A stretch of 64,000 nt of DNA from Phyto melanocephala (lineage: Eukaryota; Arthropoda; Insecta; Diptera; Rhinophoridae), in the NCBI GenBank assembly GCA_941918925.1, contig OW799233.1:179459235-179523234 (forward strand), written 5' to 3'. The position numbers were made by a program, and so were the translations under genes. The notes beneath the pieces are model-generated. The model ran no database searches and had not been told where the DNA came from. It saw nothing but the letters and a program-made list of their open reading frames with translations. Below, piece by piece: positions 1 to 64,000 of the stretch (its first letter is position 1; every line of letters begins with the position of its first letter).

Positions 1-349
1 GTCGAGCAACTCTTACTAGAAATGATCGTTCGAAGATGGATGTAGATATAAGAGGAATCAAAATTTGTCTTTTCCTAGTGGATCTCGAAAAATGGAAACT
101 GCTACGTAAGCTTGGTGGAATCGAGTTTAAAATAAATTTATAAAAGAAAAATAATAATCGAACTTCTACAAATTTTCGAAAAGTGCATCCCAATAGTTTA
201 ATAACATATGGCGTTATATGTTCTCTGACCTTGACATTGTATACAAAACGAACAATCATATTTACTTATTTATTTATTAATTTCAATACAAAGAAAGCCT
301 TCATGGCCAATTATTAATTATTAATCAATAAAAAAAATAATACATGAAG

Positions 350-428
350 GATTTATAATGCAAAGCCATTTATCGGTCCGACAAAATCCTGCCTTTAACT
401 AACGGCAAGTTGTAATAATGTCCCTTAG
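350..428 (+). repeat. ~80-bp repeat, single arm of a foldback element
   Basis: The block from 'GCAAAGCCATTTATCGGTCC' to 'CTAACGGCAAGT' recurs almost unchanged at 20279-20343. There it pairs with an inverted partner at 20144-20201. Here only one arm is present. The class is unknown. Confidence 0.7.
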
Positions 429-799
429 ATTGTTTTAATTGCAAGTAGGACATTTTCATATATTTCCACCCCCTGTTGCGCCGCTCCTGAGAAATAACTT
501 AATATATCTATTTCAGATTTGTATCCTACTCGTTAAGGGCTTTTACCCGATATGTCACAACCCCATTCAGGTATGTCCGAAACGGACCGCCTGGACGCCT
601 CAAAATGAAGATATTCATAGTCTATAAATCAAACTTAACGGACTATTTTTTCAATTTTTTTTTTTTTTTTATTAATTTTACTAAATTAATTTATTTTTTA
701 TAAATTATTATTATAAAAATTGATTTTTGTTTGTTTTTTTTTATCAAAAAAAAATCTTAATTTTTAAAATTCAACTTAGTCAACAAAAAAAACTGTATA

Positions 800-886
800 A
801 TCAAAATTGTTATTCGATTAACCGTGAAAATCGATTATCCGTAATGCTTCTGGTCCCGACCATCACGAATAATTGAGGCCCGACTG
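800..886 (-). mobile_element. Possible end of a TA-targeting DNA transposon
   Basis: Read on the - strand, the segment starts CAGTCGGGCCTCAATTATTC directly after a TA (887-888). Its inner part is rich in ATTATCCG/CGATTATCC, a style seen in pogo/Tigger ends. I did not find the partner end, so this is a fragment at best. Confidence 0.35.
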
Positions 887-1111
887 TAAATAAATAAGAA
901 GTAAAACATTTGTTCTCATAAAGTTTCCATTCCCCTTGAAAATTTAAAAATTAGTATGATAAATTTCCCTTGAAATTATTTTACCTTCATTAAAGAGCTG
1001 TTCAAAATAAAGTAAACTGTCAATGCTCATTGAATGTAAATAAAAAAAAAAGAAGGGAAATTTATTCTCGATTGATATTTTATATAACAAAAAAAATAAT
1101 TACTTTTTCAG

Positions 1112-3436
1112 ATAATGCTGTTGATATTCGAAAAGACGGTAAGTGAGCCAAATTTCGCACCTACTTATGCAAAATTCTCGAAAGTTTTATTCGAAGAAGT
1201 CAAAACAGAAAACAAAAAAATTTTCAATGCTTTGTTAATAAGCAGATTACAAACTGAATTCGAATCGAACGTAAACAATGCAGATGCAAAAGAGCGAACA
1301 TTACAACAAATTACAAATAAATTAAATGAAACAACGGACCAACAGGAAAAAATTGAATTACAATCTGAACTAGAGCATCAAGAATATCAATTTCGAAGAC
1401 GTGCCTGGGGAACCGTACGTTTTATCGGTGAAATGTATAAATTGCAATCTCTTACAACCACCCAGGTGGTAAAATGTATTGAATCTTTACTTGATCACGG
1501 CAATGAAGAGAAATTGGAGTACATGTGCAAGTTATTAACGACTGTTGGTAACCTCTTGGAAAGCAGTAGTTCTGAATTACCAAACACTAAGCAGAAAATT
1601 AATAAAGTATTTGCACGAATACAAAATATTGTAAAGGAGGCCAAGGAGTCATCTAAAAAGAAAATCAAAATCTGCAGTCGTGTACGTTTTATGATGCAAG
1701 ACTTAATCGATTTAAGATCGAGAAATTGGGATCAATTACCTTATCCTCATAGTAGTCACGCAGCACTGCGTCGACGACAGCCTGAAGATAGAAACAGCAA
1801 CGTATCATCTGCCTCCTTAAATACCCATGATAGAGGGTATAATAATCGTACATTGTTTGGTAATAATCGGCAAAATCAAACACGCACGAAAGACTCTGGA
1901 AATGGTAATTATTTTGTGCAGAAACCTCCCAAATCCCAATATTTGGGACAACGAGAACACCACAGTATAGACTTGAAAAAATTAAATTTTTCACGTCGTG
2001 ACGAATCTTCACAGGAAACAGAACTAGGAAATAAATCCATATATATGTGGCGTATTGTAGCTGGGCGGCAAACCTCACCAATGCGTGATTTGCAGCAAAG
2101 TGACCGAACTTCACCCTTGTCTGTTCAACTTAACATATCGCAACAATCACAGAACTGGGGTAATAAAAACCAGAATTTAGATTTAGATGTTAAAGCAATA
2201 TCTGACAACAGCAAACACATTCAGAGGCTACTCAATCATCTCTTAGAGGAGTATTTAGATTGTCTGCCATCGCGCAGCAACAGGTGGCAAGAAGAAGTAA
2301 TTAATATTTGGCAGAAGACTGACAATGACCAGCAAATATCTTTAGTATATTACATTTTGACGGACTATTTGCATTTAGCTGCCGTAAAACGCTTAGAACG
2401 AAATGCCTGCGCAAACATTTTCATTTACCTTATGTTGCGTAAAGAATTAAAAAAGTCAACATTTAGTAAAGCATACGAACAATTTGCCCATCAATTTCCT
2501 GATCTGTTGGTGGACGTACCCAATGGGTGGACATATGTTTTTGAGTTTATGGGATCTATATTGCACGAGGGTTTATTAGAATTCAGTGATATCTGGCACG
2601 ACAGCTGGTCCAGTGACAAACTGTTTACCGAGCGCTTTGTTAACGCTTTAGTTTTTTATTTCACCAAATACTTTGGCGCCAACTATATGCGGGACTTGTG
2701 GCATAATAAATTTAAACTTGGTAGAGGCCAACTATTTATAAGTGATCAACAACAATGGCGTCAATTTGTTGCGGCCAATAAATTACAATTTCTGTACGAT
2801 TCCAAGGTAAAGCCTGAAATCGTATCCACAAATGCCAACATCACAAACAACACCAACAGCAATGCAACAATAATGGATCAACATGTGCAGCGTTTAGAAA
2901 TACTTTTAAGTTCACCCAATGACTCAAATTTAGCATTAGATTATATTAACACCAATGTAAATATAAATAATTATTTTCTAAGAAACCTAACACGGCTGCT
3001 TTGCTGTGATTACCCTGCTATCATTACGATGAAAGCGGCAACATTTCGTACAGGTAGCAGAACAACCAGTAAAAACAGTAGTACCTGCAGTAATTCCAGC
3101 AGCAGTAGCGACATTGGAAATTTTATGGATAACAGCAACAACGCAAAGAAACCACAACTAAATGTTAATGAATTTCGCAAGAACTGCTTGCCATTACTGC
3201 GTTTATGTATCGATGCCCATGAAGATCACGAGCTGACTTGTCTCGACTCTGTAGTAAATACACTGCAAGAACAATACGATACAAACACCGCAAATGAATT
3301 AATTTGTAGCATTTTTGATATCCTTTACGATTGCGAGGTTATTGCTAAGGAAACTTTTGAAAAGTGGTATAAACAACAGCAAATAAAAAGGCCATTGAGT
3401 GCTCATTTGGAGGCCTACTTGCAAAAACTGCTTTAA
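1112..3436 (+). CDS. eIF4G: eIF4G-family translation initiation factor, C-terminal exon (partial)
   Basis: This is a scaffold protein of cap-dependent translation initiation; MIF4G binds eIF4A and eIF3, and the C-terminal HEAT domains bind eIF4A or Mnk-type partners. The exon opens right after a CAG acceptor (1110-1111), and codons ATA-ATG continue an upstream exon, so the ATG at 1115 is probably not the true start. Residues 1-206 are the back part of MIF4G (LIFEKTVSEPNF, then RRAWGTVRFIGEMYKL and VRFMMQDLIDLR). Residues ~207-360 are a polar linker. Residues ~363-500 are MA3 (HIQRLLNHLLEEYLDCL). Residues ~585-773 are a W2/eIF5C-like end (DILYDCEVIAKETFEKW). The frame is open for 773 codons to TAA. 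It is more divergent and more Asn/Ser-rich than a housekeeping eIF4G, so it may be the fly eIF4G2-type paralog. MIF4G type and W2 order argue against NAT1/DAP5, but I cannot exclude it. Confidence 0.9.
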   Translation: MMLLIFEKTVSEPNFAPTYAKFSKVLFEEVKTENKKIFNALLISRLQTEFESNVNNADAKERTLQQITNKLNETTDQQEKIELQSELEHQEYQFRRRAWGTVRFIGEMYKLQSLTTTQVVKCIESLLDHGNEEKLEYMCKLLTTVGNLLESSSSELPNTKQKINKVFARIQNIVKEAKESSKKKIKICSRVRFMMQDLIDLRSRNWDQLPYPHSSHAALRRRQPEDRNSNVSSASLNTHDRGYNNRTLFGNNRQNQTRTKDSGNGNYFVQKPPKSQYLGQREHHSIDLKKLNFSRRDESSQETELGNKSIYMWRIVAGRQTSPMRDLQQSDRTSPLSVQLNISQQSQNWGNKNQNLDLDVKAISDNSKHIQRLLNHLLEEYLDCLPSRSNRWQEEVINIWQKTDNDQQISLVYYILTDYLHLAAVKRLERNACANIFIYLMLRKELKKSTFSKAYEQFAHQFPDLLVDVPNGWTYVFEFMGSILHEGLLEFSDIWHDSWSSDKLFTERFVNALVFYFTKYFGANYMRDLWHNKFKLGRGQLFISDQQQWRQFVAANKLQFLYDSKVKPEIVSTNANITNNTNSNATIMDQHVQRLEILLSSPNDSNLALDYINTNVNINNYFLRNLTRLLCCDYPAIITMKAATFRTGSRTTSKNSSTCSNSSSSSDIGNFMDNSNNAKKPQLNVNEFRKNCLPLLRLCIDAHEDHELTCLDSVVNTLQEQYDTNTANELICSIFDILYDCEVIAKETFEKWYKQQQIKRPLSAHLEAYLQKLL

Positions 3437-3735
3437 CAAAGTCAAAAAAATACCGATATAATTTTAAGACGAAATCTATATTAGACATAAATCAACGATT
3501 CCTTTTTCTTATATAGACTGCAGTTTTATCCTTACATTACACTACCATTAAAAAATTAAAGGCAGGATCCTTAAGAAGTAAGTAAAAATTCAACTTAATT
3601 CTAACAAATTACAAATTTCTTTTGTATAATTTATCATTTCAAACAGCTATTGCTACGTTATTATAAGAAAGAAAAAATAAAACAATATTTTTATTCGCTT
3701 AACTGGTTTATTTAGAAATAAAACTATGTTTTCTT
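3437..3735 (+). promoter_or_regulatory. Likely 3' UTR and poly(A) signals of the eIF4G-family gene
   Basis: AT-rich sequence follows the stop. AATAAA hexamers occur at 3676-3681 and again near 3715. The base composition makes chance AATAAA common, so the exact cleavage site is not fixed. Confidence 0.45.
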
Positions 3736-4420
3736 TAATTATAAATTAATCATTCCAGCGAACTTAAACAAATTTCAAAACAAATTTTGTAAAAAATATT
3801 TATTAAACTCTATTTAAAAAAATACAATTTCTAATTGTATTGTTTAATTCTAAAAACAGCTATCAAAATGTACTGTATTTTTAAAATGTCATCAACGTTA
3901 GGTTATTGTAGTTTTCGTTTCAAATTGTTTTAACAAGTCTTTTCTGTGATTTTTTTATTTTAGTTTTTAGCAGCATTAAAATGAAACAAGATATACTCTA
4001 ATATATTAACTCATTAAATTTTCGTTTCACTGTTAATTCTTAAGACGTTCTGTCTAAAAAAAATAAAAAAAAAAAATCATTCATATACCAAGATCCGTTA
4101 AATTCTCTTTATTTTCTTAAGGTTGGGTCTTATTTTTAAAGTCTTTATAAAATTGAAATATGTATTTGTAAAGATTTTTATTTTATTTTTTATTTTAATA
4201 CTAAAACCTTTTAGTACAAAACACTACATACTACTATAAATTGAATAAAACATAATATTCTTTTCGTTTACAGCAGTCATTTTTATTTTTATTATTTTTT
4301 TTATTATAATTAGTTAAAACGTTGAACGATATCGATAAATAAAAGAAAATTAAAAAATAATAATAATAATAGTTAATGAAATGAAAAAATAGTATTACAA
4401 AAATATCTAACTCGCCCATT

Positions 4421-4546
4421 CTGTTCTGCATTCCGAGTGAAAAAAAAACACTCGGAATTGACATGAAATTGTTGTTATAAACAATAACACTGCAATGGCA
4501 ATTCCGAGTGATTTAATTTCACTCGGAATACAGAACACAGGCGATT
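4421..4546. repeat. Nested-palindrome foldback element, copy 1
   Basis: The outer arms run from TTCTGCATTCCGAGTGA to its complement ending GAACACAGGCGA. Each arm holds a second palindrome, ATTCCGAGTG...CACTCGGAAT. Two more copies lie at 28316-28443 and 28824-28933. No ORF and no transposase are present, so this is probably a non-autonomous foldback repeat. Confidence 0.8.
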
Positions 4547-4818
4547 ATTTATTTATTACACAAAAAAGGCTTAAAATATTAAATAAATATTTAGAAGAAA
4601 AAAAAAAATAAAAACAGATTTTTTGTAAAAATCTTTAAATAATTAAATTTATTTTATACTTAAATAAGTTTCAAGTCAAAATTAAAAAAAAAAATAGTAA
4701 TAATAATCAATGAATAAAAATAATTATAAAATATAAATTATAAGTTTGATAAACACTGTAAATTATTTTGTAAAAAAGACGTTGATAACATGAATGCAAA
4801 AACATAATAAAAGTAGAA

Positions 4819-5010
4819 GATAAAAGAAGTCCAAATAAGATATCAATTGGCCAAAAAGATTTGTTTCTTGGCTAATTCGACCATAGTTCCAACACGAGGG
4901 TTTATTATGTCATTCGCGACTTTTTCAGCTGCTGCTTTCATGTTGTCGGTCATCCTCCATTCACGTAAATCCATTTATTCGAACCATGCCTCTGAATCAA
5001 ATCTGCTGGG
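4819..5010 (-). repeat. Left arm of the viral-relic inverted repeat
   Basis: This arm is the near-exact reverse complement of 6146-6338 (shared stretches include TTTATTATGTCATTCGCGAC and GCTGCTGCTTTCATGTTGTC). It encodes the N-protein tail on the - strand. The arms stop matching at 5010/6146, where GATTTG.CTGGG ends. Confidence 0.9.
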
Positions 5011-5466
5011 TTCATCAGAATCCATAAGAGCAGGATTGAATTCTCCAAGTTCGCCTTCGTCATCATCCTCATCTTGTTGTTGGTTTTGGTTGCGTCCATT
5101 TTGGGTTTGCATTGGTCCGGTCCACCCTTTTTTTGACATGTTCCGAGATCTCGTAAAAACATAACCAACCCAGTGGCCGTTGATTAAGACGTTGCGTAAT
5201 CTTTCTCTAGCGTTTGAACCATGCCTCCGAATCAAATCTGCTGGATTCATCAGAATCCATTAGAGCAGGATCGAATTCTCCAAGTTCGCCTTCGTCATCA
5301 TCTTTATCTTGTTGTTGGTTTTGGTTGCGTCCATTTTGTTGATTTTGATTTGCGTTTGCATTGGTCCGGTCCACCCTCCTTTTGACATGTTCCGAGACCT
5401 CGTAAAAACATAACCAACCCAGTAGCCGTTGATTAAGACTTTGCGTACATCTTTCTCTAGCGTTTG
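4981..5466 (-). repeat. Tandem duplication inside the viral relic
   Basis: Two adjacent units, 4981-5215 and 5216-5466, both run from GAACCATGCCTC to TCTCTAGCGTTT. The second has about 16 extra bases near 5339-5354. They differ at scattered sites, so the duplication is not brand new. Confidence 0.85.
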
Positions 5467-6145
5467 AATCTAGCGTTTTGTGAGCGGGTATTACTAAAGT
5501 ATAATCCAATGAAATGTCAGAAGGTATAAATTCCTGAATTTTCTCTGGATGAGTAAGCACTCCTTGGAGTTAAGCACAAGTTAATCTGATACGGAAAATA
5601 AGACGATGACAGATTGTATTCTTCTTTGAAATTGAATATAGAAGACAGTTCATTTATTAAAGTCGGGCAAGCACTTCGTGCGTCAGACCCATTAGGGTGC
5701 TAGCATGACCAACTGAAAGTAGAGATGCACAATCCTTATATCTAGAACTTACTGCTGCAACTCTAACATTCGACCATGGCGCGGTGTCAAAATGGTAGAA
5801 GTACATGTCGATTGCTGCTACCATTTTCCGATAATCCGGGTTTTGAGTCCACCTCTTACATTTTGTTACACCCACACTTAAATTGCAGTGGTCCGGTCCA
5901 CCCTCCTCTTTTATCACCTGAGTGTCATTAGAGATCAGTTGGCTTCGGTAAGCGGGGTCGGAAGCTCTTTCTCTGTCTATGCATAGCACCCATATTGATA
6001 GCCATTTGTCGTCAGCTTCGGTCGCCGCAGATTCACCTCCTGAACCTGGTGTTTCGTCCAATTCTACTACATTAAGGATATCGAATGGAGATATCTCGGT
6101 ATCTTTAAGTCCTATGGTCAAGTTATAGGATTTTCAATCATCTTA

Positions 6146-6365
6146 CCCAGCAGATTGGATTTGAAGGCATGGTTCGAATTCATGAATTTACGTGAATCGA
6201 AGATAACCGACAACATGAAAGCAGCAGCTGAAAAAGTCGCGAATGACATAATAAACCCTCGTGTTGAAACTATGGCCGTATTAGCTAAGAAACAATTTTT
6301 TTTTTGCCAATTGATATCTTATTTTGGCTTCTTTTATTTTCAACTTTAAAAAAAAAAAAAAAAAA
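6146..6365 (+). repeat. Right arm of the viral-relic inverted repeat with poly(A)
   Basis: This sense-strand copy of the N-protein tail has an open frame at 6155-6349. Its non-coding end runs directly into an 18-base A run (6348-6365). The poly(A) is on the strand expected for a reverse-transcribed mRNA 3' end. Confidence 0.85.
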
Positions 6366-7435
6366 TAATAAAAAATAATTATAAAAATTAACTTTTAAAG
6401 TATTAGGTGCTAAGAAATATTAAAAAATAAATAAACTGACTTTATCCACATAGTTGGAATAAACAATAAAAAGGTGTAAGAAATTAAAAAAACACACACA
6501 CAGCAAAAAACAAAAATAATTAAAATGTCTAACTTTTTTTGATTTCGGGAATTACCACCAAATCCATTGGATGTTTTGGTCAATATTTTAATAAAATAAT
6601 TTTACTTTTGTCTTTAATAAAGTAGTTTATTTGGATTTTTCGTTACATCGGCGGCATTAACAATCAAATCATAGAATTTAATACCGCTTTTAACAACTAT
6701 TAAAAAAACGCTCCTATATTTTTATTTTTACTTGATGACAAGTATAATAAAAAAGTAGCTGAAACGGCAAACGTTGTTTTGCCATATAAATTTTTCTAGG
6801 AAATATTTTTTACATTAAAGAAAACATAAACCATATATGTTTTACGGTGCGCAGATCTGTTTTAGTTTAAAATTTCGTCGAAGTCGTTACGTTATTTAGG
6901 TGAGGCATAAATTGTCCCTTGGGGTGAGTCACTCTAAATATTAAGGGGTATGAAAAATAGATGTTGGCCGATTCTTAAACGTTTATTTTTATTTTCTGCA
7001 TTGGCTGGACTGTAATTTGTGTACAGTTAGAAGGAAAATACTAAACACTATATCGATGCAAGTACATAATTAAAAAAGTGGGCATTAAGGGCCGAATTTA
7101 ACGACGCCAAAATATTTAAAATAAAATGGTGCGTTTGTTTCAAAGAGTACAGAATTATTTAAAATTTCCCATAACTACATACATACATATATAAAACAAC
7201 TTACCGCAGTGCTCCTCCTTTACAAACTAACTTTATCTGTTTCATATTTTGTTGGACAACTTCTTATGTATTTGTTGGTTTGATTGTTTATAACCCATTA
7301 AAAACAACGGTAAGGATACACTTAAACAGGTGGCGGTGCCAGCCCAGCTGATAATTTTTTTTTGTGTGCCATTGTTTGTCAAACTCCATATATAAAAAAA
7401 TAAATTTTAGTGCCAAGAATTGTTAAACTTCATAT
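6366..7435. other. Spacer without a recognisable gene
   Basis: AT-rich intergenic sequence between the viral relic and the dispersed repeat at 7436. I see no long frame, no RNA gene and no clear repeat. Confidence 0.5.
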
Positions 7436-9025
7436 ATAACCAGTAAGAGCAATATATTTGGTTGTGCCGAATCTTTTATACCCACCAACAATTTGATGTA
7501 CTTATATAGCTCAGAATTTATTATTTGGTTATAAACACTAATCGCCATGGAATAATATCTTTATACTAAAACTAGCTAATACCCGGTGTGCTTCACCACC
7601 CCCATCGTAATGAAATAAAAATTTTATAGTTCAAAAATATATTTATTTTGCTAGTGCCACGCCTACTATTACTAAATCAACCATTTCTTATTCAAATAAT
7701 CATATAGACGTCAAAGTGTCTCTTACAAAATTTGGGTACTCTAACTATTATCGCTTCCCAGATATGCGAATTTTTGTATTTAATTCATATGACAGGTGCC
7801 ACGCCCACTATTACTAAAGCATCCATTTCTTATCAAAATAGTCATATAGATATCAAAGCTTCTCGTGCAAAATTTGGGTACTCTTAACTGTTATCGCTTC
7901 CCGAATAGACGAGTTTTAGTATTCAATTGCTATGAGAGCTGCCACGCCCACTATTTCTAATGTACCCATTTTTTCCACAAATGTTTATTTGGGTGTCAAA
8001 GTTGCTCTTGCAAAGTTTTAGTACTCTAATCGATATCGTTTTCCAAATATACGAAATTTAATATTTAATTCATGTGGCCACGCCTACTATTGAAAGTCGG
8101 CCCATTTTTTACCCAAATGTTCGTGTGGATGTCAAAGTTTACCGTACTTAATTTGAAGACTCTAGCTGCATTAACTTTCGAGATATATAATATTTAATAC
8201 TTATTCTTTAATAGGGCGTGGCACCCCGCCCACTTACAATTTCAAAGCAAAGTATAGCCTATAGTTTCTTCCAGACATACAGAAAGATTCTGTGAAAATT
8301 TCAAGGAAATCGGTCCAGCCGCTTAACCGTTTATAAAGCACAAACAAACATACAAACACACATTGATTTTTATATAAATATAGATATGTATCACTTTCTT
8401 TGTATAACTTCGATATGCTAGTAAAACGTTTTCGTAAATTTAGTCTTTCAATGAAAGTGGACGTTAAAGTAGGCGTGCCAATAAAGTTTCTGCTAATAAA
8501 TACAACTTAGATATTTCAATATAGTCCTTTATTATTCCAAAAACTTTATTCATAAAGAAATTATATGAATTTGAGATAAAGCATTATATGGTAGGTGGGC
8601 GTAAAAGAGAGCGTGTAACACTTATTTTCCATTAGTACAAAGCCTTTGACCCAAAAGCAATGGTTGCAAAATTTCAGAATCGTAAATCTAATTTTGTCCC
8701 TTTTATTAGGTTTTAAATTTTGAATATACCGAAAAATACACTGTGCGGTATACATTTTCGTACATTTTGTCCTATAACTCCTTTGCTAATGCATAGCTTT
8801 AAGCAATTGTCAGGGAAAAATTTTGTTTTTACTCAGGAAATATACAAAGTTTCATGACTACATTAACGCGTTTAAACACAATAGCATTTTATTCGATGTT
8901 GGAAGGACATGGTTTTTTTGACCTACTCTTGCATTACGAGCTATAACTCTTTTTCTAATATTCCGATTTAGCCCATTTTCAAAACCAAACCAACCTTATG
9001 TATAAGAAATATTTGGCCAAAAATT
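7436..9025 (+). repeat. Dispersed repeat B, copy 1, split by a Helitron
   Basis: It starts GTAAGAGCAATATATTTGG and matches 36768-37730 along its length (e.g. TATCACTTTCTTTGTATAAC and GCTAGTAAA.CG.TTTCGTAAA). The match is interrupted at 7572-8384 by an insertion absent from the other copy. Its 3' part is lost after about 9025. The class is unknown. Confidence 0.75.
7572..8384 (-). mobile_element. Non-autonomous Helitron, 813 bp, with matching empty site
   Basis: On the - strand the element starts TC (TCTATATTTATATAAAAATC) and ends CTAG. A short hairpin (GGTGAAGCACACC) lies just inside the 3' end. It sits between a host A and T with no target duplication. The related repeat at 36.89 kb has the uninterrupted site TACTAAAA/TATGTATC, which fixes both borders. 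The inside has several diverged ~130-bp units with CCACGCC(T/C)ACTATT. There is no RepHel coding sequence, so it depends on another Helitron. Confidence 0.8.
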
Positions 9026-9439
9026 TTACATTTTTATAATTATTTAGAAAGTTAAAAATTATGCGAAAACAAATAAGATGTTAATCATAAAAATCGGTTG
9101 ATAGATGTTGATGCTATTCACGATTAATGAAGACATCTTATTACACAGGATAATTGAAATAAATACTCTCAAAAGTACGGTTTGCTTTTATCCATTTTGA
9201 GTTAAGACTGGCGTACATCATGTAAAGTTTTTTTTTATATTCTCGCTTCTGTGCATATTGCCGTTTAAATGCTTAAGTTCCTCGAAGGCAGGTTCCACGA
9301 AATTTTCTGCTGTGGTTTACCTCCTTAAGTGAATTGTCTTAAAATTACTTGTATCGACAACTTTTAGTCGTAGACTGATCCCAGGATTAAGATTGTTTTC
9401 GAATATATAGTCTAATCTACCGATACAAGTATGTTTTGA

Positions 9440-9735
9440 TGTTGTAAAAAAAACGAGGTGGTCGTGGTTTTTTTCTCAGTTGTTTATGTACCGATTTTTC
9501 TGATTTTCAATACCGATTTGCACCCGAATATTTCTGATATTTAAATACCTCACGCGGGTTCAGACGATGTCAGGGGGCTTCCAAAAGTTGATTTCAACAC
9601 ACACACACGGACAGACGAATAGGGCTCAATCAACTTCTCTATTCAAAAGCTTTCAAAAAATATATACTTTATGGGGTCGGAAATGAAAACTGTAGAAATT
9701 TCACCTTTACACTTACTGTGGCGGGTATAAAAAGT
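9440..9735 (+). repeat. Dispersed repeat A, 3' part
   Basis: It carries the family blocks GAGGTGGTCGTGG, CCGATTTT..CAATACCGAT, ACACACGGACAGACG and TACTTTATGGGGTCGGAAAT, and ends at a GGGTATAAAAA-type 3' end. It has the same orientation as the complete copy at 26422-27170. I see no coding. Confidence 0.8.
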
Positions 9736-11056
9736 GAAATATTTAAAAAAAATGTATTTCTTCAACAAACAGTTTCAGTATCAGCTGTTTGCAGTGTTGT
9801 TGTCGTTTCCAAAATAGTTGAGCACATTGTCGATTATACCTGTCTGAATACTTACCATTATTTTTGGCCTTTCTCAACAGTCAGATAAAAAAAGATTTTT
9901 AAATATTGCGCATATGTACATAAATACATACATACATGTCTATCTATGTATATACATTTAATTTATTCTAAAAACATTTGTTTTGCTTAATGTAAATTCT
10001 TGTATACGCTTATAAAATCTTTGGCCCATTTATTAAATAAAGATCCAAAATTATAGAAATATAATAAAAGTAAACATTAAATATAAAAATTAAAATAAGA
10101 CACTTATGAAAGGAAGATGATAGATTTAAAATAATAAAATTTGTTTTGCGCTTAAAACTGAATATACATATGTTGTTATTGCAGCAAACTAATTGTAGGG
10201 CTAAATATTTTAAATAATGTACGAGAAATCAAAAAATGTTTTGAATATGTAAGTATGCGTTGCAAAGAAATTAAATGTTAATTTTGTTTTTATTACATAT
10301 ACTGCCAATAAAGAAATTTTTTTCTAAAACTTATAACGAATATACATTTTGATTAAAAAGACATTTGTTAAAATAATTGACTTGATTTTTTCGATAAGGT
10401 TTTGTTTAATTGTTACTTAAACTAAAATAGTAAATCAGTAATATTTAATGTATAATTTTGTTCTTATTTTACTTAGGCGTATAAAACTTAATCTGCTGTG
10501 GCAATTAGGTGGTACTTAAAATTAGTTAAACAACAATATGAATTTAAAAAAAAAATTGTGCTTAATTAATGTTAAATGAATACTGAGTTTTCTTTTCAGT
10601 ACGATTTTATTAATTTTTTTTTTTAGTTTTGGAATTAAAAACTGCTTAATTAAGATTAAGATTTTATCTGTTGGAAGATAGAAAAACAAGAATAAAAGAC
10701 AATATAAAACATTTAAGTAGAATTTAAAATAAAGGAAGACATTTAGTATAATCAATCTACCCTGATATAAATTAAAAAGTCGTAACATCTATTATATATT
10801 TCTTAATAATTTTGAAACAATTTTAAGTTTTTTTTTTTATTTATATAAAGGAGAATCTGTTAAAAAGGGTTTTATTTCGTTTTATTTTAGTTAATTATTA
10901 TTTTGTTTTTTTTTTTTTTTTTGGCACTTGTTTACGTTCATAATTGTTTGTTTCGTTTTCTCTTTCTTTTATTATAAATTTAGTTTTATGGCTTAACTTT
11001 GGTCAGTTTGTTTTAGTGTTAGTGTGCTTTGAATTTTCATTTTTAAACCTGATAAA
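9736..11056 (-). other. 3' UTR / downstream flank of mbc
   Basis: Very AT-rich sequence downstream of the mbc stop. Several - strand AATAAA hexamers (TTTATT on +) occur between 10.85 and 10.95 kb and could serve as poly(A) signals. I see no second gene. Confidence 0.5.
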
Positions 11057-11530
11057 CTATGGAATGTGTTTGCTATTCCTAGATGGCTTTGGTGGAGGTG
11101 TTGGCGGTTTTTTTTTGTCATCTAAAGCTGTCGTTGTTATAATGAAATTTTTCGCCTCAACATATTCGTACGATGTGTTGACAAAACTGTTCGTAGTGCA
11201 ACAGGAGGTTGTCCTTGTAATCGTGCCAGTTGGACTCTGTGGACCGCCCAGTAAAAATGAACCGTTATTCCAATCCAAACTGTAGTTGAGACTAGAAAAA
11301 TCAGTCGAGTCTCGTGTTTTGGCAGGCAGTGGTGGTGGTATTAGGTCTTCTTCCGATGTAGAATCGGTGGTATCAACTGAATTGCGATTGCTACTATCAG
11401 CACCCGATAGCGATTGTGTATCGGCTACTGAAAAGCCCTTCATGCTGGCCGTGGGTGTTGCTATACTAGCCGGTCTTGACAAACGTCTCTCCTTCTCCTT
11501 TTCTGACCGTAATGGCCGTTTGGGTGTAAG
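11057..11530 (-). CDS. mbc: mbc last coding exon with Crk-binding proline motifs
   Basis: It begins LTPKRPLRSEKEKERRLSRP after a TTATAG acceptor. It contains EEDLIPPPLPAK and ends DDKKKPPTPPPKPSR...HIP before TAG (11057-11059). The PxxPxK-type motifs match the Crk SH3 ligands at the end of DOCK1-type proteins. The + strand frames here are shadows. Confidence 0.94.
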   Translation of the reverse strand, partial: LTPKRPLRSEKEKERRLSRPASIATPTASMKGFSVADTQSLSGADSSNRNSVDTTDSTSEEDLIPPPLPAKTRDSTDFSSLNYSLDWNNGSFLLGGPQSPTGTITRTTSCCTTNSFVNTSYEYVEAKNFIITTTALDDKKKPPTPPPKPSRNSKHIP

Positions 11531-14500
11531 CTATAAAATTTTAATAAAACGTCGTCTTTTAAACATTTTGATAATTCGCTTATTTAAAAAGGTATTTTTA
11601 CAATTCTACAAAATATTTAATATGTACATGAGCAACATAAATACACTAACAATATTGCACCGCTATTAGTTCAATAGCTGTACCAAACGATAGTCTTTTC
11701 CCCGGAATAGAAGTTTCAACAACAGCCAAACTGTGACAATAACAACAATCGCTAATATACATAACCAGCAAACAAATTATGAAATAGTTTGCTATAAATC
11801 AAGTGCCTTAAAATGAGTGAAAAATCACGCATAATTACCTTTACAATTCATGTAAATAAAGATTAGTAACTCATGAAACTTTGCGTTCTATAAAAGTAAT
11901 GAAGAGTATTGTGTTATTTGTAAATAAAGTTTTAAAATCTTTTTTAAATGTAGAAAAATACGACACTTAGGGCACCTTGAAAATTCAGCAATTATTATAA
12001 ACTAGCCTGTGCCCGCGACTTCGACTGCGTAGTTATTGGCCTGAAAGGTTGTTATATAGTTATCTGTGGCAAATTTCATTTAAATCCGTTTAGTAATTTT
12101 TCGAAATATTTAAGAAGAAAAAAACACTTACAGACGACCTTGGATGATTACATTCTTTTCGCCAGTGCATGTAAATTGAAGCAATCTAAACGTTTGAACA
12201 ACTGACTAGGTAGGTATGTAAGGGTGGTGCAAAGTTAACTTCACCCGGAGACCATTACGGTCCATTGTGACGCCTTAATATAGAAATAAAGAGACGAATA
12301 GAAATAGTTAGAATAGAAGAGAAAGGGAAGCAGACCAGTCTAGAGTCTCTGGCGGGAATCGAACGCGCAACCCCCAAACTAGCAGACCAGCACACTACTG
12401 ACTAGTCCACTGGGGCACCCGAACAACTGACTAACTTATAAAAAAATATTTTTCCCATTTTTTTTCGCGAAATAGCCTTATTATTGTGATACATTCCTAT
12501 AAGGAGCATAGGGCCGTATCTAAACATTTACATTTATAATATTAGGATGAAACGTTGCGTTCTTTTCAACCAATATGAATGTGTTGTATCATACGAGAAT
12601 CGCCGGAAAGGCTTTTCAAACTATTGTGGCCATACTTCGCACTAATATCTTTGGCGGAACCATGGGCTACATTTACATAAAACAATTTTTAAAAAGTAAA
12701 TGATAGGCATTCGTCTATCGCCTTAAACGAATTTTTTCAAAACCATAATATTAATATTAAGATATTAAGAGCTTATTAAATTATTTTAAAAGCAATAATA
12801 AGAGTCTTTGACTTATTTTAAAGAATTGCAATCAACTATTTTTTTAGCGACTAAATTGTAAAAATAAATTGTAATTGTAAATATGCTTTAAAATTAAGGT
12901 AACAACAACAATTAACAAGATCCATAAGGAAAATAAAAATATAGAGTCCAATTAGCGGTATTTTTTTTTTATTTCCCTTGGATGTTATTTTAATGTCACG
13001 TACGTAGTGCAAAAAATTATTTGTCTCCGTCATTCGTATTTGAACAGTCGCAAGAGCACCTTGTTTAGAATTTAACTTTTTTTCTTAACATAATATAAAG
13101 TTTATTACCTAAGAATACTATTAGAGAAAAATCTGTCACGAACGATATTAAATTGAATTTATTACAAAATCATTTAAAGATTGTTTTCAATTATTTAAGT
13201 ATGATGAATTTTAAAAGAAAAATATTTGGTTTAGTGTAAGAAATTAAAAAGAAAAAATACCTCCCAAGATTTGCAGATTTTTTCATATTTCCATATATAC
13301 CTCAAAATCACCTTTGTTTTATGTCACGTACGATATATTCTTATTTTTCTGGATATTTTAGACAACAATGATTCGAATATAATTAATAATTTTTTAAATA
13401 AAGTACCCTTTCAATGGAACATAAATATCTAATTTTGTTTCAGTTACTCTTACTGTTGCAAAAACTACTCCACTTTATAGCAGTACAAATGTCACGTACG
13501 ATGACATGGAAATGCCCATGTGTTTAACCACTATTTATTTCGTGAAAAATAAAAAGCATTTCTATATTGTTATAAATATGTTTCTTATAAAGCATTACTT
13601 TTTTGCAATTATAACTTTAATCTAATTCTATAGTCATCATTACGACGAAGCTTAACTGTTAATCCCACACGATGCATGTTTTCACTAAATCAAATCACTG
13701 CACCGCAACATAATCACTACTTCGTAGTGTTATTTCTTGCTGGCAACATACATACATACGTATTTATGTAAGTATTAATGAGAATTGTTTCAAAGTTTAT
13801 CTCAGTCGATTAACAGATTGATATTATTAGTAAGTATTGACAAAATGGCAACATGATCGTTAATAAAAGAAAAATCATTTGCAATTCATACCTCTTCAGT
13901 AAGCACTTTTGGGTCCGGTGTTTTGACAGATGACAAGGATGTATTGGAAGCACTTATAATGGATGTATTCGAATTAGAATCTCTTTCAGGCGTAGAGGTT
14001 ATTGTACTCAATGGTGTTGTATACCATTGACTATTGGCAACTGGCAAACTTAGTGTTTCGCGATCCAACTACAATAAAAATGAAAAAAAAAAAAATAAAT
14101 TAATAAAACGATACAATTAAATAATAAAAATCATTTCAGCCAACCTTTTTAATGGATCTTCTTTTCGATGTAGTCTTATCCTTTGTTTTACTCTTCGTGC
14201 TAGGCGAATGTCCTAGACTGGGTCTACCGTGTTACAAAAACAATAAACGAACAACATCGAAAAAGAAATTGAAACGAAAACAAAACAGAAGAGAAAAGAA
14301 AAAAAAAAACAACACATAAGGCAATAATTTACAATGGTGTGCAACAGAAGGAGCTTTCAAACTGGGAAATAATTGAAATTAAAAAAAAAAGAAACTTCAC
14401 AAACAAAAAATTGCAACACAATTACAGCAAAGAAATGTTAGCACAGCTAAAGTCTTAAGCTGTTGAAAAGCGCACAAATGAAATTTTTTTTACACGAAAA

Positions 14501-17500
14501 CATATAAAATATTAGAAAAAAGAAATGTGTATCGTTAAAATATTTTTCAAATAGTTTTATTATGCTTTGAAATAAATGTTAAACCTACCTTGGATTAAAT
14601 GCAAAACCGAATGTTGATTTTATGGAATTCGTTTGTGGTCTCATCGAAGAGGTTGATTTTGATAGTCCGCTACTGCAATGAGTATTTTAAAAATGAAAAA
14701 ATATACAAAATGGCATCTCACATGTGTACGATAAACTTACTCTGATGAGCCCATGCTGGTTTCGGACAGGCGATTGTTGTTGTCGAACATGTTGGGTAAA
14801 AATGAATTGTTGCGACGCATTATTACTGAATCTCTATCAATTTTTAAATCGCAAGACTACAAAGACAACAAGAAGAGTTAATAATTTAGGTCTTAGAAGA
14901 ACAACAGAAATTTTCTTTGATACAAACTTACTTTTTTCCCATATTTAGCTTCAACATTTGCCTGCATGTCGGCGAAACAATTTTCCATGCGTTCATGGAA
15001 AAGTTTTAAGCTTTCTGGAGCTTTTTGTTTATGCAAAGAAATGGCTGTAACGTTAAAGAAGAAAATACACAAAATGATCACAACAATCGAATTTATTGCA
15101 ACATTAGTTTTAGCTTTTACATACCAATATCCAATAAGGGTATTTGTGATGCTATTAAATCTTTCAACTCATCTATCAAATCCTTGTGATTTGGATGTTC
15201 ATCCAAATAGTCGGTGGTGAGAAAGGCATCTTCATATTTACTGAAACCGCCCATGACTGCTGGATCTACGATACCATTGATTTTCATGCTCAACTGGTTG
15301 ATGGGTAAATTATCATCGTTTTTATGAGCAATAATTAAATCTCTGATATCCTTATTGGTAGATTTCATTGTTTCCACCGCCAACTCAATGGGAGTAATCT
15401 GAGGGGGAAAACAAAAAAAAAAACAAAATAATTAAAACTTTCAGTTGTTGTAAAAATATTAGAGGTATTCCCGTCACGCCGGTCTAAGTCTTTTGCAATA
15501 ACTAAATGCAAGCCTAACAATCATTTCGCACTAACTTTTACTTATTGCCTTATGTCTAATCTAAAGCGTAAATTGACTTTGTTCTCTTGTTGTCAAATTC
15601 CGTTTCGTTAAAAATGATGCTCTCTTCAATAGTAACTTAACGCAAGACTAAAACCGGTAGCGTGAACACCTTTATTGTGTGTATCAACTTACCTTAAACG
15701 TATGCGAATCTATTAAGGGGAACCATCTTAGTATACCCGGCAAGGGGAACTGAGTTGTCAACACGGTACGCTCCAACCACAAATTTCTTACGCCATCCGA
15801 ATCGCCACTGGTGCTCTCACGATATGGTCGTGAGTATTTAAACTTTTGTACATTGTTGTTGGTGAAATACTTAATTATTTCATTTGATATGATTTTATTA
15901 TTGAACTTGGCACACGACTCATCCATAATGGGCTCCACTTTATTTATTTGTATATACTGACCCTCGCCTTGTGTTATATCCTCTCCGGGCATTTCCAAGG
16001 TATGCATTAGTTCCGCTTGGGGATGTTGCACCAGTATGCGAGTGCTAAAATCACTCAATCTTTCATATTCCTTGCCACGATATATATAGGCGCGATTTTG
16101 TAAAAATCTGGGAAAGCCCAGACCGTAAAAGCAGACACGAAAATATTCCGAAGTGTGTCTTAGTTCCTTCAATATCTTCTCATAGAATAGAGCCATTTTC
16201 TTGAGCAAATCGGCCAATTTGATGTAATCATAAATTTCATTCTCATATTGTTGCACCAAGACCTTGCACATATCGATGGCACATTCCCACATTTTGCCCT
16301 TGTCAAAGTAGTCGATGACCTCAAAGTATAAAGCTTCCTTTAACTCCCGATGAGTACGACATTGCACGTGACGATGGGACCTTAGCAGCGGTGATAGTTC
16401 CGTGTCATTCCAACACAGTAGTTCGGTATGTAGTTTTAAAGTGAAGGCGGCTTCAGTGTAATTATCAAATTCCATATGCAAGTCACACAATTTATAAACA
16501 TAACGAATGTACATTTCTTTGCGATTTACCTCGGAATAGAACTGCAGCAGAGAGAAGGTGCAGGCCATGCGATTTTCCTTGCTTTCATCTTGTATAATGC
16601 AACGGTATTCCAACAAACGATCCATTAGTTTGGTAACCATGTTTACGAACTTGGTGCCTTCGATATGAAGGATATTGTGAGCACTACATTTTTCCAATAG
16701 AATTTCGGCAAATAGTTCTTTGTACTCCACATCTCCTTTGCCGGTTCCAATTAGAATATCAAGTTTCTCTATCATTTCGGTTTCAAAGTCATTAAAGTTG
16801 GCCTTATAGTGCGCATTGTTGCGTTTGGTATCACCATAGCTGTCGTCAATTAGCTTTGAACTATAGTATTCACATTGCATCATATCGAAAAAGATCGGTA
16901 TGGTGGCCTTTCGCAGTTCCACTTCGGGTATCATACTCATTTCCAAGATCGGCTCTACCAATTGAGGCACAAATTTCGGTTTGTACTCACCCAATTGGAA
17001 CCACATTTTACGTATCTCTTGAGCCGTATCCTTGCGGATGTCACGATAACGTGCAAAAATCACCTGGCGCTTATTGTCATTAAAGTCGTTTAGCTGCAGC
17101 GGAGACTGTATCAGAAAAGCAATCGAACACTGAAAGAAATTCGACCAAACTTGCTTCTCGAACGGATCGAAGAAATGATCGACAATCACTATGGACAAAT
17201 GTTGCAGGGAGCCAAGAATAACAGTGTTCTGGTGCATTATCATATCCATCCAATCGCGAGGAAATACGGTCTTTTGGTGTGGCGAGACCAACTCTTCAAA
17301 GACCAGCAATATTTCAATGATAAAATCTTGCAGTTCAAAGCGATTATTTAAATGTTTAACGAAAATCTCATAATGCAAAGCATCCATACGTTGGAGTATG
17401 CCCAACATAATGGCTACCAAATTACCAACTAATTGATTTTCGCGATCCAGAGCCTGTGACGTCTTTATAACGGTTCGCAATAAAATAAGCATTATATCAC

Positions 17501-20500
17501 GCACATCGTTGTGCGTCTGACCGATGTCTGTGCGGTAGAGAAGTTTAAGAATGTTGTTCATAATTCTTATACATTCTGTGACCTGGTGTACGATGGAAGG
17601 TAAAGAGTTGCAAAGAAAGTAGAAATATGTTAATAATTTTGCCATTTCTATGTTAATACAATAAAAGAGAGATAAGTTAACGATTCAACAGAAATAAAAA
17701 CCCGAATTTAGTTGTATCCTAATTGGCGGTGTTTAGAAAGTCTGCATTTAAAAAATTTTCAACCAGGCGAAGAACTAGTGAAATATACAATAATAGAAAG
17801 TATGGTGTAACTAAACTAATTAATACAATTAGAATTTAAATATTAGGAAGAGGACTTAAAATGCCACGTATTAAATCTCTTCTAATATGGACAAATAAAT
17901 GTAAAGGTATGTCTGCATTGCATCACGGCAATTAGGATTAAACATTTTTTATGCAAGAATTAGGAAGTGCTGCTTCAAGTTTGTTTACCCAGTTTATCTT
18001 TTAATTTTTTATTGTAAAAGTTTGCAGTGCATTGATTATAGTTGGTGGTAATACGACAACATGGTTTTTTATTGTTGCTTAAGTTAGCCTCTTTGGGATG
18101 AGTGGCTATGAGAATAAACTTAATTACCCTATAGTGTGTAATGCAAATTTTGGATAGCCGCGTTCGTAGTTTTTTAAAAACGACACCAAGTACCACACAT
18201 CGAATATTAACAAGTAAAAGTGCAATATCCGGCCAGGCTGAATCTAAAAATAAAATGTATAATGACCACATCGTAGCTTAGCCTTGTTTTTAGATTTCAT
18301 GTTAAACGCCATTTTCTTTACTAAATCCGACGCCATCTTTGATTTTGAAACTTTACAATGGTAACTGTATTCTACTAGTCAAGAAACCCTATCATTTGAT
18401 ACCCATATTGATAGGGTTAAAAAAAATCCGCCATTTTCTTTCTGACGCCATCTTGGATTTACCATTTTTAATAGTTTACTGTATTCTACTGATTAAACCA
18501 TTTTATTTGATACCAATATTGTGGGTGTTAAAGGGGACAAAGTCGTTGCTACTATATTTGACTTATATATTGGTTATTGATTCTAGGACACCATCTTGGA
18601 TTTTTAATCTCTCTGTATTAACTTTTGTTAACTGCATTTTACTGACCAAGTCCATACCCAAGTTAATACCCCCATATTGACTCTATGGGTGGAATATAAA
18701 TTGAAAAAAAAATCGATTTTCGTTTGTGAATTTTTGGAAAATCCCCAAAGCAGTTGTATTTTGGTGCTTATATCTCAGTTAGTTTAAAGCCGATTTATTA
18801 GCTATTCTTATAAATAATACGGCTACGACTTATAATTTTCTGTGTTTAACGTGTCCAAAAGTTATTTAGGAGCTTAAAAAATTTGATATATTCACAAAAA
18901 TATATATTTTTTTAAATCATTTTTGCCTATAACTTTATCGGTTAGTAATCAATTATTCCAAAAATTTTCACAGATATATTTAGAGGCACATAAGCGTAAA
19001 TATAGTAATAATAGTAAAAATAAAGGGGAAAAACCCCGAAGCAGTCGTGTGTATTTGCTCATATCTCAGAAAGTTATTGGGCTATTATGCTGATTTTCAA
19101 TACCGGTCTGCTCCCAAATATTTCTAAAATTTTTGATTTCAACATACACAGGGACAATGCTCAATAGACTCCCTTATTCATATGCTTTCACAAATTTATA
19201 CTTTATAGAAATTGTAGAAATTTCCCACGGAATTACAAATCTATTTATACCCTCCCTTACACTCATTGTGAAGGGTATAAAAAGGCCATTTTGCATGAAC
19301 GGTTTGCAGGTTGTTTCTTTTGCAAAGATGACGTAATTTTTTTAACCAAACCGTTCTTGTAAATTATTGACACTGGATGATAATACTAAAACTATATTGT
19401 GTCAAAAAAAAAAATAAATAAATACAGAACAACAGGAGTAATACAGGTGCCAGTTTCACACCAAATGTACTATATTTCCACAATCAATTACTCTTTAAAA
19501 ATAAAATGGACAGCATCTGGGTACCCTGCTTGCTACCCGCCTAAGAGTCAATACCTCATACTAAGATTACTATATTTCAACATCGGCCTGTTCATATTGG
19601 AAAATAGTTTAAACAAAATTAAATTCGAGTTTTGGGTTTTTTCTCTTGAATCGTTTATATTTTTAAACTTAAACTACAATTTTAACCTGGAAAAAAAATA
19701 TAGATAAAATAATTTTGTAGAAATTATAGCACATAAGATAATCATAAAATTATAATACCTAAAAATCCTGCTTAATGCTTTTCTTTTTCAAATTCATGGT
19801 GTAATAAGAAAGCTAAGCTTAAAGCAATTAATTATAAATAAAAATAATTAACAGTATTGGGTTGTGGTTAAAAATATAAGAGAAAAAAAAAATAGTGAAA
19901 ACACAAAAGTATTTAATTAATAAGATAATCCATCTAATAAGACAAAAATGTATTGCATTTATTAACAAATTAAAACTCAATTATAAATACGATAGAATGT
20001 AGGTTTTGGTTTTTTTTTCTGCTAAATAGTGTAGTGGACAAAAACTATAAATTTACAAATAATTTGTTTACGTTTCTGTACTTGTAAGGCAAATCTTATA
20101 CACTGAATTAATTAATAAATTATAATTAAAAAGTATAAGGGCTATTATTACAACTTGTCTTTAGTTAAAGGTAGGATTTTTTGTAAATAGCTTCGCATTA
20201 TTACAACTTCCATTTTTTATTGTAATTATTGATAAAAATAATATTTAATAGATAAAAAAATAATAAATTAAGGCTTTATAACGCAAAGCCATTTATCGGT
20301 CCGATAAAATCCTGCCTTTAACTAACGGCAAGTTTTAATAATGGCCCTAAATATGGCAAAGGTTACTTTAAATATATGGCACTCGTTCAACAATACTGTA
20401 TTAACTCAAAATTTTTTATTTTATCTTTTTGGCAAAAAGCAATACATAACGCTTATGTCTACCTATGGTTAACAATTCCAATAGTTCTGACTACTCTTTC

Positions 20501-23500
20501 TTAATTAAATTACATGTTGTGACCTTTTTCTTGCGGAAATCGGTTATTTCTGTGAATCAAGAAAACAAAATTATTTTGAGTTGTTTGCAGTATTGGCCTT
20601 AGCAAATAATTATTTTTTCGTATAAAGAGTCACGTAAAAAAACACAGCTCAAAATATTTACTTCTTATAAACAAAAATAATTCAAGAAAATGATAGTAAC
20701 TAAAAAATCCCTTTTTTATCTGCAGAGAATGAACAAATAATAAAAAGTTAATGCAGCGCAATACAATAATTGATGGGTTTTCTAAATATTGCCAAACTTT
20801 TGCAAATGAAAACTGTCTTAAGCATTGAGAAAAAAATTTTTTGTCTCTCCTGAAAACTTTGAGCTTTTTGAGTTAATACAGTATTGTTGAACGAGTGCGA
20901 TATGTGTAATCGAGAACCTACATTAAAAACTGCTAATTTACGTCTAGCTTTATGTTATTCCTAAGCTAATTCGAATACGTACGGAATTAAAAACAATGGT
21001 TATTAAAGTCTTGAATTTATCTTAGAAAAAGACTGAGTTTGGAGAAATTTTGCATCACATAGTTGCAGAAAATCTGCAAATTTTATATTTTTTAATTTTA
21101 CAAATTTTTCCCATAACACTTTTGTAGTATTATAAGATACTTTTGGAATCTTTGACGACTTATTTTGTTGTTTTAATTTGTTATTATATATTCTGCAGAG
21201 TTTTGTATATTTACTTCTCGAGACTTCAAAATCACATTATGATTAAAGCACATAAGACTAGATTGACTTATCCATTCATTACACTGGTTTACAGCCAAAA
21301 AATACCAAGAACGCCACATGCCTAGATAAGTTAATTGGGACCTCCTGAACACGAAAAACGTTGTAATATTTTTTTTCTAAGTACCGTTTTTTAGATAACG
21401 GTACTTTTGTGTTTTTCGGTGTATGGTCCCACTCAAACCCTTGTGGAGCCCAACCGAAAAGTCTGACCGAGATAAATGGCATATCGTTAGAAAGGTAATT
21501 GAATGCCTTTTCCGTCGATATGCTAAAATTTTTCATTTTTACTTCGTTTTTTTTTCTACGTTATAGTAAAGATCTGGAATGTTTTATTTTTTTACCAAAT
21601 AGCTTATTTAATTACCAACATTTTAAGCGTAATTTGAAAAAAAATTTTGTGGAACGACAATATTTTCATCTTCATTGCTCACACACTATATTCCGCGTAA
21701 ATTAAAAAAATTAAATTAAAATTCCAAAAACTGATGGACGCCGAATATATGTAGTGTGTGAGCAATGGAGATGAAAATATTGTCGTTCCACAAAATTTTT
21801 TTTCAAATTACGCTTAAAATGTTGGTAATTAAATAAGCTATTTGGTAAAAAAAATAAAACATTCCAGATCTTTACTATAACGTAGAAAAAAAACGAAGTA
21901 AAAATGAAAAATTTTGAAAAAAACGTAAAAAATAGGCAAATTTTGAACTTTGAAGTGCCATAACTCAGCCATTTCTTATCAGATAGAAATTTGCAGCATA
22001 TTGACGGAAAAGGCATTCAACTCTAATCCGGCTGTTCATTCCAGATTTCTTCTTTGTTTTTTTTTTAAATTTCCTATGGAATAGTTTTACTTTTTAAATA
22101 CTTAAAAAGTATATTATGAAAACTAGAACTGATAGAGACAAACTGATTACAGATTTGAATTCAGCGCACCCAAATTAACTAGAATCCGTTTTTTTTTTAA
22201 TTTTGTCGGGCTGTATAATCATAACAGCGGAATCTAATTACGATTAATATTTTAGGGAAAATTTCAAATATTTTGAGGGGAAAAATTATCACAATATGAG
22301 TGTTTATATTTTGTTCTTTCTGCATTATTGTTATACGTTTGTGATAAACGTATAATATTTACAAATCATATCTATGTTGGTGTAGGAGACAATTATATCA
22401 AATAAATAGAAAATATTTAATTTTACAGAACATTTGTTTTCCACATAAGTGTGTGTAAATGAATAAATTCGAATAATTTATGCCAGTATTTAACGGACTT
22501 TTCAAATTAATGAATTTAAGATTCGATATTGTTTTGAGTTTAACGATGTTTGTTTATATCCTTAATAATGAGAAATTTCGCCTAACGATTTGTGTTTACC
22601 TTTTGTTTTGCTGTTGTTTCACGTGTGTGCAGTTGAGATTTTAATTGTCCAAGAACTTTAGCTGCTTTCGAAAGATTTTTTTCTTGTTGCCATATATCAG
22701 ATTTCGAGTCACCCTAATCAAAGTGGTTGTTTGATTTTTTGTTTGTTTCGATATGAAATATGGTATTAATTTTTAAACAAAACGAAAAACAATTTTTTTT
22801 TTTTTTTTAATTTTAATTGTGAATAACAAAAACAAAAAAGTTGTCAATGTAAATGAGGGTAGAAAAGTTGGTGGTTTTCATTTAAAATGAAACATAAGAC
22901 TAATATGATTAAAAAAAAATTATAATCATTTAAAAAGATGTGCTCAAAATGATAATGAATACCAAAAGTTAAAAAAAGTTCATAATTAGCAACAACAAAA
23001 CAAAAAAAAAATTAAATCAAAAGACACAAATAAGAGGAAAAGAAAACTATTAAAATATTGATTTTTGTTGTGGTCTAGTGAGCACATTCAAATAATGGTG
23101 TAAGTGAAAGATAATGGTGATGAATTGTGGCAAGATCACAAGTACAATGAAAACGCATTTTTAATGTGATTAAAACAAAAGGTGAGGTAAGTTTTGTAAA
23201 TGTATGTTTATTAATCTTTCCTAAGTACATAACATTAATAACAAATAATTAATTTCAAATAGGTTATGAATAAGTGTGTAAATGGGTGATGAAAGAACAA
23301 GTGCATGAAATTGCAATTATGTATTATGAAAGTGAATAGGCTAAAATTTTACACAAAAAAATATATTTTAATGAATTTATTACATAATTTTTTTTTTATT
23401 GAAATGACTAAAACAAACAATGAATACGGAATATATGTAAATGAATGAATAAAAATAAATTTGGAAGCTCCTAAGAAAACAGCGTGCATACACTAGCTAA

Positions 23501-26500
23501 ATAATATTCTGTCACTAAGTCTATAACTAAACATATATTTAAATAATAAATTCTATAAAAAATAAAATATTTATAAATACATGTACATACGAGCATGTAA
23601 GTATGTTGATAAAATAAATAAAATTGCGTTTGCATTGAGCAATTTTTTTTTTGGAAAATGTCTTACCCCAAATTCTTATAAAATGAAGTATATTACGTTT
23701 GAAATTTTCTATTCAAAACAATTAAAAAAAAAATTAAAAAAATAAATAAAAAAAATTAAGAAAAATTTTTTTTTAAAAAATTGAAAAAAAATATTAAGAA
23801 AAAATAAAAAATATAAATATATAAAATAAAACAATAATGTTTTTGGCTCAGCTGGGATGCGATGCCACGTTTATTCTAACCAATATATATGTATGTTGTT
23901 GTTGTAATTGTAAAAAAAAGGAGGTGGTCGTGGTTTTTTGCTCTTATCTCAGAAAGTTATGGGGCGATTGTGCTGAATTTCAATAGCGATTCATTCACGG
24001 ATATTTCCAAAAGATTGATACCATACTCAGATCTGAGGAACATATAGTTGCTTCTAAAAGTTGATTTCAACCAACACACGAACAGACGGTCAGAGCTTAA
24101 TCGACTCCTCTATTCATAAGCTTTCAGAAAATATATACTTTATGGGGTCGGAAATGAAAATTGTAGAAATTACAAACGGAGTGACAAAGCTATATATACC
24201 CTTATGCACCACAGGTGAAGGGTATAAAAAGAATAAAGAAAAAATATAATATCTTTTGAAGAAGAATATGTTTACATTTTTTAAAATCGCTTGTAAATGA
24301 TCCAAAATATCGGATTCCCAAAAATATTTTGATATTAAAAAAAAAACACTTTCAGTAGATAATACCCTAAAACAAATTAAGGCACCTATTACTTGTATCG
24401 TAGAAGATATGAATTATGTATAAAAGAAATGGAAAAAATCAGTGGAGCTATATAACTGAACAAATCTGGCATACCAATATGGATACAACGGAGATCTGGA
24501 TTAATGAAAATCCTTTGAAGGAATAATCGGATTTTGTGTTGTCTCTTTTGGTTTTACCATTTTCAGACGCTGAAGTGTAGCGTTTATTTAGTTTAATGGG
24601 CTTAATAAAAAGCAAACTTAGAACAAAAATGAACACACAACTTTTATGTTCTGTTATACGTATAAAGGAAAGCGTAAAACTAAATAACGTATGTTGCTTT
24701 AACATCAATATATCGGACGATGTTTTGATAAAAATTGGTTTATCTGAAAAATACCAAAAAGAATTGGTATGTGAAGAAAATTATATGATTGAACTTGTTA
24801 TCCTTCTTACCACATTTGATTAATTGTTGACACTTCTTTTGTGTAAATATAATATTAATAAAATTGAATTGAATTAAACAAAATATGTATATAAATATCT
24901 TGCAAATTATTATATTAAAAAAGTTTCAAAAAAAAAAAACAATATTGCAAAATTTTAGCACTTTTCTTTTTAAACTGTAGAACTTTTAAGCACTTTTTTT
25001 TTGAGTTTTTGCACTTTTTCTCTACCATCTTATGGCAACACTGGTTAATTGGTTAAATTAAGACGTTACATAATCATAATACCATAGCCATAAGAAACCA
25101 AAATTCAATTGGTTCCTATGATTATGGCTATGGAATTATGGCGAGTTACCTATAATCAAATACACTGTTATTAAACAGCTGTTTTGTATGGTTATGGCAC
25201 ATCTAATTTAACCATTTACTATTAAGAACGACATTACCACTTTGTAGGTTTCTAGGGGAAATCTTAAGAAAAGTGGGCATGGCCGCTTATATGTTATCGC
25301 ATTAAATTTAACTCCTTTAAAAATATTAACAACGTTCTTAATTATAATATTTACTTTATTTTCTTTTCATTTTCAACAACTGAACTTTAAATTAACAAAT
25401 ACCTGTTATTTTCGACCACAAAAGTAATCAAAACATATGTTCAACTATGTAATTAATGGTCCGTTATTATGTAAGTATGTATATAAACAACAACAAAGAT
25501 CTTAACTAAGTAATTATATGCATTCTGTTTATTTACATTAAAATAAAATGTATGTATTTGTAAACGGACAAGACCCTAAAAAAAAGTAAGAAAGAATTTG
25601 CAGCAACAACAATTACGCAATTTGAAAAAGGTATACTTAAGGATAGCCAAGAAAATAATCATATTAATATAAAGAAAATTAATTAAATAATAAAAATAAT
25701 TTTGATTGTTAATATTATTTAAATGCCATCCGACAAACATATGTGAATGCAGTGACTGTTCGACGGGTTTCGCAATTTTATATTTGTTGTATTCGTAATT
25801 ACCCACACAAATTCTATATAGACAAAACACTGCAAATGTGGGCGTGGTATCTTCAATGAAGAAATTTAATTTTTAATACAATTGCTGAATGTAAGTATGT
25901 AAGGGCTATCATTTGATAACTTCTCAATCTATTTCTCTCATACTTTTTGTGTTCTTTTTTTTTTTTTACAAATTTTGTATAAAAAAAATTAAAAATTGGG
26001 TGTGGCATTCCGAATTCAAAGAAAATATAGCAGAATGCTTGTAAGAGCGTCATTAATTCGACAGATTTCGCTGATTATTTTTGGGTTGTAGTTGCAACTA
26101 TCAGAACTAGGCTTTATTGGAAAAAAAAACGCTATATCTAATCTGAATTTATTAATACCCTTTACCTTCATGTTCATAAGTATAATGACCACATCGTAGT
26201 TATCCTAGATTATATATATATTTATATACCCTTTTCTTTAATAATTCCGACGCCATCTAGTCAAGTCATATCATTTGATACCCATATTGGCTCTTTGAGT
26301 GGTATAGAAAATAATAAAAAAAAAAAAAAATTCGTTAAAAAAATTTTAGGAAAAATATTTAAATGCACCTTGAATTGTGATTTAAAATTTATTTTTTTTT
26401 TCATACAAAAATATTATAAAAACAAGTAAGAGCGCTATATTCGGCCGTGCCGAATCTTATGTACCCTTCACAACGTGTAGTCATGCAATAACAGTAGTTT

Positions 26501-29500
26501 GTATCACCATTCATCCCATATGAAATATAAAAAACATACATCTATAAAAACATCCAATTGTAAAATTATAAATTTACGTATGTATGTTAAAAAAAAAAAT
26601 AAAAAAAAAATTAAAAAAAAAATTTAAAAAAAAATTTAAAAAAAATAATTAAAATATATATAATAAATATAAAAAAGAAAAAAAAATAATATATATATAA
26701 ATAATATATTAAATAAAAAATAAAAAAAATTAAAAAATAAATATAAAAAAAAATAAAAAAAAATTTTTTTGGCTCATCTGGGATTCAATGCCACGTTTTC
26801 TCTAACCAGTATACACGTTTGTATGCATGTTGTTGTTGTAATGTTGTTTTTGTGAAAAAAATCGAGGTGGACGTGGGTTTTTGCTTATATCTCAGTTGTT
26901 TATGTACCGATGTTTCCGATTTTCAATACCGATCTACTCCCGAATATTTCTGATATTTTAATACCTCACCCGGGTCCAAGCGATGTCGGGGGGCTTCAAG
27001 AAGTTGACTTCAACATACACACGGACAGACTGACAGAGCTTAATCGACTTCCCTATTCATAAGCTTTTTAGAAAATATATACTTTATGGGGTCGGAAATG
27101 AAAATTGTAGAAATTTCACACGGAATGACAAAGCTATATATACCCCAATTCACTGTGTGAAGGGTATAATAAAAATAATTATTAATTTCCTGATGACGCT
27201 TCACAACGGAGTAGAGAAATATTGGGACAACTAATAAAAATCAAAAACATTATTTTTATTAAAATAAGACGTTAAGCTAAAATTATTTGTAAATTGAATT
27301 TTTATTTTTGTGTTAATATTTACATAAAAAAATATGAAGTATGAAAAATACTAAAATCTATCTCCTAATGTGAAGAATACAAGAACGTTGTGGGGGCCAG
27401 CCAAGCGGTCCGGCTGCAGCTGTAGTATTCAATAAAAATGTGTCTTCCCTACAAAATGATGTCAGATAATGAAAGTAGCAAATCGCCAATAATCAAGTTA
27501 AAAATTCTTAACAAAATTTTTAAATTTAATGCAAGTGCAAACAAGGATATTTATTTGACATTATTAAATCATAGGGCTTAAAACTACCCACTTGACCTAA
27601 GTTACGAGAAGCTTAGAAAAAGTGAACGTTCATAGCATCTTAGTATTTTGTTGTTTTACACAAAATAATGCTAAGCAGGCAACGTCATCACAAGACGGCT
27701 AGTGGCTATTGAATAATTGTCGAAGTTATATGTATCAAAGTAGTAACAAAGTGATGCTTACTCAAAAACGTCAATGACATTGACATGATTTAATTGTGGC
27801 GAATATTCGAAATCGAAGGATTTGCTGCCACAAACTAGACGACAGTTGAGATCTAGTAGCTCGTTCTCGTGTCGCCTTTGAGTGCCATCAAAACACTTTG
27901 ATACCGATTTCTTTGCCGTAGGTTGTGGTCAAGTGGGTAAAGTTAGCAAAAACTATTATAAACTTCTATATTAATTTAACCCAAAAAAGAGTTTATAAGT
28001 CCATGTTCTCTAAAACCTTATAATAGTTAAAGTAAATTAAAGGAAAATAGACTACTTTACATTTTCATAGAATTTTTTAATTGCAATAAAAGAATAGAAT
28101 TTTTTTTTTTCATAAAAATTATTTCTTCATTAAATATTTCATTTCGAAATCGAAGAAAGGGAGTATTGCTAACAGCTGAACCTAAACAAGAGCGGCAAGC
28201 ATTTTTTAGCTTTTAAAATTTATCATGCCCATACATGAAGCAAACTGGAATACCATGGCAGCAACGCATGCTTTTCTTTTGATTTTTAAGTTGGCTGCAA
28301 AACAAAATGCTATTCGCCTGTGTTCTGTATTTCAAGTGAAATTAAATTACTCGGAATAGCCATTGAAGTGTTATTGTTTATAACAACAATTTCATGGCAA
28401 TTCCGAGTAATTGAAATTAACTGGGAATGCAGAACACAGGCGATGGTTTTTTTTTTACTTTTGCAATTGTTGCGATTTTCAGGTCAATCTAAGGATTTTT
28501 TGTTTTTTAGTGGGTTTAATTAAACGACATTAATAAATGTTACTGTTCATTATGCAATGTTTGAACTCTTGTTTAGGTTTGTCACGCTATCGTTAGCTCT
28601 CAACACAACGCTTGCAGCTATTGCTTAGGTTTGACTATAAGGGTGTTAAGCACATTGCAAGAAATTACTTAAAACTCAGCAGAGCAATAATGAATGTTCG
28701 TTAAATAATAAAGATGTTCACGTCAACAATTTTAAAGAGTTAATAATATATCCTTAATTATGCAAGTACTATTTTTAAACAAAAGATGATCCACAATGCA
28801 AAAAAAAAAAACAACAGTACATCTGTGTTCTGCATTCCGAGTGAAATTAAATTACTCGGAATAGCCATTGAAGTGTTATTGTTATTGGCAATTCCGAGTG
28901 ATTTAATTTCACTCGGAATGCCGAACACAGGCGATTATTTTTTTTACTTTTGCAATTGTTGCGATCTGAGGATTTTTTGTTATTTAATGGGTTTAATTAA
29001 ACGACATTAGTAAACATTACTGTTCATTACGCAATGTTTGAACTCTTGTTTAGGTTTGTCACGCTATCGTTAGCTCTCAACACAACGCTTCCAGCTCTTG
29101 CTTAGGTTTGACTATAAGGGTGTAAAGCACATTGCAAGAAATAACTTAAATCTCAGCACATAATGAATGTTCGTTAAATAATAAAGATGTTCATGCCATA
29201 AATTTTAAAGAGTTAATCATATATCCTTCATCATGCAAGTACTATTTTTAAACAAAAGATGATCCACAATGCAAAAAAAAAACAATAGTACATTTGAGGT
29301 ATTTTTGATTTCAGAAAATACATAAGATTCTTACTTACCTTTTTTTGTAGACTTTACATTATATTTAAAATATTTGCACTTAATAACAAAAATGTTTTAA
29401 AGACTGGCAATAAATTTAAATTGACGTTAAATATATGTTTTGCACAAAGTTTTGCAATTGGTTAATGATAGTTTAAGAAGCAACAGTTGGCCATTTTTGC

Positions 29501-32500
29501 AAGACCAAAATTTATGACATGAACACCTTTATTGTTTACGTATTTTGTAAAACATAAAATAAACATAAGACATATAAAACATACAGTAAATGTACACAGA
29601 CAATATTGATGGTATAAATAAAAAACATAAACGGAACATGCTTAATATTCTAATGGATATAAACATAACACTGGGCATGCTCAAATTAATTAAAAAAAAT
29701 TACAAATAATGGAACTAGCAAATAAGGATAACATTAAAAAAATAACTTAAGTTTGCTGCTATATTGAAAATAACATTGTTGGCTTTAAAATTTTACTTCA
29801 ACATAAATTTTTTGAGTTTAAAATAGTTCTGTCATCACTTTTAAATTAAATCCAGTTTTACAAAACTAATCGCAAAACTACGTCATGTTTAGTACCTAAA
29901 CATTAAACATGAACTCTTGAATTTTATTACAATTTTAAAATTATAACAAAACTGGCAATTTCCAGATGAGTATTTTTAAATTGCCTGTTTTTTCTTTATC
30001 ACTAAGATAATGAGTTACGAAATTTTGAATTTATACTTTTAAAGTTTTCGAAAAAAACAATAGTATGCACTTTGGCCAATCAATTCGAATAAATTTGCTT
30101 ATATTTATTGTCCTTTAATTAAGAATAGAGTCAGTGAAATAATGTGGACATGATAGTAAATTCAAAAAAAAGATCAGTACAGAGAGAAAATCATTCATGA
30201 AGTTAACATTTCTGTGTAAATGTTTAATTAATAATGAATTAGTTTGAATGTATTTTGTTTAATTTAATTTGTTTAATTAGAAAAGTCCACAAAGCAAAAT
30301 TATTTGGTTAAGTGTTTAAAAGTAAAACTATTTCTTATGCTTTCTCAACTCATTGAGTAAATAATATTAGGCAACCATGCGTTTAATAAAATATTAAATT
30401 TTTAGTTGAATTTCATAAATGTTGTTTTAAAGAGCAATATGACAATGTTTTTCGAATATGGCAAACGTTAGCAAACAATTATTTTATTAATACAGAACGA
30501 AAACAAAAATATGTAAACAAAATAAACAAACAAAAAACAATACAATTATTTTCTATTCATTCTAAAACACTTACCTCCTCTTTACTTTCCAAGCGATCCT
30601 TGATATGATTGCAGAAGACGGGCAATAAAATAGCACGACATTCGGGTAAGTTAAATAATTTCGAATCTACAAAATCTTTAATGCAACCCATTTTCGATTG
30701 GGTTAAGCGACGAGGTGGAAATTGCTTTAAAATATTCACAATAACAATGCTGAAAATAAGTAAAAGGGAAATTTAAGAAATTTGAATAAGTGTACATACA
30801 TATATTTAAGTGTATAAAAAACTTTTATATAAAACGAATTTCAAGTTTAAATATTGTTGTTATAACTTGTATGTTTGGCTAGATCTACCTTAAGCGCACT
30901 GGATCAAACACCTGCATTAAATCGGTGGCTATAATGTGTAGATTTTTTAATAAAGCCCCTTCCGATTTCAATAGATCCGTGGGACAAGCAATCATTTTGA
31001 TAAACATTTCCAAAAGTTCTATAAAAACAATTAAATTTGAAATAAAATAATTTCAAATCTACATATTGTATTTAGTTTCAACTTACCATGCAATTTATTG
31101 GCAAAATCATCATAATCTGAATTATCATTGATAGCTGAGAATAGGATGCGTGATCGTATGATGAATTTCATAACATAGTGTAAATATCTAGTGGTCTTAT
31201 ACAGACGTTTAACCTCAGCGCGTTCATCAATTTCAATGCCATCTACTGATTTTTCTTTGGGTTCAATAGCATCTTTGATATTCTTTTGTAAAACATCGAT
31301 AAGTTTACTTTATGTTTAAATGAAAACAAATAATTAATAATTTGTTATACAATTATTTAAAAAATAAAATAAAAACCTACGCATAAGCCAAGGTAGCCGA
31401 GAAGCTTTCATTTATATAAACATCCAAAACTGTTAAAAAGTGTTGATACTTTAAGTCCGATACAGTTTCTATGAGATGTATAATGCTCATGAATACCAAT
31501 TGATCATATTTCTCGGGATCATCATTTTCTACTAAAATATTGAATAAAGCATCCAAAATGTCTTGCAGAAACTTAACAACCTCTTCGCCAGGTACATTGG
31601 ACAAGGCGTTCAATGATTCTTCCAAAGTTTCCTTGTGAGCCGACCAGTTAAGGAGACCCAACAGAATGACACTTTGTGTAAGCTTCGTACTACAAAGGTT
31701 AACACCTATGACAAGTTGGTCTTTGGGTAGCAACGACAGACCCGACACTGAAGGCTTACCTCCTTGCAGTTCACCTATAGTTGAAGGCAATTCCATATAT
31801 AAATTGTAGGAATTTGTTTTATCCAGTTTTTTATGATCAATTTTGTAGACGGCTAAATTATGTTGTCCTTGTGTTATGGTGGTACCATTATCTTGCATTA
31901 GCTTGACATAAGATAAACCAAAAGGCTTTTCGGCCTTATCCTTTTGTTCGTTAGAGCTACGATGTTTGAAAACGAATTTCAAATGGCACTGTTTGAATTC
32001 ATCTATAGGCACATGTATCTGAAAGAAGAAACATCAAATTATTTGATTTCTAAACTATTAATCTGCTGTTATATTAATACCTTAAAAGTTTCCAACCATT
32101 TAGGTTTGTCGTCATGGTAGTAAACTACAGACTTGTATTCATCTATGGGTGATAGACCAGAGCCAATGCTCATGACACCTGGCATCATTTGACCCTGTTC
32201 ATTGCATACTGTTATTGTGACTTCGACATTCTTTTCGGATGTCTTGGCAATACGTGCGAATTCTCCAGAGCACAAAGTTAAATACAAATCATTGCGCACA
32301 TCGCCGGGCAAAATTACTTCGGGGAAGCCCATTTTACGCGCTATCGGCACATTAGTATGCAATAGCCGTGGAAATTCTTCTTTTATCTGTTTAATGTCAC
32401 CCTGTAACACCTCTACCGTAACACACATGCGAGAATCTATTTTGCCTATATCCTTGTTAGCTATTAACTTTCTCAAGGTGCCATCTAAGCTATCCTTTTC

Positions 32501-35500
32501 GCACAGTATGAATGGCATATCCAAGTTGCCCTTGAAATCATCCGGTTTATTAATAATGGGCGTAAGATCCTTGTAGGCCACACCAAACGGTCGTCTCATT
32601 ATGTACTCCGAGCCGCTAAAGGAACCACTCGAACTTATCGAGAGCTGTGAGTGCTTTTTGCTGGCTGCCGTCAACATAGTATTTGTAATGCTGGCACGCT
32701 TCGAATCATTTTCCTTCATTTCCATTGAACCAATGCGTACTGCATAACAAACCAAATACATTTTCGGTATGCTAACATCATTCTTACTGAGATCGGTGAA
32801 AAGTACACGATTATTGTCAAATTGATCTATATCCCTAGCAATACCAGTGCGAGACCACTTTACCACATAATTCTCACTAATGGGACGATGTGACTCACCA
32901 TCGAATAGTGTAAATATCAAGTCAGAATCTTCTTGGAATTTACAAACGAATGCATTCACATGCAAAAGTATATTATGGGAAAAATTCTTATACGCTTTAG
33001 GTCCCGATTGTTGGCTTTGAGGTCGCTAAAAATAAATTTAAATTTAATTTATTAACTTGTTTACATTTTTTTTTAAATTTTTTTTTTCATCAAAGCAATT
33101 AAGTACAAAATACTTACACTAGCTTTTATGATGCGGTTAACCGCATTCATATGATGTTCATACAATTCTGTGGTACATATCGTATTCGTATCCAATATAT
33201 CGCCACTCTCATCGCGCACAACCATATCCAAGCTTAACAGGTTGTTGCCGGTATCTATTTGTGAGGTGGCCATCAATTTGACAGTACGCATTTCATCCAA
33301 TGGCAGGTTTCCCGATATTAACATTGCCCGATTGTTGTTTAAACTATTCATTTTAGAGCGTATTGTTTGAAAATCCGGATGATTAATCTGTGATTTATAA
33401 GAAAATTTCAATGAAGATTATTGAATATGAAATAATATACAAAAATCCAAGTAGATATAAATGCAGGTAAACAACTATGTTTGTATCAGAGACTGATTTT
33501 TTTTAAAGCAATAAGAATTCATATTAACTAACTGATCTTACAATAATATTTTTCAAACAATAAATTGGCTTTTTAATTATATTCAATAAAATAATATTCT
33601 GTACTCTACTCAAATCAGTCACTTGTTCACATTTTGCTAAAAAAAAAACTAAAAATTCAACACAATAAAGAAACAACAATAACAATGAAAGTGAGAGAGA
33701 AAGAATGAGTATCGGGGAAGCCAAATACTGTTTTTAAGAAATATTAACGATAAGTTTAAAACAAAAAAAATTGTTTAAAATGGCAGCACACTGTTTATTG
33801 TGTTTTTTTTAAACATGAGCAATTCAAAGAAATCTATAATTATGCCGTTCTCTGGCATATACGCAACAGAACACAAACGACGATAGTTATAAAATTAAAT
33901 TATTTTAAAATAATACGACATTGTTTCTGATATTAAATTTATAAAAAAATGCAATTCTATAGAGTACTCTAATTGGAAATGTAACGCTTCTAAATATAAC
34001 AAATTCAAGGCTTAAATAATACTGAAGAGTAGTATGCGCTTCATACAAGTTAGTTTCTGTTTAAATAAAAAGTGCTCAGATCAACTTTAATATTCACGTG
34101 TCACCGTGTCGTATGTGTCAAAATTAGATCAACATTGTATTTAAAATTAATTTATTGTAAGTGAAATTATGCAGACCCTATAGACAGAACAGCTAGTTCT
34201 TAGATGTTATGGTGTTCAGGAGTAATATAATTGTCTATATAGAGAGAAATTCTTTACGATGATGCCTGATGTCTTGTATATTGAAGGAACTCCGAAAGAA
34301 AACTGAAGGAAGGATATATTTTAGCCCCCATACTCTTTTATCTTTCCAGCAAAATCTTTACTTACCTAGTAAGTTAGCAAGTAATATTGGAGATAGACAT
34401 AAACTAGTTAGTTTTCGACCGAATAACTACTTATTTTTGTTTGAGTTGTCCCAGAAATCATGAACCTCGCTTACAAATGAACTTACAAATAGCAATAAAA
34501 TAAGTAGTTACCAATAAAGCTAAATTATAGCTGGATATTTTTATACTGTTGCAATACAAAAAAAATATAAAAATTATAATATTGGGCATATTATAATATT
34601 TATGAAGTTATTTTAAAGTTCACTGTATAAAAGGTATTTACGAAGGTCATGCTCTGTACTTTAATATAATGATGTTGGTAACGACCCCTCATTACTATGT
34701 AATATATGAAGTAATGACAACCTATTACACAATTTCAAAAAGATTTTGCTGGGTTGTGCTGGCTGCTACAAAAAAACAAGCCATCTTTCAGCTCTTACAA
34801 AACTATCTCAACGACAACAACTTCCTTCAAACTTCTGCCTTTTCGTGATAAAATGACAAACCAAACTAAACAGGAAACAAATGAAAGCTATAACTATCAA
34901 AGTGAGGTCCACATAAGCAGTATGGACAACTTCAAATTAAAACACCATTTGCTTTTGATAAATCTGATAAAGAGTTTAGCCAATATACGGAATTACGTGA
35001 AACAGGCAAGACATTCGGTTGTTGTTCTCAAGAACGTAAAGAGAACATTTTACTTCAAGAAGTTTAATTAACCTTTTTATGCGAAATGTCTAGTAGAAAC
35101 TCTTTAAACTGATATGTTTACAATAAAATTTCTACTTTGTATCTTGAAAGTATTTTAGCCTGTCGTCATTAGTAATAAGAAACTAAGGTCGAGAACCAAC
35201 AGTGAAACAATAAAATTTCGTACACAAAGCCTTAGATTTTCATCCACAATAGGGTAGAGTTGAAAAGAGAACTACGTGGCAAGACCGTACCTAGAACCTA
35301 GAAGAAAATAAAAGTTCAATTCAAAGGTAAATAGAATTCCTTCTTTGCAGCAATGCGTTCTTTGCAGGATTGCATATAAAGAGGTTTGCAATAAGGGCGG
35401 GTCAATGTTAAAATTAAATAAGATACATGTCTGTGCATTATAGTGTTATTTAAAAAACCCATCCATGAATTATGTGTGAAATGTCACGGATCCTAGAAGT

Positions 35501-38500
35501 TTATTCTTCAATAACTCTAACTCATAAAAAGGACTAAGTTTAAACGATAGCCTTGTCAATTGTAGCTTATAGGCATAGATCTGCGAATTTCTAAAACTTA
35601 TCTAGAGACAGTCTAACGATTTTTAATCACTCAATCTAACGTTACAAATTTACAATTGCAGATAAACATCTTACATTGATAATAGTTTTTAATTAAATAT
35701 ACGTGTTGCTGCACCGTTTAACTTGCCATGGTGATTTGACACCAGTGACTTAATTTAAAAAAAAAAAAAAACATATTTTTAAGGTGCCAACAAACCCTTT
35801 ACTTTCTTCTATACACAACATGCATGAAAAAAGAAACATTTGACAGCAAGCAAAGTCAAGCGGTTCTTTGTTACAACTTGGAACGATAGAAATCAATAAA
35901 CATATAAAGAAAAGAAAAAGTTCAAAGTTATAAAAATTCATTTAATTGGAGTTGAGACTATTTGAATAAAAATTGACCTAAATATATGTTGTTCCAAAAT
36001 GCTATTTAAAGAAAATCACTCGATGACATGTATTAAGTCGTTAAAGGCATTTAATATTTTTGTTCGCAGAGATGGTGTTGAAGCATTTTTTTAAACATTA
36101 ATGTAGTATGTCACTGAATGCCAAATGAAAAGTAAATCATCATTCAATTAAACAATTTATTCATTCATTCAAACAATATTTATGATTTTTGTTTTTTTTT
36201 TTCAATTCTCACTCCAAAACATATTACGATGATTCGACCAGATGTGGTTGGATTGTAAATATATTTCAATGAATGTTTTTTTTTTTACAGTGAATGATGA
36301 GAGTGGTTTTATGAAAATATTACTTCTACAGTACTTACCAGAAAATATTGTTTCAATATGCCGCCCCATTCTAATAAAACTTTTGTTATTTCCTCTACGA
36401 TTTCAGTGCGTTGTATGCAATATTCACCATTGACGATTTTATAATCGCACAAATGTATGTATGTTTTGGGAAATATGCCACGTTGTTCTTTATTTCTACA
36501 AATAAAATGAAAAGAAACAAATTTTAACGTTATTCATGGGATAGTTAAATAAAAAAAGAATGTGTAGTATTAATTAAACTTAAATAAGGAATAAAACATC
36601 ATTTCACACTCTTTATTTGAGCATGAGAATTTATAAATTTTGTTTAGATATTCAAAGTTGCAACATTTTTGTCTAATTGATGGGAGTGAATATAAATTGT
36701 ATACATAGAGAGTCAGCCAGAAAGAACTCATACTTTTTTTTGTCCCAATGTATGTCAAACTCCATATATAACAAGTAAGAGCACTATATTCGGCTGTGCC
36801 GAATCTTTTATACCCACCACCAATTTGATGGAATTTATTATTTTCTTATTAATAGTAATCGCTATGAAAAAATCTCTTTATACTAAAATATGTATCACTT
36901 TCTTTGTATAACTTCGATATGCTAGTAAACGGTTTTCGTAAATTTAGTCTTTCAATGAAAGTTGGCGTTAAAGTAGGCGTGTCAATAAAGATTCTGCTAA
37001 TAAATACAACTTACATATTTCAATATAGTCCTTTATTCTTCCAAAATTTTAATTAATAGAGAAATTATATGAATTTGAGATAAAGCGTTGTATAATAGGT
37101 GGGCGTAAAAGTGGGCGTGTAACATTTGTTTTCCGTTAGTACAAAGCCTTTGACCAAAAAGCAGTGATATCAAATTTCAGAATCATACATCTAATTTTGC
37201 CAGTTTCATAACGTTTTAAATTTTGAATATACCGAAAAATACACTGTGCGGTAAAAAAATTTCGTACATTTTGATCTATAACTCCTTTCCTAATACATAG
37301 ATTTTAGTAATTTTGGAGGAAAAATATTTTTTTTTACTCAGGAAATATACATTCGGAATTTCATGACTACGTCAATGTATTCGGACACAATTCCATTTTA
37401 TTCGATGTTTGAAGAACACGGTTTTTTGACCTACTCTTGCATTACGAGCTAAAACTCTCTTCCTAATATTCCGATTTAGCCCATTTTCAATACCATACAA
37501 ACCTTGTGTATAAGAAATATTCTGGCAAAATTTGAGCCCCATGGCTTTTTCGTTCCGACCTCTATCGTTCTTTCAACAGACTGACGGACATATCTAGATC
37601 GTCATAAAATAAAACCCCGATTCAGAATATATGTACTTTATGGGGTCTAAAATGGATATTTCGATGTGTTACAAACGGAATGGCAAAATGAATATACCCC
37701 CACCATTTTTTTTGGTGGCGGGTTTAAAAAACGTTAGATGGCAGACCCTTTATATACTTCATTGGGTCAGAAATAAAAATTGTAGAAATTTCAGACGGAA
37801 TGACAAACCTATATACATACATATACCCTTTTTCACTTTTGTCTGAAGGGTGTAAAAATCATCATATAAATGAAAAGAAATTTTGGTAGATTTTTAAAAA
37901 GATCATCGTCTGAATTGGGTGAAAAACAGAACTTGAGTGACATCATTGGCACGACATTAGCAGAAAATTTCTGTTTTGTGTGCGGCAAGTCGTAATCTTT
38001 ATTCTATCATTCTTGCGAGTTTTTTTTGGAGAGTGTAAATAAAGAAAAAATAAACATGTACTGTCTTCAAACGACAAATAAAACACAAACTAATTTCAAC
38101 CAAACAAATGTTAATTGACCTTCAATTAAACCTATTTCCATAGTATTTTATTAATTGAGAACTAATTGTAAATGATTTCCAGTTAAATGCAAAAACAACG
38201 TATAAACAAGTTTGACAAGTTCTTTAAATGCTTTATAGTGTCAGAAGTTGTCATCTATCAAAATTTCACAAGAAAATAAATAAAAACTAAAGTTCAAAGA
38301 AAGCTAATTTGACAACTTATTTAAATAATTTATATGCATGTATGTGTATGTTTAAAAGATATGAAAAAAATTTAAAAGTTATGTCTAAAAACCGTTGAAT
38401 TTTAAATTTATATTTATGTATGCAGTTTGGTAAAATCAAGAGAGAGGACGCATCTCATATATCCTTCATTGGTATAGGTAATCATCGAATTAAAATGACA

Positions 38501-41500
38501 CACATATTAAGAAATAAATAAAAATTAATTTAATAAAAAAAATGTGCAGTTTTTGACAAATTTCTTCAATCTTTAATTGAATATGTATTTAAATAGAACT
38601 TAATCATTAACACTGTACATTTATTTAAAGTCGATTTAAGTTGTACAAATGAACGTATGATTTTGTTTCGCTAAAGTAAGCAACAAATTTTGGCCATCGA
38701 CAGTTGCAGTTAAACACTTGTTTAAGCAGTGTTTTAAAACACTTTTTTAATAATAATTTAACTTTTAAAATATGTATTATACCCTTCACACAGTGAAAAA
38801 GGGTATATATAGGTTTTTATTTCTTATTTAATATATTATTTATATTTTTATTATAATTTTTTATTATTTTTTTTTTAAATTTTTTTTTATTTTTTTTTTG
38901 TTTTATATATATTATATACATAATAATTTTTTTTTGAAATTTTTTTTAAAATTTTTATACCCTTCACACAGTGAAAAAGGGTATATATAGGTTTGTCATT
39001 CCGTGTAAAATTTCTACAATTTTCATTTCCGACCCCATAAAGTTGAAATCAACTTATTGAAACCCCCGACATCGCCTGGACCCGGGTGAGGTATTGAAAT
39101 ATCAGAAATATTTGGGAGTAGATCGGTATTGAAAATCAGAAACATCGGTACATAAACAACTGAGATATGAGCAAAAACCCACGGCCACCTCGTTTTTTTT
39201 AACACAAAAACAACTTAATTTTTAATTTTATTATTTTTTTTTTATTTTTTTCTTATTTGGTTTTAAATATTTTTTTCTTTTAATTTATTTTTTTTAATTT
39301 AATATTTAATATTTTTTAATTTTTTTTTTTTATTTTTGTTTTATTTTTTAAAAATTTTTTTTTAAATTTTTTTTTTAAATTTTTTTATATTTTTTTAACA
39401 CATATACGTAAATTTATAATTTTACAATGGGATGTTTTTATATATGTATGTTTTTTATATGTATGTAGATTCGGCACGGCCGAATATAGCAGTCTTACTT
39501 GTTTTTTTTCTGCAAAACTGCTGCCATTGTTTTAAACAAAATTAAAGAGATAAAATCATTAAAGATTGAGAAACTCAATTTTTTTTTTTAAAAAATTAAC
39601 CCAAACGCGTATTTAATTAAATACAAATAAATAAATGGCCGTAAGTGTAAATATATACAATTATTATACATATCAGATGTCATAGGTTGATATCACATTT
39701 GCTATCGTTATACACTTCGGTTCATTGATTAAAAGGCACTTAAAATTCCATATTCAGAAGCCTGTATCTTTGGCAATTTTAAACCGATTGCAGAATTTTA
39801 AAATAAAAATGGAAACTAGACACTTTATAAAAAAAAAGTCCAAAAATGTGCAATTTTTTTTGGTTCGCTTTAATAAAGGCACTTTATTTATTTTTTATAC
39901 CCTTCACACAGTGAAAAAGGGTATATATAGGTTTGTCATTCCGTGTGAAATTTCTACAATTTTGATTTCCGACCCCATAAAGTATATATTTTCTGAAAGC
40001 TTATGAATAGAGAAGTCGATTAAGCCCTGTCAGTCTGTCCGTCTGACCGTCTGTCCGTGTGTATGTTGAAATCAACTTTTTGAAGCCCCCCGACATCGCT
40101 TGGACTCGGGTGATGTATTAAAATATCAGAAATATTCGGGAGTAGATCGGTATTGAAAATCAGAAACATCGGTACATAAACAACTGAGATATGAGCAAAA
40201 ACCCACGACCACCTCGGTTTTTTTTTCACAAAAACAACATTACAACAACAACATACATACATACAAACGTGTATACTGGTTAGAGAAAACGTGGCATCGA
40301 ATCCCAGCTGAGCCAAACAAAAAATTTTTTCAATTTTTTAAAAATTTTTTTTTTTATTTTTTTTTTATTTTTTATTTAATATATTATTTATATTTTTATT
40401 ATTTTTTTTTTAAATTTTTTTTTTTTTTTTAATTTTTTTTTTTATTTATTTTTTTGTTTTATAAATATTATATATATAATAATTTTTAAAAAAAATTTTT
40501 TTTTTTAAATTTTTTAAAAAATTTTTTGATGTATTAAAATATCAGAAATATTCGGGAGTAGATCGGTATTGAAAATCAGAAACATCGGTACATAAACAAC
40601 TGAGATATGAGCAAAAACCCACGACCACCTCGGTTTTTTTTTCACAAAAACAACATTACAACAACAACATACATACATACAAACGTGTATACTGGTTAGA
40701 GAAAACGTGGCATCGAATCCCAGCTGAGCCAAAAAAAAAATTTTTTCAATTTTTTAAAAATTTTTTTTATTTTTTTTTTATTTTTTATTTAATATATTAT
40801 TTATATTTTTATTATTTTTTTTTTAAATTTTTTTTTTTATTTTTTTTTTTGTTTTATATATATTATATATATAATAATTTTTAAAAAAAATTTTTTTTTT
40901 TAAATTTTTTAAAAAATTTTTTTTTTTTAATTTTTTTTTTAAATTTTTTTTTTAATTTTATTTTTTTTTTTGTTTTTTTAACATACATACGTGAATTTAT
41001 AATTTTACAATGGGATGTTTTTATATACTCTGAATATGGAATTTTAGTGCCTTTTATAAAATCAATAAAATATTTCATTAATATAATAAATTTCTTTAAT
41101 TGGATAACAAATTGCAAGAGTTAAAAACATTTAGATTCTTTTAAAAATAAAGTTAAAGCATATTAAACACTTTTTAATGTGTATGTAAATGTTTTATTTA
41201 TAAAATTTTTTTTTTAAATTTCTATAAAAGTACAAATTAAAGCATTAAAATATAACCTTAATCTCACTTAACATAAAGCGTGCATTCTCCTCAATTTTTT
41301 TAAATGCTTATCAAAAACATAAAAAAATTATTTTTTAAATCAATAATCAATACGTTTTTTTATTAAAAATATAAATAAAAATTAAACATGTATGTATGTA
41401 TGTACATATGGATGTGTGTAGTAGTTGCTTACAAAAACTAAAGTTATTACAGACAAACTCAAAGTTTGTTAATAAAAAATAATTATTAAACCAATTAAAA

Positions 41501-44500
41501 AAACCTTATGGCTACGAATAAATGCCAAGAATTTTATGCTTAAGTTAAAACCGAAACGACAAAAAAACTTCATTACAAATCGTGAGAGAACAAAATCGAG
41601 AAAATGAACCAAAATAAAAGAATTTATTTTATTACATTTATGTATGTATATGACAAATTATTATCAGTTGATAGACATACAATAAGTTCGTTTAAATCTT
41701 CCTCTTTTATTAGTGTTAAGAAGGTTTAAACCGTAATAACAAGAGAATGTAAAACCGACAAAAAAAAATGATTTATGGGTCAGCAAAATATGAATAAAAG
41801 GTCAGTTTTTTTTGTTATTTTATATTAAATCGTGAGAGTTTTTTTCTTAACAAATAAATAAATTGTTGAAACAATATGTGTAGTAATAAAAAATAAATAA
41901 TTTTTTTTGTTTTTGATTTAATACTTTATTTACACAGGCAATGCAAACATATTCAACTTAAAAGAGAAACTTCTTGTTTCGGCTACTCAAACAAATGCTA
42001 AGGAACACTAATAAAAAACTAAACTTAAGAATTTATTTGTTAAATCTTACACAACCGTCAAGAGGAAAACCACATACGGACGGATAGATACAGCGTCTTA
42101 AAGACAGACAACGTCAAGGGTCAACAACGATAATTGCTGAATGCACATTGTGTGATTTTTTTCAAAATATGTATGTGCACACAACCGAACTAAAGCAAAC
42201 ACATTCTATATGAGATAATCATTCATCGATACACTCACTCAATCACTCACTCACACTCATTCCCTTACACATTATAAGAATGTTAAACAAAACAAAATGG
42301 TCACTAAAAAAACTGATAAAAATATTATATGCTAGAAAATATGATAAAATAAAAAAAATAAAAAAATATTACAAAAAATTTGAAACTAAAACCAGGCATG
42401 GCAAGTCAATATGTTGATAATCAACTTAAACAGAAGAGTTTGGGTTTTTCCAAAAACAAAAACATTTAAAAATTTGTTTTGCAACGAAGGATAAAACATA
42501 AAAAAAAATATTTAAATATTCTTTTTCACCACATCTCATTTCCAAAAAAATGATTAAATAGTCGATAATCGTTACCCACTGCTCAATTGTTTACTAGCAC
42601 TAGTGATAAATAACAGGGAAATCCTAACATATAACATACTCGTATTTACTTTAAGGCAACAGATGAGTGTGTTCAAGAAAAGATAAGTGAAATGCATTCA
42701 TTTATGAAATTTTAAAAATAAACTGTATAATTTAGAATTTAATACTAAGGCCTGATTTTGCGAATCCCCAGATTCGGGATTTTAAAATTTTAAATTCCGG
42801 GACTCCTAGTGCTCTTATTGAATAAGAGAATAAATATATGAGCTAATCATTTTTTAAATGGTGCAATAATTCCTTTTACAAATGTAAAGATATTTTAAAG
42901 TTTGTGTTTGAATTCATTCGAAATATTAAAAAAATTGTATGAAGTTCTCTTTATGTTTTGTCACCTTTAGCATGTAAAAGTAGAGAATATGGAACACTTT
43001 ATAAATATTTTTTTTAAATGACCTTGAACCACTATTTAAAACAAACATACTACCATTTCTTAAAAAGTATTTTTGTTTTGAAAAACTCTAGGTTTTTAAC
43101 AACTTCCGGATTAAGATTTTTATGTGGCTGATGGACAAGGTGAAGTTCAAAAACAATACCGGATAAAAAAAAACAAATAAAGCTCCTCAAGAAGATTCTT
43201 GTGTGTTAAGCCATTTTCAGTTGTGACATCAGACATTATAAACAAAAAGGAATAACTGCTTAAGTCGACATAAGCTAAAATTTTGGTTAATAACACTATT
43301 GCCACCCAGCATATTAAAACTACACTCAGACGAATTTTAAACTATTTTTCACAATTTTACAGGAAGTTATAGCGTAAAAACTTACTGCCCATATTTTCTA
43401 TAATTTCTATAAAAGTCTTTCTTTAAAAGGAAATCAATTTAAAAAAATCAACTCAAAAATCTAAAATTGCTTTCCTGAAAAACGATAAAAACAGACATAA
43501 GCAGGTTTTTCTTATTGCCACAAATATATTACAGAGTATCTACAAAAAGGGCTTTTACCTTTTTTAAAACAGCATAGAGTCCCTTCATATTTTGACTAAT
43601 GTGGCATCATGACACCAAGAAAAAAATACCGCAGAGTGGTGTTTAGACAATGTCAATTTTGTATCAATTTTGGAGTCAAATCCACCTAAATAAAAAGAAC
43701 TTCGGACAGTGAAAAGGTACGAGTATTAGGCTCTTGAAAACAAAGAACTGAAGAACACAGGAAAGATATCTCAAGAAATGTTCTTTTTTAAGCGTAAGTG
43801 GACCACCTTGTCCACGTGTAATTCGTCATTGAAACAAAGTCACATTGACATAACCCAATGACATGTAGCGTATTTGTTAAGGAGATAATACACGGCATGT
43901 TTTTTACATCTGACTTGTCAAATTTTCCACTGCTTATACGAACATGTCGTGCGTGACCTTTAAAACATTACTTCTGTAAAAAAAACATAATAATAGGTAC
44001 TTACACAGAAAAAATTATTGTTTAAAATTTTTGCATTAATTGACTTACTGATTAATTTTTAAATTTGAATTATATTTTGAATAAATGTAAGTAATTTTTT
44101 TAATTGATTTAAAATTTTTTCAAAAAATTTAGAAATTTCTGTCAGTTAAAAAATAAAATTGAAAAAAAAAATTTTTTTGTCGAAAATTTATTTTGAAGAA
44201 AAGGTTTAATAAAAGTTCGATCAATCATGTAAAATAGGAAGGTTAATCTTTAAAAAAAATGGTCCTTCAGCAGATTAAAAATCTAGTAAGTAATTTTTAT
44301 TATATACAAAGATAAAAAACAGACTTTGTTCCTAATTAACATCGTAGAAAGCTTGAACTTTATTGCAAATGGAAATGAAATCAATATTCCGTGCAGCCCA
44401 ATATATTCTGTTGGATGCTAACCTTAATATGTAAGTTATTGTTTGAATTTCTTCCTTTCGCTTAATCAAGTTTTTCTAAGGGTAGAATTTCTTTGTGCCT

Positions 44501-45249
44501 AGGTCGAGGATGCCCCTGTTTTATGACGTTTGCTTATACCACCAGTTCCTAAATGTGTAATATTATATGTCTTCTTATGGTTTATATTTTTCACATACTT
44601 ATAATATTTGTATGTAATTAAAAATGTATATATGTATGTACTTATTTATTGATATATGTTAAAAATAAATATATAAAAAATATGTCTATTTTCTTACCGG
44701 TTTCTGATATAATAGAATAAATACTTTATTTGAATTAATCCCAAATTTTAATTATAGGCGTGATTAAAATAATTAAAATCATTTTCAAAAATTCTAGGAA
44801 TTAAAAATTTTTTAATTGGTTGTTGGGTTTAAGCTGGTCTGTATGCATTTCACTGGTGCTTATGCCAGATAATCAGTAGACCTTTAAACTAAAAAATTTA
44901 TGAAAAAATCCTATTAAGAAAATTTAATTCAAGGATTTTTAATTAATATTTTGATATTGTTTTAATTGATATTAATTTTTATTTAATTAATAGTATCATT
45001 TAGATGATTAAAGCAAAATCAAATAAAATTTAATTAATAGAATTAATTTCGTAATTGAAATTCATATTTGTTTTTTTTTTTTGTGTATAAAAAATCACAT
45101 TGTTTGTTATAAATAAAATAACATCATTGTGTCTTACCTTTGTTTGTAACCGTAATACCAATGTGTGGTTTCTTTTAATATGACCACTGAGTCACCAACA
45201 TCCAAATTCAGGCGATGAGGTTTGTCGTCTTGATAGAAATTACATTTCG
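11057..45249 (-). CDS. mbc: myoblast city (DOCK1/Dock180-type Rac GEF), all but first coding exon
   Basis: Mbc is the fly DOCK1/2/5 ortholog: a Rac guanine-nucleotide exchange factor that works with ELMO and Crk in myoblast fusion, cell migration and engulfment. Coding exons, 5' to 3', are 45249-45138, 36495-36339, 33387-33118, 33025-32081, 32018-31381, 31307-31087, 31018-30889, 30749-30575, 22713-22600, 17582-15693, 15398-15125, 15044-14932, 14856-14741, 14672-14589, 14223-14145, 14068-13892 and 11530-11057. Every junction has AG/GT and phases agree. Together they encode about 1,990 residues, close to the ~1,970 expected. Order: SH3, helical linker, DHR-1 (C2-like), Armadillo-like middle, DHR-2 catalytic region, then a Ser-rich tail with PPPLPAK and PPTPPPKPSR. 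The first coding exon (start Met) was not found. Confidence 0.95.
12002..12547 (-). mobile_element. Helitron-like element carrying a SINE
   Basis: On the - strand it starts TCCTAATATTATAAATG and ends ACAGGCTAG, between host A (12001) and T (12548). These are the TC...CTRR ends and A/T target of Helitrons. The 3' end resembles the CCTGTGCCCGCGACTTCG motif widespread in insect repeats. A 212-bp SINE with target duplication sits inside. No coding. Confidence 0.6.
12209..12420 (-). mobile_element. tRNA-derived SINE with 13-bp target duplication
   Basis: On the - strand it begins GGGTGCCCCAGTGGACTAGT. It has an A-box-like TAGTCAGTAGTGTGCTGG and a B-box GCGTTCGATTCCCGCC at the right spacing. It is flanked by GAACAACTGACTA at 12196-12208 and 12421-12433. 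It has no cloverleaf-complete tRNA and a non-tRNA tail, so it is a SINE and not a tRNA gene. Confidence 0.85.
12993..13502. promoter_or_regulatory. Cluster of four GTCACGTACGA-like motifs in an mbc intron
   Basis: ATGTCACGTACG at 12993-13004, CTGTCACGAACGAT at 13133-13146, ATGTCACGTACGATAT at 13321-13336 and ATGTCACGTACGATG at 13489-13503. All are in the same orientation. GTCACGTAC is GC-rich for this intron, so four copies in 510 bp is unexpected. The function is unknown. Confidence 0.45.
13892..14068 (-). CDS. mbc: mbc exon: Ser/Thr-rich tail
   Basis: 59 codons, phase 0 at both ends, encoding LDRETLSLPVANSQWYTTPL and ISASNTSLSSVKTPDPKVLT. Its length and phase mean skipping would keep frame. 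Confidence 0.88.
14145..14223 (-). CDS. mbc: mbc exon: basic tail segment
   Basis: A 79-bp exon encoding RPSLGHSPSTKSKTKDKTTS and KRRSIKK. This Lys/Arg-rich block resembles the basic stretch in the tail of DOCK1 that has been tied to phosphoinositide binding; that role here is inference. The donor is AAG/GTTGGC. Confidence 0.87.
14589..14672 (-). CDS. mbc: mbc exon: Ser-rich tail
   Basis: An 84-bp exon encoding SGLSKSTSSMRPQTNSIKST and FGFAFNP. It is too short to be seen as an ORF; it was found through its CATTGCAG acceptor and AAG/GTAGGT donor, with correct phases on both sides. Confidence 0.88.
14741..14856 (-). CDS. mbc: mbc exon: start of Ser-rich tail
   Basis: It encodes CDLKIDRDSVIMRRNNSFLP, then NRLSETSMGSS. 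It ends two bases into a codon and joins the next exon as Asp (GA/T). This begins the low-complexity tail after DHR-2. Confidence 0.9.
14932..15044 (-). CDS. mbc: mbc exon: end of DHR-2
   Basis: It encodes AISLHKQKAPESLKLFHERM followed by ENCFADMQANVEAKYGKK, matching the last DHR-2 helix of DOCK proteins (FHERME..F). Phase 0 at exit, donor AAAAAA/GTAAGT. Confidence 0.94.
15125..15398 (-). CDS. mbc: mbc exon: DHR-2 catalytic loop
   Basis: It encodes INGIVDPAVMGGFSKYEDAF, the DOCK loop that holds the valine nucleotide sensor entering the GTPase site. It also holds YLDEHPNHKDLIDELKDLIA, part of the dimer/substrate helices. The acceptor is CCCTCAG/ATTACT and the donor ATATTG/GTATGT, splitting an Ala codon. 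Confidence 0.95.
15693..17582 (-). CDS. mbc: mbc exon: Armadillo region end and most of DHR-2 (Rac GEF)
   Basis: The largest exon, 630 codons, phase 0 throughout. The open frame runs further upstream to 17645, but the acceptor CACCAG/GTCACAG at 17583-17584 sets the exon start. It carries PILEMSMIPEVELRKATIPI and FFDMMQCEYY, then DHR-2: MYIRYVYKLCDLHMEFDNYT, YFDKGKMWECAIDMCKVLVQ, AYIYRGKEYERLSDF and GQYIQINKVEP. DHR-2 catalyses GDP release from Rac. Confidence 0.96.
18252..18680 (+). repeat. Dispersed repeat C, copy 1
   Basis: It shares GTATAATGACCACATCGTAG, TCCGACGCCATCT and ATCATTTGATACCCATATTG with 26178-26300. Related pieces lie in reverse at 53.1-53.3 kb. It is internally repetitive (three rounds of 'CGCCATCTT..ATT'). 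The open frame across it has no known product. Confidence 0.7.
19050..19281 (+). repeat. Dispersed repeat A fragment
   Basis: It contains CTCATATCTCAGAAAGTTAT, ATTTTCAATACCGGTCTGCT and the 3' end GAAGGGTATAAAAA. It is diverged and internally deleted relative to 26422-27170. Confidence 0.7.
20144..20343. repeat. Foldback element
   Basis: The left arm (20144-20201) and right arm (20279-20343) are inverted copies around CTTTAGTTAAAGGTAGGATT / AATCCTGCCTTTAACTAACG. The spacer is AT-rich. The right arm matches 350-428. Confidence 0.75.
20379..20898. mobile_element. MITE with ~32-bp terminal inverted repeats
   Basis: The ends are GCACTCGTTCAACAATACTG on the left and its complement on the right, continuing through TATTAACTCAAAA. 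It is 520 bp with no coding. I could not define a target duplication, so the superfamily is open. Confidence 0.75.
21376..21411. repeat. Short perfect hairpin
   Basis: AAGTACCGTT, an 8-base loop, then AACGGTACTT. Weaker outer pairing (CACGAAAAAC with GTGTTTTTCG) extends it. Confidence 0.6.
21499..22020. repeat. Large foldback element (~190 and ~270 bp arms)
   Basis: The left arm 21499-21692 and right arm 21748-22020 are near-perfect inverse copies around a ~55-bp centre (shared: GTAGAAAAAAAACGAAG, TTGTCGTTCCACAAAATTTT, GTGTGTGAGCAATG). The right arm has about 100 extra bases near its outer end. The frames on both strands here are palindrome artefacts. Confidence 0.85.
22600..22713 (-). CDS. 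mbc: mbc exon: isolated 38-codon exon, possibly alternative
   Basis: An open segment with an acceptor (TTGATTAG/GGTGACTC) and donor (CAAAAG/GTAAAC). It is 114 bp, phase 0 at both ends, and encodes GDSKSDIWQQEKNLSKAAKV followed by LGQLKSQLHTRE and a short basic end. Its neighbours also end and start in phase 0, so inclusion or skipping both keep the frame. The sequence is charged, helix-prone and free of stops in an intron otherwise full of them. Whether it is constitutive or a cassette cannot be told from DNA alone. Confidence 0.75.
23841..24232 (+). repeat. Dispersed repeat A, 3' two thirds
   Basis: From TTGGCTCAGCTGGGATGCGA to GGTGAAGGGTATAAAAA. An AT-rich simple tract precedes it. The open frame 24061-24249 belongs to the repeat. 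Confidence 0.8.
25076..25137. repeat. Short inverted repeat
   Basis: CCATAGCCATAA at 25082-25093 pairs with TTATGGCTATGG at 25122-25133. An inner CCAAAATTCAATTGG palindrome and weaker outer pairing give a ~60-nt imperfect hairpin. Confidence 0.65.
26178..26300 (+). repeat. Dispersed repeat C, copy 2 (fragment)
   Basis: Same blocks as 18252-18680 but shorter, running into AT-rich sequence. Confidence 0.7.
26422..27170 (+). repeat. Dispersed repeat A, complete-looking copy
   Basis: It begins AACAAGTAAGAGCGCTATAT with TTCGGCCGTGCCGAATCTTA, crosses an AT-rich simple tract (26590-26765), then GGATTCAATGCCACGTTTTC, CGGACAGACTGACAGAGCTT, TACTTTATGGGGTCGGAAAT, and ends CACTGTGTGAAGGGTATAAT. It has no ORF, so it is non-autonomous. 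It resembles widespread fly repeats with the TTTATGGGGTCGGAAA block; I cannot name the class. Confidence 0.8.
28316..29300 (+). repeat. ~490-bp tandem duplication holding nested palindromes
   Basis: Unit 1 is ~28321-28820 and unit 2 ~28821-29300. Shared blocks are GGGTTTAATTAAACGACATT, TTTGTCACGCTATCGTTAGC and AAACAAAAGATGATCCACAA. Each starts with the nested palindrome also seen at 4421 (28316-28443; 28824-28933). The units differ by scattered changes and a ~15-base indel near 28475. Confidence 0.85.
30575..30749 (-). CDS. mbc: mbc exon: Armadillo-like region
   Basis: It encodes IVIVNILKQFPPRRLTQSKM and FNLPECRAILLPVFCNHIKD, ending ESKEE in phase 0 at GAG/GTAAGTG. It is followed by about 13 kb of intron containing one small in-frame exon. 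Confidence 0.94.
30889..31018 (-). CDS. mbc: mbc exon: Armadillo-like region
   Basis: It encodes ELLEMFIKMIACPTDLLKSE and ATDLMQVFDPVRL. The acceptor is TTTTTATAG/AA and the donor TTAAG/GTAGAT. Phases fit both neighbours (G/AA Glu; AG/C Ser). Confidence 0.92.
31087..31307 (-). CDS. mbc: mbc exon: Armadillo-like region
   Basis: It encodes KLIDVLQKNIKDAIEPKEKS and RLYKTTRYLHYVMKFIIRSR. This exon has no ORF-length signal of its own and was recovered by splice phase: Ala GC/T on entry, CAT G/ on exit with GTAAG. Confidence 0.93.
31381..32018 (-). CDS. mbc: mbc exon: rest of DHR-1 and following helices
   Basis: It continues DHR-1 with HVPIDEFKQCHLKFVFKHRS and EKPFGLSYVKLMQDNG, then leaves the domain after LYMELPS. 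The rest is helical (FNILVENDDPEKYDQLVF, SFSATLAYA). The donor lies at TATGC/GTAGGT, two bases into an Ala codon completed by the next exon. Confidence 0.95.
32081..33025 (-). CDS. mbc: mbc exon: pre-DHR-1 region and start of DHR-1
   Basis: 315 codons, phase 0 at both ends. It encodes NILLHVNAFVCKF near its start and MRRPFGVAYKDLTPII in the middle. The beginning of DHR-1 is at RNDLYLTLCSGEFARIAKTS, running into DDKPKWLETFK. DHR-1 is a C2-like fold that binds PtdIns(3,4,5)P3 at the membrane in DOCK1. Confidence 0.95.
33118..33387 (-). CDS. mbc: mbc exon: helical linker
   Basis: Exactly 90 codons, phase 0 at both ends (CACAG/ATTAAT to GCTAGT/GTAAGT). It carries the DOCK signature SGNLPLDEMRTVKL, then IDTGNNLLSLDMVVRDESGD and TTELYEHHMNAVNRI. 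Homologs use this region in ELMO binding. Confidence 0.95.
33388..36338. other. mbc intron; one unexplained + strand frame
   Basis: No mbc exon is needed here (phases on both sides fit). On the + strand 34754-35071 is open for 105 codons (Lys/Asn/Ser-rich, no known motif). It could be a mobile-element relic or chance. Confidence 0.4.
36339..36495 (-). CDS. mbc: mbc exon: end of SH3 and linker
   Basis: It encodes RNKEQRGIFPKTYIHLCDYK (end of the SH3, with the usual GIFP..Y(I/V) motif) and a helical stretch ending LLEWGGILKQYFL. Split Arg codon AG/A joins it to the 45-kb exon. It ends in phase 0 at CTG/GTAAGT. An 8.6-kb intron lies upstream. Confidence 0.94.
36768..37730 (+). repeat. Dispersed repeat B, complete-looking copy
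   Basis: It runs from GTAAGAGCACTATATTCGGC to a GTGGCGGGTTTAAAAA end. It holds the uninterrupted target of the 7.57-kb Helitron at about 36891-36906. Its two ends resemble those of repeat A, so the two families may be related. Confidence 0.75.
37735..37855 (+). repeat. Dispersed repeat A, 3' end only
   Basis: A short piece, GGGTCAGAAATAAAAATTGT to GTCTGAAGGGTGTAAAA, directly after repeat B. Confidence 0.65.
38778..39505 (-). repeat. Dispersed repeat A, minus copy with duplicated 3' end
   Basis: The 3' terminus TATACCCTTCACACAGTGAA appears at 38779 and again at 38958, separated by AT-rich sequence. The copy then runs to the 5' end (GCACGGCCGAATATAGCAGT) near 39495. Confidence 0.8.
39896..41030 (-). 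repeat. Dispersed repeat A, minus copy with 416-bp internal tandem duplication
   Basis: It starts TATACCCTTCACACAGTGAA. The block from TGATGTATTAAAATATCAGA at 40111 recurs at 40527, including the GGTTAGAGAAAACGTGGCAT part, with very few differences. Long A/T runs follow each. Confidence 0.8.
41031..45137. other. mbc intron without a recognised gene
   Basis: AT-rich sequence with short tandem runs such as ACTCACTCAATCACTCACTC near 42236. A short 'TTCGGGATTTTAAAATTTTA' repeat near 42775 also occurs near 62060. I see no frame or RNA gene. Confidence 0.5.
45138..45249 (-). CDS. mbc: mbc exon: SH3 domain, first part
   Basis: It encodes CNFYQDDKPHRLNLDVGDSV followed by VILKETTHWYYGYKQ, the core of the DOCK N-terminal SH3. 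This domain contacts ELMO and can fold back on DHR-2. It starts with two bases of a split codon, so the upstream exon must end with one base over. The donor is CAAAG/GTAAG. Confidence 0.93.
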
Positions 45250-46502
45250 CTAAAATAACAACAACAAAATATATTTAATTAAATACCTTTGTATGTGTAA
45301 AAAAATGTGTAATATAAATACTTTAATTGTATTTAATAAGCAAGTATACTTTCTCTATAGATAGACAGATAGAAAGTTGCACTAGAAGCTAAAAAGGCTA
45401 CAATTTTATATAAAATTAGATTTTAGTTTCACAGCAACCTAATCTTTGCATAGACTCTATTCGACTATTTTCAAATAAAAAAGAAAAACAGAATAGAAAA
45501 TTATAAATAATATTAACAATATTAGATAGACATTTACTAGTTGAATAGAGTAAATTTAGTTTCGTACTCGTATTAAATATTAAACCATATGAAAATACAA
45601 ACGAAATTCACGATTGTCTTTTTTATTTTTTAATAAATGTAAAACAAACACTTTCTATGACAACAGTAACAAAAATATTTATAAAAAGCAACAAAAAAAA
45701 TGGCAAATAAAAGCACAAAAACATACTAAAATACAATAAATAATGCCATTATGTACAATTTGCTTTCCTTCCCCTACAATTTTGTTACATTTTGCCGCAG
45801 AGGAGCTTTAGTTTGTTGGAAGGATGATGGAGGGGTCACAAAGTGTTTTAAACAATTTCTTCTACCTCTAAACTAGGTCTAGGTTAAACTAATAATAATA
45901 ACTGACAAAGAACAGCAAATACAATAACAATCATATAAAATAATAAAACGTCTAATTTTGTTAAACCGGTGTTTTAATTTTTTTCCAGTTCTCTTTGTTT
46001 TTATTAGTTTCATTTTCTACTTGTTAGTTGTTACTTTTGTACATGAAGGTGTCAAAATGATTTTATTTTTTAACGTGTGTATTGATGGTGATTTTTTCCC
46101 CTTTTTTAATGAGTGACTTTTTGTTGTTGGGTTCACAAATCAACCATTATGGTAATTGTCGGAAATTCTAATAATTTTGCAAAATAACAACAAATTATAA
46201 TAAAACTTAGAATGTGAGTATATAGATGACAATACAGAGTTAAATGGGGATATGATTTAATGGATACATGTCCAAACATACATACAAATATAAGTGTATG
46301 TTTGTTTATCGGTTTGCAAAGTGATTTCAAAATAAATCAGTTAACGGAAATGAAATAATAGTGTCAGAGTGTATAAATGTTTTGCAAATAAAACGGCTTC
46401 AAACAAAGTGCAATGTTAAAATCTATTATTAAAAATGGAAGTGTATGTAAGATTTATTAATTTTAAATTTCAAATTTGTTATGGTTAAACAGTGGAAATA
46501 TA

Positions 46503-46879
46503 GGGCCAATTCAAAGTGGTTGCATATCAGTCATATTTGTACTATTTCATATTATTTTATGCAAGCATAACATTTTTGTTAGTAATTTACATACAAAAAA
46601 AATAATATGACTTTACACAATTGTTTCCTATGTATAAGAAATTGTTTATGTTATACTTTTTACCATACTGTCTCTCAGAGAGAATTTCTTCGCTTCTCAC
46701 CTCTCAGAGAGAATATTCTTCTTTCCTGTATACATACAATTTTTAACAGCGTCATCTCTTTGTCTTCTTTCTTGTATTAAATACATAATTTGTTAACAAA
46801 AGGTGTTCAAAGTCACTAGTCATATTAATATGAATTATATGACATAGTACAATATGAGAGTCTACTTTGAATTGGCCCA
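46503..46879. mobile_element. MITE, GGGCCAATTCAAAGT ends
   Basis: Inverted ends GGGCCAATTCAAAGT are perfect for 15 bp. Looser matching continues through CATATT(T)GTACTAT.TCATAT for ~55 bp. ATA flanks both sides. Inside are two CTCTCAGAGAGAAT palindromes (46673 and 46702). No coding. Confidence 0.75.
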
Positions 46880-47222
46880 TAGTCTTTGTCAAATTGTTGC
46901 AGATGCACTAAAAATTTTAAAAATTTTGGGGCTTAACTTAAACTTGAACTTTTTCTGCCTGTAAGGCGATACGGTCTAATGTGCATACAAAAAGCTTATT
47001 TATTCATCAGGTAATTGCAGTTCGGAGAGATTTTTTTTGTTTATGTTTTTTATATATAAAATTTAACATTTAAAATAAATGAGAGAAGAAAGAGAATTTT
47101 TTTTATATATGAACTTTGACGGTTGAAGTTTAAAAAGAAAAAAAAAGTTATCAGCTGACGAATCGAGATGAATTAATTTACCTTGTACATACATATCAAA
47201 ACATTTATATGTACGTACATAT

Positions 47223-47850
47223 CTGTGGCTCGGAGCTAAAAGGGCCAATGGCACTTTTTTTTCTTTTGAGTTAGGTTAGGTTTTGACAGGTATGCACTTA
47301 TGCCCAGTTGGCATGTTGTGCGCTCCATATGGAAAACGGAATTCCCAAACAAAAGCCATAAACATAATTTCCCATAAATAACGGACTAGTCCAAGAACCC
47401 AGTCCCCTCAATGTAACGCCTTATGGATCTCCAGTTCGAGTTCGCCAGGTATTCCAAGTTCGGCATAGTATCCACTGTAAAATTTTCGCGCCTAATATAC
47501 CCAAACGCAGGACAATGACAGAGGTAGTGTACCAGAGTCTCATCCTCTTCCTCGCATGCTCTACATGTTGTCTCCTCAGATAATCTCATGCGAGCTAGAT
47601 GAGTTCTCAACTCCGTATGATCTGTAATTACACCTGTCATTTTCTTTTGAGTTAATCATTGCATTAGATTTGATTTCTTGCTCATTTCATTATAGTAAAA
47701 CAGCTAAAGTCATACTTAATCCAGAACAGCTTTATAAATAAAATACTGGCCAATGTCACTATGAAAGCACCTATAAAAAAGTTAAAGTTCAATTCCAATT
47801 TTCTCAAAAGTAAATATTTTGACATTGACCCTTTTAGCTCCAAGCCACAG
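47223..47850. mobile_element. MITE split by a retrotransposon fragment
   Basis: The left end CTGTGGCTCGGAGCTAAAAG and right end (complement of CTGTGGCTTGGAGCTAAAAG) match over ~32 bp, flanked by ATAT on both sides. The inserted retrotransposon piece at 47274-47639 has its own 15-bp duplication, so the MITE is older and originally ~250 bp. Confidence 0.75.
47274..47639 (-). mobile_element. 5'-truncated non-LTR retrotransposon, RNase H / CCHC end
   Basis: The - strand frame 47640-47386 encodes GVITDHTELRTHLARMRLSE then CRACEEEDETLVHYLCHCPA, the C-terminal Zn-knuckle typical of jockey/I-type ORF2. It is flanked by TTTTCTTTTGAGTTA at 47259-47273 and 47640-47654. The 5' end is truncated and the 3' end lacks a long poly(A). 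Confidence 0.8.
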
Positions 47851-49059
47851 ATATATACAAATAGTTTTAATAAATTTAATTTTTGAAATTAAAATCTAAC
47901 TAAAACTGTAAATTGACAACTATTTTACGAAATTGCGTTTTATTCCAAGTTTAATTTCAAGTTTAATCATAAATAAGAAAAAAAAACTGCATCCACTACA
48001 AAAGTTACGATTATAAAAATATATTTTTAAAAATTTGTTTTATCATGGTAGACGACTTCCTATATCAGCAAACAAAAAATTAAAAAAAATGAAAAATAAA
48101 GGAAAACATCCATGTAAGTGAATGTGCAGTTAAGAAAGTAAATGTGTATTTGTCGTAACTAAAAGTACATATTTTTAATCCAGAAATAAATTTTTAAATA
48201 TAAAACAGTTTGTGAAATAAACGTTGTGTATTTAAAATATTTATACAGTTAAATTAGAATATAAAATTTTAGATTTAGTTATAACGAAACATCCGCTCAA
48301 ATACGCTGCGGTTTTATTCCATATTGTCTAAGCATGATTTAATTAATTTGTGGCATGTTTGAATTTGTAATGTTGCAGTACGAACAAACAGTAAACAGCT
48401 CATTCATGTGAATAAAATAAGATTTTTAGCTAGCTTTTCCTACATTAAGAATAATTGAGTGTGTTATAGTTTTAGTATTTAAAAGATGTGGTTGACTGGT
48501 ACAGGCTAACAATGCTGATGCCGTAATGACATAGTATCAACTGTAGCAACATTATAAACTTAAATGCAACATTTAATTTACATATGGTAGAAGAAAGCAT
48601 AAGTGGAAGATAAAAAAAAACAAATTTTTTCTTATTTAAATACATATTAACACATACATACATATGTATGTACATAAGAGTATGTCTGCGCCAGGGTTTC
48701 GCGATCAATTTAACCTTTTAATCAAATCCAGCAAATAATTGCGTTTAGGATACAGTGAAATAACAAAACATTTTTACAAATTTGTTACCAACTTTCTTAA
48801 AGTTAAATTAAACTCTATTTGCAAAATCAAAATTTTATTTAAACAACTTTTTTATTGAGAATGTTTTGAAATTTGATAAAAGCTAAAATTTCGCAATTAT
48901 TAAAATTGTAACAAGAATTTCATATATCGTTAAAGAAATCATATTTTGAATAGGATGTAGTTTTTAAGCATCGCAGCAGTATTCATATGAGTATTATAAA
49001 AAACAATGCCACGATTTTTTGTAGATTAAAAAAAATAAATTTGTTTGTCTTCTTATTTA

Positions 49060-49662
49060 ATTGTACGAAGCTCTACGCAGCGAATTTTGTCAAAAGACCT
49101 TCACCTTAATGCGTACAACATTCAGTTTACTCAAGAGCTCAAACCAGCAGGGCATGCGCCGGTAATTCGTTCAATGGGTAATAGAGCAAATTAAAGTTAA
49201 TGCCAATTGTTTTAAAAATGTCATCTCCGATAAATCGCATTTCCATCTAAATGTCTTCGTGAACACACATAATTGCCGAATTTGGGCCTTAGAAATTCAT
49301 CATGTGAACCATGAGCAACAAATGCACCCAAGAGAGAAAAGATCTGGTACGTATTTTAGTCACACGGCTCGATTGGAACTTACTTTTTGAAAGGTAAGAC
49401 CGAAATTGAAGTGACCGTGAACGGCATTCGTTACAGGCCGTTCATCAATTGGACGAAACGAATTTGGACATGTGGTGACAGGCGCTACCTGTCATACCGC
49501 GCTTGAAACAATCCCTTCATTGCACCACCAATTTCAGAACAAGAAATTGTGATGTCAACTGGCCACCAAGATCCTGCGGTTTTTTTCTTTGGGGTTTTGT
49601 AAAATCTCGAAAAATCCTTGTTTTGGTTTTAAAATTAAAAAGTGCATTTTCACTGAGACACC
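49060..49662 (+). pseudogene. mariner-type transposase relic
   Basis: Broken + frames hold SDKSHFHLNVFVN, 'EQQMHP', 'CDVNWPP' and FFFGVL-type remnants, as in mariner transposases with the 'DVNWPP.SCDLTPLDFFLW' end. The right terminus, read inward, is GGTGTCTCAGTGAAAATGCA, matching the element at 59428. There are many stops and deletions. Confidence 0.65.
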
Positions 49663-50774
49663 ATTTTTAACTAACTCAAAACAAAGCAAAAGTCCAACTA
49701 TTTATATTTGTTTAATTCTATGTACATCTTTAATTCCTCATATAATTTATACCTCAAACATTAAACAAGAACCCATTGTGCCACACCACACACTGAGAAT
49801 TATGAAGTCTTTATAAACATAAATTTTACTTTTTTTTATATCTATAAGAGTGTTCCGTAAAATAGAGGGGAAATATGTTTATATTTTGTGTGCATGTGTC
49901 ATCTTTATATGCATATTATCTTTATAAGAAAGATAATACAATTCCGCTTGTCCGTCCATGCCTGTCTTTACGTAAATACGTACATATGTATGTATTAATA
50001 TTATTACTTTTGTTAAAAACTACTAAAACGACCTCCACACACCACACAATCAAAATCACGATTTAAAATGCAATAAAAAACAATTTGGTTGATATTTTAA
50101 TTTTTCTTACTACTTTTGAACACATAAAAACTGAATTGAATTTGCAAGTTTTTTGTTACAATAAAAGAAAAGAAAAACAAATAAATATTTAAGTTTGCAG
50201 TTGCAACGCACTACTTTCATTGGGTCATTAGCCTGAGTACACCAATAAGCATTTCAAGTGAGGCGTGTCTTAGTTACAAAATATTTGATTTTTTTTAATT
50301 TTCGATGATATAAAAAAAAATTATAATTTAAGCAGATAATAAATTAAACTTCCAGGTACAACAAATCATTTGTAGTTGCATGCAGTACCACTCAAATAAT
50401 CAGCAAATTTCCGTATTGTACTAAAGAGATATTTTGTAATAATTTTATTATATTTTATACATTTCAATTATTATTAAAAAAAACAATTTCTAAATTATTG
50501 GCGCTTCATTTAAAAACAAAATAAGCAATAAAAGCCATGTATAAGTAGTATTCCCTTACCAACAATTAAAACTAAATAAAAAAATAAAAAACAAACACAT
50601 ATGGCATATTCGTACACATCACCAAATGAAACACAATAAAAGCAAGTAATTTTACAAAAGAAACTACATTATGATAATACGGTTTCTGTTACGTTTTTAC
50701 CTTCTGCTGTAAAATTACAATTATTTGAGTTAGGGCCTTTCTACTTGTAACCAACGATATGATGTATGGATATA

Positions 50775-52342
50775 CAGTGAGGTGCACAAATGAGTACATG
50801 TTTGTACTTTGAGCACTTTTGATGTCATAGAAATAAAAGTAATAAAGCAAATTTAAAATTTTTTTTTGTAGTTTATTTAGTGTTTATTAGGTACTTAATA
50901 AAATTATATAAAATTTGTAACAAAATGCATTAAGCACCAAGAAAAAAACGAAAAAAACCAAAATAACTTTTATGTACTCAATTTTGCACCTCTCTATTTT
51001 ATGAAGAATTTGAAGAAAATAAATGAAAAAGTACCGTTATTTTTCAATATTTTTGCATAAGTTCGACATTATTTAAATCGCGTGTGGTAAATTGTGCAAA
51101 TTTTTAAACAAAAATCATTTTATTTAAAATCAAATAAATTCCTAACAATAATTAATAATGAAAAAACTTTCAAAATCCACCGAGGAGAGCATTAGGGCCA
51201 TGACTGAAAGAGGCTGTTCTACGCGGGAAATTGCAAAAGAGCTAAAAGTGAGTCAATCAGTGGTAATAAGGGTACAAAAACGGTGTTCCGTTGTTCCCAA
51301 GCCTCAAGTTAGAGGTCGTAAAAAGAGATAAGTTTTTAACACCAAAAGATGCTTCATTAGCTATCGGAAGACCCGTTAGTCGGTGGACGGCATGTAGAGC
51401 CCTTCGCGACATTGGTTATATTGCAGCAGTAAAAAAATAAAAACCTGCATTGTCGGAAAAAAATGTAAAGGCACGTTTAATTTGCCAAAGAGCACAAAAC
51501 TTGGACAGTGGACGATTGGAAACGTGTGATCTGGTCAGAGGAATCCAAATTCAACCGTTTCCAATCCGACGGTAAACAATATTGCTGGCGCCGCCCTAAT
51601 GAAAAAATTCAAAGGCGCCATGTGAAGCAAACTGTAAAGCACGGGGGTGGAAACGTCATGGTATGGGGTTGCTTTACGTGGTGGGAGCTTGGCCCACTGC
51701 AAAAATTGATAACATAATGAAGAAAGAAGACTATTTGAGAATTTTGCAGACTCATCTTCCCGATTTTTTAGATAAGAGCGCCTATCCTGCAGAAGAAGTA
51801 ATTTTTCAGCAGGATGGTGATCCAAAACACACGTCCAAAATCGTGAAAGAATAGCTTGGAGATCAAAATTTGCAATTCATGCAGTGGCCAGCACAAAGTT
51901 CCGACCTCAATCCGATTGAGAATTTGTGGTCAATCGTGAAGAGACGGTTGGGACAGTACCAATCAGCCCCTACAAATTTGGACGAGCTTTGGCAGCGGAT
52001 CCAAAATGAAAGGAAGAATATTCCAAAAGAAATTATACAGAAATTGGTGGAGAGTATGCCAAATCGCGTAAATGATGTCTTACAAAATAAAGGGCTTTGG
52101 ACTAAGTATTAAAAATATTCGTATTCCGCAAGATTTTTTAACGGTGCAAAATTAGGTACATTGGCGTTGTTTTCGCTTTCTTAGAAATTGATGCTTTAAG
52201 TTGTGAATTTTACACTGTTTTGTTAAGTACGTAATACTAAATAAACTACAAAAAAAATTTTTAAATTTGCTTTATTACTTTTATTTCTATGACATAAAAA
52301 GTGCTCATAGTACAAACTTGTACTCATTTGTGCACCTCACTG
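50775..52342 (+). mobile_element. Complete Tc1-like element, 1,568 bp
   Basis: It is bounded by TA (50773-50774; 52343-52344). The terminal inverted repeats are about 110 bp and start CAGTGAGGTGCACAAATGAG, with only a handful of mismatches. It encloses a broken Tc1 transposase. Confidence 0.92.
51158..52112 (+). pseudogene. Tc1 transposase, inactivated
   Basis: It starts at ATG 51158 with an HTH (MTERGCSTREIAKELKVSQS). A stop or frame break follows near 51330, then fragments to 51427. The catalytic part is WKRVIWSEESKFN, VIFQQDGDPKHTS and SDLNPIENLWSIVKRR, a DD34E-type triad in which the first Asp is Glu (SEES for the usual SDES). A frame shift near 51715 and TAG at 51852 add further breaks. 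It cannot make a full enzyme. Confidence 0.85.
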
Positions 52343-52649
52343 TACATAAAGGTTCTTCGGTACTCATACAAAAAAAAATTATCTAGTCATCTAGGATTTA
52401 AGTTTAGTTAAAACAAATTCCAGAAATATTTTTTTTTCTTACCATCGCTTTAAAGCTTTTTTTAACACCGCTTGTGTTTCATAACATATCGCATTTCTTT
52501 ACAAGAGCAACATTTATCCTTTTAATAATTTTTGACAATTTTCAACGCAAAGGTCTACCTACACACTTTTACTGTCCTTAAATTGAAAGCTAAAATTAAT
52601 TCTTAGATATTTGAGCATCTGAACAGGAAGCTGCATTCAGTTTTTTTTT

Positions 52650-53437
52650 ACACTTCACCTGTGGTGCCAAGAGTATATCGGTGGGTTAATATAAAAGGGG
52701 TGTATCTCGATTTTTTACGAAATCGCATTATTGATCTTTTCTGGTAGTCGACATACAAACACATCACCCCTAAAACATTTATTGAGCTACGGTTGAAAAT
52801 AACGGATTTGTAGCCAGTAGCTCCTTCTTATTTTATTCTTTTAAATTTTATTCAGTTTTTTCTTCTCCTATAAAGTTGCAAAAATTTGAGGTATGGCTTT
52901 TTTTATATTAAGCCACCAATATACAGCTTTGTCAATTCCTTTATATTGTATATTGATTCATTTCCATTTCCAGATAGAATATATTTTCTAAAAGCATATG
53001 AATAGGGAAGTCGATTAAACAATGTCCGTGTGTTGGTTGAAATCAAGTTTTATTAACCCCACAAATCTGTATGTGATATCAATCTTTTGCAAATAGCGTT
53101 CTAAAAAGTGGCGGATATATGGGTCATATATAGTAATTACGACTTTGTCCGCTACAACCCTCACAATATTAGGGCTTGACCAGTGGAATCCAGTATACTA
53201 TGAAAAAGTTTACTGACTTAGGGAATAAAATGGCGGAGAGAGCTTGACTAGTAGGATACAGTTACCTATATTAAAATTCAAAATTAAAGTTGTCGTCGGA
53301 AATAAGAAGCAAAATGTCTTTAAATATAAAAGTGAAATATAGGCAACGCTACGAATTGGTCATTATACCCATGTATATGGGTATGGTATGAATATTACCA
53401 GATTCGGCTCGGTTAATTATAGCCCTCTCACTTGTTA
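52650..53437 (-). repeat. Dispersed repeats A/C, degenerate minus copy
   Basis: It runs from a TTCACCTGTGGTGCC-like 3' end to a 5' end reading (on -) AACAAGTGAGAGGGCTATAA with CCGAGCCGAATCTGG. The middle has reversed repeat C blocks (GCTTGACTAGTAGGATACAG). Confidence 0.65.
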
Positions 53438-56400
53438 AAATTGGTTTTAGTTTTCGAGATATACCGTTATGCAAAACATGAGAACGGTTTATATATGTAT
53501 ATATATATTGTAGTTTATCAATAAAATCATCTTTAAGCTAGAAAGATATAGTAAAAATGTTTGCAAAAAAATATTAATTTATGAAAAAATATACAACTAA
53601 AATAAAAAGTACATTTTTTGCCTAGTAAATATTATAAATGAAACGAACCATTTTATTTTAAAAATCGGTTACTAAGTTTTGATAACATTTACAATTTAGT
53701 GGCAGTACCTAAGTTAGACAAAAACTGTGAAATACAATACTAACAACAAAAATGTATAAATTCGGGTCAACTTTTGGGCAGGATCAATTGAAAGAACTTA
53801 TAAAGGAAATTTGTGGAAATTTGTGGTTAGTTATGTAATAGATTTTTTTTTAATAGATATAATGTTCGACACATGTTAGCATAATTTAAGAACAGATTTT
53901 CCAATTAGGTAAAGTATAAAATCCGCATGGAATCTGTAATTTAACTGCCTGACTTAAGTTTCAGTTTAATAACAAATTGAGAAACTTTATTTTTAAGAAA
54001 TAAAATCTGTTTTATCTGAGTTTTGTTGTGCTGAGGCACAAGTATGCCAATTACTCACAACACATTGTCGACCTTAGCGAACTTATACTGTACATTGTTT
54101 ACTACTGTTTTGTTGATTTCTTAGAATGAATGATGTATGTGGTGTGTATGTAGCAAAACAAATACTGCCAGTTATGATGAATCATCTTTTGATTTGATAT
54201 GCAAATTTTTTAAACCAACACAGCACTCGCGTTTATCCAAACAGAATTTCATAAAAAATTGGAAATACAATTAAGAGCGTCAAACAAGGTTTAAGTACCA
54301 CCACATGCTTAATCGCTAAAAAAAATGTCGCCAGTTTATTTTTAAAACAACAACATGATGATTGACCACGAAGCGTGCGTATTTATTAATATTTAAGATG
54401 ATTGTACGTATATTTAAGTAGTAACAACAAACAGGTGAAATTTAAAAAAAAAATATATAAGAAACATATTTCCAAATAAATACTTTGTATATTTAATAGC
54501 CATAGCTTCGAGACAATACGTTACGGAAGAAAAGTAACACGACAATCATTTACATATATTTAGGTCTTTGATTATACAAAATTAGACACTTGCTACGCAT
54601 ACAAAACACATTTTGCGAATAAATTTGGAAGCAAACAAACAGAAAAAACTCAAGACAATTATAAATATCTTTAATTAGGTCGAAGTATTATTTTAATAAT
54701 TAAAACAAACAATTTCTTCCTTACTTGAATCTACATTTTTCAGCAGTGCGTAAGGAAAAGGCATGATATGAAAGAAACAAGCAAAACAGAGAACAACAAA
54801 GCGGGACACCACATTTAAAAATCATGTCTTTTAAAAGCAGTCTTACAAGCAGGGGTTTTTTGGTGGGGCTACAGATTAATTCTTAAAAATTTCTTTTGGC
54901 ACAAAATAAAAGACACTGAAGAACATCTGACTTTAGCTGGACCACAAAGTGAACAATGGAAAATTTGCACGAAATGTTGAAGAGAATGGTTATCTATCGC
55001 GAAGGCGACGTGAAATAACTACTAATTTGACCCCGATATGCTGTTTCTGTGGAGTGAATGTTGCCATAGTTTTGCATCTACGGCCTTCTTTATAAAAAAA
55101 AATAACTTCCATTATAATATAATATTTGCGATGTGGTGCAAACGCAATGATAAAATTAATATACTTACACCTAGTTATGTAACGGATGTTAACAAATTAT
55201 AATAATTCACAAAGAATGAGAACTGAATACAATAACCCTTAGGCAAACGAAAATATCAACCTTTTTATATACTTATTAAAACAACAACAAAAAACTGCAT
55301 ATAAAACTAATGTTATGGGTCAATGAATACATAATTATGTATTGAATACCTGAATACTCACTTGCATAAATGCTGTTGTGTAAAAGGGTGTGCGTGTTGT
55401 AAGTGTAGCTTAATGCAACAAGTTGTATACAACTATATACTTAAATAATATCCTACCTCTTATGGGTGCGACCACTTTGACAAAAAAAAAATTAATAAAA
55501 AAAGGGAAATAGGAAATGAGACGGAAAATATGCAAACAAAACTTTGCGTACGAACTAACATAAGTACCCAGCAAAAACTAGATAATAACTTGCTCTTACA
55601 AAACAACATACTTTTAAATGACTATTACATATTGTCTGTTTTACTAAAAGTTTTTTAGTAATGACTTGATTTATAATGTTATACAGAAGGACTTATTATC
55701 AGACATTAGCTTAGATAAGCATACAACACAATTTCTTATGGCGAAATTTATTAGAAGCCATTAAAAGACATAACTTTTTACAATTCTCATTTAGTTTAAC
55801 ACACTTAGTGTTAAAGTTTTTGACAAAAGCGGCAAAGCATTTCATTAGCAAACTGATGACATAAATTTTCACTGATTTTTTAATTTTAAATTAACGTATC
55901 GCAGAATAATCATTAAGATTATTCATTAAGAGAACCAAATAATATCAAAGGGTTATTAAGGATATAAAAGTCAAGTACTTATTTATTACTTAATATAAAG
56001 TAGTTTCTACGATTACTTTATATTTAATATTTCAAAAGTGTTTAATACTATGTGTGTGAAGACATTAATTGTCAATTATTAATATTCTCGCAATTAAAGG
56101 CCTTTATTGAGCTCAATTTACCATACTAAAAATTACTTATAAATTGAGCAATATATACTTTATTGTTTCACTTATTGTGCAAAACTCGAAATGCAACTCT
56201 TGGGAAGTATGTTCAATGAGAAGAAAATTCTATAGGTGGCATTTCTAATGTCAAACAAATAAATATACAAAAAACAAAAAGTAAGAAAATGGAAAATATT
56301 TAGTTGATGGAAATTTTAATAAAATTTAAATACATAACATACGTATTACAGCTATCAAATGCTAATGGAGTAAGATTAATTAAGTATGTGTGAACACTAA

Positions 56401-56619
56401 TTTTAATTGCTCAATTAACGCTAAATTGAAACAATTAAAAAGATCTGTCTGAACAGAGTATTATGTTTATTTGTATTAATACTTAAAGAAAGATGTCACA
56501 AAGTCTAGATCAGAGCAAACTAATTGTGTAAATATGAACATTTGATGTTTACGTTTTAACTAGCAGTTATTTAGAATCTGGGAATATTTAAGGCATTCTA
56601 TATTGTCACAAAATTAAGT

Positions 56620-57108
56620 ATATTATCTCCGCTGAACGAAATAAATTGATTTACGGTTGAGCAACGTTGGGATTTATTGGAAATTTATTTCTAAAAGAAA
56701 GACAATTGGTCGGCCAAACTGCACGATGATGTCGATTTTGCCAAAATGAGCTTCATGAAATAAAAATTATTTTAGTTGATACGTTAATAAGCAAAATTGC
56801 CATATTTGGGGCTCAGAAAACCCAAACATGGTCTCGATTTATTGCGTACAATATTCGATGGCCATTGAATTAACCGAAATGGTGATGTAAATTGGCCACC
56901 AGGAAGCTGCGATTAGACACCGTTGGACTATTTTCTGTGTGGCACTGTTAAAGACAAGTGTTATGCAGATAAACCAGAGACAATTGAGCATTTAAAGGCC
57001 AACATTCGTGACTCCATTGCCAAGATACAACCTCATACACTCGAAAAAGTGCTCGAAAATTGTTCCGATCAAATGGGGTACTGTGAGGCCAGCGGCGCAG
57101 CCATATGA
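56620..57108 (+). pseudogene. mariner-type transposase relic
   Basis: The N-terminal piece has TVEQRWDLLEIYF-like residues (56655-56690). The C-terminal piece reads GDVNWPPGSCD, stop, TPLDYFLCGTVKDKCYADKP and ends VLENCSDQMGYCEASGAAI. The middle catalytic part is largely deleted. Same family as 49.1 and 59.4 kb. Confidence 0.75.
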
Positions 57109-57133
57109 TTAAAATAATATTTACTGCCTGTTC

Positions 57134-57272
57134 AACGATGTCGAAAGAAAACCTAAGCGAAATTTCATTCGTACAAATATATTGAAAACAACAACAAAAA
57201 CTAAAAATTTGTTTTTGTTTTCAACGTATTTGTACGAAAGAATGTTCGCTTGTGTTTTCTTTCGACATCGTT
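57134..57272. repeat. 139-bp near-perfect hairpin
   Basis: The arms start AACGATGTCGAAAGAAAAC and mirror through CATTCGTACAAATA.TTGAAAAC, ~60 bp each with a short AT-rich centre. It lies just after the mariner relic. No TIR-type ends or coding. Confidence 0.8.
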
Positions 57273-57714
57273 AATTTCTAACCATAACAATTGTACTTTA
57301 CAACAAAAAAATATATTTGCAAATTTCTAAGCGTTTTTGTTTTATTGCTTTTTTAAATTTAAGCTTTTAAATGGCCTAACCTTTATATACGTGTCACCAA
57401 TTTACCGCACTCCTCTAAAGCGTTAATTTTATTCATTATGACAACTGAACACCATGTATGGACACTTAAAGTTATCTACAACATTTTATTGTTTCAAGCT
57501 AGTGCATATAGTGCATATAAGGTTTATAAAAACATTTATATGTATTAAATATTTATTATATTTTTATTTGTAAATTCTTTTAACCTTGTGCTTTCAATTT
57601 AAAAAAATCGTATTCTACCGAAAACTTAATAAATTCAAACAAACCAACCAAGCTTTGGTAGTTGTGTTTAAATTATAAAAATCTACCAATTTTGGTTCGA
57701 TCGGATCAATGTGG

Positions 57715-57800
57715 CATCCCTAGCCCGTATTAGTAAGCGAGCGGGAAAAGTACTTGCCTCTAATTTCATCACCGTGTTAAAATATTGGGTTCAGATACCC
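57715..57800 (+). repeat. Possible tRNA-like (SINE head) sequence
   Basis: AGTAAGCGAGCGGG resembles an A box, and ATTGGGTTCAGATACCCAAT resembles a B box with its T-stem pairing, spaced about right. It is not a foldable full tRNA, so at best it is a SINE relic. Confidence 0.3.
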
Positions 57801-58379
57801 AATTGTAGGTAGTGAAGAACTGTATTTTAGTACATTCAACTCATTATTCTGTAATGGGAGTTTTTGCTGGGAAATTATTAAAAACCAAACTAATGGATTT
57901 AATTGAATGTAAAACAACAGGGAGAAAAAAAAATTAAATAAATTAAAGTTACCAAGAAAAAATTGTGTTAAAAAGAAAATAATTTTTTTTATTTTTTGGG
58001 ATGCCCTTAATCCGTAACACTCTCCGATAGTAATTTATCATTCATAAAATGTAACACAATATAAAAAAGTGAAATAAGACAAAAAAAGTAAAACGATTGT
58101 AAGATTTATATGCTCCACTCGAACAAATAAAACAACAATCTGTTTGGAAAAAAACTTCTTTTTAAAAGTGTAGCACGCTTATGACATAATAAACATCCAA
58201 ATACTATGAGAAAAAAACTTTCAACTAAAGAAATCATTTGAATGCACTACGAAAAGTTGGCATAAATTAAAAAAATAATAATAAACTAAATGTAATATAT
58301 AAATAGAAATGTGATGGTAAACAAACGTCTTGCAAAGCCACAGCTTTGCTATGCTATGGCTTTGTAAGTTGTTTTGCTT

Positions 58380-58863
58380 GTATACCCTTCACACGATAGT
58401 GTAAAAGCTTGTCATTCCGTTTGTAACTTCTACAATATTAATTTTGAAATCAACTTTTTTAGTAAAAGGTACCAATTTATCAGAAATGCTTTTGATAATT
58501 TTGCTATTGAAAATCAGTTATGTCTGTGGATATATTGCGAGCTGAGATATGAGCGACAAAATACGATTGCCCCTGTTTTTTTTTACCAAAACAAAGACAG
58601 ATTTTGCAGCTCCTATGAAACTTCTTGCAACGTTTGTTACGCATATATAAAATCCGTATCTTTGGTAATATTTACAGAGAATCTTGGATCAATTACCGAC
58701 AAAGATATTGGCGAAAAAATTGCAAATAAAAGTTAAAGTTATCGATTTCTTAAATAAGTTTTGGTCACAGTTGCGCCAAATAATTGTCAATTATGGTCAT
58801 TACAATATGTTATGAGAAGGGTTTAAAAGATTCGGTACTGCCGAATATAGCGCTCTTACTGGT
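58380..58863 (-). repeat. Dispersed repeat A, shortened minus copy
   Basis: From TATACCCTTCACACGATAGT to TACTGCCGAATATAGCGCTC. The 120-codon + frame inside is repeat sequence. Confidence 0.8.
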
Positions 58864-59427
58864 TTAAACTACATATTTAAATTTTAAACCATTTTTACAA
58901 AGAATAAATTTACAAAAAAGAAATTTCCAAAACTGTAAAATTTTCTTTATTTTTTTTTTTTTTTTGGGCAATAACTTATTGTTATTAAAGACAACAGATG
59001 TAATCAAAGTTCATATTTCAATAATGTAAGCAATTTATAAAAATTAGTGACTTACTTTCTTTAGATTTATATATTTTGTATGTAAATTTAAAATAAACAT
59101 TTCACTCTTACCCTCAATTATAATAGTTATTAGCTTCGGTCGTGAAAAATATAATATTGTGGGCATAAGTATGATTTATTAAATTAAATAAGTGGTCGGA
59201 GTTGCTGACTTTGGATCCTTAAATTTAAGCACCTAAGGAAAAAAAATTAAATATGTATCACGCTTCGTTTCTGTAAGAGACACGCCGAAACAAAAGCGGT
59301 TTCTGTTTAAGTTTGTCTGTAGCTCTTGCTTCGAAAAAGTTTTGAAATTGTGGAATTTAAGGAGAAACAATGCAAGTTAAAACAAACAAAAAACGCTTTC
59401 TATCATAAAAGTATTTCTTTTATTATA

Positions 59428-60284
59428 CAGGGTGTCTAAGAAAGTATGCACTTTTTTATTTTGAAAAAAACACATATTTTTTGAGATAGTTGTGATTGTA
59501 AAGAAAACCTGTTTCGATTAGGTATGGAATAAAATCTTTGTTAAATGGCCTCCATGGCTCTGATAACACGTGATTACTCTTTTCATGAAATTTGTTCATG
59601 ACTTTTTTAGAAGGATGTGGCTTAATCTCACCCAAACTCTCTCAAGACGCGATAGATTTCAGATTGAGCTCAGGAATTGTTTTTGGTTTATTCGCATAAG
59701 CCTGAGATTAAACAAAACCCCAAAGAAAAAAAAACTTGGTGGCCAGTTGACATCAGAGTTTCTTGAGATAATTAGTTCTAGAAGCCGTTGCAGCAATAAA
59801 TGAATTGTTTTATGCACTGTGTGGCAGATGATACCGTCTTGCAGAAACCACTTGTTGTCCAGTTTAAGCCACAAGAACTTTGTCATCATGTTTCGGTAAC
59901 GAATGCCGATCACAGTTACTAAAATTTCGGCCTCATATTCAAAAATGTTAGACCTAATCACGCCGTCTGACTAAAATTCGCACCAGAAAGTGGCGCGTTG
60001 CGGATGCATTTGTTTCTCATCTGAGCCACAAATCAGACCATTTTTGTATTTACAGCAATGTTATCAAAAGGCCGAACGGTACGTCAAACAGAAGTTTTAC
60101 TATCCATAACCGACCCAATTTCTTAAAATTTGTTGGCTGACACTTTCTTGACTGAAAATTCTTCGAATGTGCGAGCGATCTCACCATAACTTCTTAAAGC
60201 GCTTCATTTTTTAAAATCGGAATAATGTTACCAAATTTCAGACATTAATGACACTAAATTTAAAAAGTGCATTTTTACTGGGTC
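59428..60284 (-). pseudogene. mariner-type element, internally decayed
   Basis: The left end after TA is CAGGGTGTCTAAGAAAGTAT, with GCACTTTTTT. The right end, read inward, is CCCAGTAAAAATGCACTTTT. The - frame 59961-59659 carries AEILVTVIGIRYRN, NKWFLQDGIICHT (second catalytic Asp) and RNSDVNWPP, then loses the last catalytic block. Stops elsewhere. Confidence 0.8.
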
Positions 60285-61969
60285 AAATACTTTGCGTTGA
60301 CGGTGACATACCGAATGAGACAAAGTTTATGGAAAAACAGCATTTCAACTAATTAATTAAAAAGGGCGATGGATTCTACGTGTCTCAGCAAAAACAGGGT
60401 TACTATAAGAATATTTTGTGAAAAGTTTCTTACAACACAATAAAATAGGTTTAACTTTGGTGTCGAAAGAAGTGGGCGTGATAAATTTAAATTGTACATA
60501 CTACATTGTAGGATTAAGGTTACTCGTACAAAAAAACTGTTTGTTTAAGAAAACTTTTCGATGTGAAAACTTTTCATAAAAAAGAAAATGTGAATAAAAT
60601 GCACTCAATAACAATTTATAATCTTTCAAAGATCGAATAAATTATTGTAGGAGCCTTTAATATCTATAACCGCTTTATCTCTGAATGAAAAATCACAAGA
60701 AAAATATATGTATGTGTTAATGAAAAACAAATGATGTATTTAACCTCAATTTTCAAACCTGCTTTGATCTCAATTCTTGAATTAAAAAAAGGTTATATCG
60801 AAATTTGATTTAAAATTCCTATATAAAAAAAAATGTTTACGTCCGATCAAATTATATTAAATTGATTCAATTTTACAATTAATTAAAATTTAACTCTACA
60901 ATATCTACAGCGTGTATTCATGGCCATTTGCCATTTTATTGTCAATAAATTTGTAAAAAAGGCAATAACAAACATTAAGCTTAGAAAATGTATATGTACT
61001 TCTTTATACACACATCCATACATACATACAAACACATCTCAATTTTTTTATATTAATACTTTACAGCTAAAATGTTTAAATGAATTAAACATTTATACAA
61101 TTTGATTTCAATAGAAAATATACAGATAAAGGCTTTTTTATTGATGCACAAATTTTGAAAATATATCTTAAAATCTATAAAAGCTAAATACCCTTATAAT
61201 ATTTTTAACTGTATAATTTTGTTATTCACTGTAACTAATTAGTAGTTAGTAGCTGTTGCTTTGCTATCTAGTAGTATATCGTATACTTTCACATGCTTAT
61301 TAAAATAAAACAATTGCCTTTACATACAGAACAGAAAAATTAATAAAAAGAAAACAAGCAAACAAAAATTATAACTAGAAAAAAAATATTCGCACATTGT
61401 ATTTTTTTAGCATTCTTCAAAGTTGTGATTACAATTTCGAGGAGATTCGTCATCAAAAAAAAACAAAACAAAAAACAATACCTTGTCTGTCAAGCAAGCG
61501 AGTAACTCTATATTTAAACACAACATTGGGCTTTATAAAAAAAACAACAACAAAACCGAAAATAAAATAAAAACGTACAAACAAAAACAAATATACGGGG
61601 ATGGAAACTTGTCGTATATTTTTGTAACCATAATATTTTCAAAAGCATATTAAAAGAAAAATTTACAAAAAAAAATATGCTTGGATTAAAGATATGACTC
61701 AAAATTGTAAATTTGTGTCCATTTTTTTTTTAATTAATATATACGTATATATGAAAAATAAACAATATTTTAAAGCGCTGATTTACTGTATACTATTAAT
61801 TTACGCCTAAAAAATACCTGTGATTATATTTACGAATATATGTCCTATATATCTGTTTTGCCTTTTTTGTTAGCGGCTGCTAATCAGTATTCAGCAAATG
61901 TACTTTAAATGGTTTTTTCATTCACCTTCGATTTTAGAATACTTTTGAAAGGCAATTTCAAAAAAGAAT

Positions 61970-62115
61970 ATCTCTGCTGCACGAAACGAAGAGATTTATG
62001 CTTGAGCAACGTTTGTATTAGGGATGCTAAATGGTACTGACTTTGCGAGTACCGGGATTCGGGATTATAAGATTTTAAATCTCGGGATTCCGTGATTTTT
62101 CTAACCGAAAATTTG
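61970..62115 (+). repeat. Short mariner N-terminal relic and 'GGGATT' repeat
   Basis: GCTGCACGAAACGAAGAGAT with TTGAGCAACGTTTG resembles 56628-56672 in the mariner relic. Then ACCGGGATTCGGGATTATAA resembles 42763-42790. Both are small fragments. Confidence 0.5.
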
Positions 62116-62320
62116 GCAAAATTTAAAACTGTTTTTGTTTTATTGCATTTTTAAATTTAAACTTTTTAATGGCCCACCCGATATTTTTGTATTTTGTTTT
62201 ATTTTTTCTCTGACTTCCTCCTATCATTGTATCCAACAGAGCGCAAGGCAAAGACATGATTACGCTGTCTAGGTAGCAAAAAAATTAAGTCCATACTCGT
62301 AATAAATACAAAAAAGGAGA

Positions 62321-62366
62321 TAAGAACTAAGCAGGTAATACTTAGTACTTACCTGCTTAGTTCTTA
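62321..62366. repeat. Perfect 18-bp hairpin
   Basis: TAAGAACTAAGCAGGTAA, a 10-base loop, then TTACCTGCTTAGTTCTTA. No T-run follows on either strand, so a Pol III terminator role is not suggested. Confidence 0.75.
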
Positions 62367-64000
62367 GCAATATAACAAATTCTTTTTTATTGAGGTTTTT
62401 TGGTTGGTTTTTAATATCTCTTAGCCAATCTTATCTATTTTTGGCTTAAATAGGCCAATTACTTTGAAAATGATTTTTTTTAAAACAATATAAATTATTG
62501 TTTACAGACTTAGACATTTAACAATCTTTGTTTGTATGTATTTACTTGATCGAATTTTGATTCGAATAAGAAAATTGTGAATTTTTTTAAAAGACTAAGA
62601 GGCATGTTACACAGATAAATTTCTTTTGGAAGTGGTTTATATAAATTTTTGTTCCATAGGGTTTTTGTCTTGAAAAATGTAAAAGTGACACCTAAGTTAT
62701 GAAAGTATTTGTTGTGAAATTTAAAACTACAAAATAAACGAAATCTGAAGAAAGTGATACAAAAACTCTCAGAAATTCAAGTACGAAAATTAAATTATTC
62801 AAATAGGAATTTGTGACAGACTGGTAAATCTACGTTAAGATATAAGACAAAAATGTTGAACTTTATATGGGTGATTTTTTTTTAATTCTTGACATTCCTT
62901 TCGACCAAGTCACCCACCCTATCGGATGATGCTTTAATATTTGCAAATGGTAATAAATATGTATGTATGTATATGTAAATGTTAATAAATTACAAAAGCA
63001 TAATTAACAAAGAAGAGTCTAACAAATTCTCTTCAAACTTATGTTATTAACAAGCGCGATAAAATTTTAAATCGAAACTCAATTATGTTTTTTGACAATT
63101 AGAGATTTCATTCAATATATAGTAGGTATAGATTTTGATTGTGAAATAACAACTGCTGCTACTCACGCTTCTACCAAAACAACAACTTTCCAAAAAATAG
63201 TTCTCATAATTTTAATATCTTTAAATCTTTTTATTTGCCGTTTAAGGCACACATTTCAACCATAAATAATTCAAGTGAATTGAAATTTCTTAACAAGCAT
63301 GCCACCCTTTGCTTGCTCTCCTCATCGCTTTCAGTTATTTACAATTACTTAAAACAAAAACAATAATCATACATTCCTATCAATACACACTCACACACAT
63401 GTCATACTATTGATATGACAAAATGCTTGAAAGTATGCATGAAATCGAGCATGCATTTGATATGGGGTGGAAGTAAAACGATTTTATTTTCAATGCCTCA
63501 AACCAACAATAGAAATTATTATATGTCAATGCTGTATGTACAATAACTAAATGGATAAATAAAAAGTTTCGTCTATTAGGTATCAATTGTAAATGTCATT
63601 TCGGATTTTTAAGAAATGTAGTTAATTGCTCTTCTTAAGATTAAATCAAATTTTATTGTATTTTTTGAATTGCGGCTAATAAATATATATTATTTTATGT
63701 CTCACTCTTTTTGCAATTTAAATTCTTGTCTGGTCTGCATCATAATTCTTTCTTCTTTATCTCAAAATCTTTATAACGCATTGACCTCATTCCCTTTTCC
63801 ATAACAGTTTTAATTTTATATATTTTCATATATTTTATTTACAAAAAAGAACAAAAATCGTCTCAACTCCATAGTATAAATTCTTTTTAACTTGTGATTA
63901 TTTTTGCTGTTAAGCTGGAAAGTTTTCACAATAAGTATGTACAAATGTATGTATTTATGTAATATAAATATGTATGTATGTTAAGTTGATATTTTATGTT

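Follow-up and report, generated by a model that had tools for sequence, protein, structure and literature searches.

A rhabdovirus nucleoprotein relic with an inverted 3′ end in the genome of the fly Phyto melanocephala

The nucleoprotein relic and its host neighbours

The window is the whole 64,000-nucleotide stretch of Phyto melanocephala DNA that was analysed, and positions below are positions in it unless another locus is named. The window contains a virus-derived insert at 4810-6365, and its candidate target-site duplication extends as far as 6373. The insert lies at C1:179.46 Mb of the 740-Mb genome between an eIF4G-like gene and a DOCK-family gene. The features are as follows.

1100-3436, plus strand: large 3′ ORF of the host eIF4G-like gene (MIF4G and MA3; W2 under the cut-off)
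4798-4812, no strand: candidate left target-site duplication, 15 bp, of which 14/15 match the right copy (9 exact, 4804-4812)
4810-6144, minus strand: antisense segment, N from about profile position 72-82 to the stop, with 3′UTR
4810-5011, minus strand (antisense): left inverted arm, the last ~55 N codons and a 33-nt 3′UTR (arm alignment)
4843-4974, minus strand: N C-terminus and stop, TGA at 4843-4845 (relatives L026, L028, L033 and L039)
4978-5218, minus strand: tandem unit 2, N C-terminal region (alignment to unit 1)
5213-5468, minus strand: tandem unit 1, N C-terminal region (alignment to unit 2)
5520-5696, minus strand: N continuation in a different frame (matches to N relics of the same genome)
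5660-6133, minus strand: N central domain, a 158-aa open frame with an in-frame TGA just before it (PF00945, solved N chains)
6145-6347, plus strand (sense): right inverted arm, the same N 3′ end (89% identity to the left arm)
6348-6365, plus strand: A18, taken as a remnant of the mRNA poly(A) tail (read from the sequence)
6359-6373, no strand: candidate right target-site duplication (9 exact at 6365-6373)
15687-33025, minus strand: exons of the host DOCK-family gene (PF16172, PF14429, PF23554, DHR-2 lobes)

The eIF4G-like and DOCK genes are the nearest recognised genes on each side and converge on the insert; their strands bear out the claim of the earlier note that N lies antisense to the eIF4G-family gene. 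The eIF4G-like ORF has 56 protein matches, the best at 66%, and its named close matches are all flies: Sarcophaga bullata (49%), Eurosta (42%) and Drosophila arizonae (52% over a third). It resembles the short fly eIF4G paralogues of ~800 aa, one of which has a testis role in Drosophila. On the other side, the ORFs at 11057-11530 and 33073-33417 may, by eye, also belong to the DOCK-family gene; no Pfam family was found in 11060-11530.

The 158-aa minus-strand frame at 5660-6133, which includes SRYKDCASLLSVGH, matches the Pfam family PF00945 (Rhabdo_ncap) over profile positions 82-235 of 410 with an E-value of 6.1e-30. Among solved structures, it matches the N chains of seven distinct sequences with E-values from 9.4e-18 to 1.3e-16, which we take from their entry codes to be vesiculovirus-type, and five further N-containing sequences, presumably rabies-type, with E-values from 5e-4 to 1.1e-3. 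The earlier note had described a broken N-protein-like sequence and proposed a protein-similarity search; both results confirm the description, and the resemblance is to the N of negative-strand viruses. A search of the genome itself with the PF00945 profile covered positions 72-235 at this locus, a span interrupted by one TGA and one TAA, and then positions 248-312, and the same profile found nothing in 14 control genomes.

Pfam recognised none of the 3′ N pieces of the window. Against solved structures, the C-terminal frames found no N chain, and the piece at 5520-5696 found N chains at an E-value of 0.64 at best, alongside unrelated chains. That piece resembles other N relics of this genome, namely L025-L028 and L032 (44-54%) as well as L039, and the piece at 4846-4974 resembles L026, L028, L033 and L039, the C-terminal matches being individually weak in a whole-genome search (E 0.003-0.05). 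Because both pieces match N relics of the same genome, the N gene is taken to extend to the stop at 4843-4845; since N begins near profile position 72-82, the 5′ end of the gene is absent. Judged by its sequence, 4810-6365 is a 5′-truncated, frame-broken rhabdovirus N gene, and the locus, set in a fly chromosome between host genes, is a non-retroviral endogenous viral element (EVE). The central N frame had no confirmed match in a viral contig collection (one pattern match was unconfirmed), and none of 30 candidates from a protein collection reached an E-value of 0.001 or less in a search that admitted only proteins of 0.55-1.75 times the query length and excluded full-length N. A placement of the relic in a genus was dropped, as no exogenous relative was matched and the solved N chains were the only bearing.

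Structure of the insert and its counterpart at L033

From left to right, the insert consists of antisense 3′UTR and N (4810-6144), the sense 3′ end of N (6145-6347) and A18 (6348-6365). The arms of ~190 bp made of the viral gene, as first described, are slightly longer: the alignment of 4810-5011 with 6145-6347 has 203 columns, one gap and substitutions at 21 of 202 sites (89% identity), a match within the locus that is far above chance (blastn 6e-74). Both arms end outward at one point, ...ACTTT, which we take to be the 3′ end of the N mRNA in the window. On the right, it is followed by A18, the run of 18 A that had been noticed at the end of the sense arm, whereas on the left host DNA follows directly without oligo-T. 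A18 stands directly after the 33-nt 3′UTR, as in a retroposed mRNA.

Inside the antisense part, two tandem units of 241 and 256 bp align over 256 columns with 13 substitutions and 15 gap positions. The earlier reading of the locus as an N relic built as an inverted repeat holds for the N identity, the arms and the eIF4G-family neighbour, but it had overlooked this tandem duplication and the likely origin of the insert. Because the arms and the tandem units have diverged (21/202 and 13/241 sites), an assembly error is set aside; with 9 contigs for 740 Mb, an artefact of that kind has a negligible probability. Divergence is lower between the tandem units than between the arms (K2P 0.056 versus 0.113, Fisher p 0.07), and thus the tandem duplication is probably the later event.

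A mid-N stretch at 5883-5910 recurs in another frame within each of the two tandem units, with 26/28 identical positions at 5356-5383 and 21/22 at 5107-5128 (repeat 5107-5134). Mid-N is its likely source because L031 has, by eye, a similar peptide there, and the recurrence looks like a patch that arose by template switching before the tandem duplication. In the host DNA to the left, 4422-4537 forms a MITE-like palindrome with 55-nt arms, 82% complementarity and a 6-nt loop.

The left host flank ends AAAAACATAATAAAA, of which the final AAA is common to the viral 3′ end; this 3-nt microhomology of the left junction with the target could easily occur by chance in A-rich DNA. The right flank, starting inside the A run, reads AAAAAAATAATAAAA. 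With boundaries that were chosen after viewing the sequence, ungapped tests of the flank repeats gave null fractions of 0.030-0.057 (4000 random flank pairs each), and the gapped score, with at most three tail As allowed, was reached by 15 of 1500 random flank pairs. As evidence of a target-site duplication, these repeats are suggestive, not strong.

Searches of the genome (740 Mb, 9 contigs) give locus counts that are lower bounds. PF00945 has at least 14 matches in nine loci, the window among them; the C-terminal frame added a tenth locus (L033, also numbered L010) and an eleventh (L039), for at least 11 N loci in total. The DNA of the window insert is single-copy, except that its right end and flank have three A-rich matches. 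Inverted copies around N were sought in all ten other loci (L025-L033 and L039) with the low-complexity filter on, and only L033, at C4:128.29 Mb, has inverted copies derived from the inserted gene. In L033, 98-bp arms at 2899-2996 and 3275-3372 of that locus enclose the antisense N C-terminus, whose last match is at 3008; the arms are 3′UTR by position, differ at 10/98 positions and score 132 bits, compared with a maximum of 47.3 in 30 block-shuffled controls. Both arms end outward at CATGAAAAAAA (CATGA7), a motif reported as a rhabdovirus termination site (PMC5904411). On the sense side of L033, A9 in all follows CATG, of which A7 is possibly templated, and T7 stands opposite on the other side. 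Its flanks, AAACAATT-AT-TTATT and AAACAATTTATATTATT, share 15 matches with two 1-base gaps, a score reached by 6/1500 random pairs. The window and L033 are 71% identical over 188 columns, while the arms within each insert are 89-90% identical and the two 3′UTRs look unlike. Since divergence between the inserts exceeds that between the arms within each, and the 3′UTRs are unlike, the two are regarded as separate events.

Of the 11 N loci, 2 have an inverted 3′ end, and both are among the 5 with a recognised 3′ end (the window, L026, L028, L033 and L039). L026 has one 3′ end only, with A16; the candidate target-site duplication of that locus was discarded, as it is a low-complexity A-rich repeat only. 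L028 has a 43-bp inverted pair that resembles transposon ends and flanks ~1.3 kb (4017-5359) between two N pieces, and L030 has a self-palindrome adjoining N and a 35-bp inverted pair; neither was accepted as a copy of an N 3′ end. Downstream in L028, CATGAAAAAAA marks the likely gene end. Self-palindromes near N also occur in L027, L028, L030, L031 and L033.

Four of the 11 N loci lie together with L-gene relics within 3 Mb at C4:35.36-38.26 Mb (L025, L026, L029, L031, L040 and L041), the L-gene relics being at 35.36 Mb (two adjacent equal-score copies, 2.1 kb apart) and at 36.37 Mb (near the cut-off). Frames resembling an LTR reverse transcriptase and a transposase were seen by eye beside L025 and L031. 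This region is possibly an EVE-rich small-RNA cluster. The N inserts of L025 (3011-4112) and L026 (2980-4021) lie 0.46 Mb from each other on C4 and share 86.9% identity over 1103 columns, and their flanks showed no match at an E-value of 1e-8. A rhabdovirus-like L gene is also present in three adjacent pieces at C2:22.39 Mb.

Routes to an inverted nucleoprotein insert

The insert was probably produced when N mRNA underwent LINE-type target-primed reverse transcription that started at both nicks of a single target site. In this mechanism, the LINE-type retrotransposon machinery of the host would have copied a polyadenylated N mRNA into a chromosome nick. Priming of the right-hand end in the poly(A) tail, with ~200 nt copied, would have given the sense arm and A18, and priming of the left-hand end at the last three U of the 3′UTR, with ~1.1 kb copied to about codon 80, would have given the antisense segment. 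Joining of the two cDNAs at 6144/6145 would then leave two oppositely oriented copies of the 3′ part of the gene, both with their 3′ ends outward. In L033, both cDNAs apparently began in the tail. Afterwards, ~240-256 bp were probably duplicated in tandem, and the whole insert decayed without visible constraint. We infer the enzyme, the use of one or two RNA templates and the order of these steps.

The order of the window segments, antisense from 3′UTR to 5′, sense to 3′UTR and then A18, matches that of 5′-inverted L1 inserts, in which an antisense 5′ segment is likewise joined to a tail-bearing sense 3′ segment. Priming from the second nick as well is the proposed source of inverted inserts (PMC2912911 and PMC4245944). 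The combination of outward-facing 3′ ends in an inverted repeat, a single poly(A) tail and near-duplicate flanks is what priming from both target nicks would leave, and the strongest support for it is that L033 independently has the same build. Against it, the duplication signal of the window is weak in AT-rich DNA, that of L033 requires its two gaps, and the build occurs in no more than the two N loci. The usual form of twin priming is further strained by the complete overlap of the sense segment (203 nt), which needs strand displacement or a second RNA: to copy the entire sense segment twice would take another RNA molecule or a trailing enzyme that displaced the leading cDNA. For L1, twin-primed inserts that carry a duplication where the inversion joins have been reported (PMC12350158). 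The left cDNA of the window begins in the last 3 nt of the 3′UTR rather than in the poly(A) tail, from which both cDNAs of a dual-primed insert would start, and the window insert is therefore not classed as dual-primed. Because 5′ inversions, in one cell-culture study, were found only with human L1 in human cells, bar one insert of a zebrafish LINE (PMC4245944), they would be unexpected of insect LINEs.

A plain insertion of N followed by an inverted duplication of its 3′ end, through DNA repair or replication slippage, is unlikely. The difference between tandem units and arms makes some later rearrangement of the locus probable anyway, but a chance inverted duplication would stop at any position, whereas the arms share their 3′ end point with only one of them tailed, and the coincidence of the outer ends occurs again in L033.

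Independent insertion of two oppositely oriented N mRNA copies at nearly one site could also account for two segments that stop at one 3′ end point. With L033 as the outgroup, the sense arm is assigned 11 of the changes between the arms and the antisense arm 3, with 7 unclear, which could mean that the segments have unlike histories. There is just one tail, however, with one pair of flanking near-duplicates and no target-like sequence between the segments, and the double event would be required twice in one genome; we consider this very unlikely.

A self-primed fold-back cDNA that copied its own 3′ end before the hairpin integrated would yield an inverted repeat with a long loop and predicts T7 and A9 at opposite ends, as in L033. 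Such a copy must complement its own start, yet the left arm of the window lacks oligo-T opposite A18, and this route seems highly improbable. Priming from both nicks remains our preferred reading.

Hairpin potential and known systems

The earlier note had claimed that RNA from the locus would fold into a hairpin with viral arms, and the predicted fold of the plus strand agrees, with 187/202 left-arm bases paired with the right arm. The hairpin-RNA (endo-siRNA) loci of Drosophila are inverted repeats able to form long dsRNA; the arms in the window can likewise form a long duplex, but they are decaying. A working hairpin-RNA locus that would feed the Dicer-2 or piRNA pathway against related rhabdoviruses, a kind of role that the earlier note had offered as inference, is quite improbable. 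In its favour, besides the extent of the predicted pairing, 41 of the 183 21-nt windows in the arms are perfectly paired, a 61-nt run free of differences has a permutation value of 0.006 (0.6% of 20000 permutations), and recognised host genes converge on the insert. Read-through transcription into it is possible. Against it, AATAAA sites precede the insert on both sides: 8 follow the stop of the eIF4G-like gene and 19 lie on the DOCK side, counted from 11056, many being expected in AT-rich DNA. The arm differences at codon positions 1-3 number 3, 7 and 7, without a third-position bias, and give no sign of protein-level selection; wobble-keeping changes (6 on either strand, of 21) are also without bias. 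The 61-nt run is the only finding that could point to constraint, and gene conversion could account for it as well. The insert probably has no present function, and a present small-RNA role is unlikely. That priming from both nicks recurrently fixes viral mRNA as ready-made hairpins, making antiviral hairpin-RNA loci in one step with the window and L033 as examples, would be a long shot.

The route by which RNA viruses that lack a reverse transcriptase reach insect genomes is not settled. The two independent fly inserts, which have tails, outward mRNA 3′ ends and apparent priming from both sides, provide evidence for a LINE-type route in an insect. They suggest that this mode of priming, best known from human L1, may convert a viral mRNA into an inverted repeat as it inserts; a small-RNA consequence thereby becomes testable. 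EVEs are already known, and so is both-sided priming; no earlier report of a twin- or dual-primed EVE was found in a literature search that covered mostly titles and the starts of abstracts, with few subscription papers and preprints.

A 2010 survey reports poly-A tails and target-site duplications in mammalian EVEs and none in insect EVEs (PMC2987831). As described there, LINE-mediated mammalian EVEs resemble the window insert in deriving from one RNA-virus mRNA with a 3′ tail and a candidate target-site duplication, whereas the window insert has a fly host and an inverted 3′ end. Twin-primed L1 inserts and retrocopies (PMC2912911 and PMC4245944) share with the window insert an antisense 5′ part, a sense 3′ part with a tail and microhomology at the 5′ junction, which in 5′-inverted L1s amounts to 2-5 bp in ~70% (PMC2912911). 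In contrast to them, the antisense part of the window reaches the 3′ end of the RNA, its sense segment is wholly duplicated and its template is viral. For primate L1 loci, “dual priming” from two RNAs was proposed by authors who could not separate it from twin priming (PMC2837659). Unlike the “dual priming” described there, 98 and 203 nt of unique 3′ sequence were copied from both sides in L033 and the window, respectively, and the left cDNA of the window starts just inside the 3′UTR, outside the tail. Like it, the inserts appear to hold cDNAs that start from RNA 3′ ends on both nicks, and L033 fits that proposal (PMC2837659).
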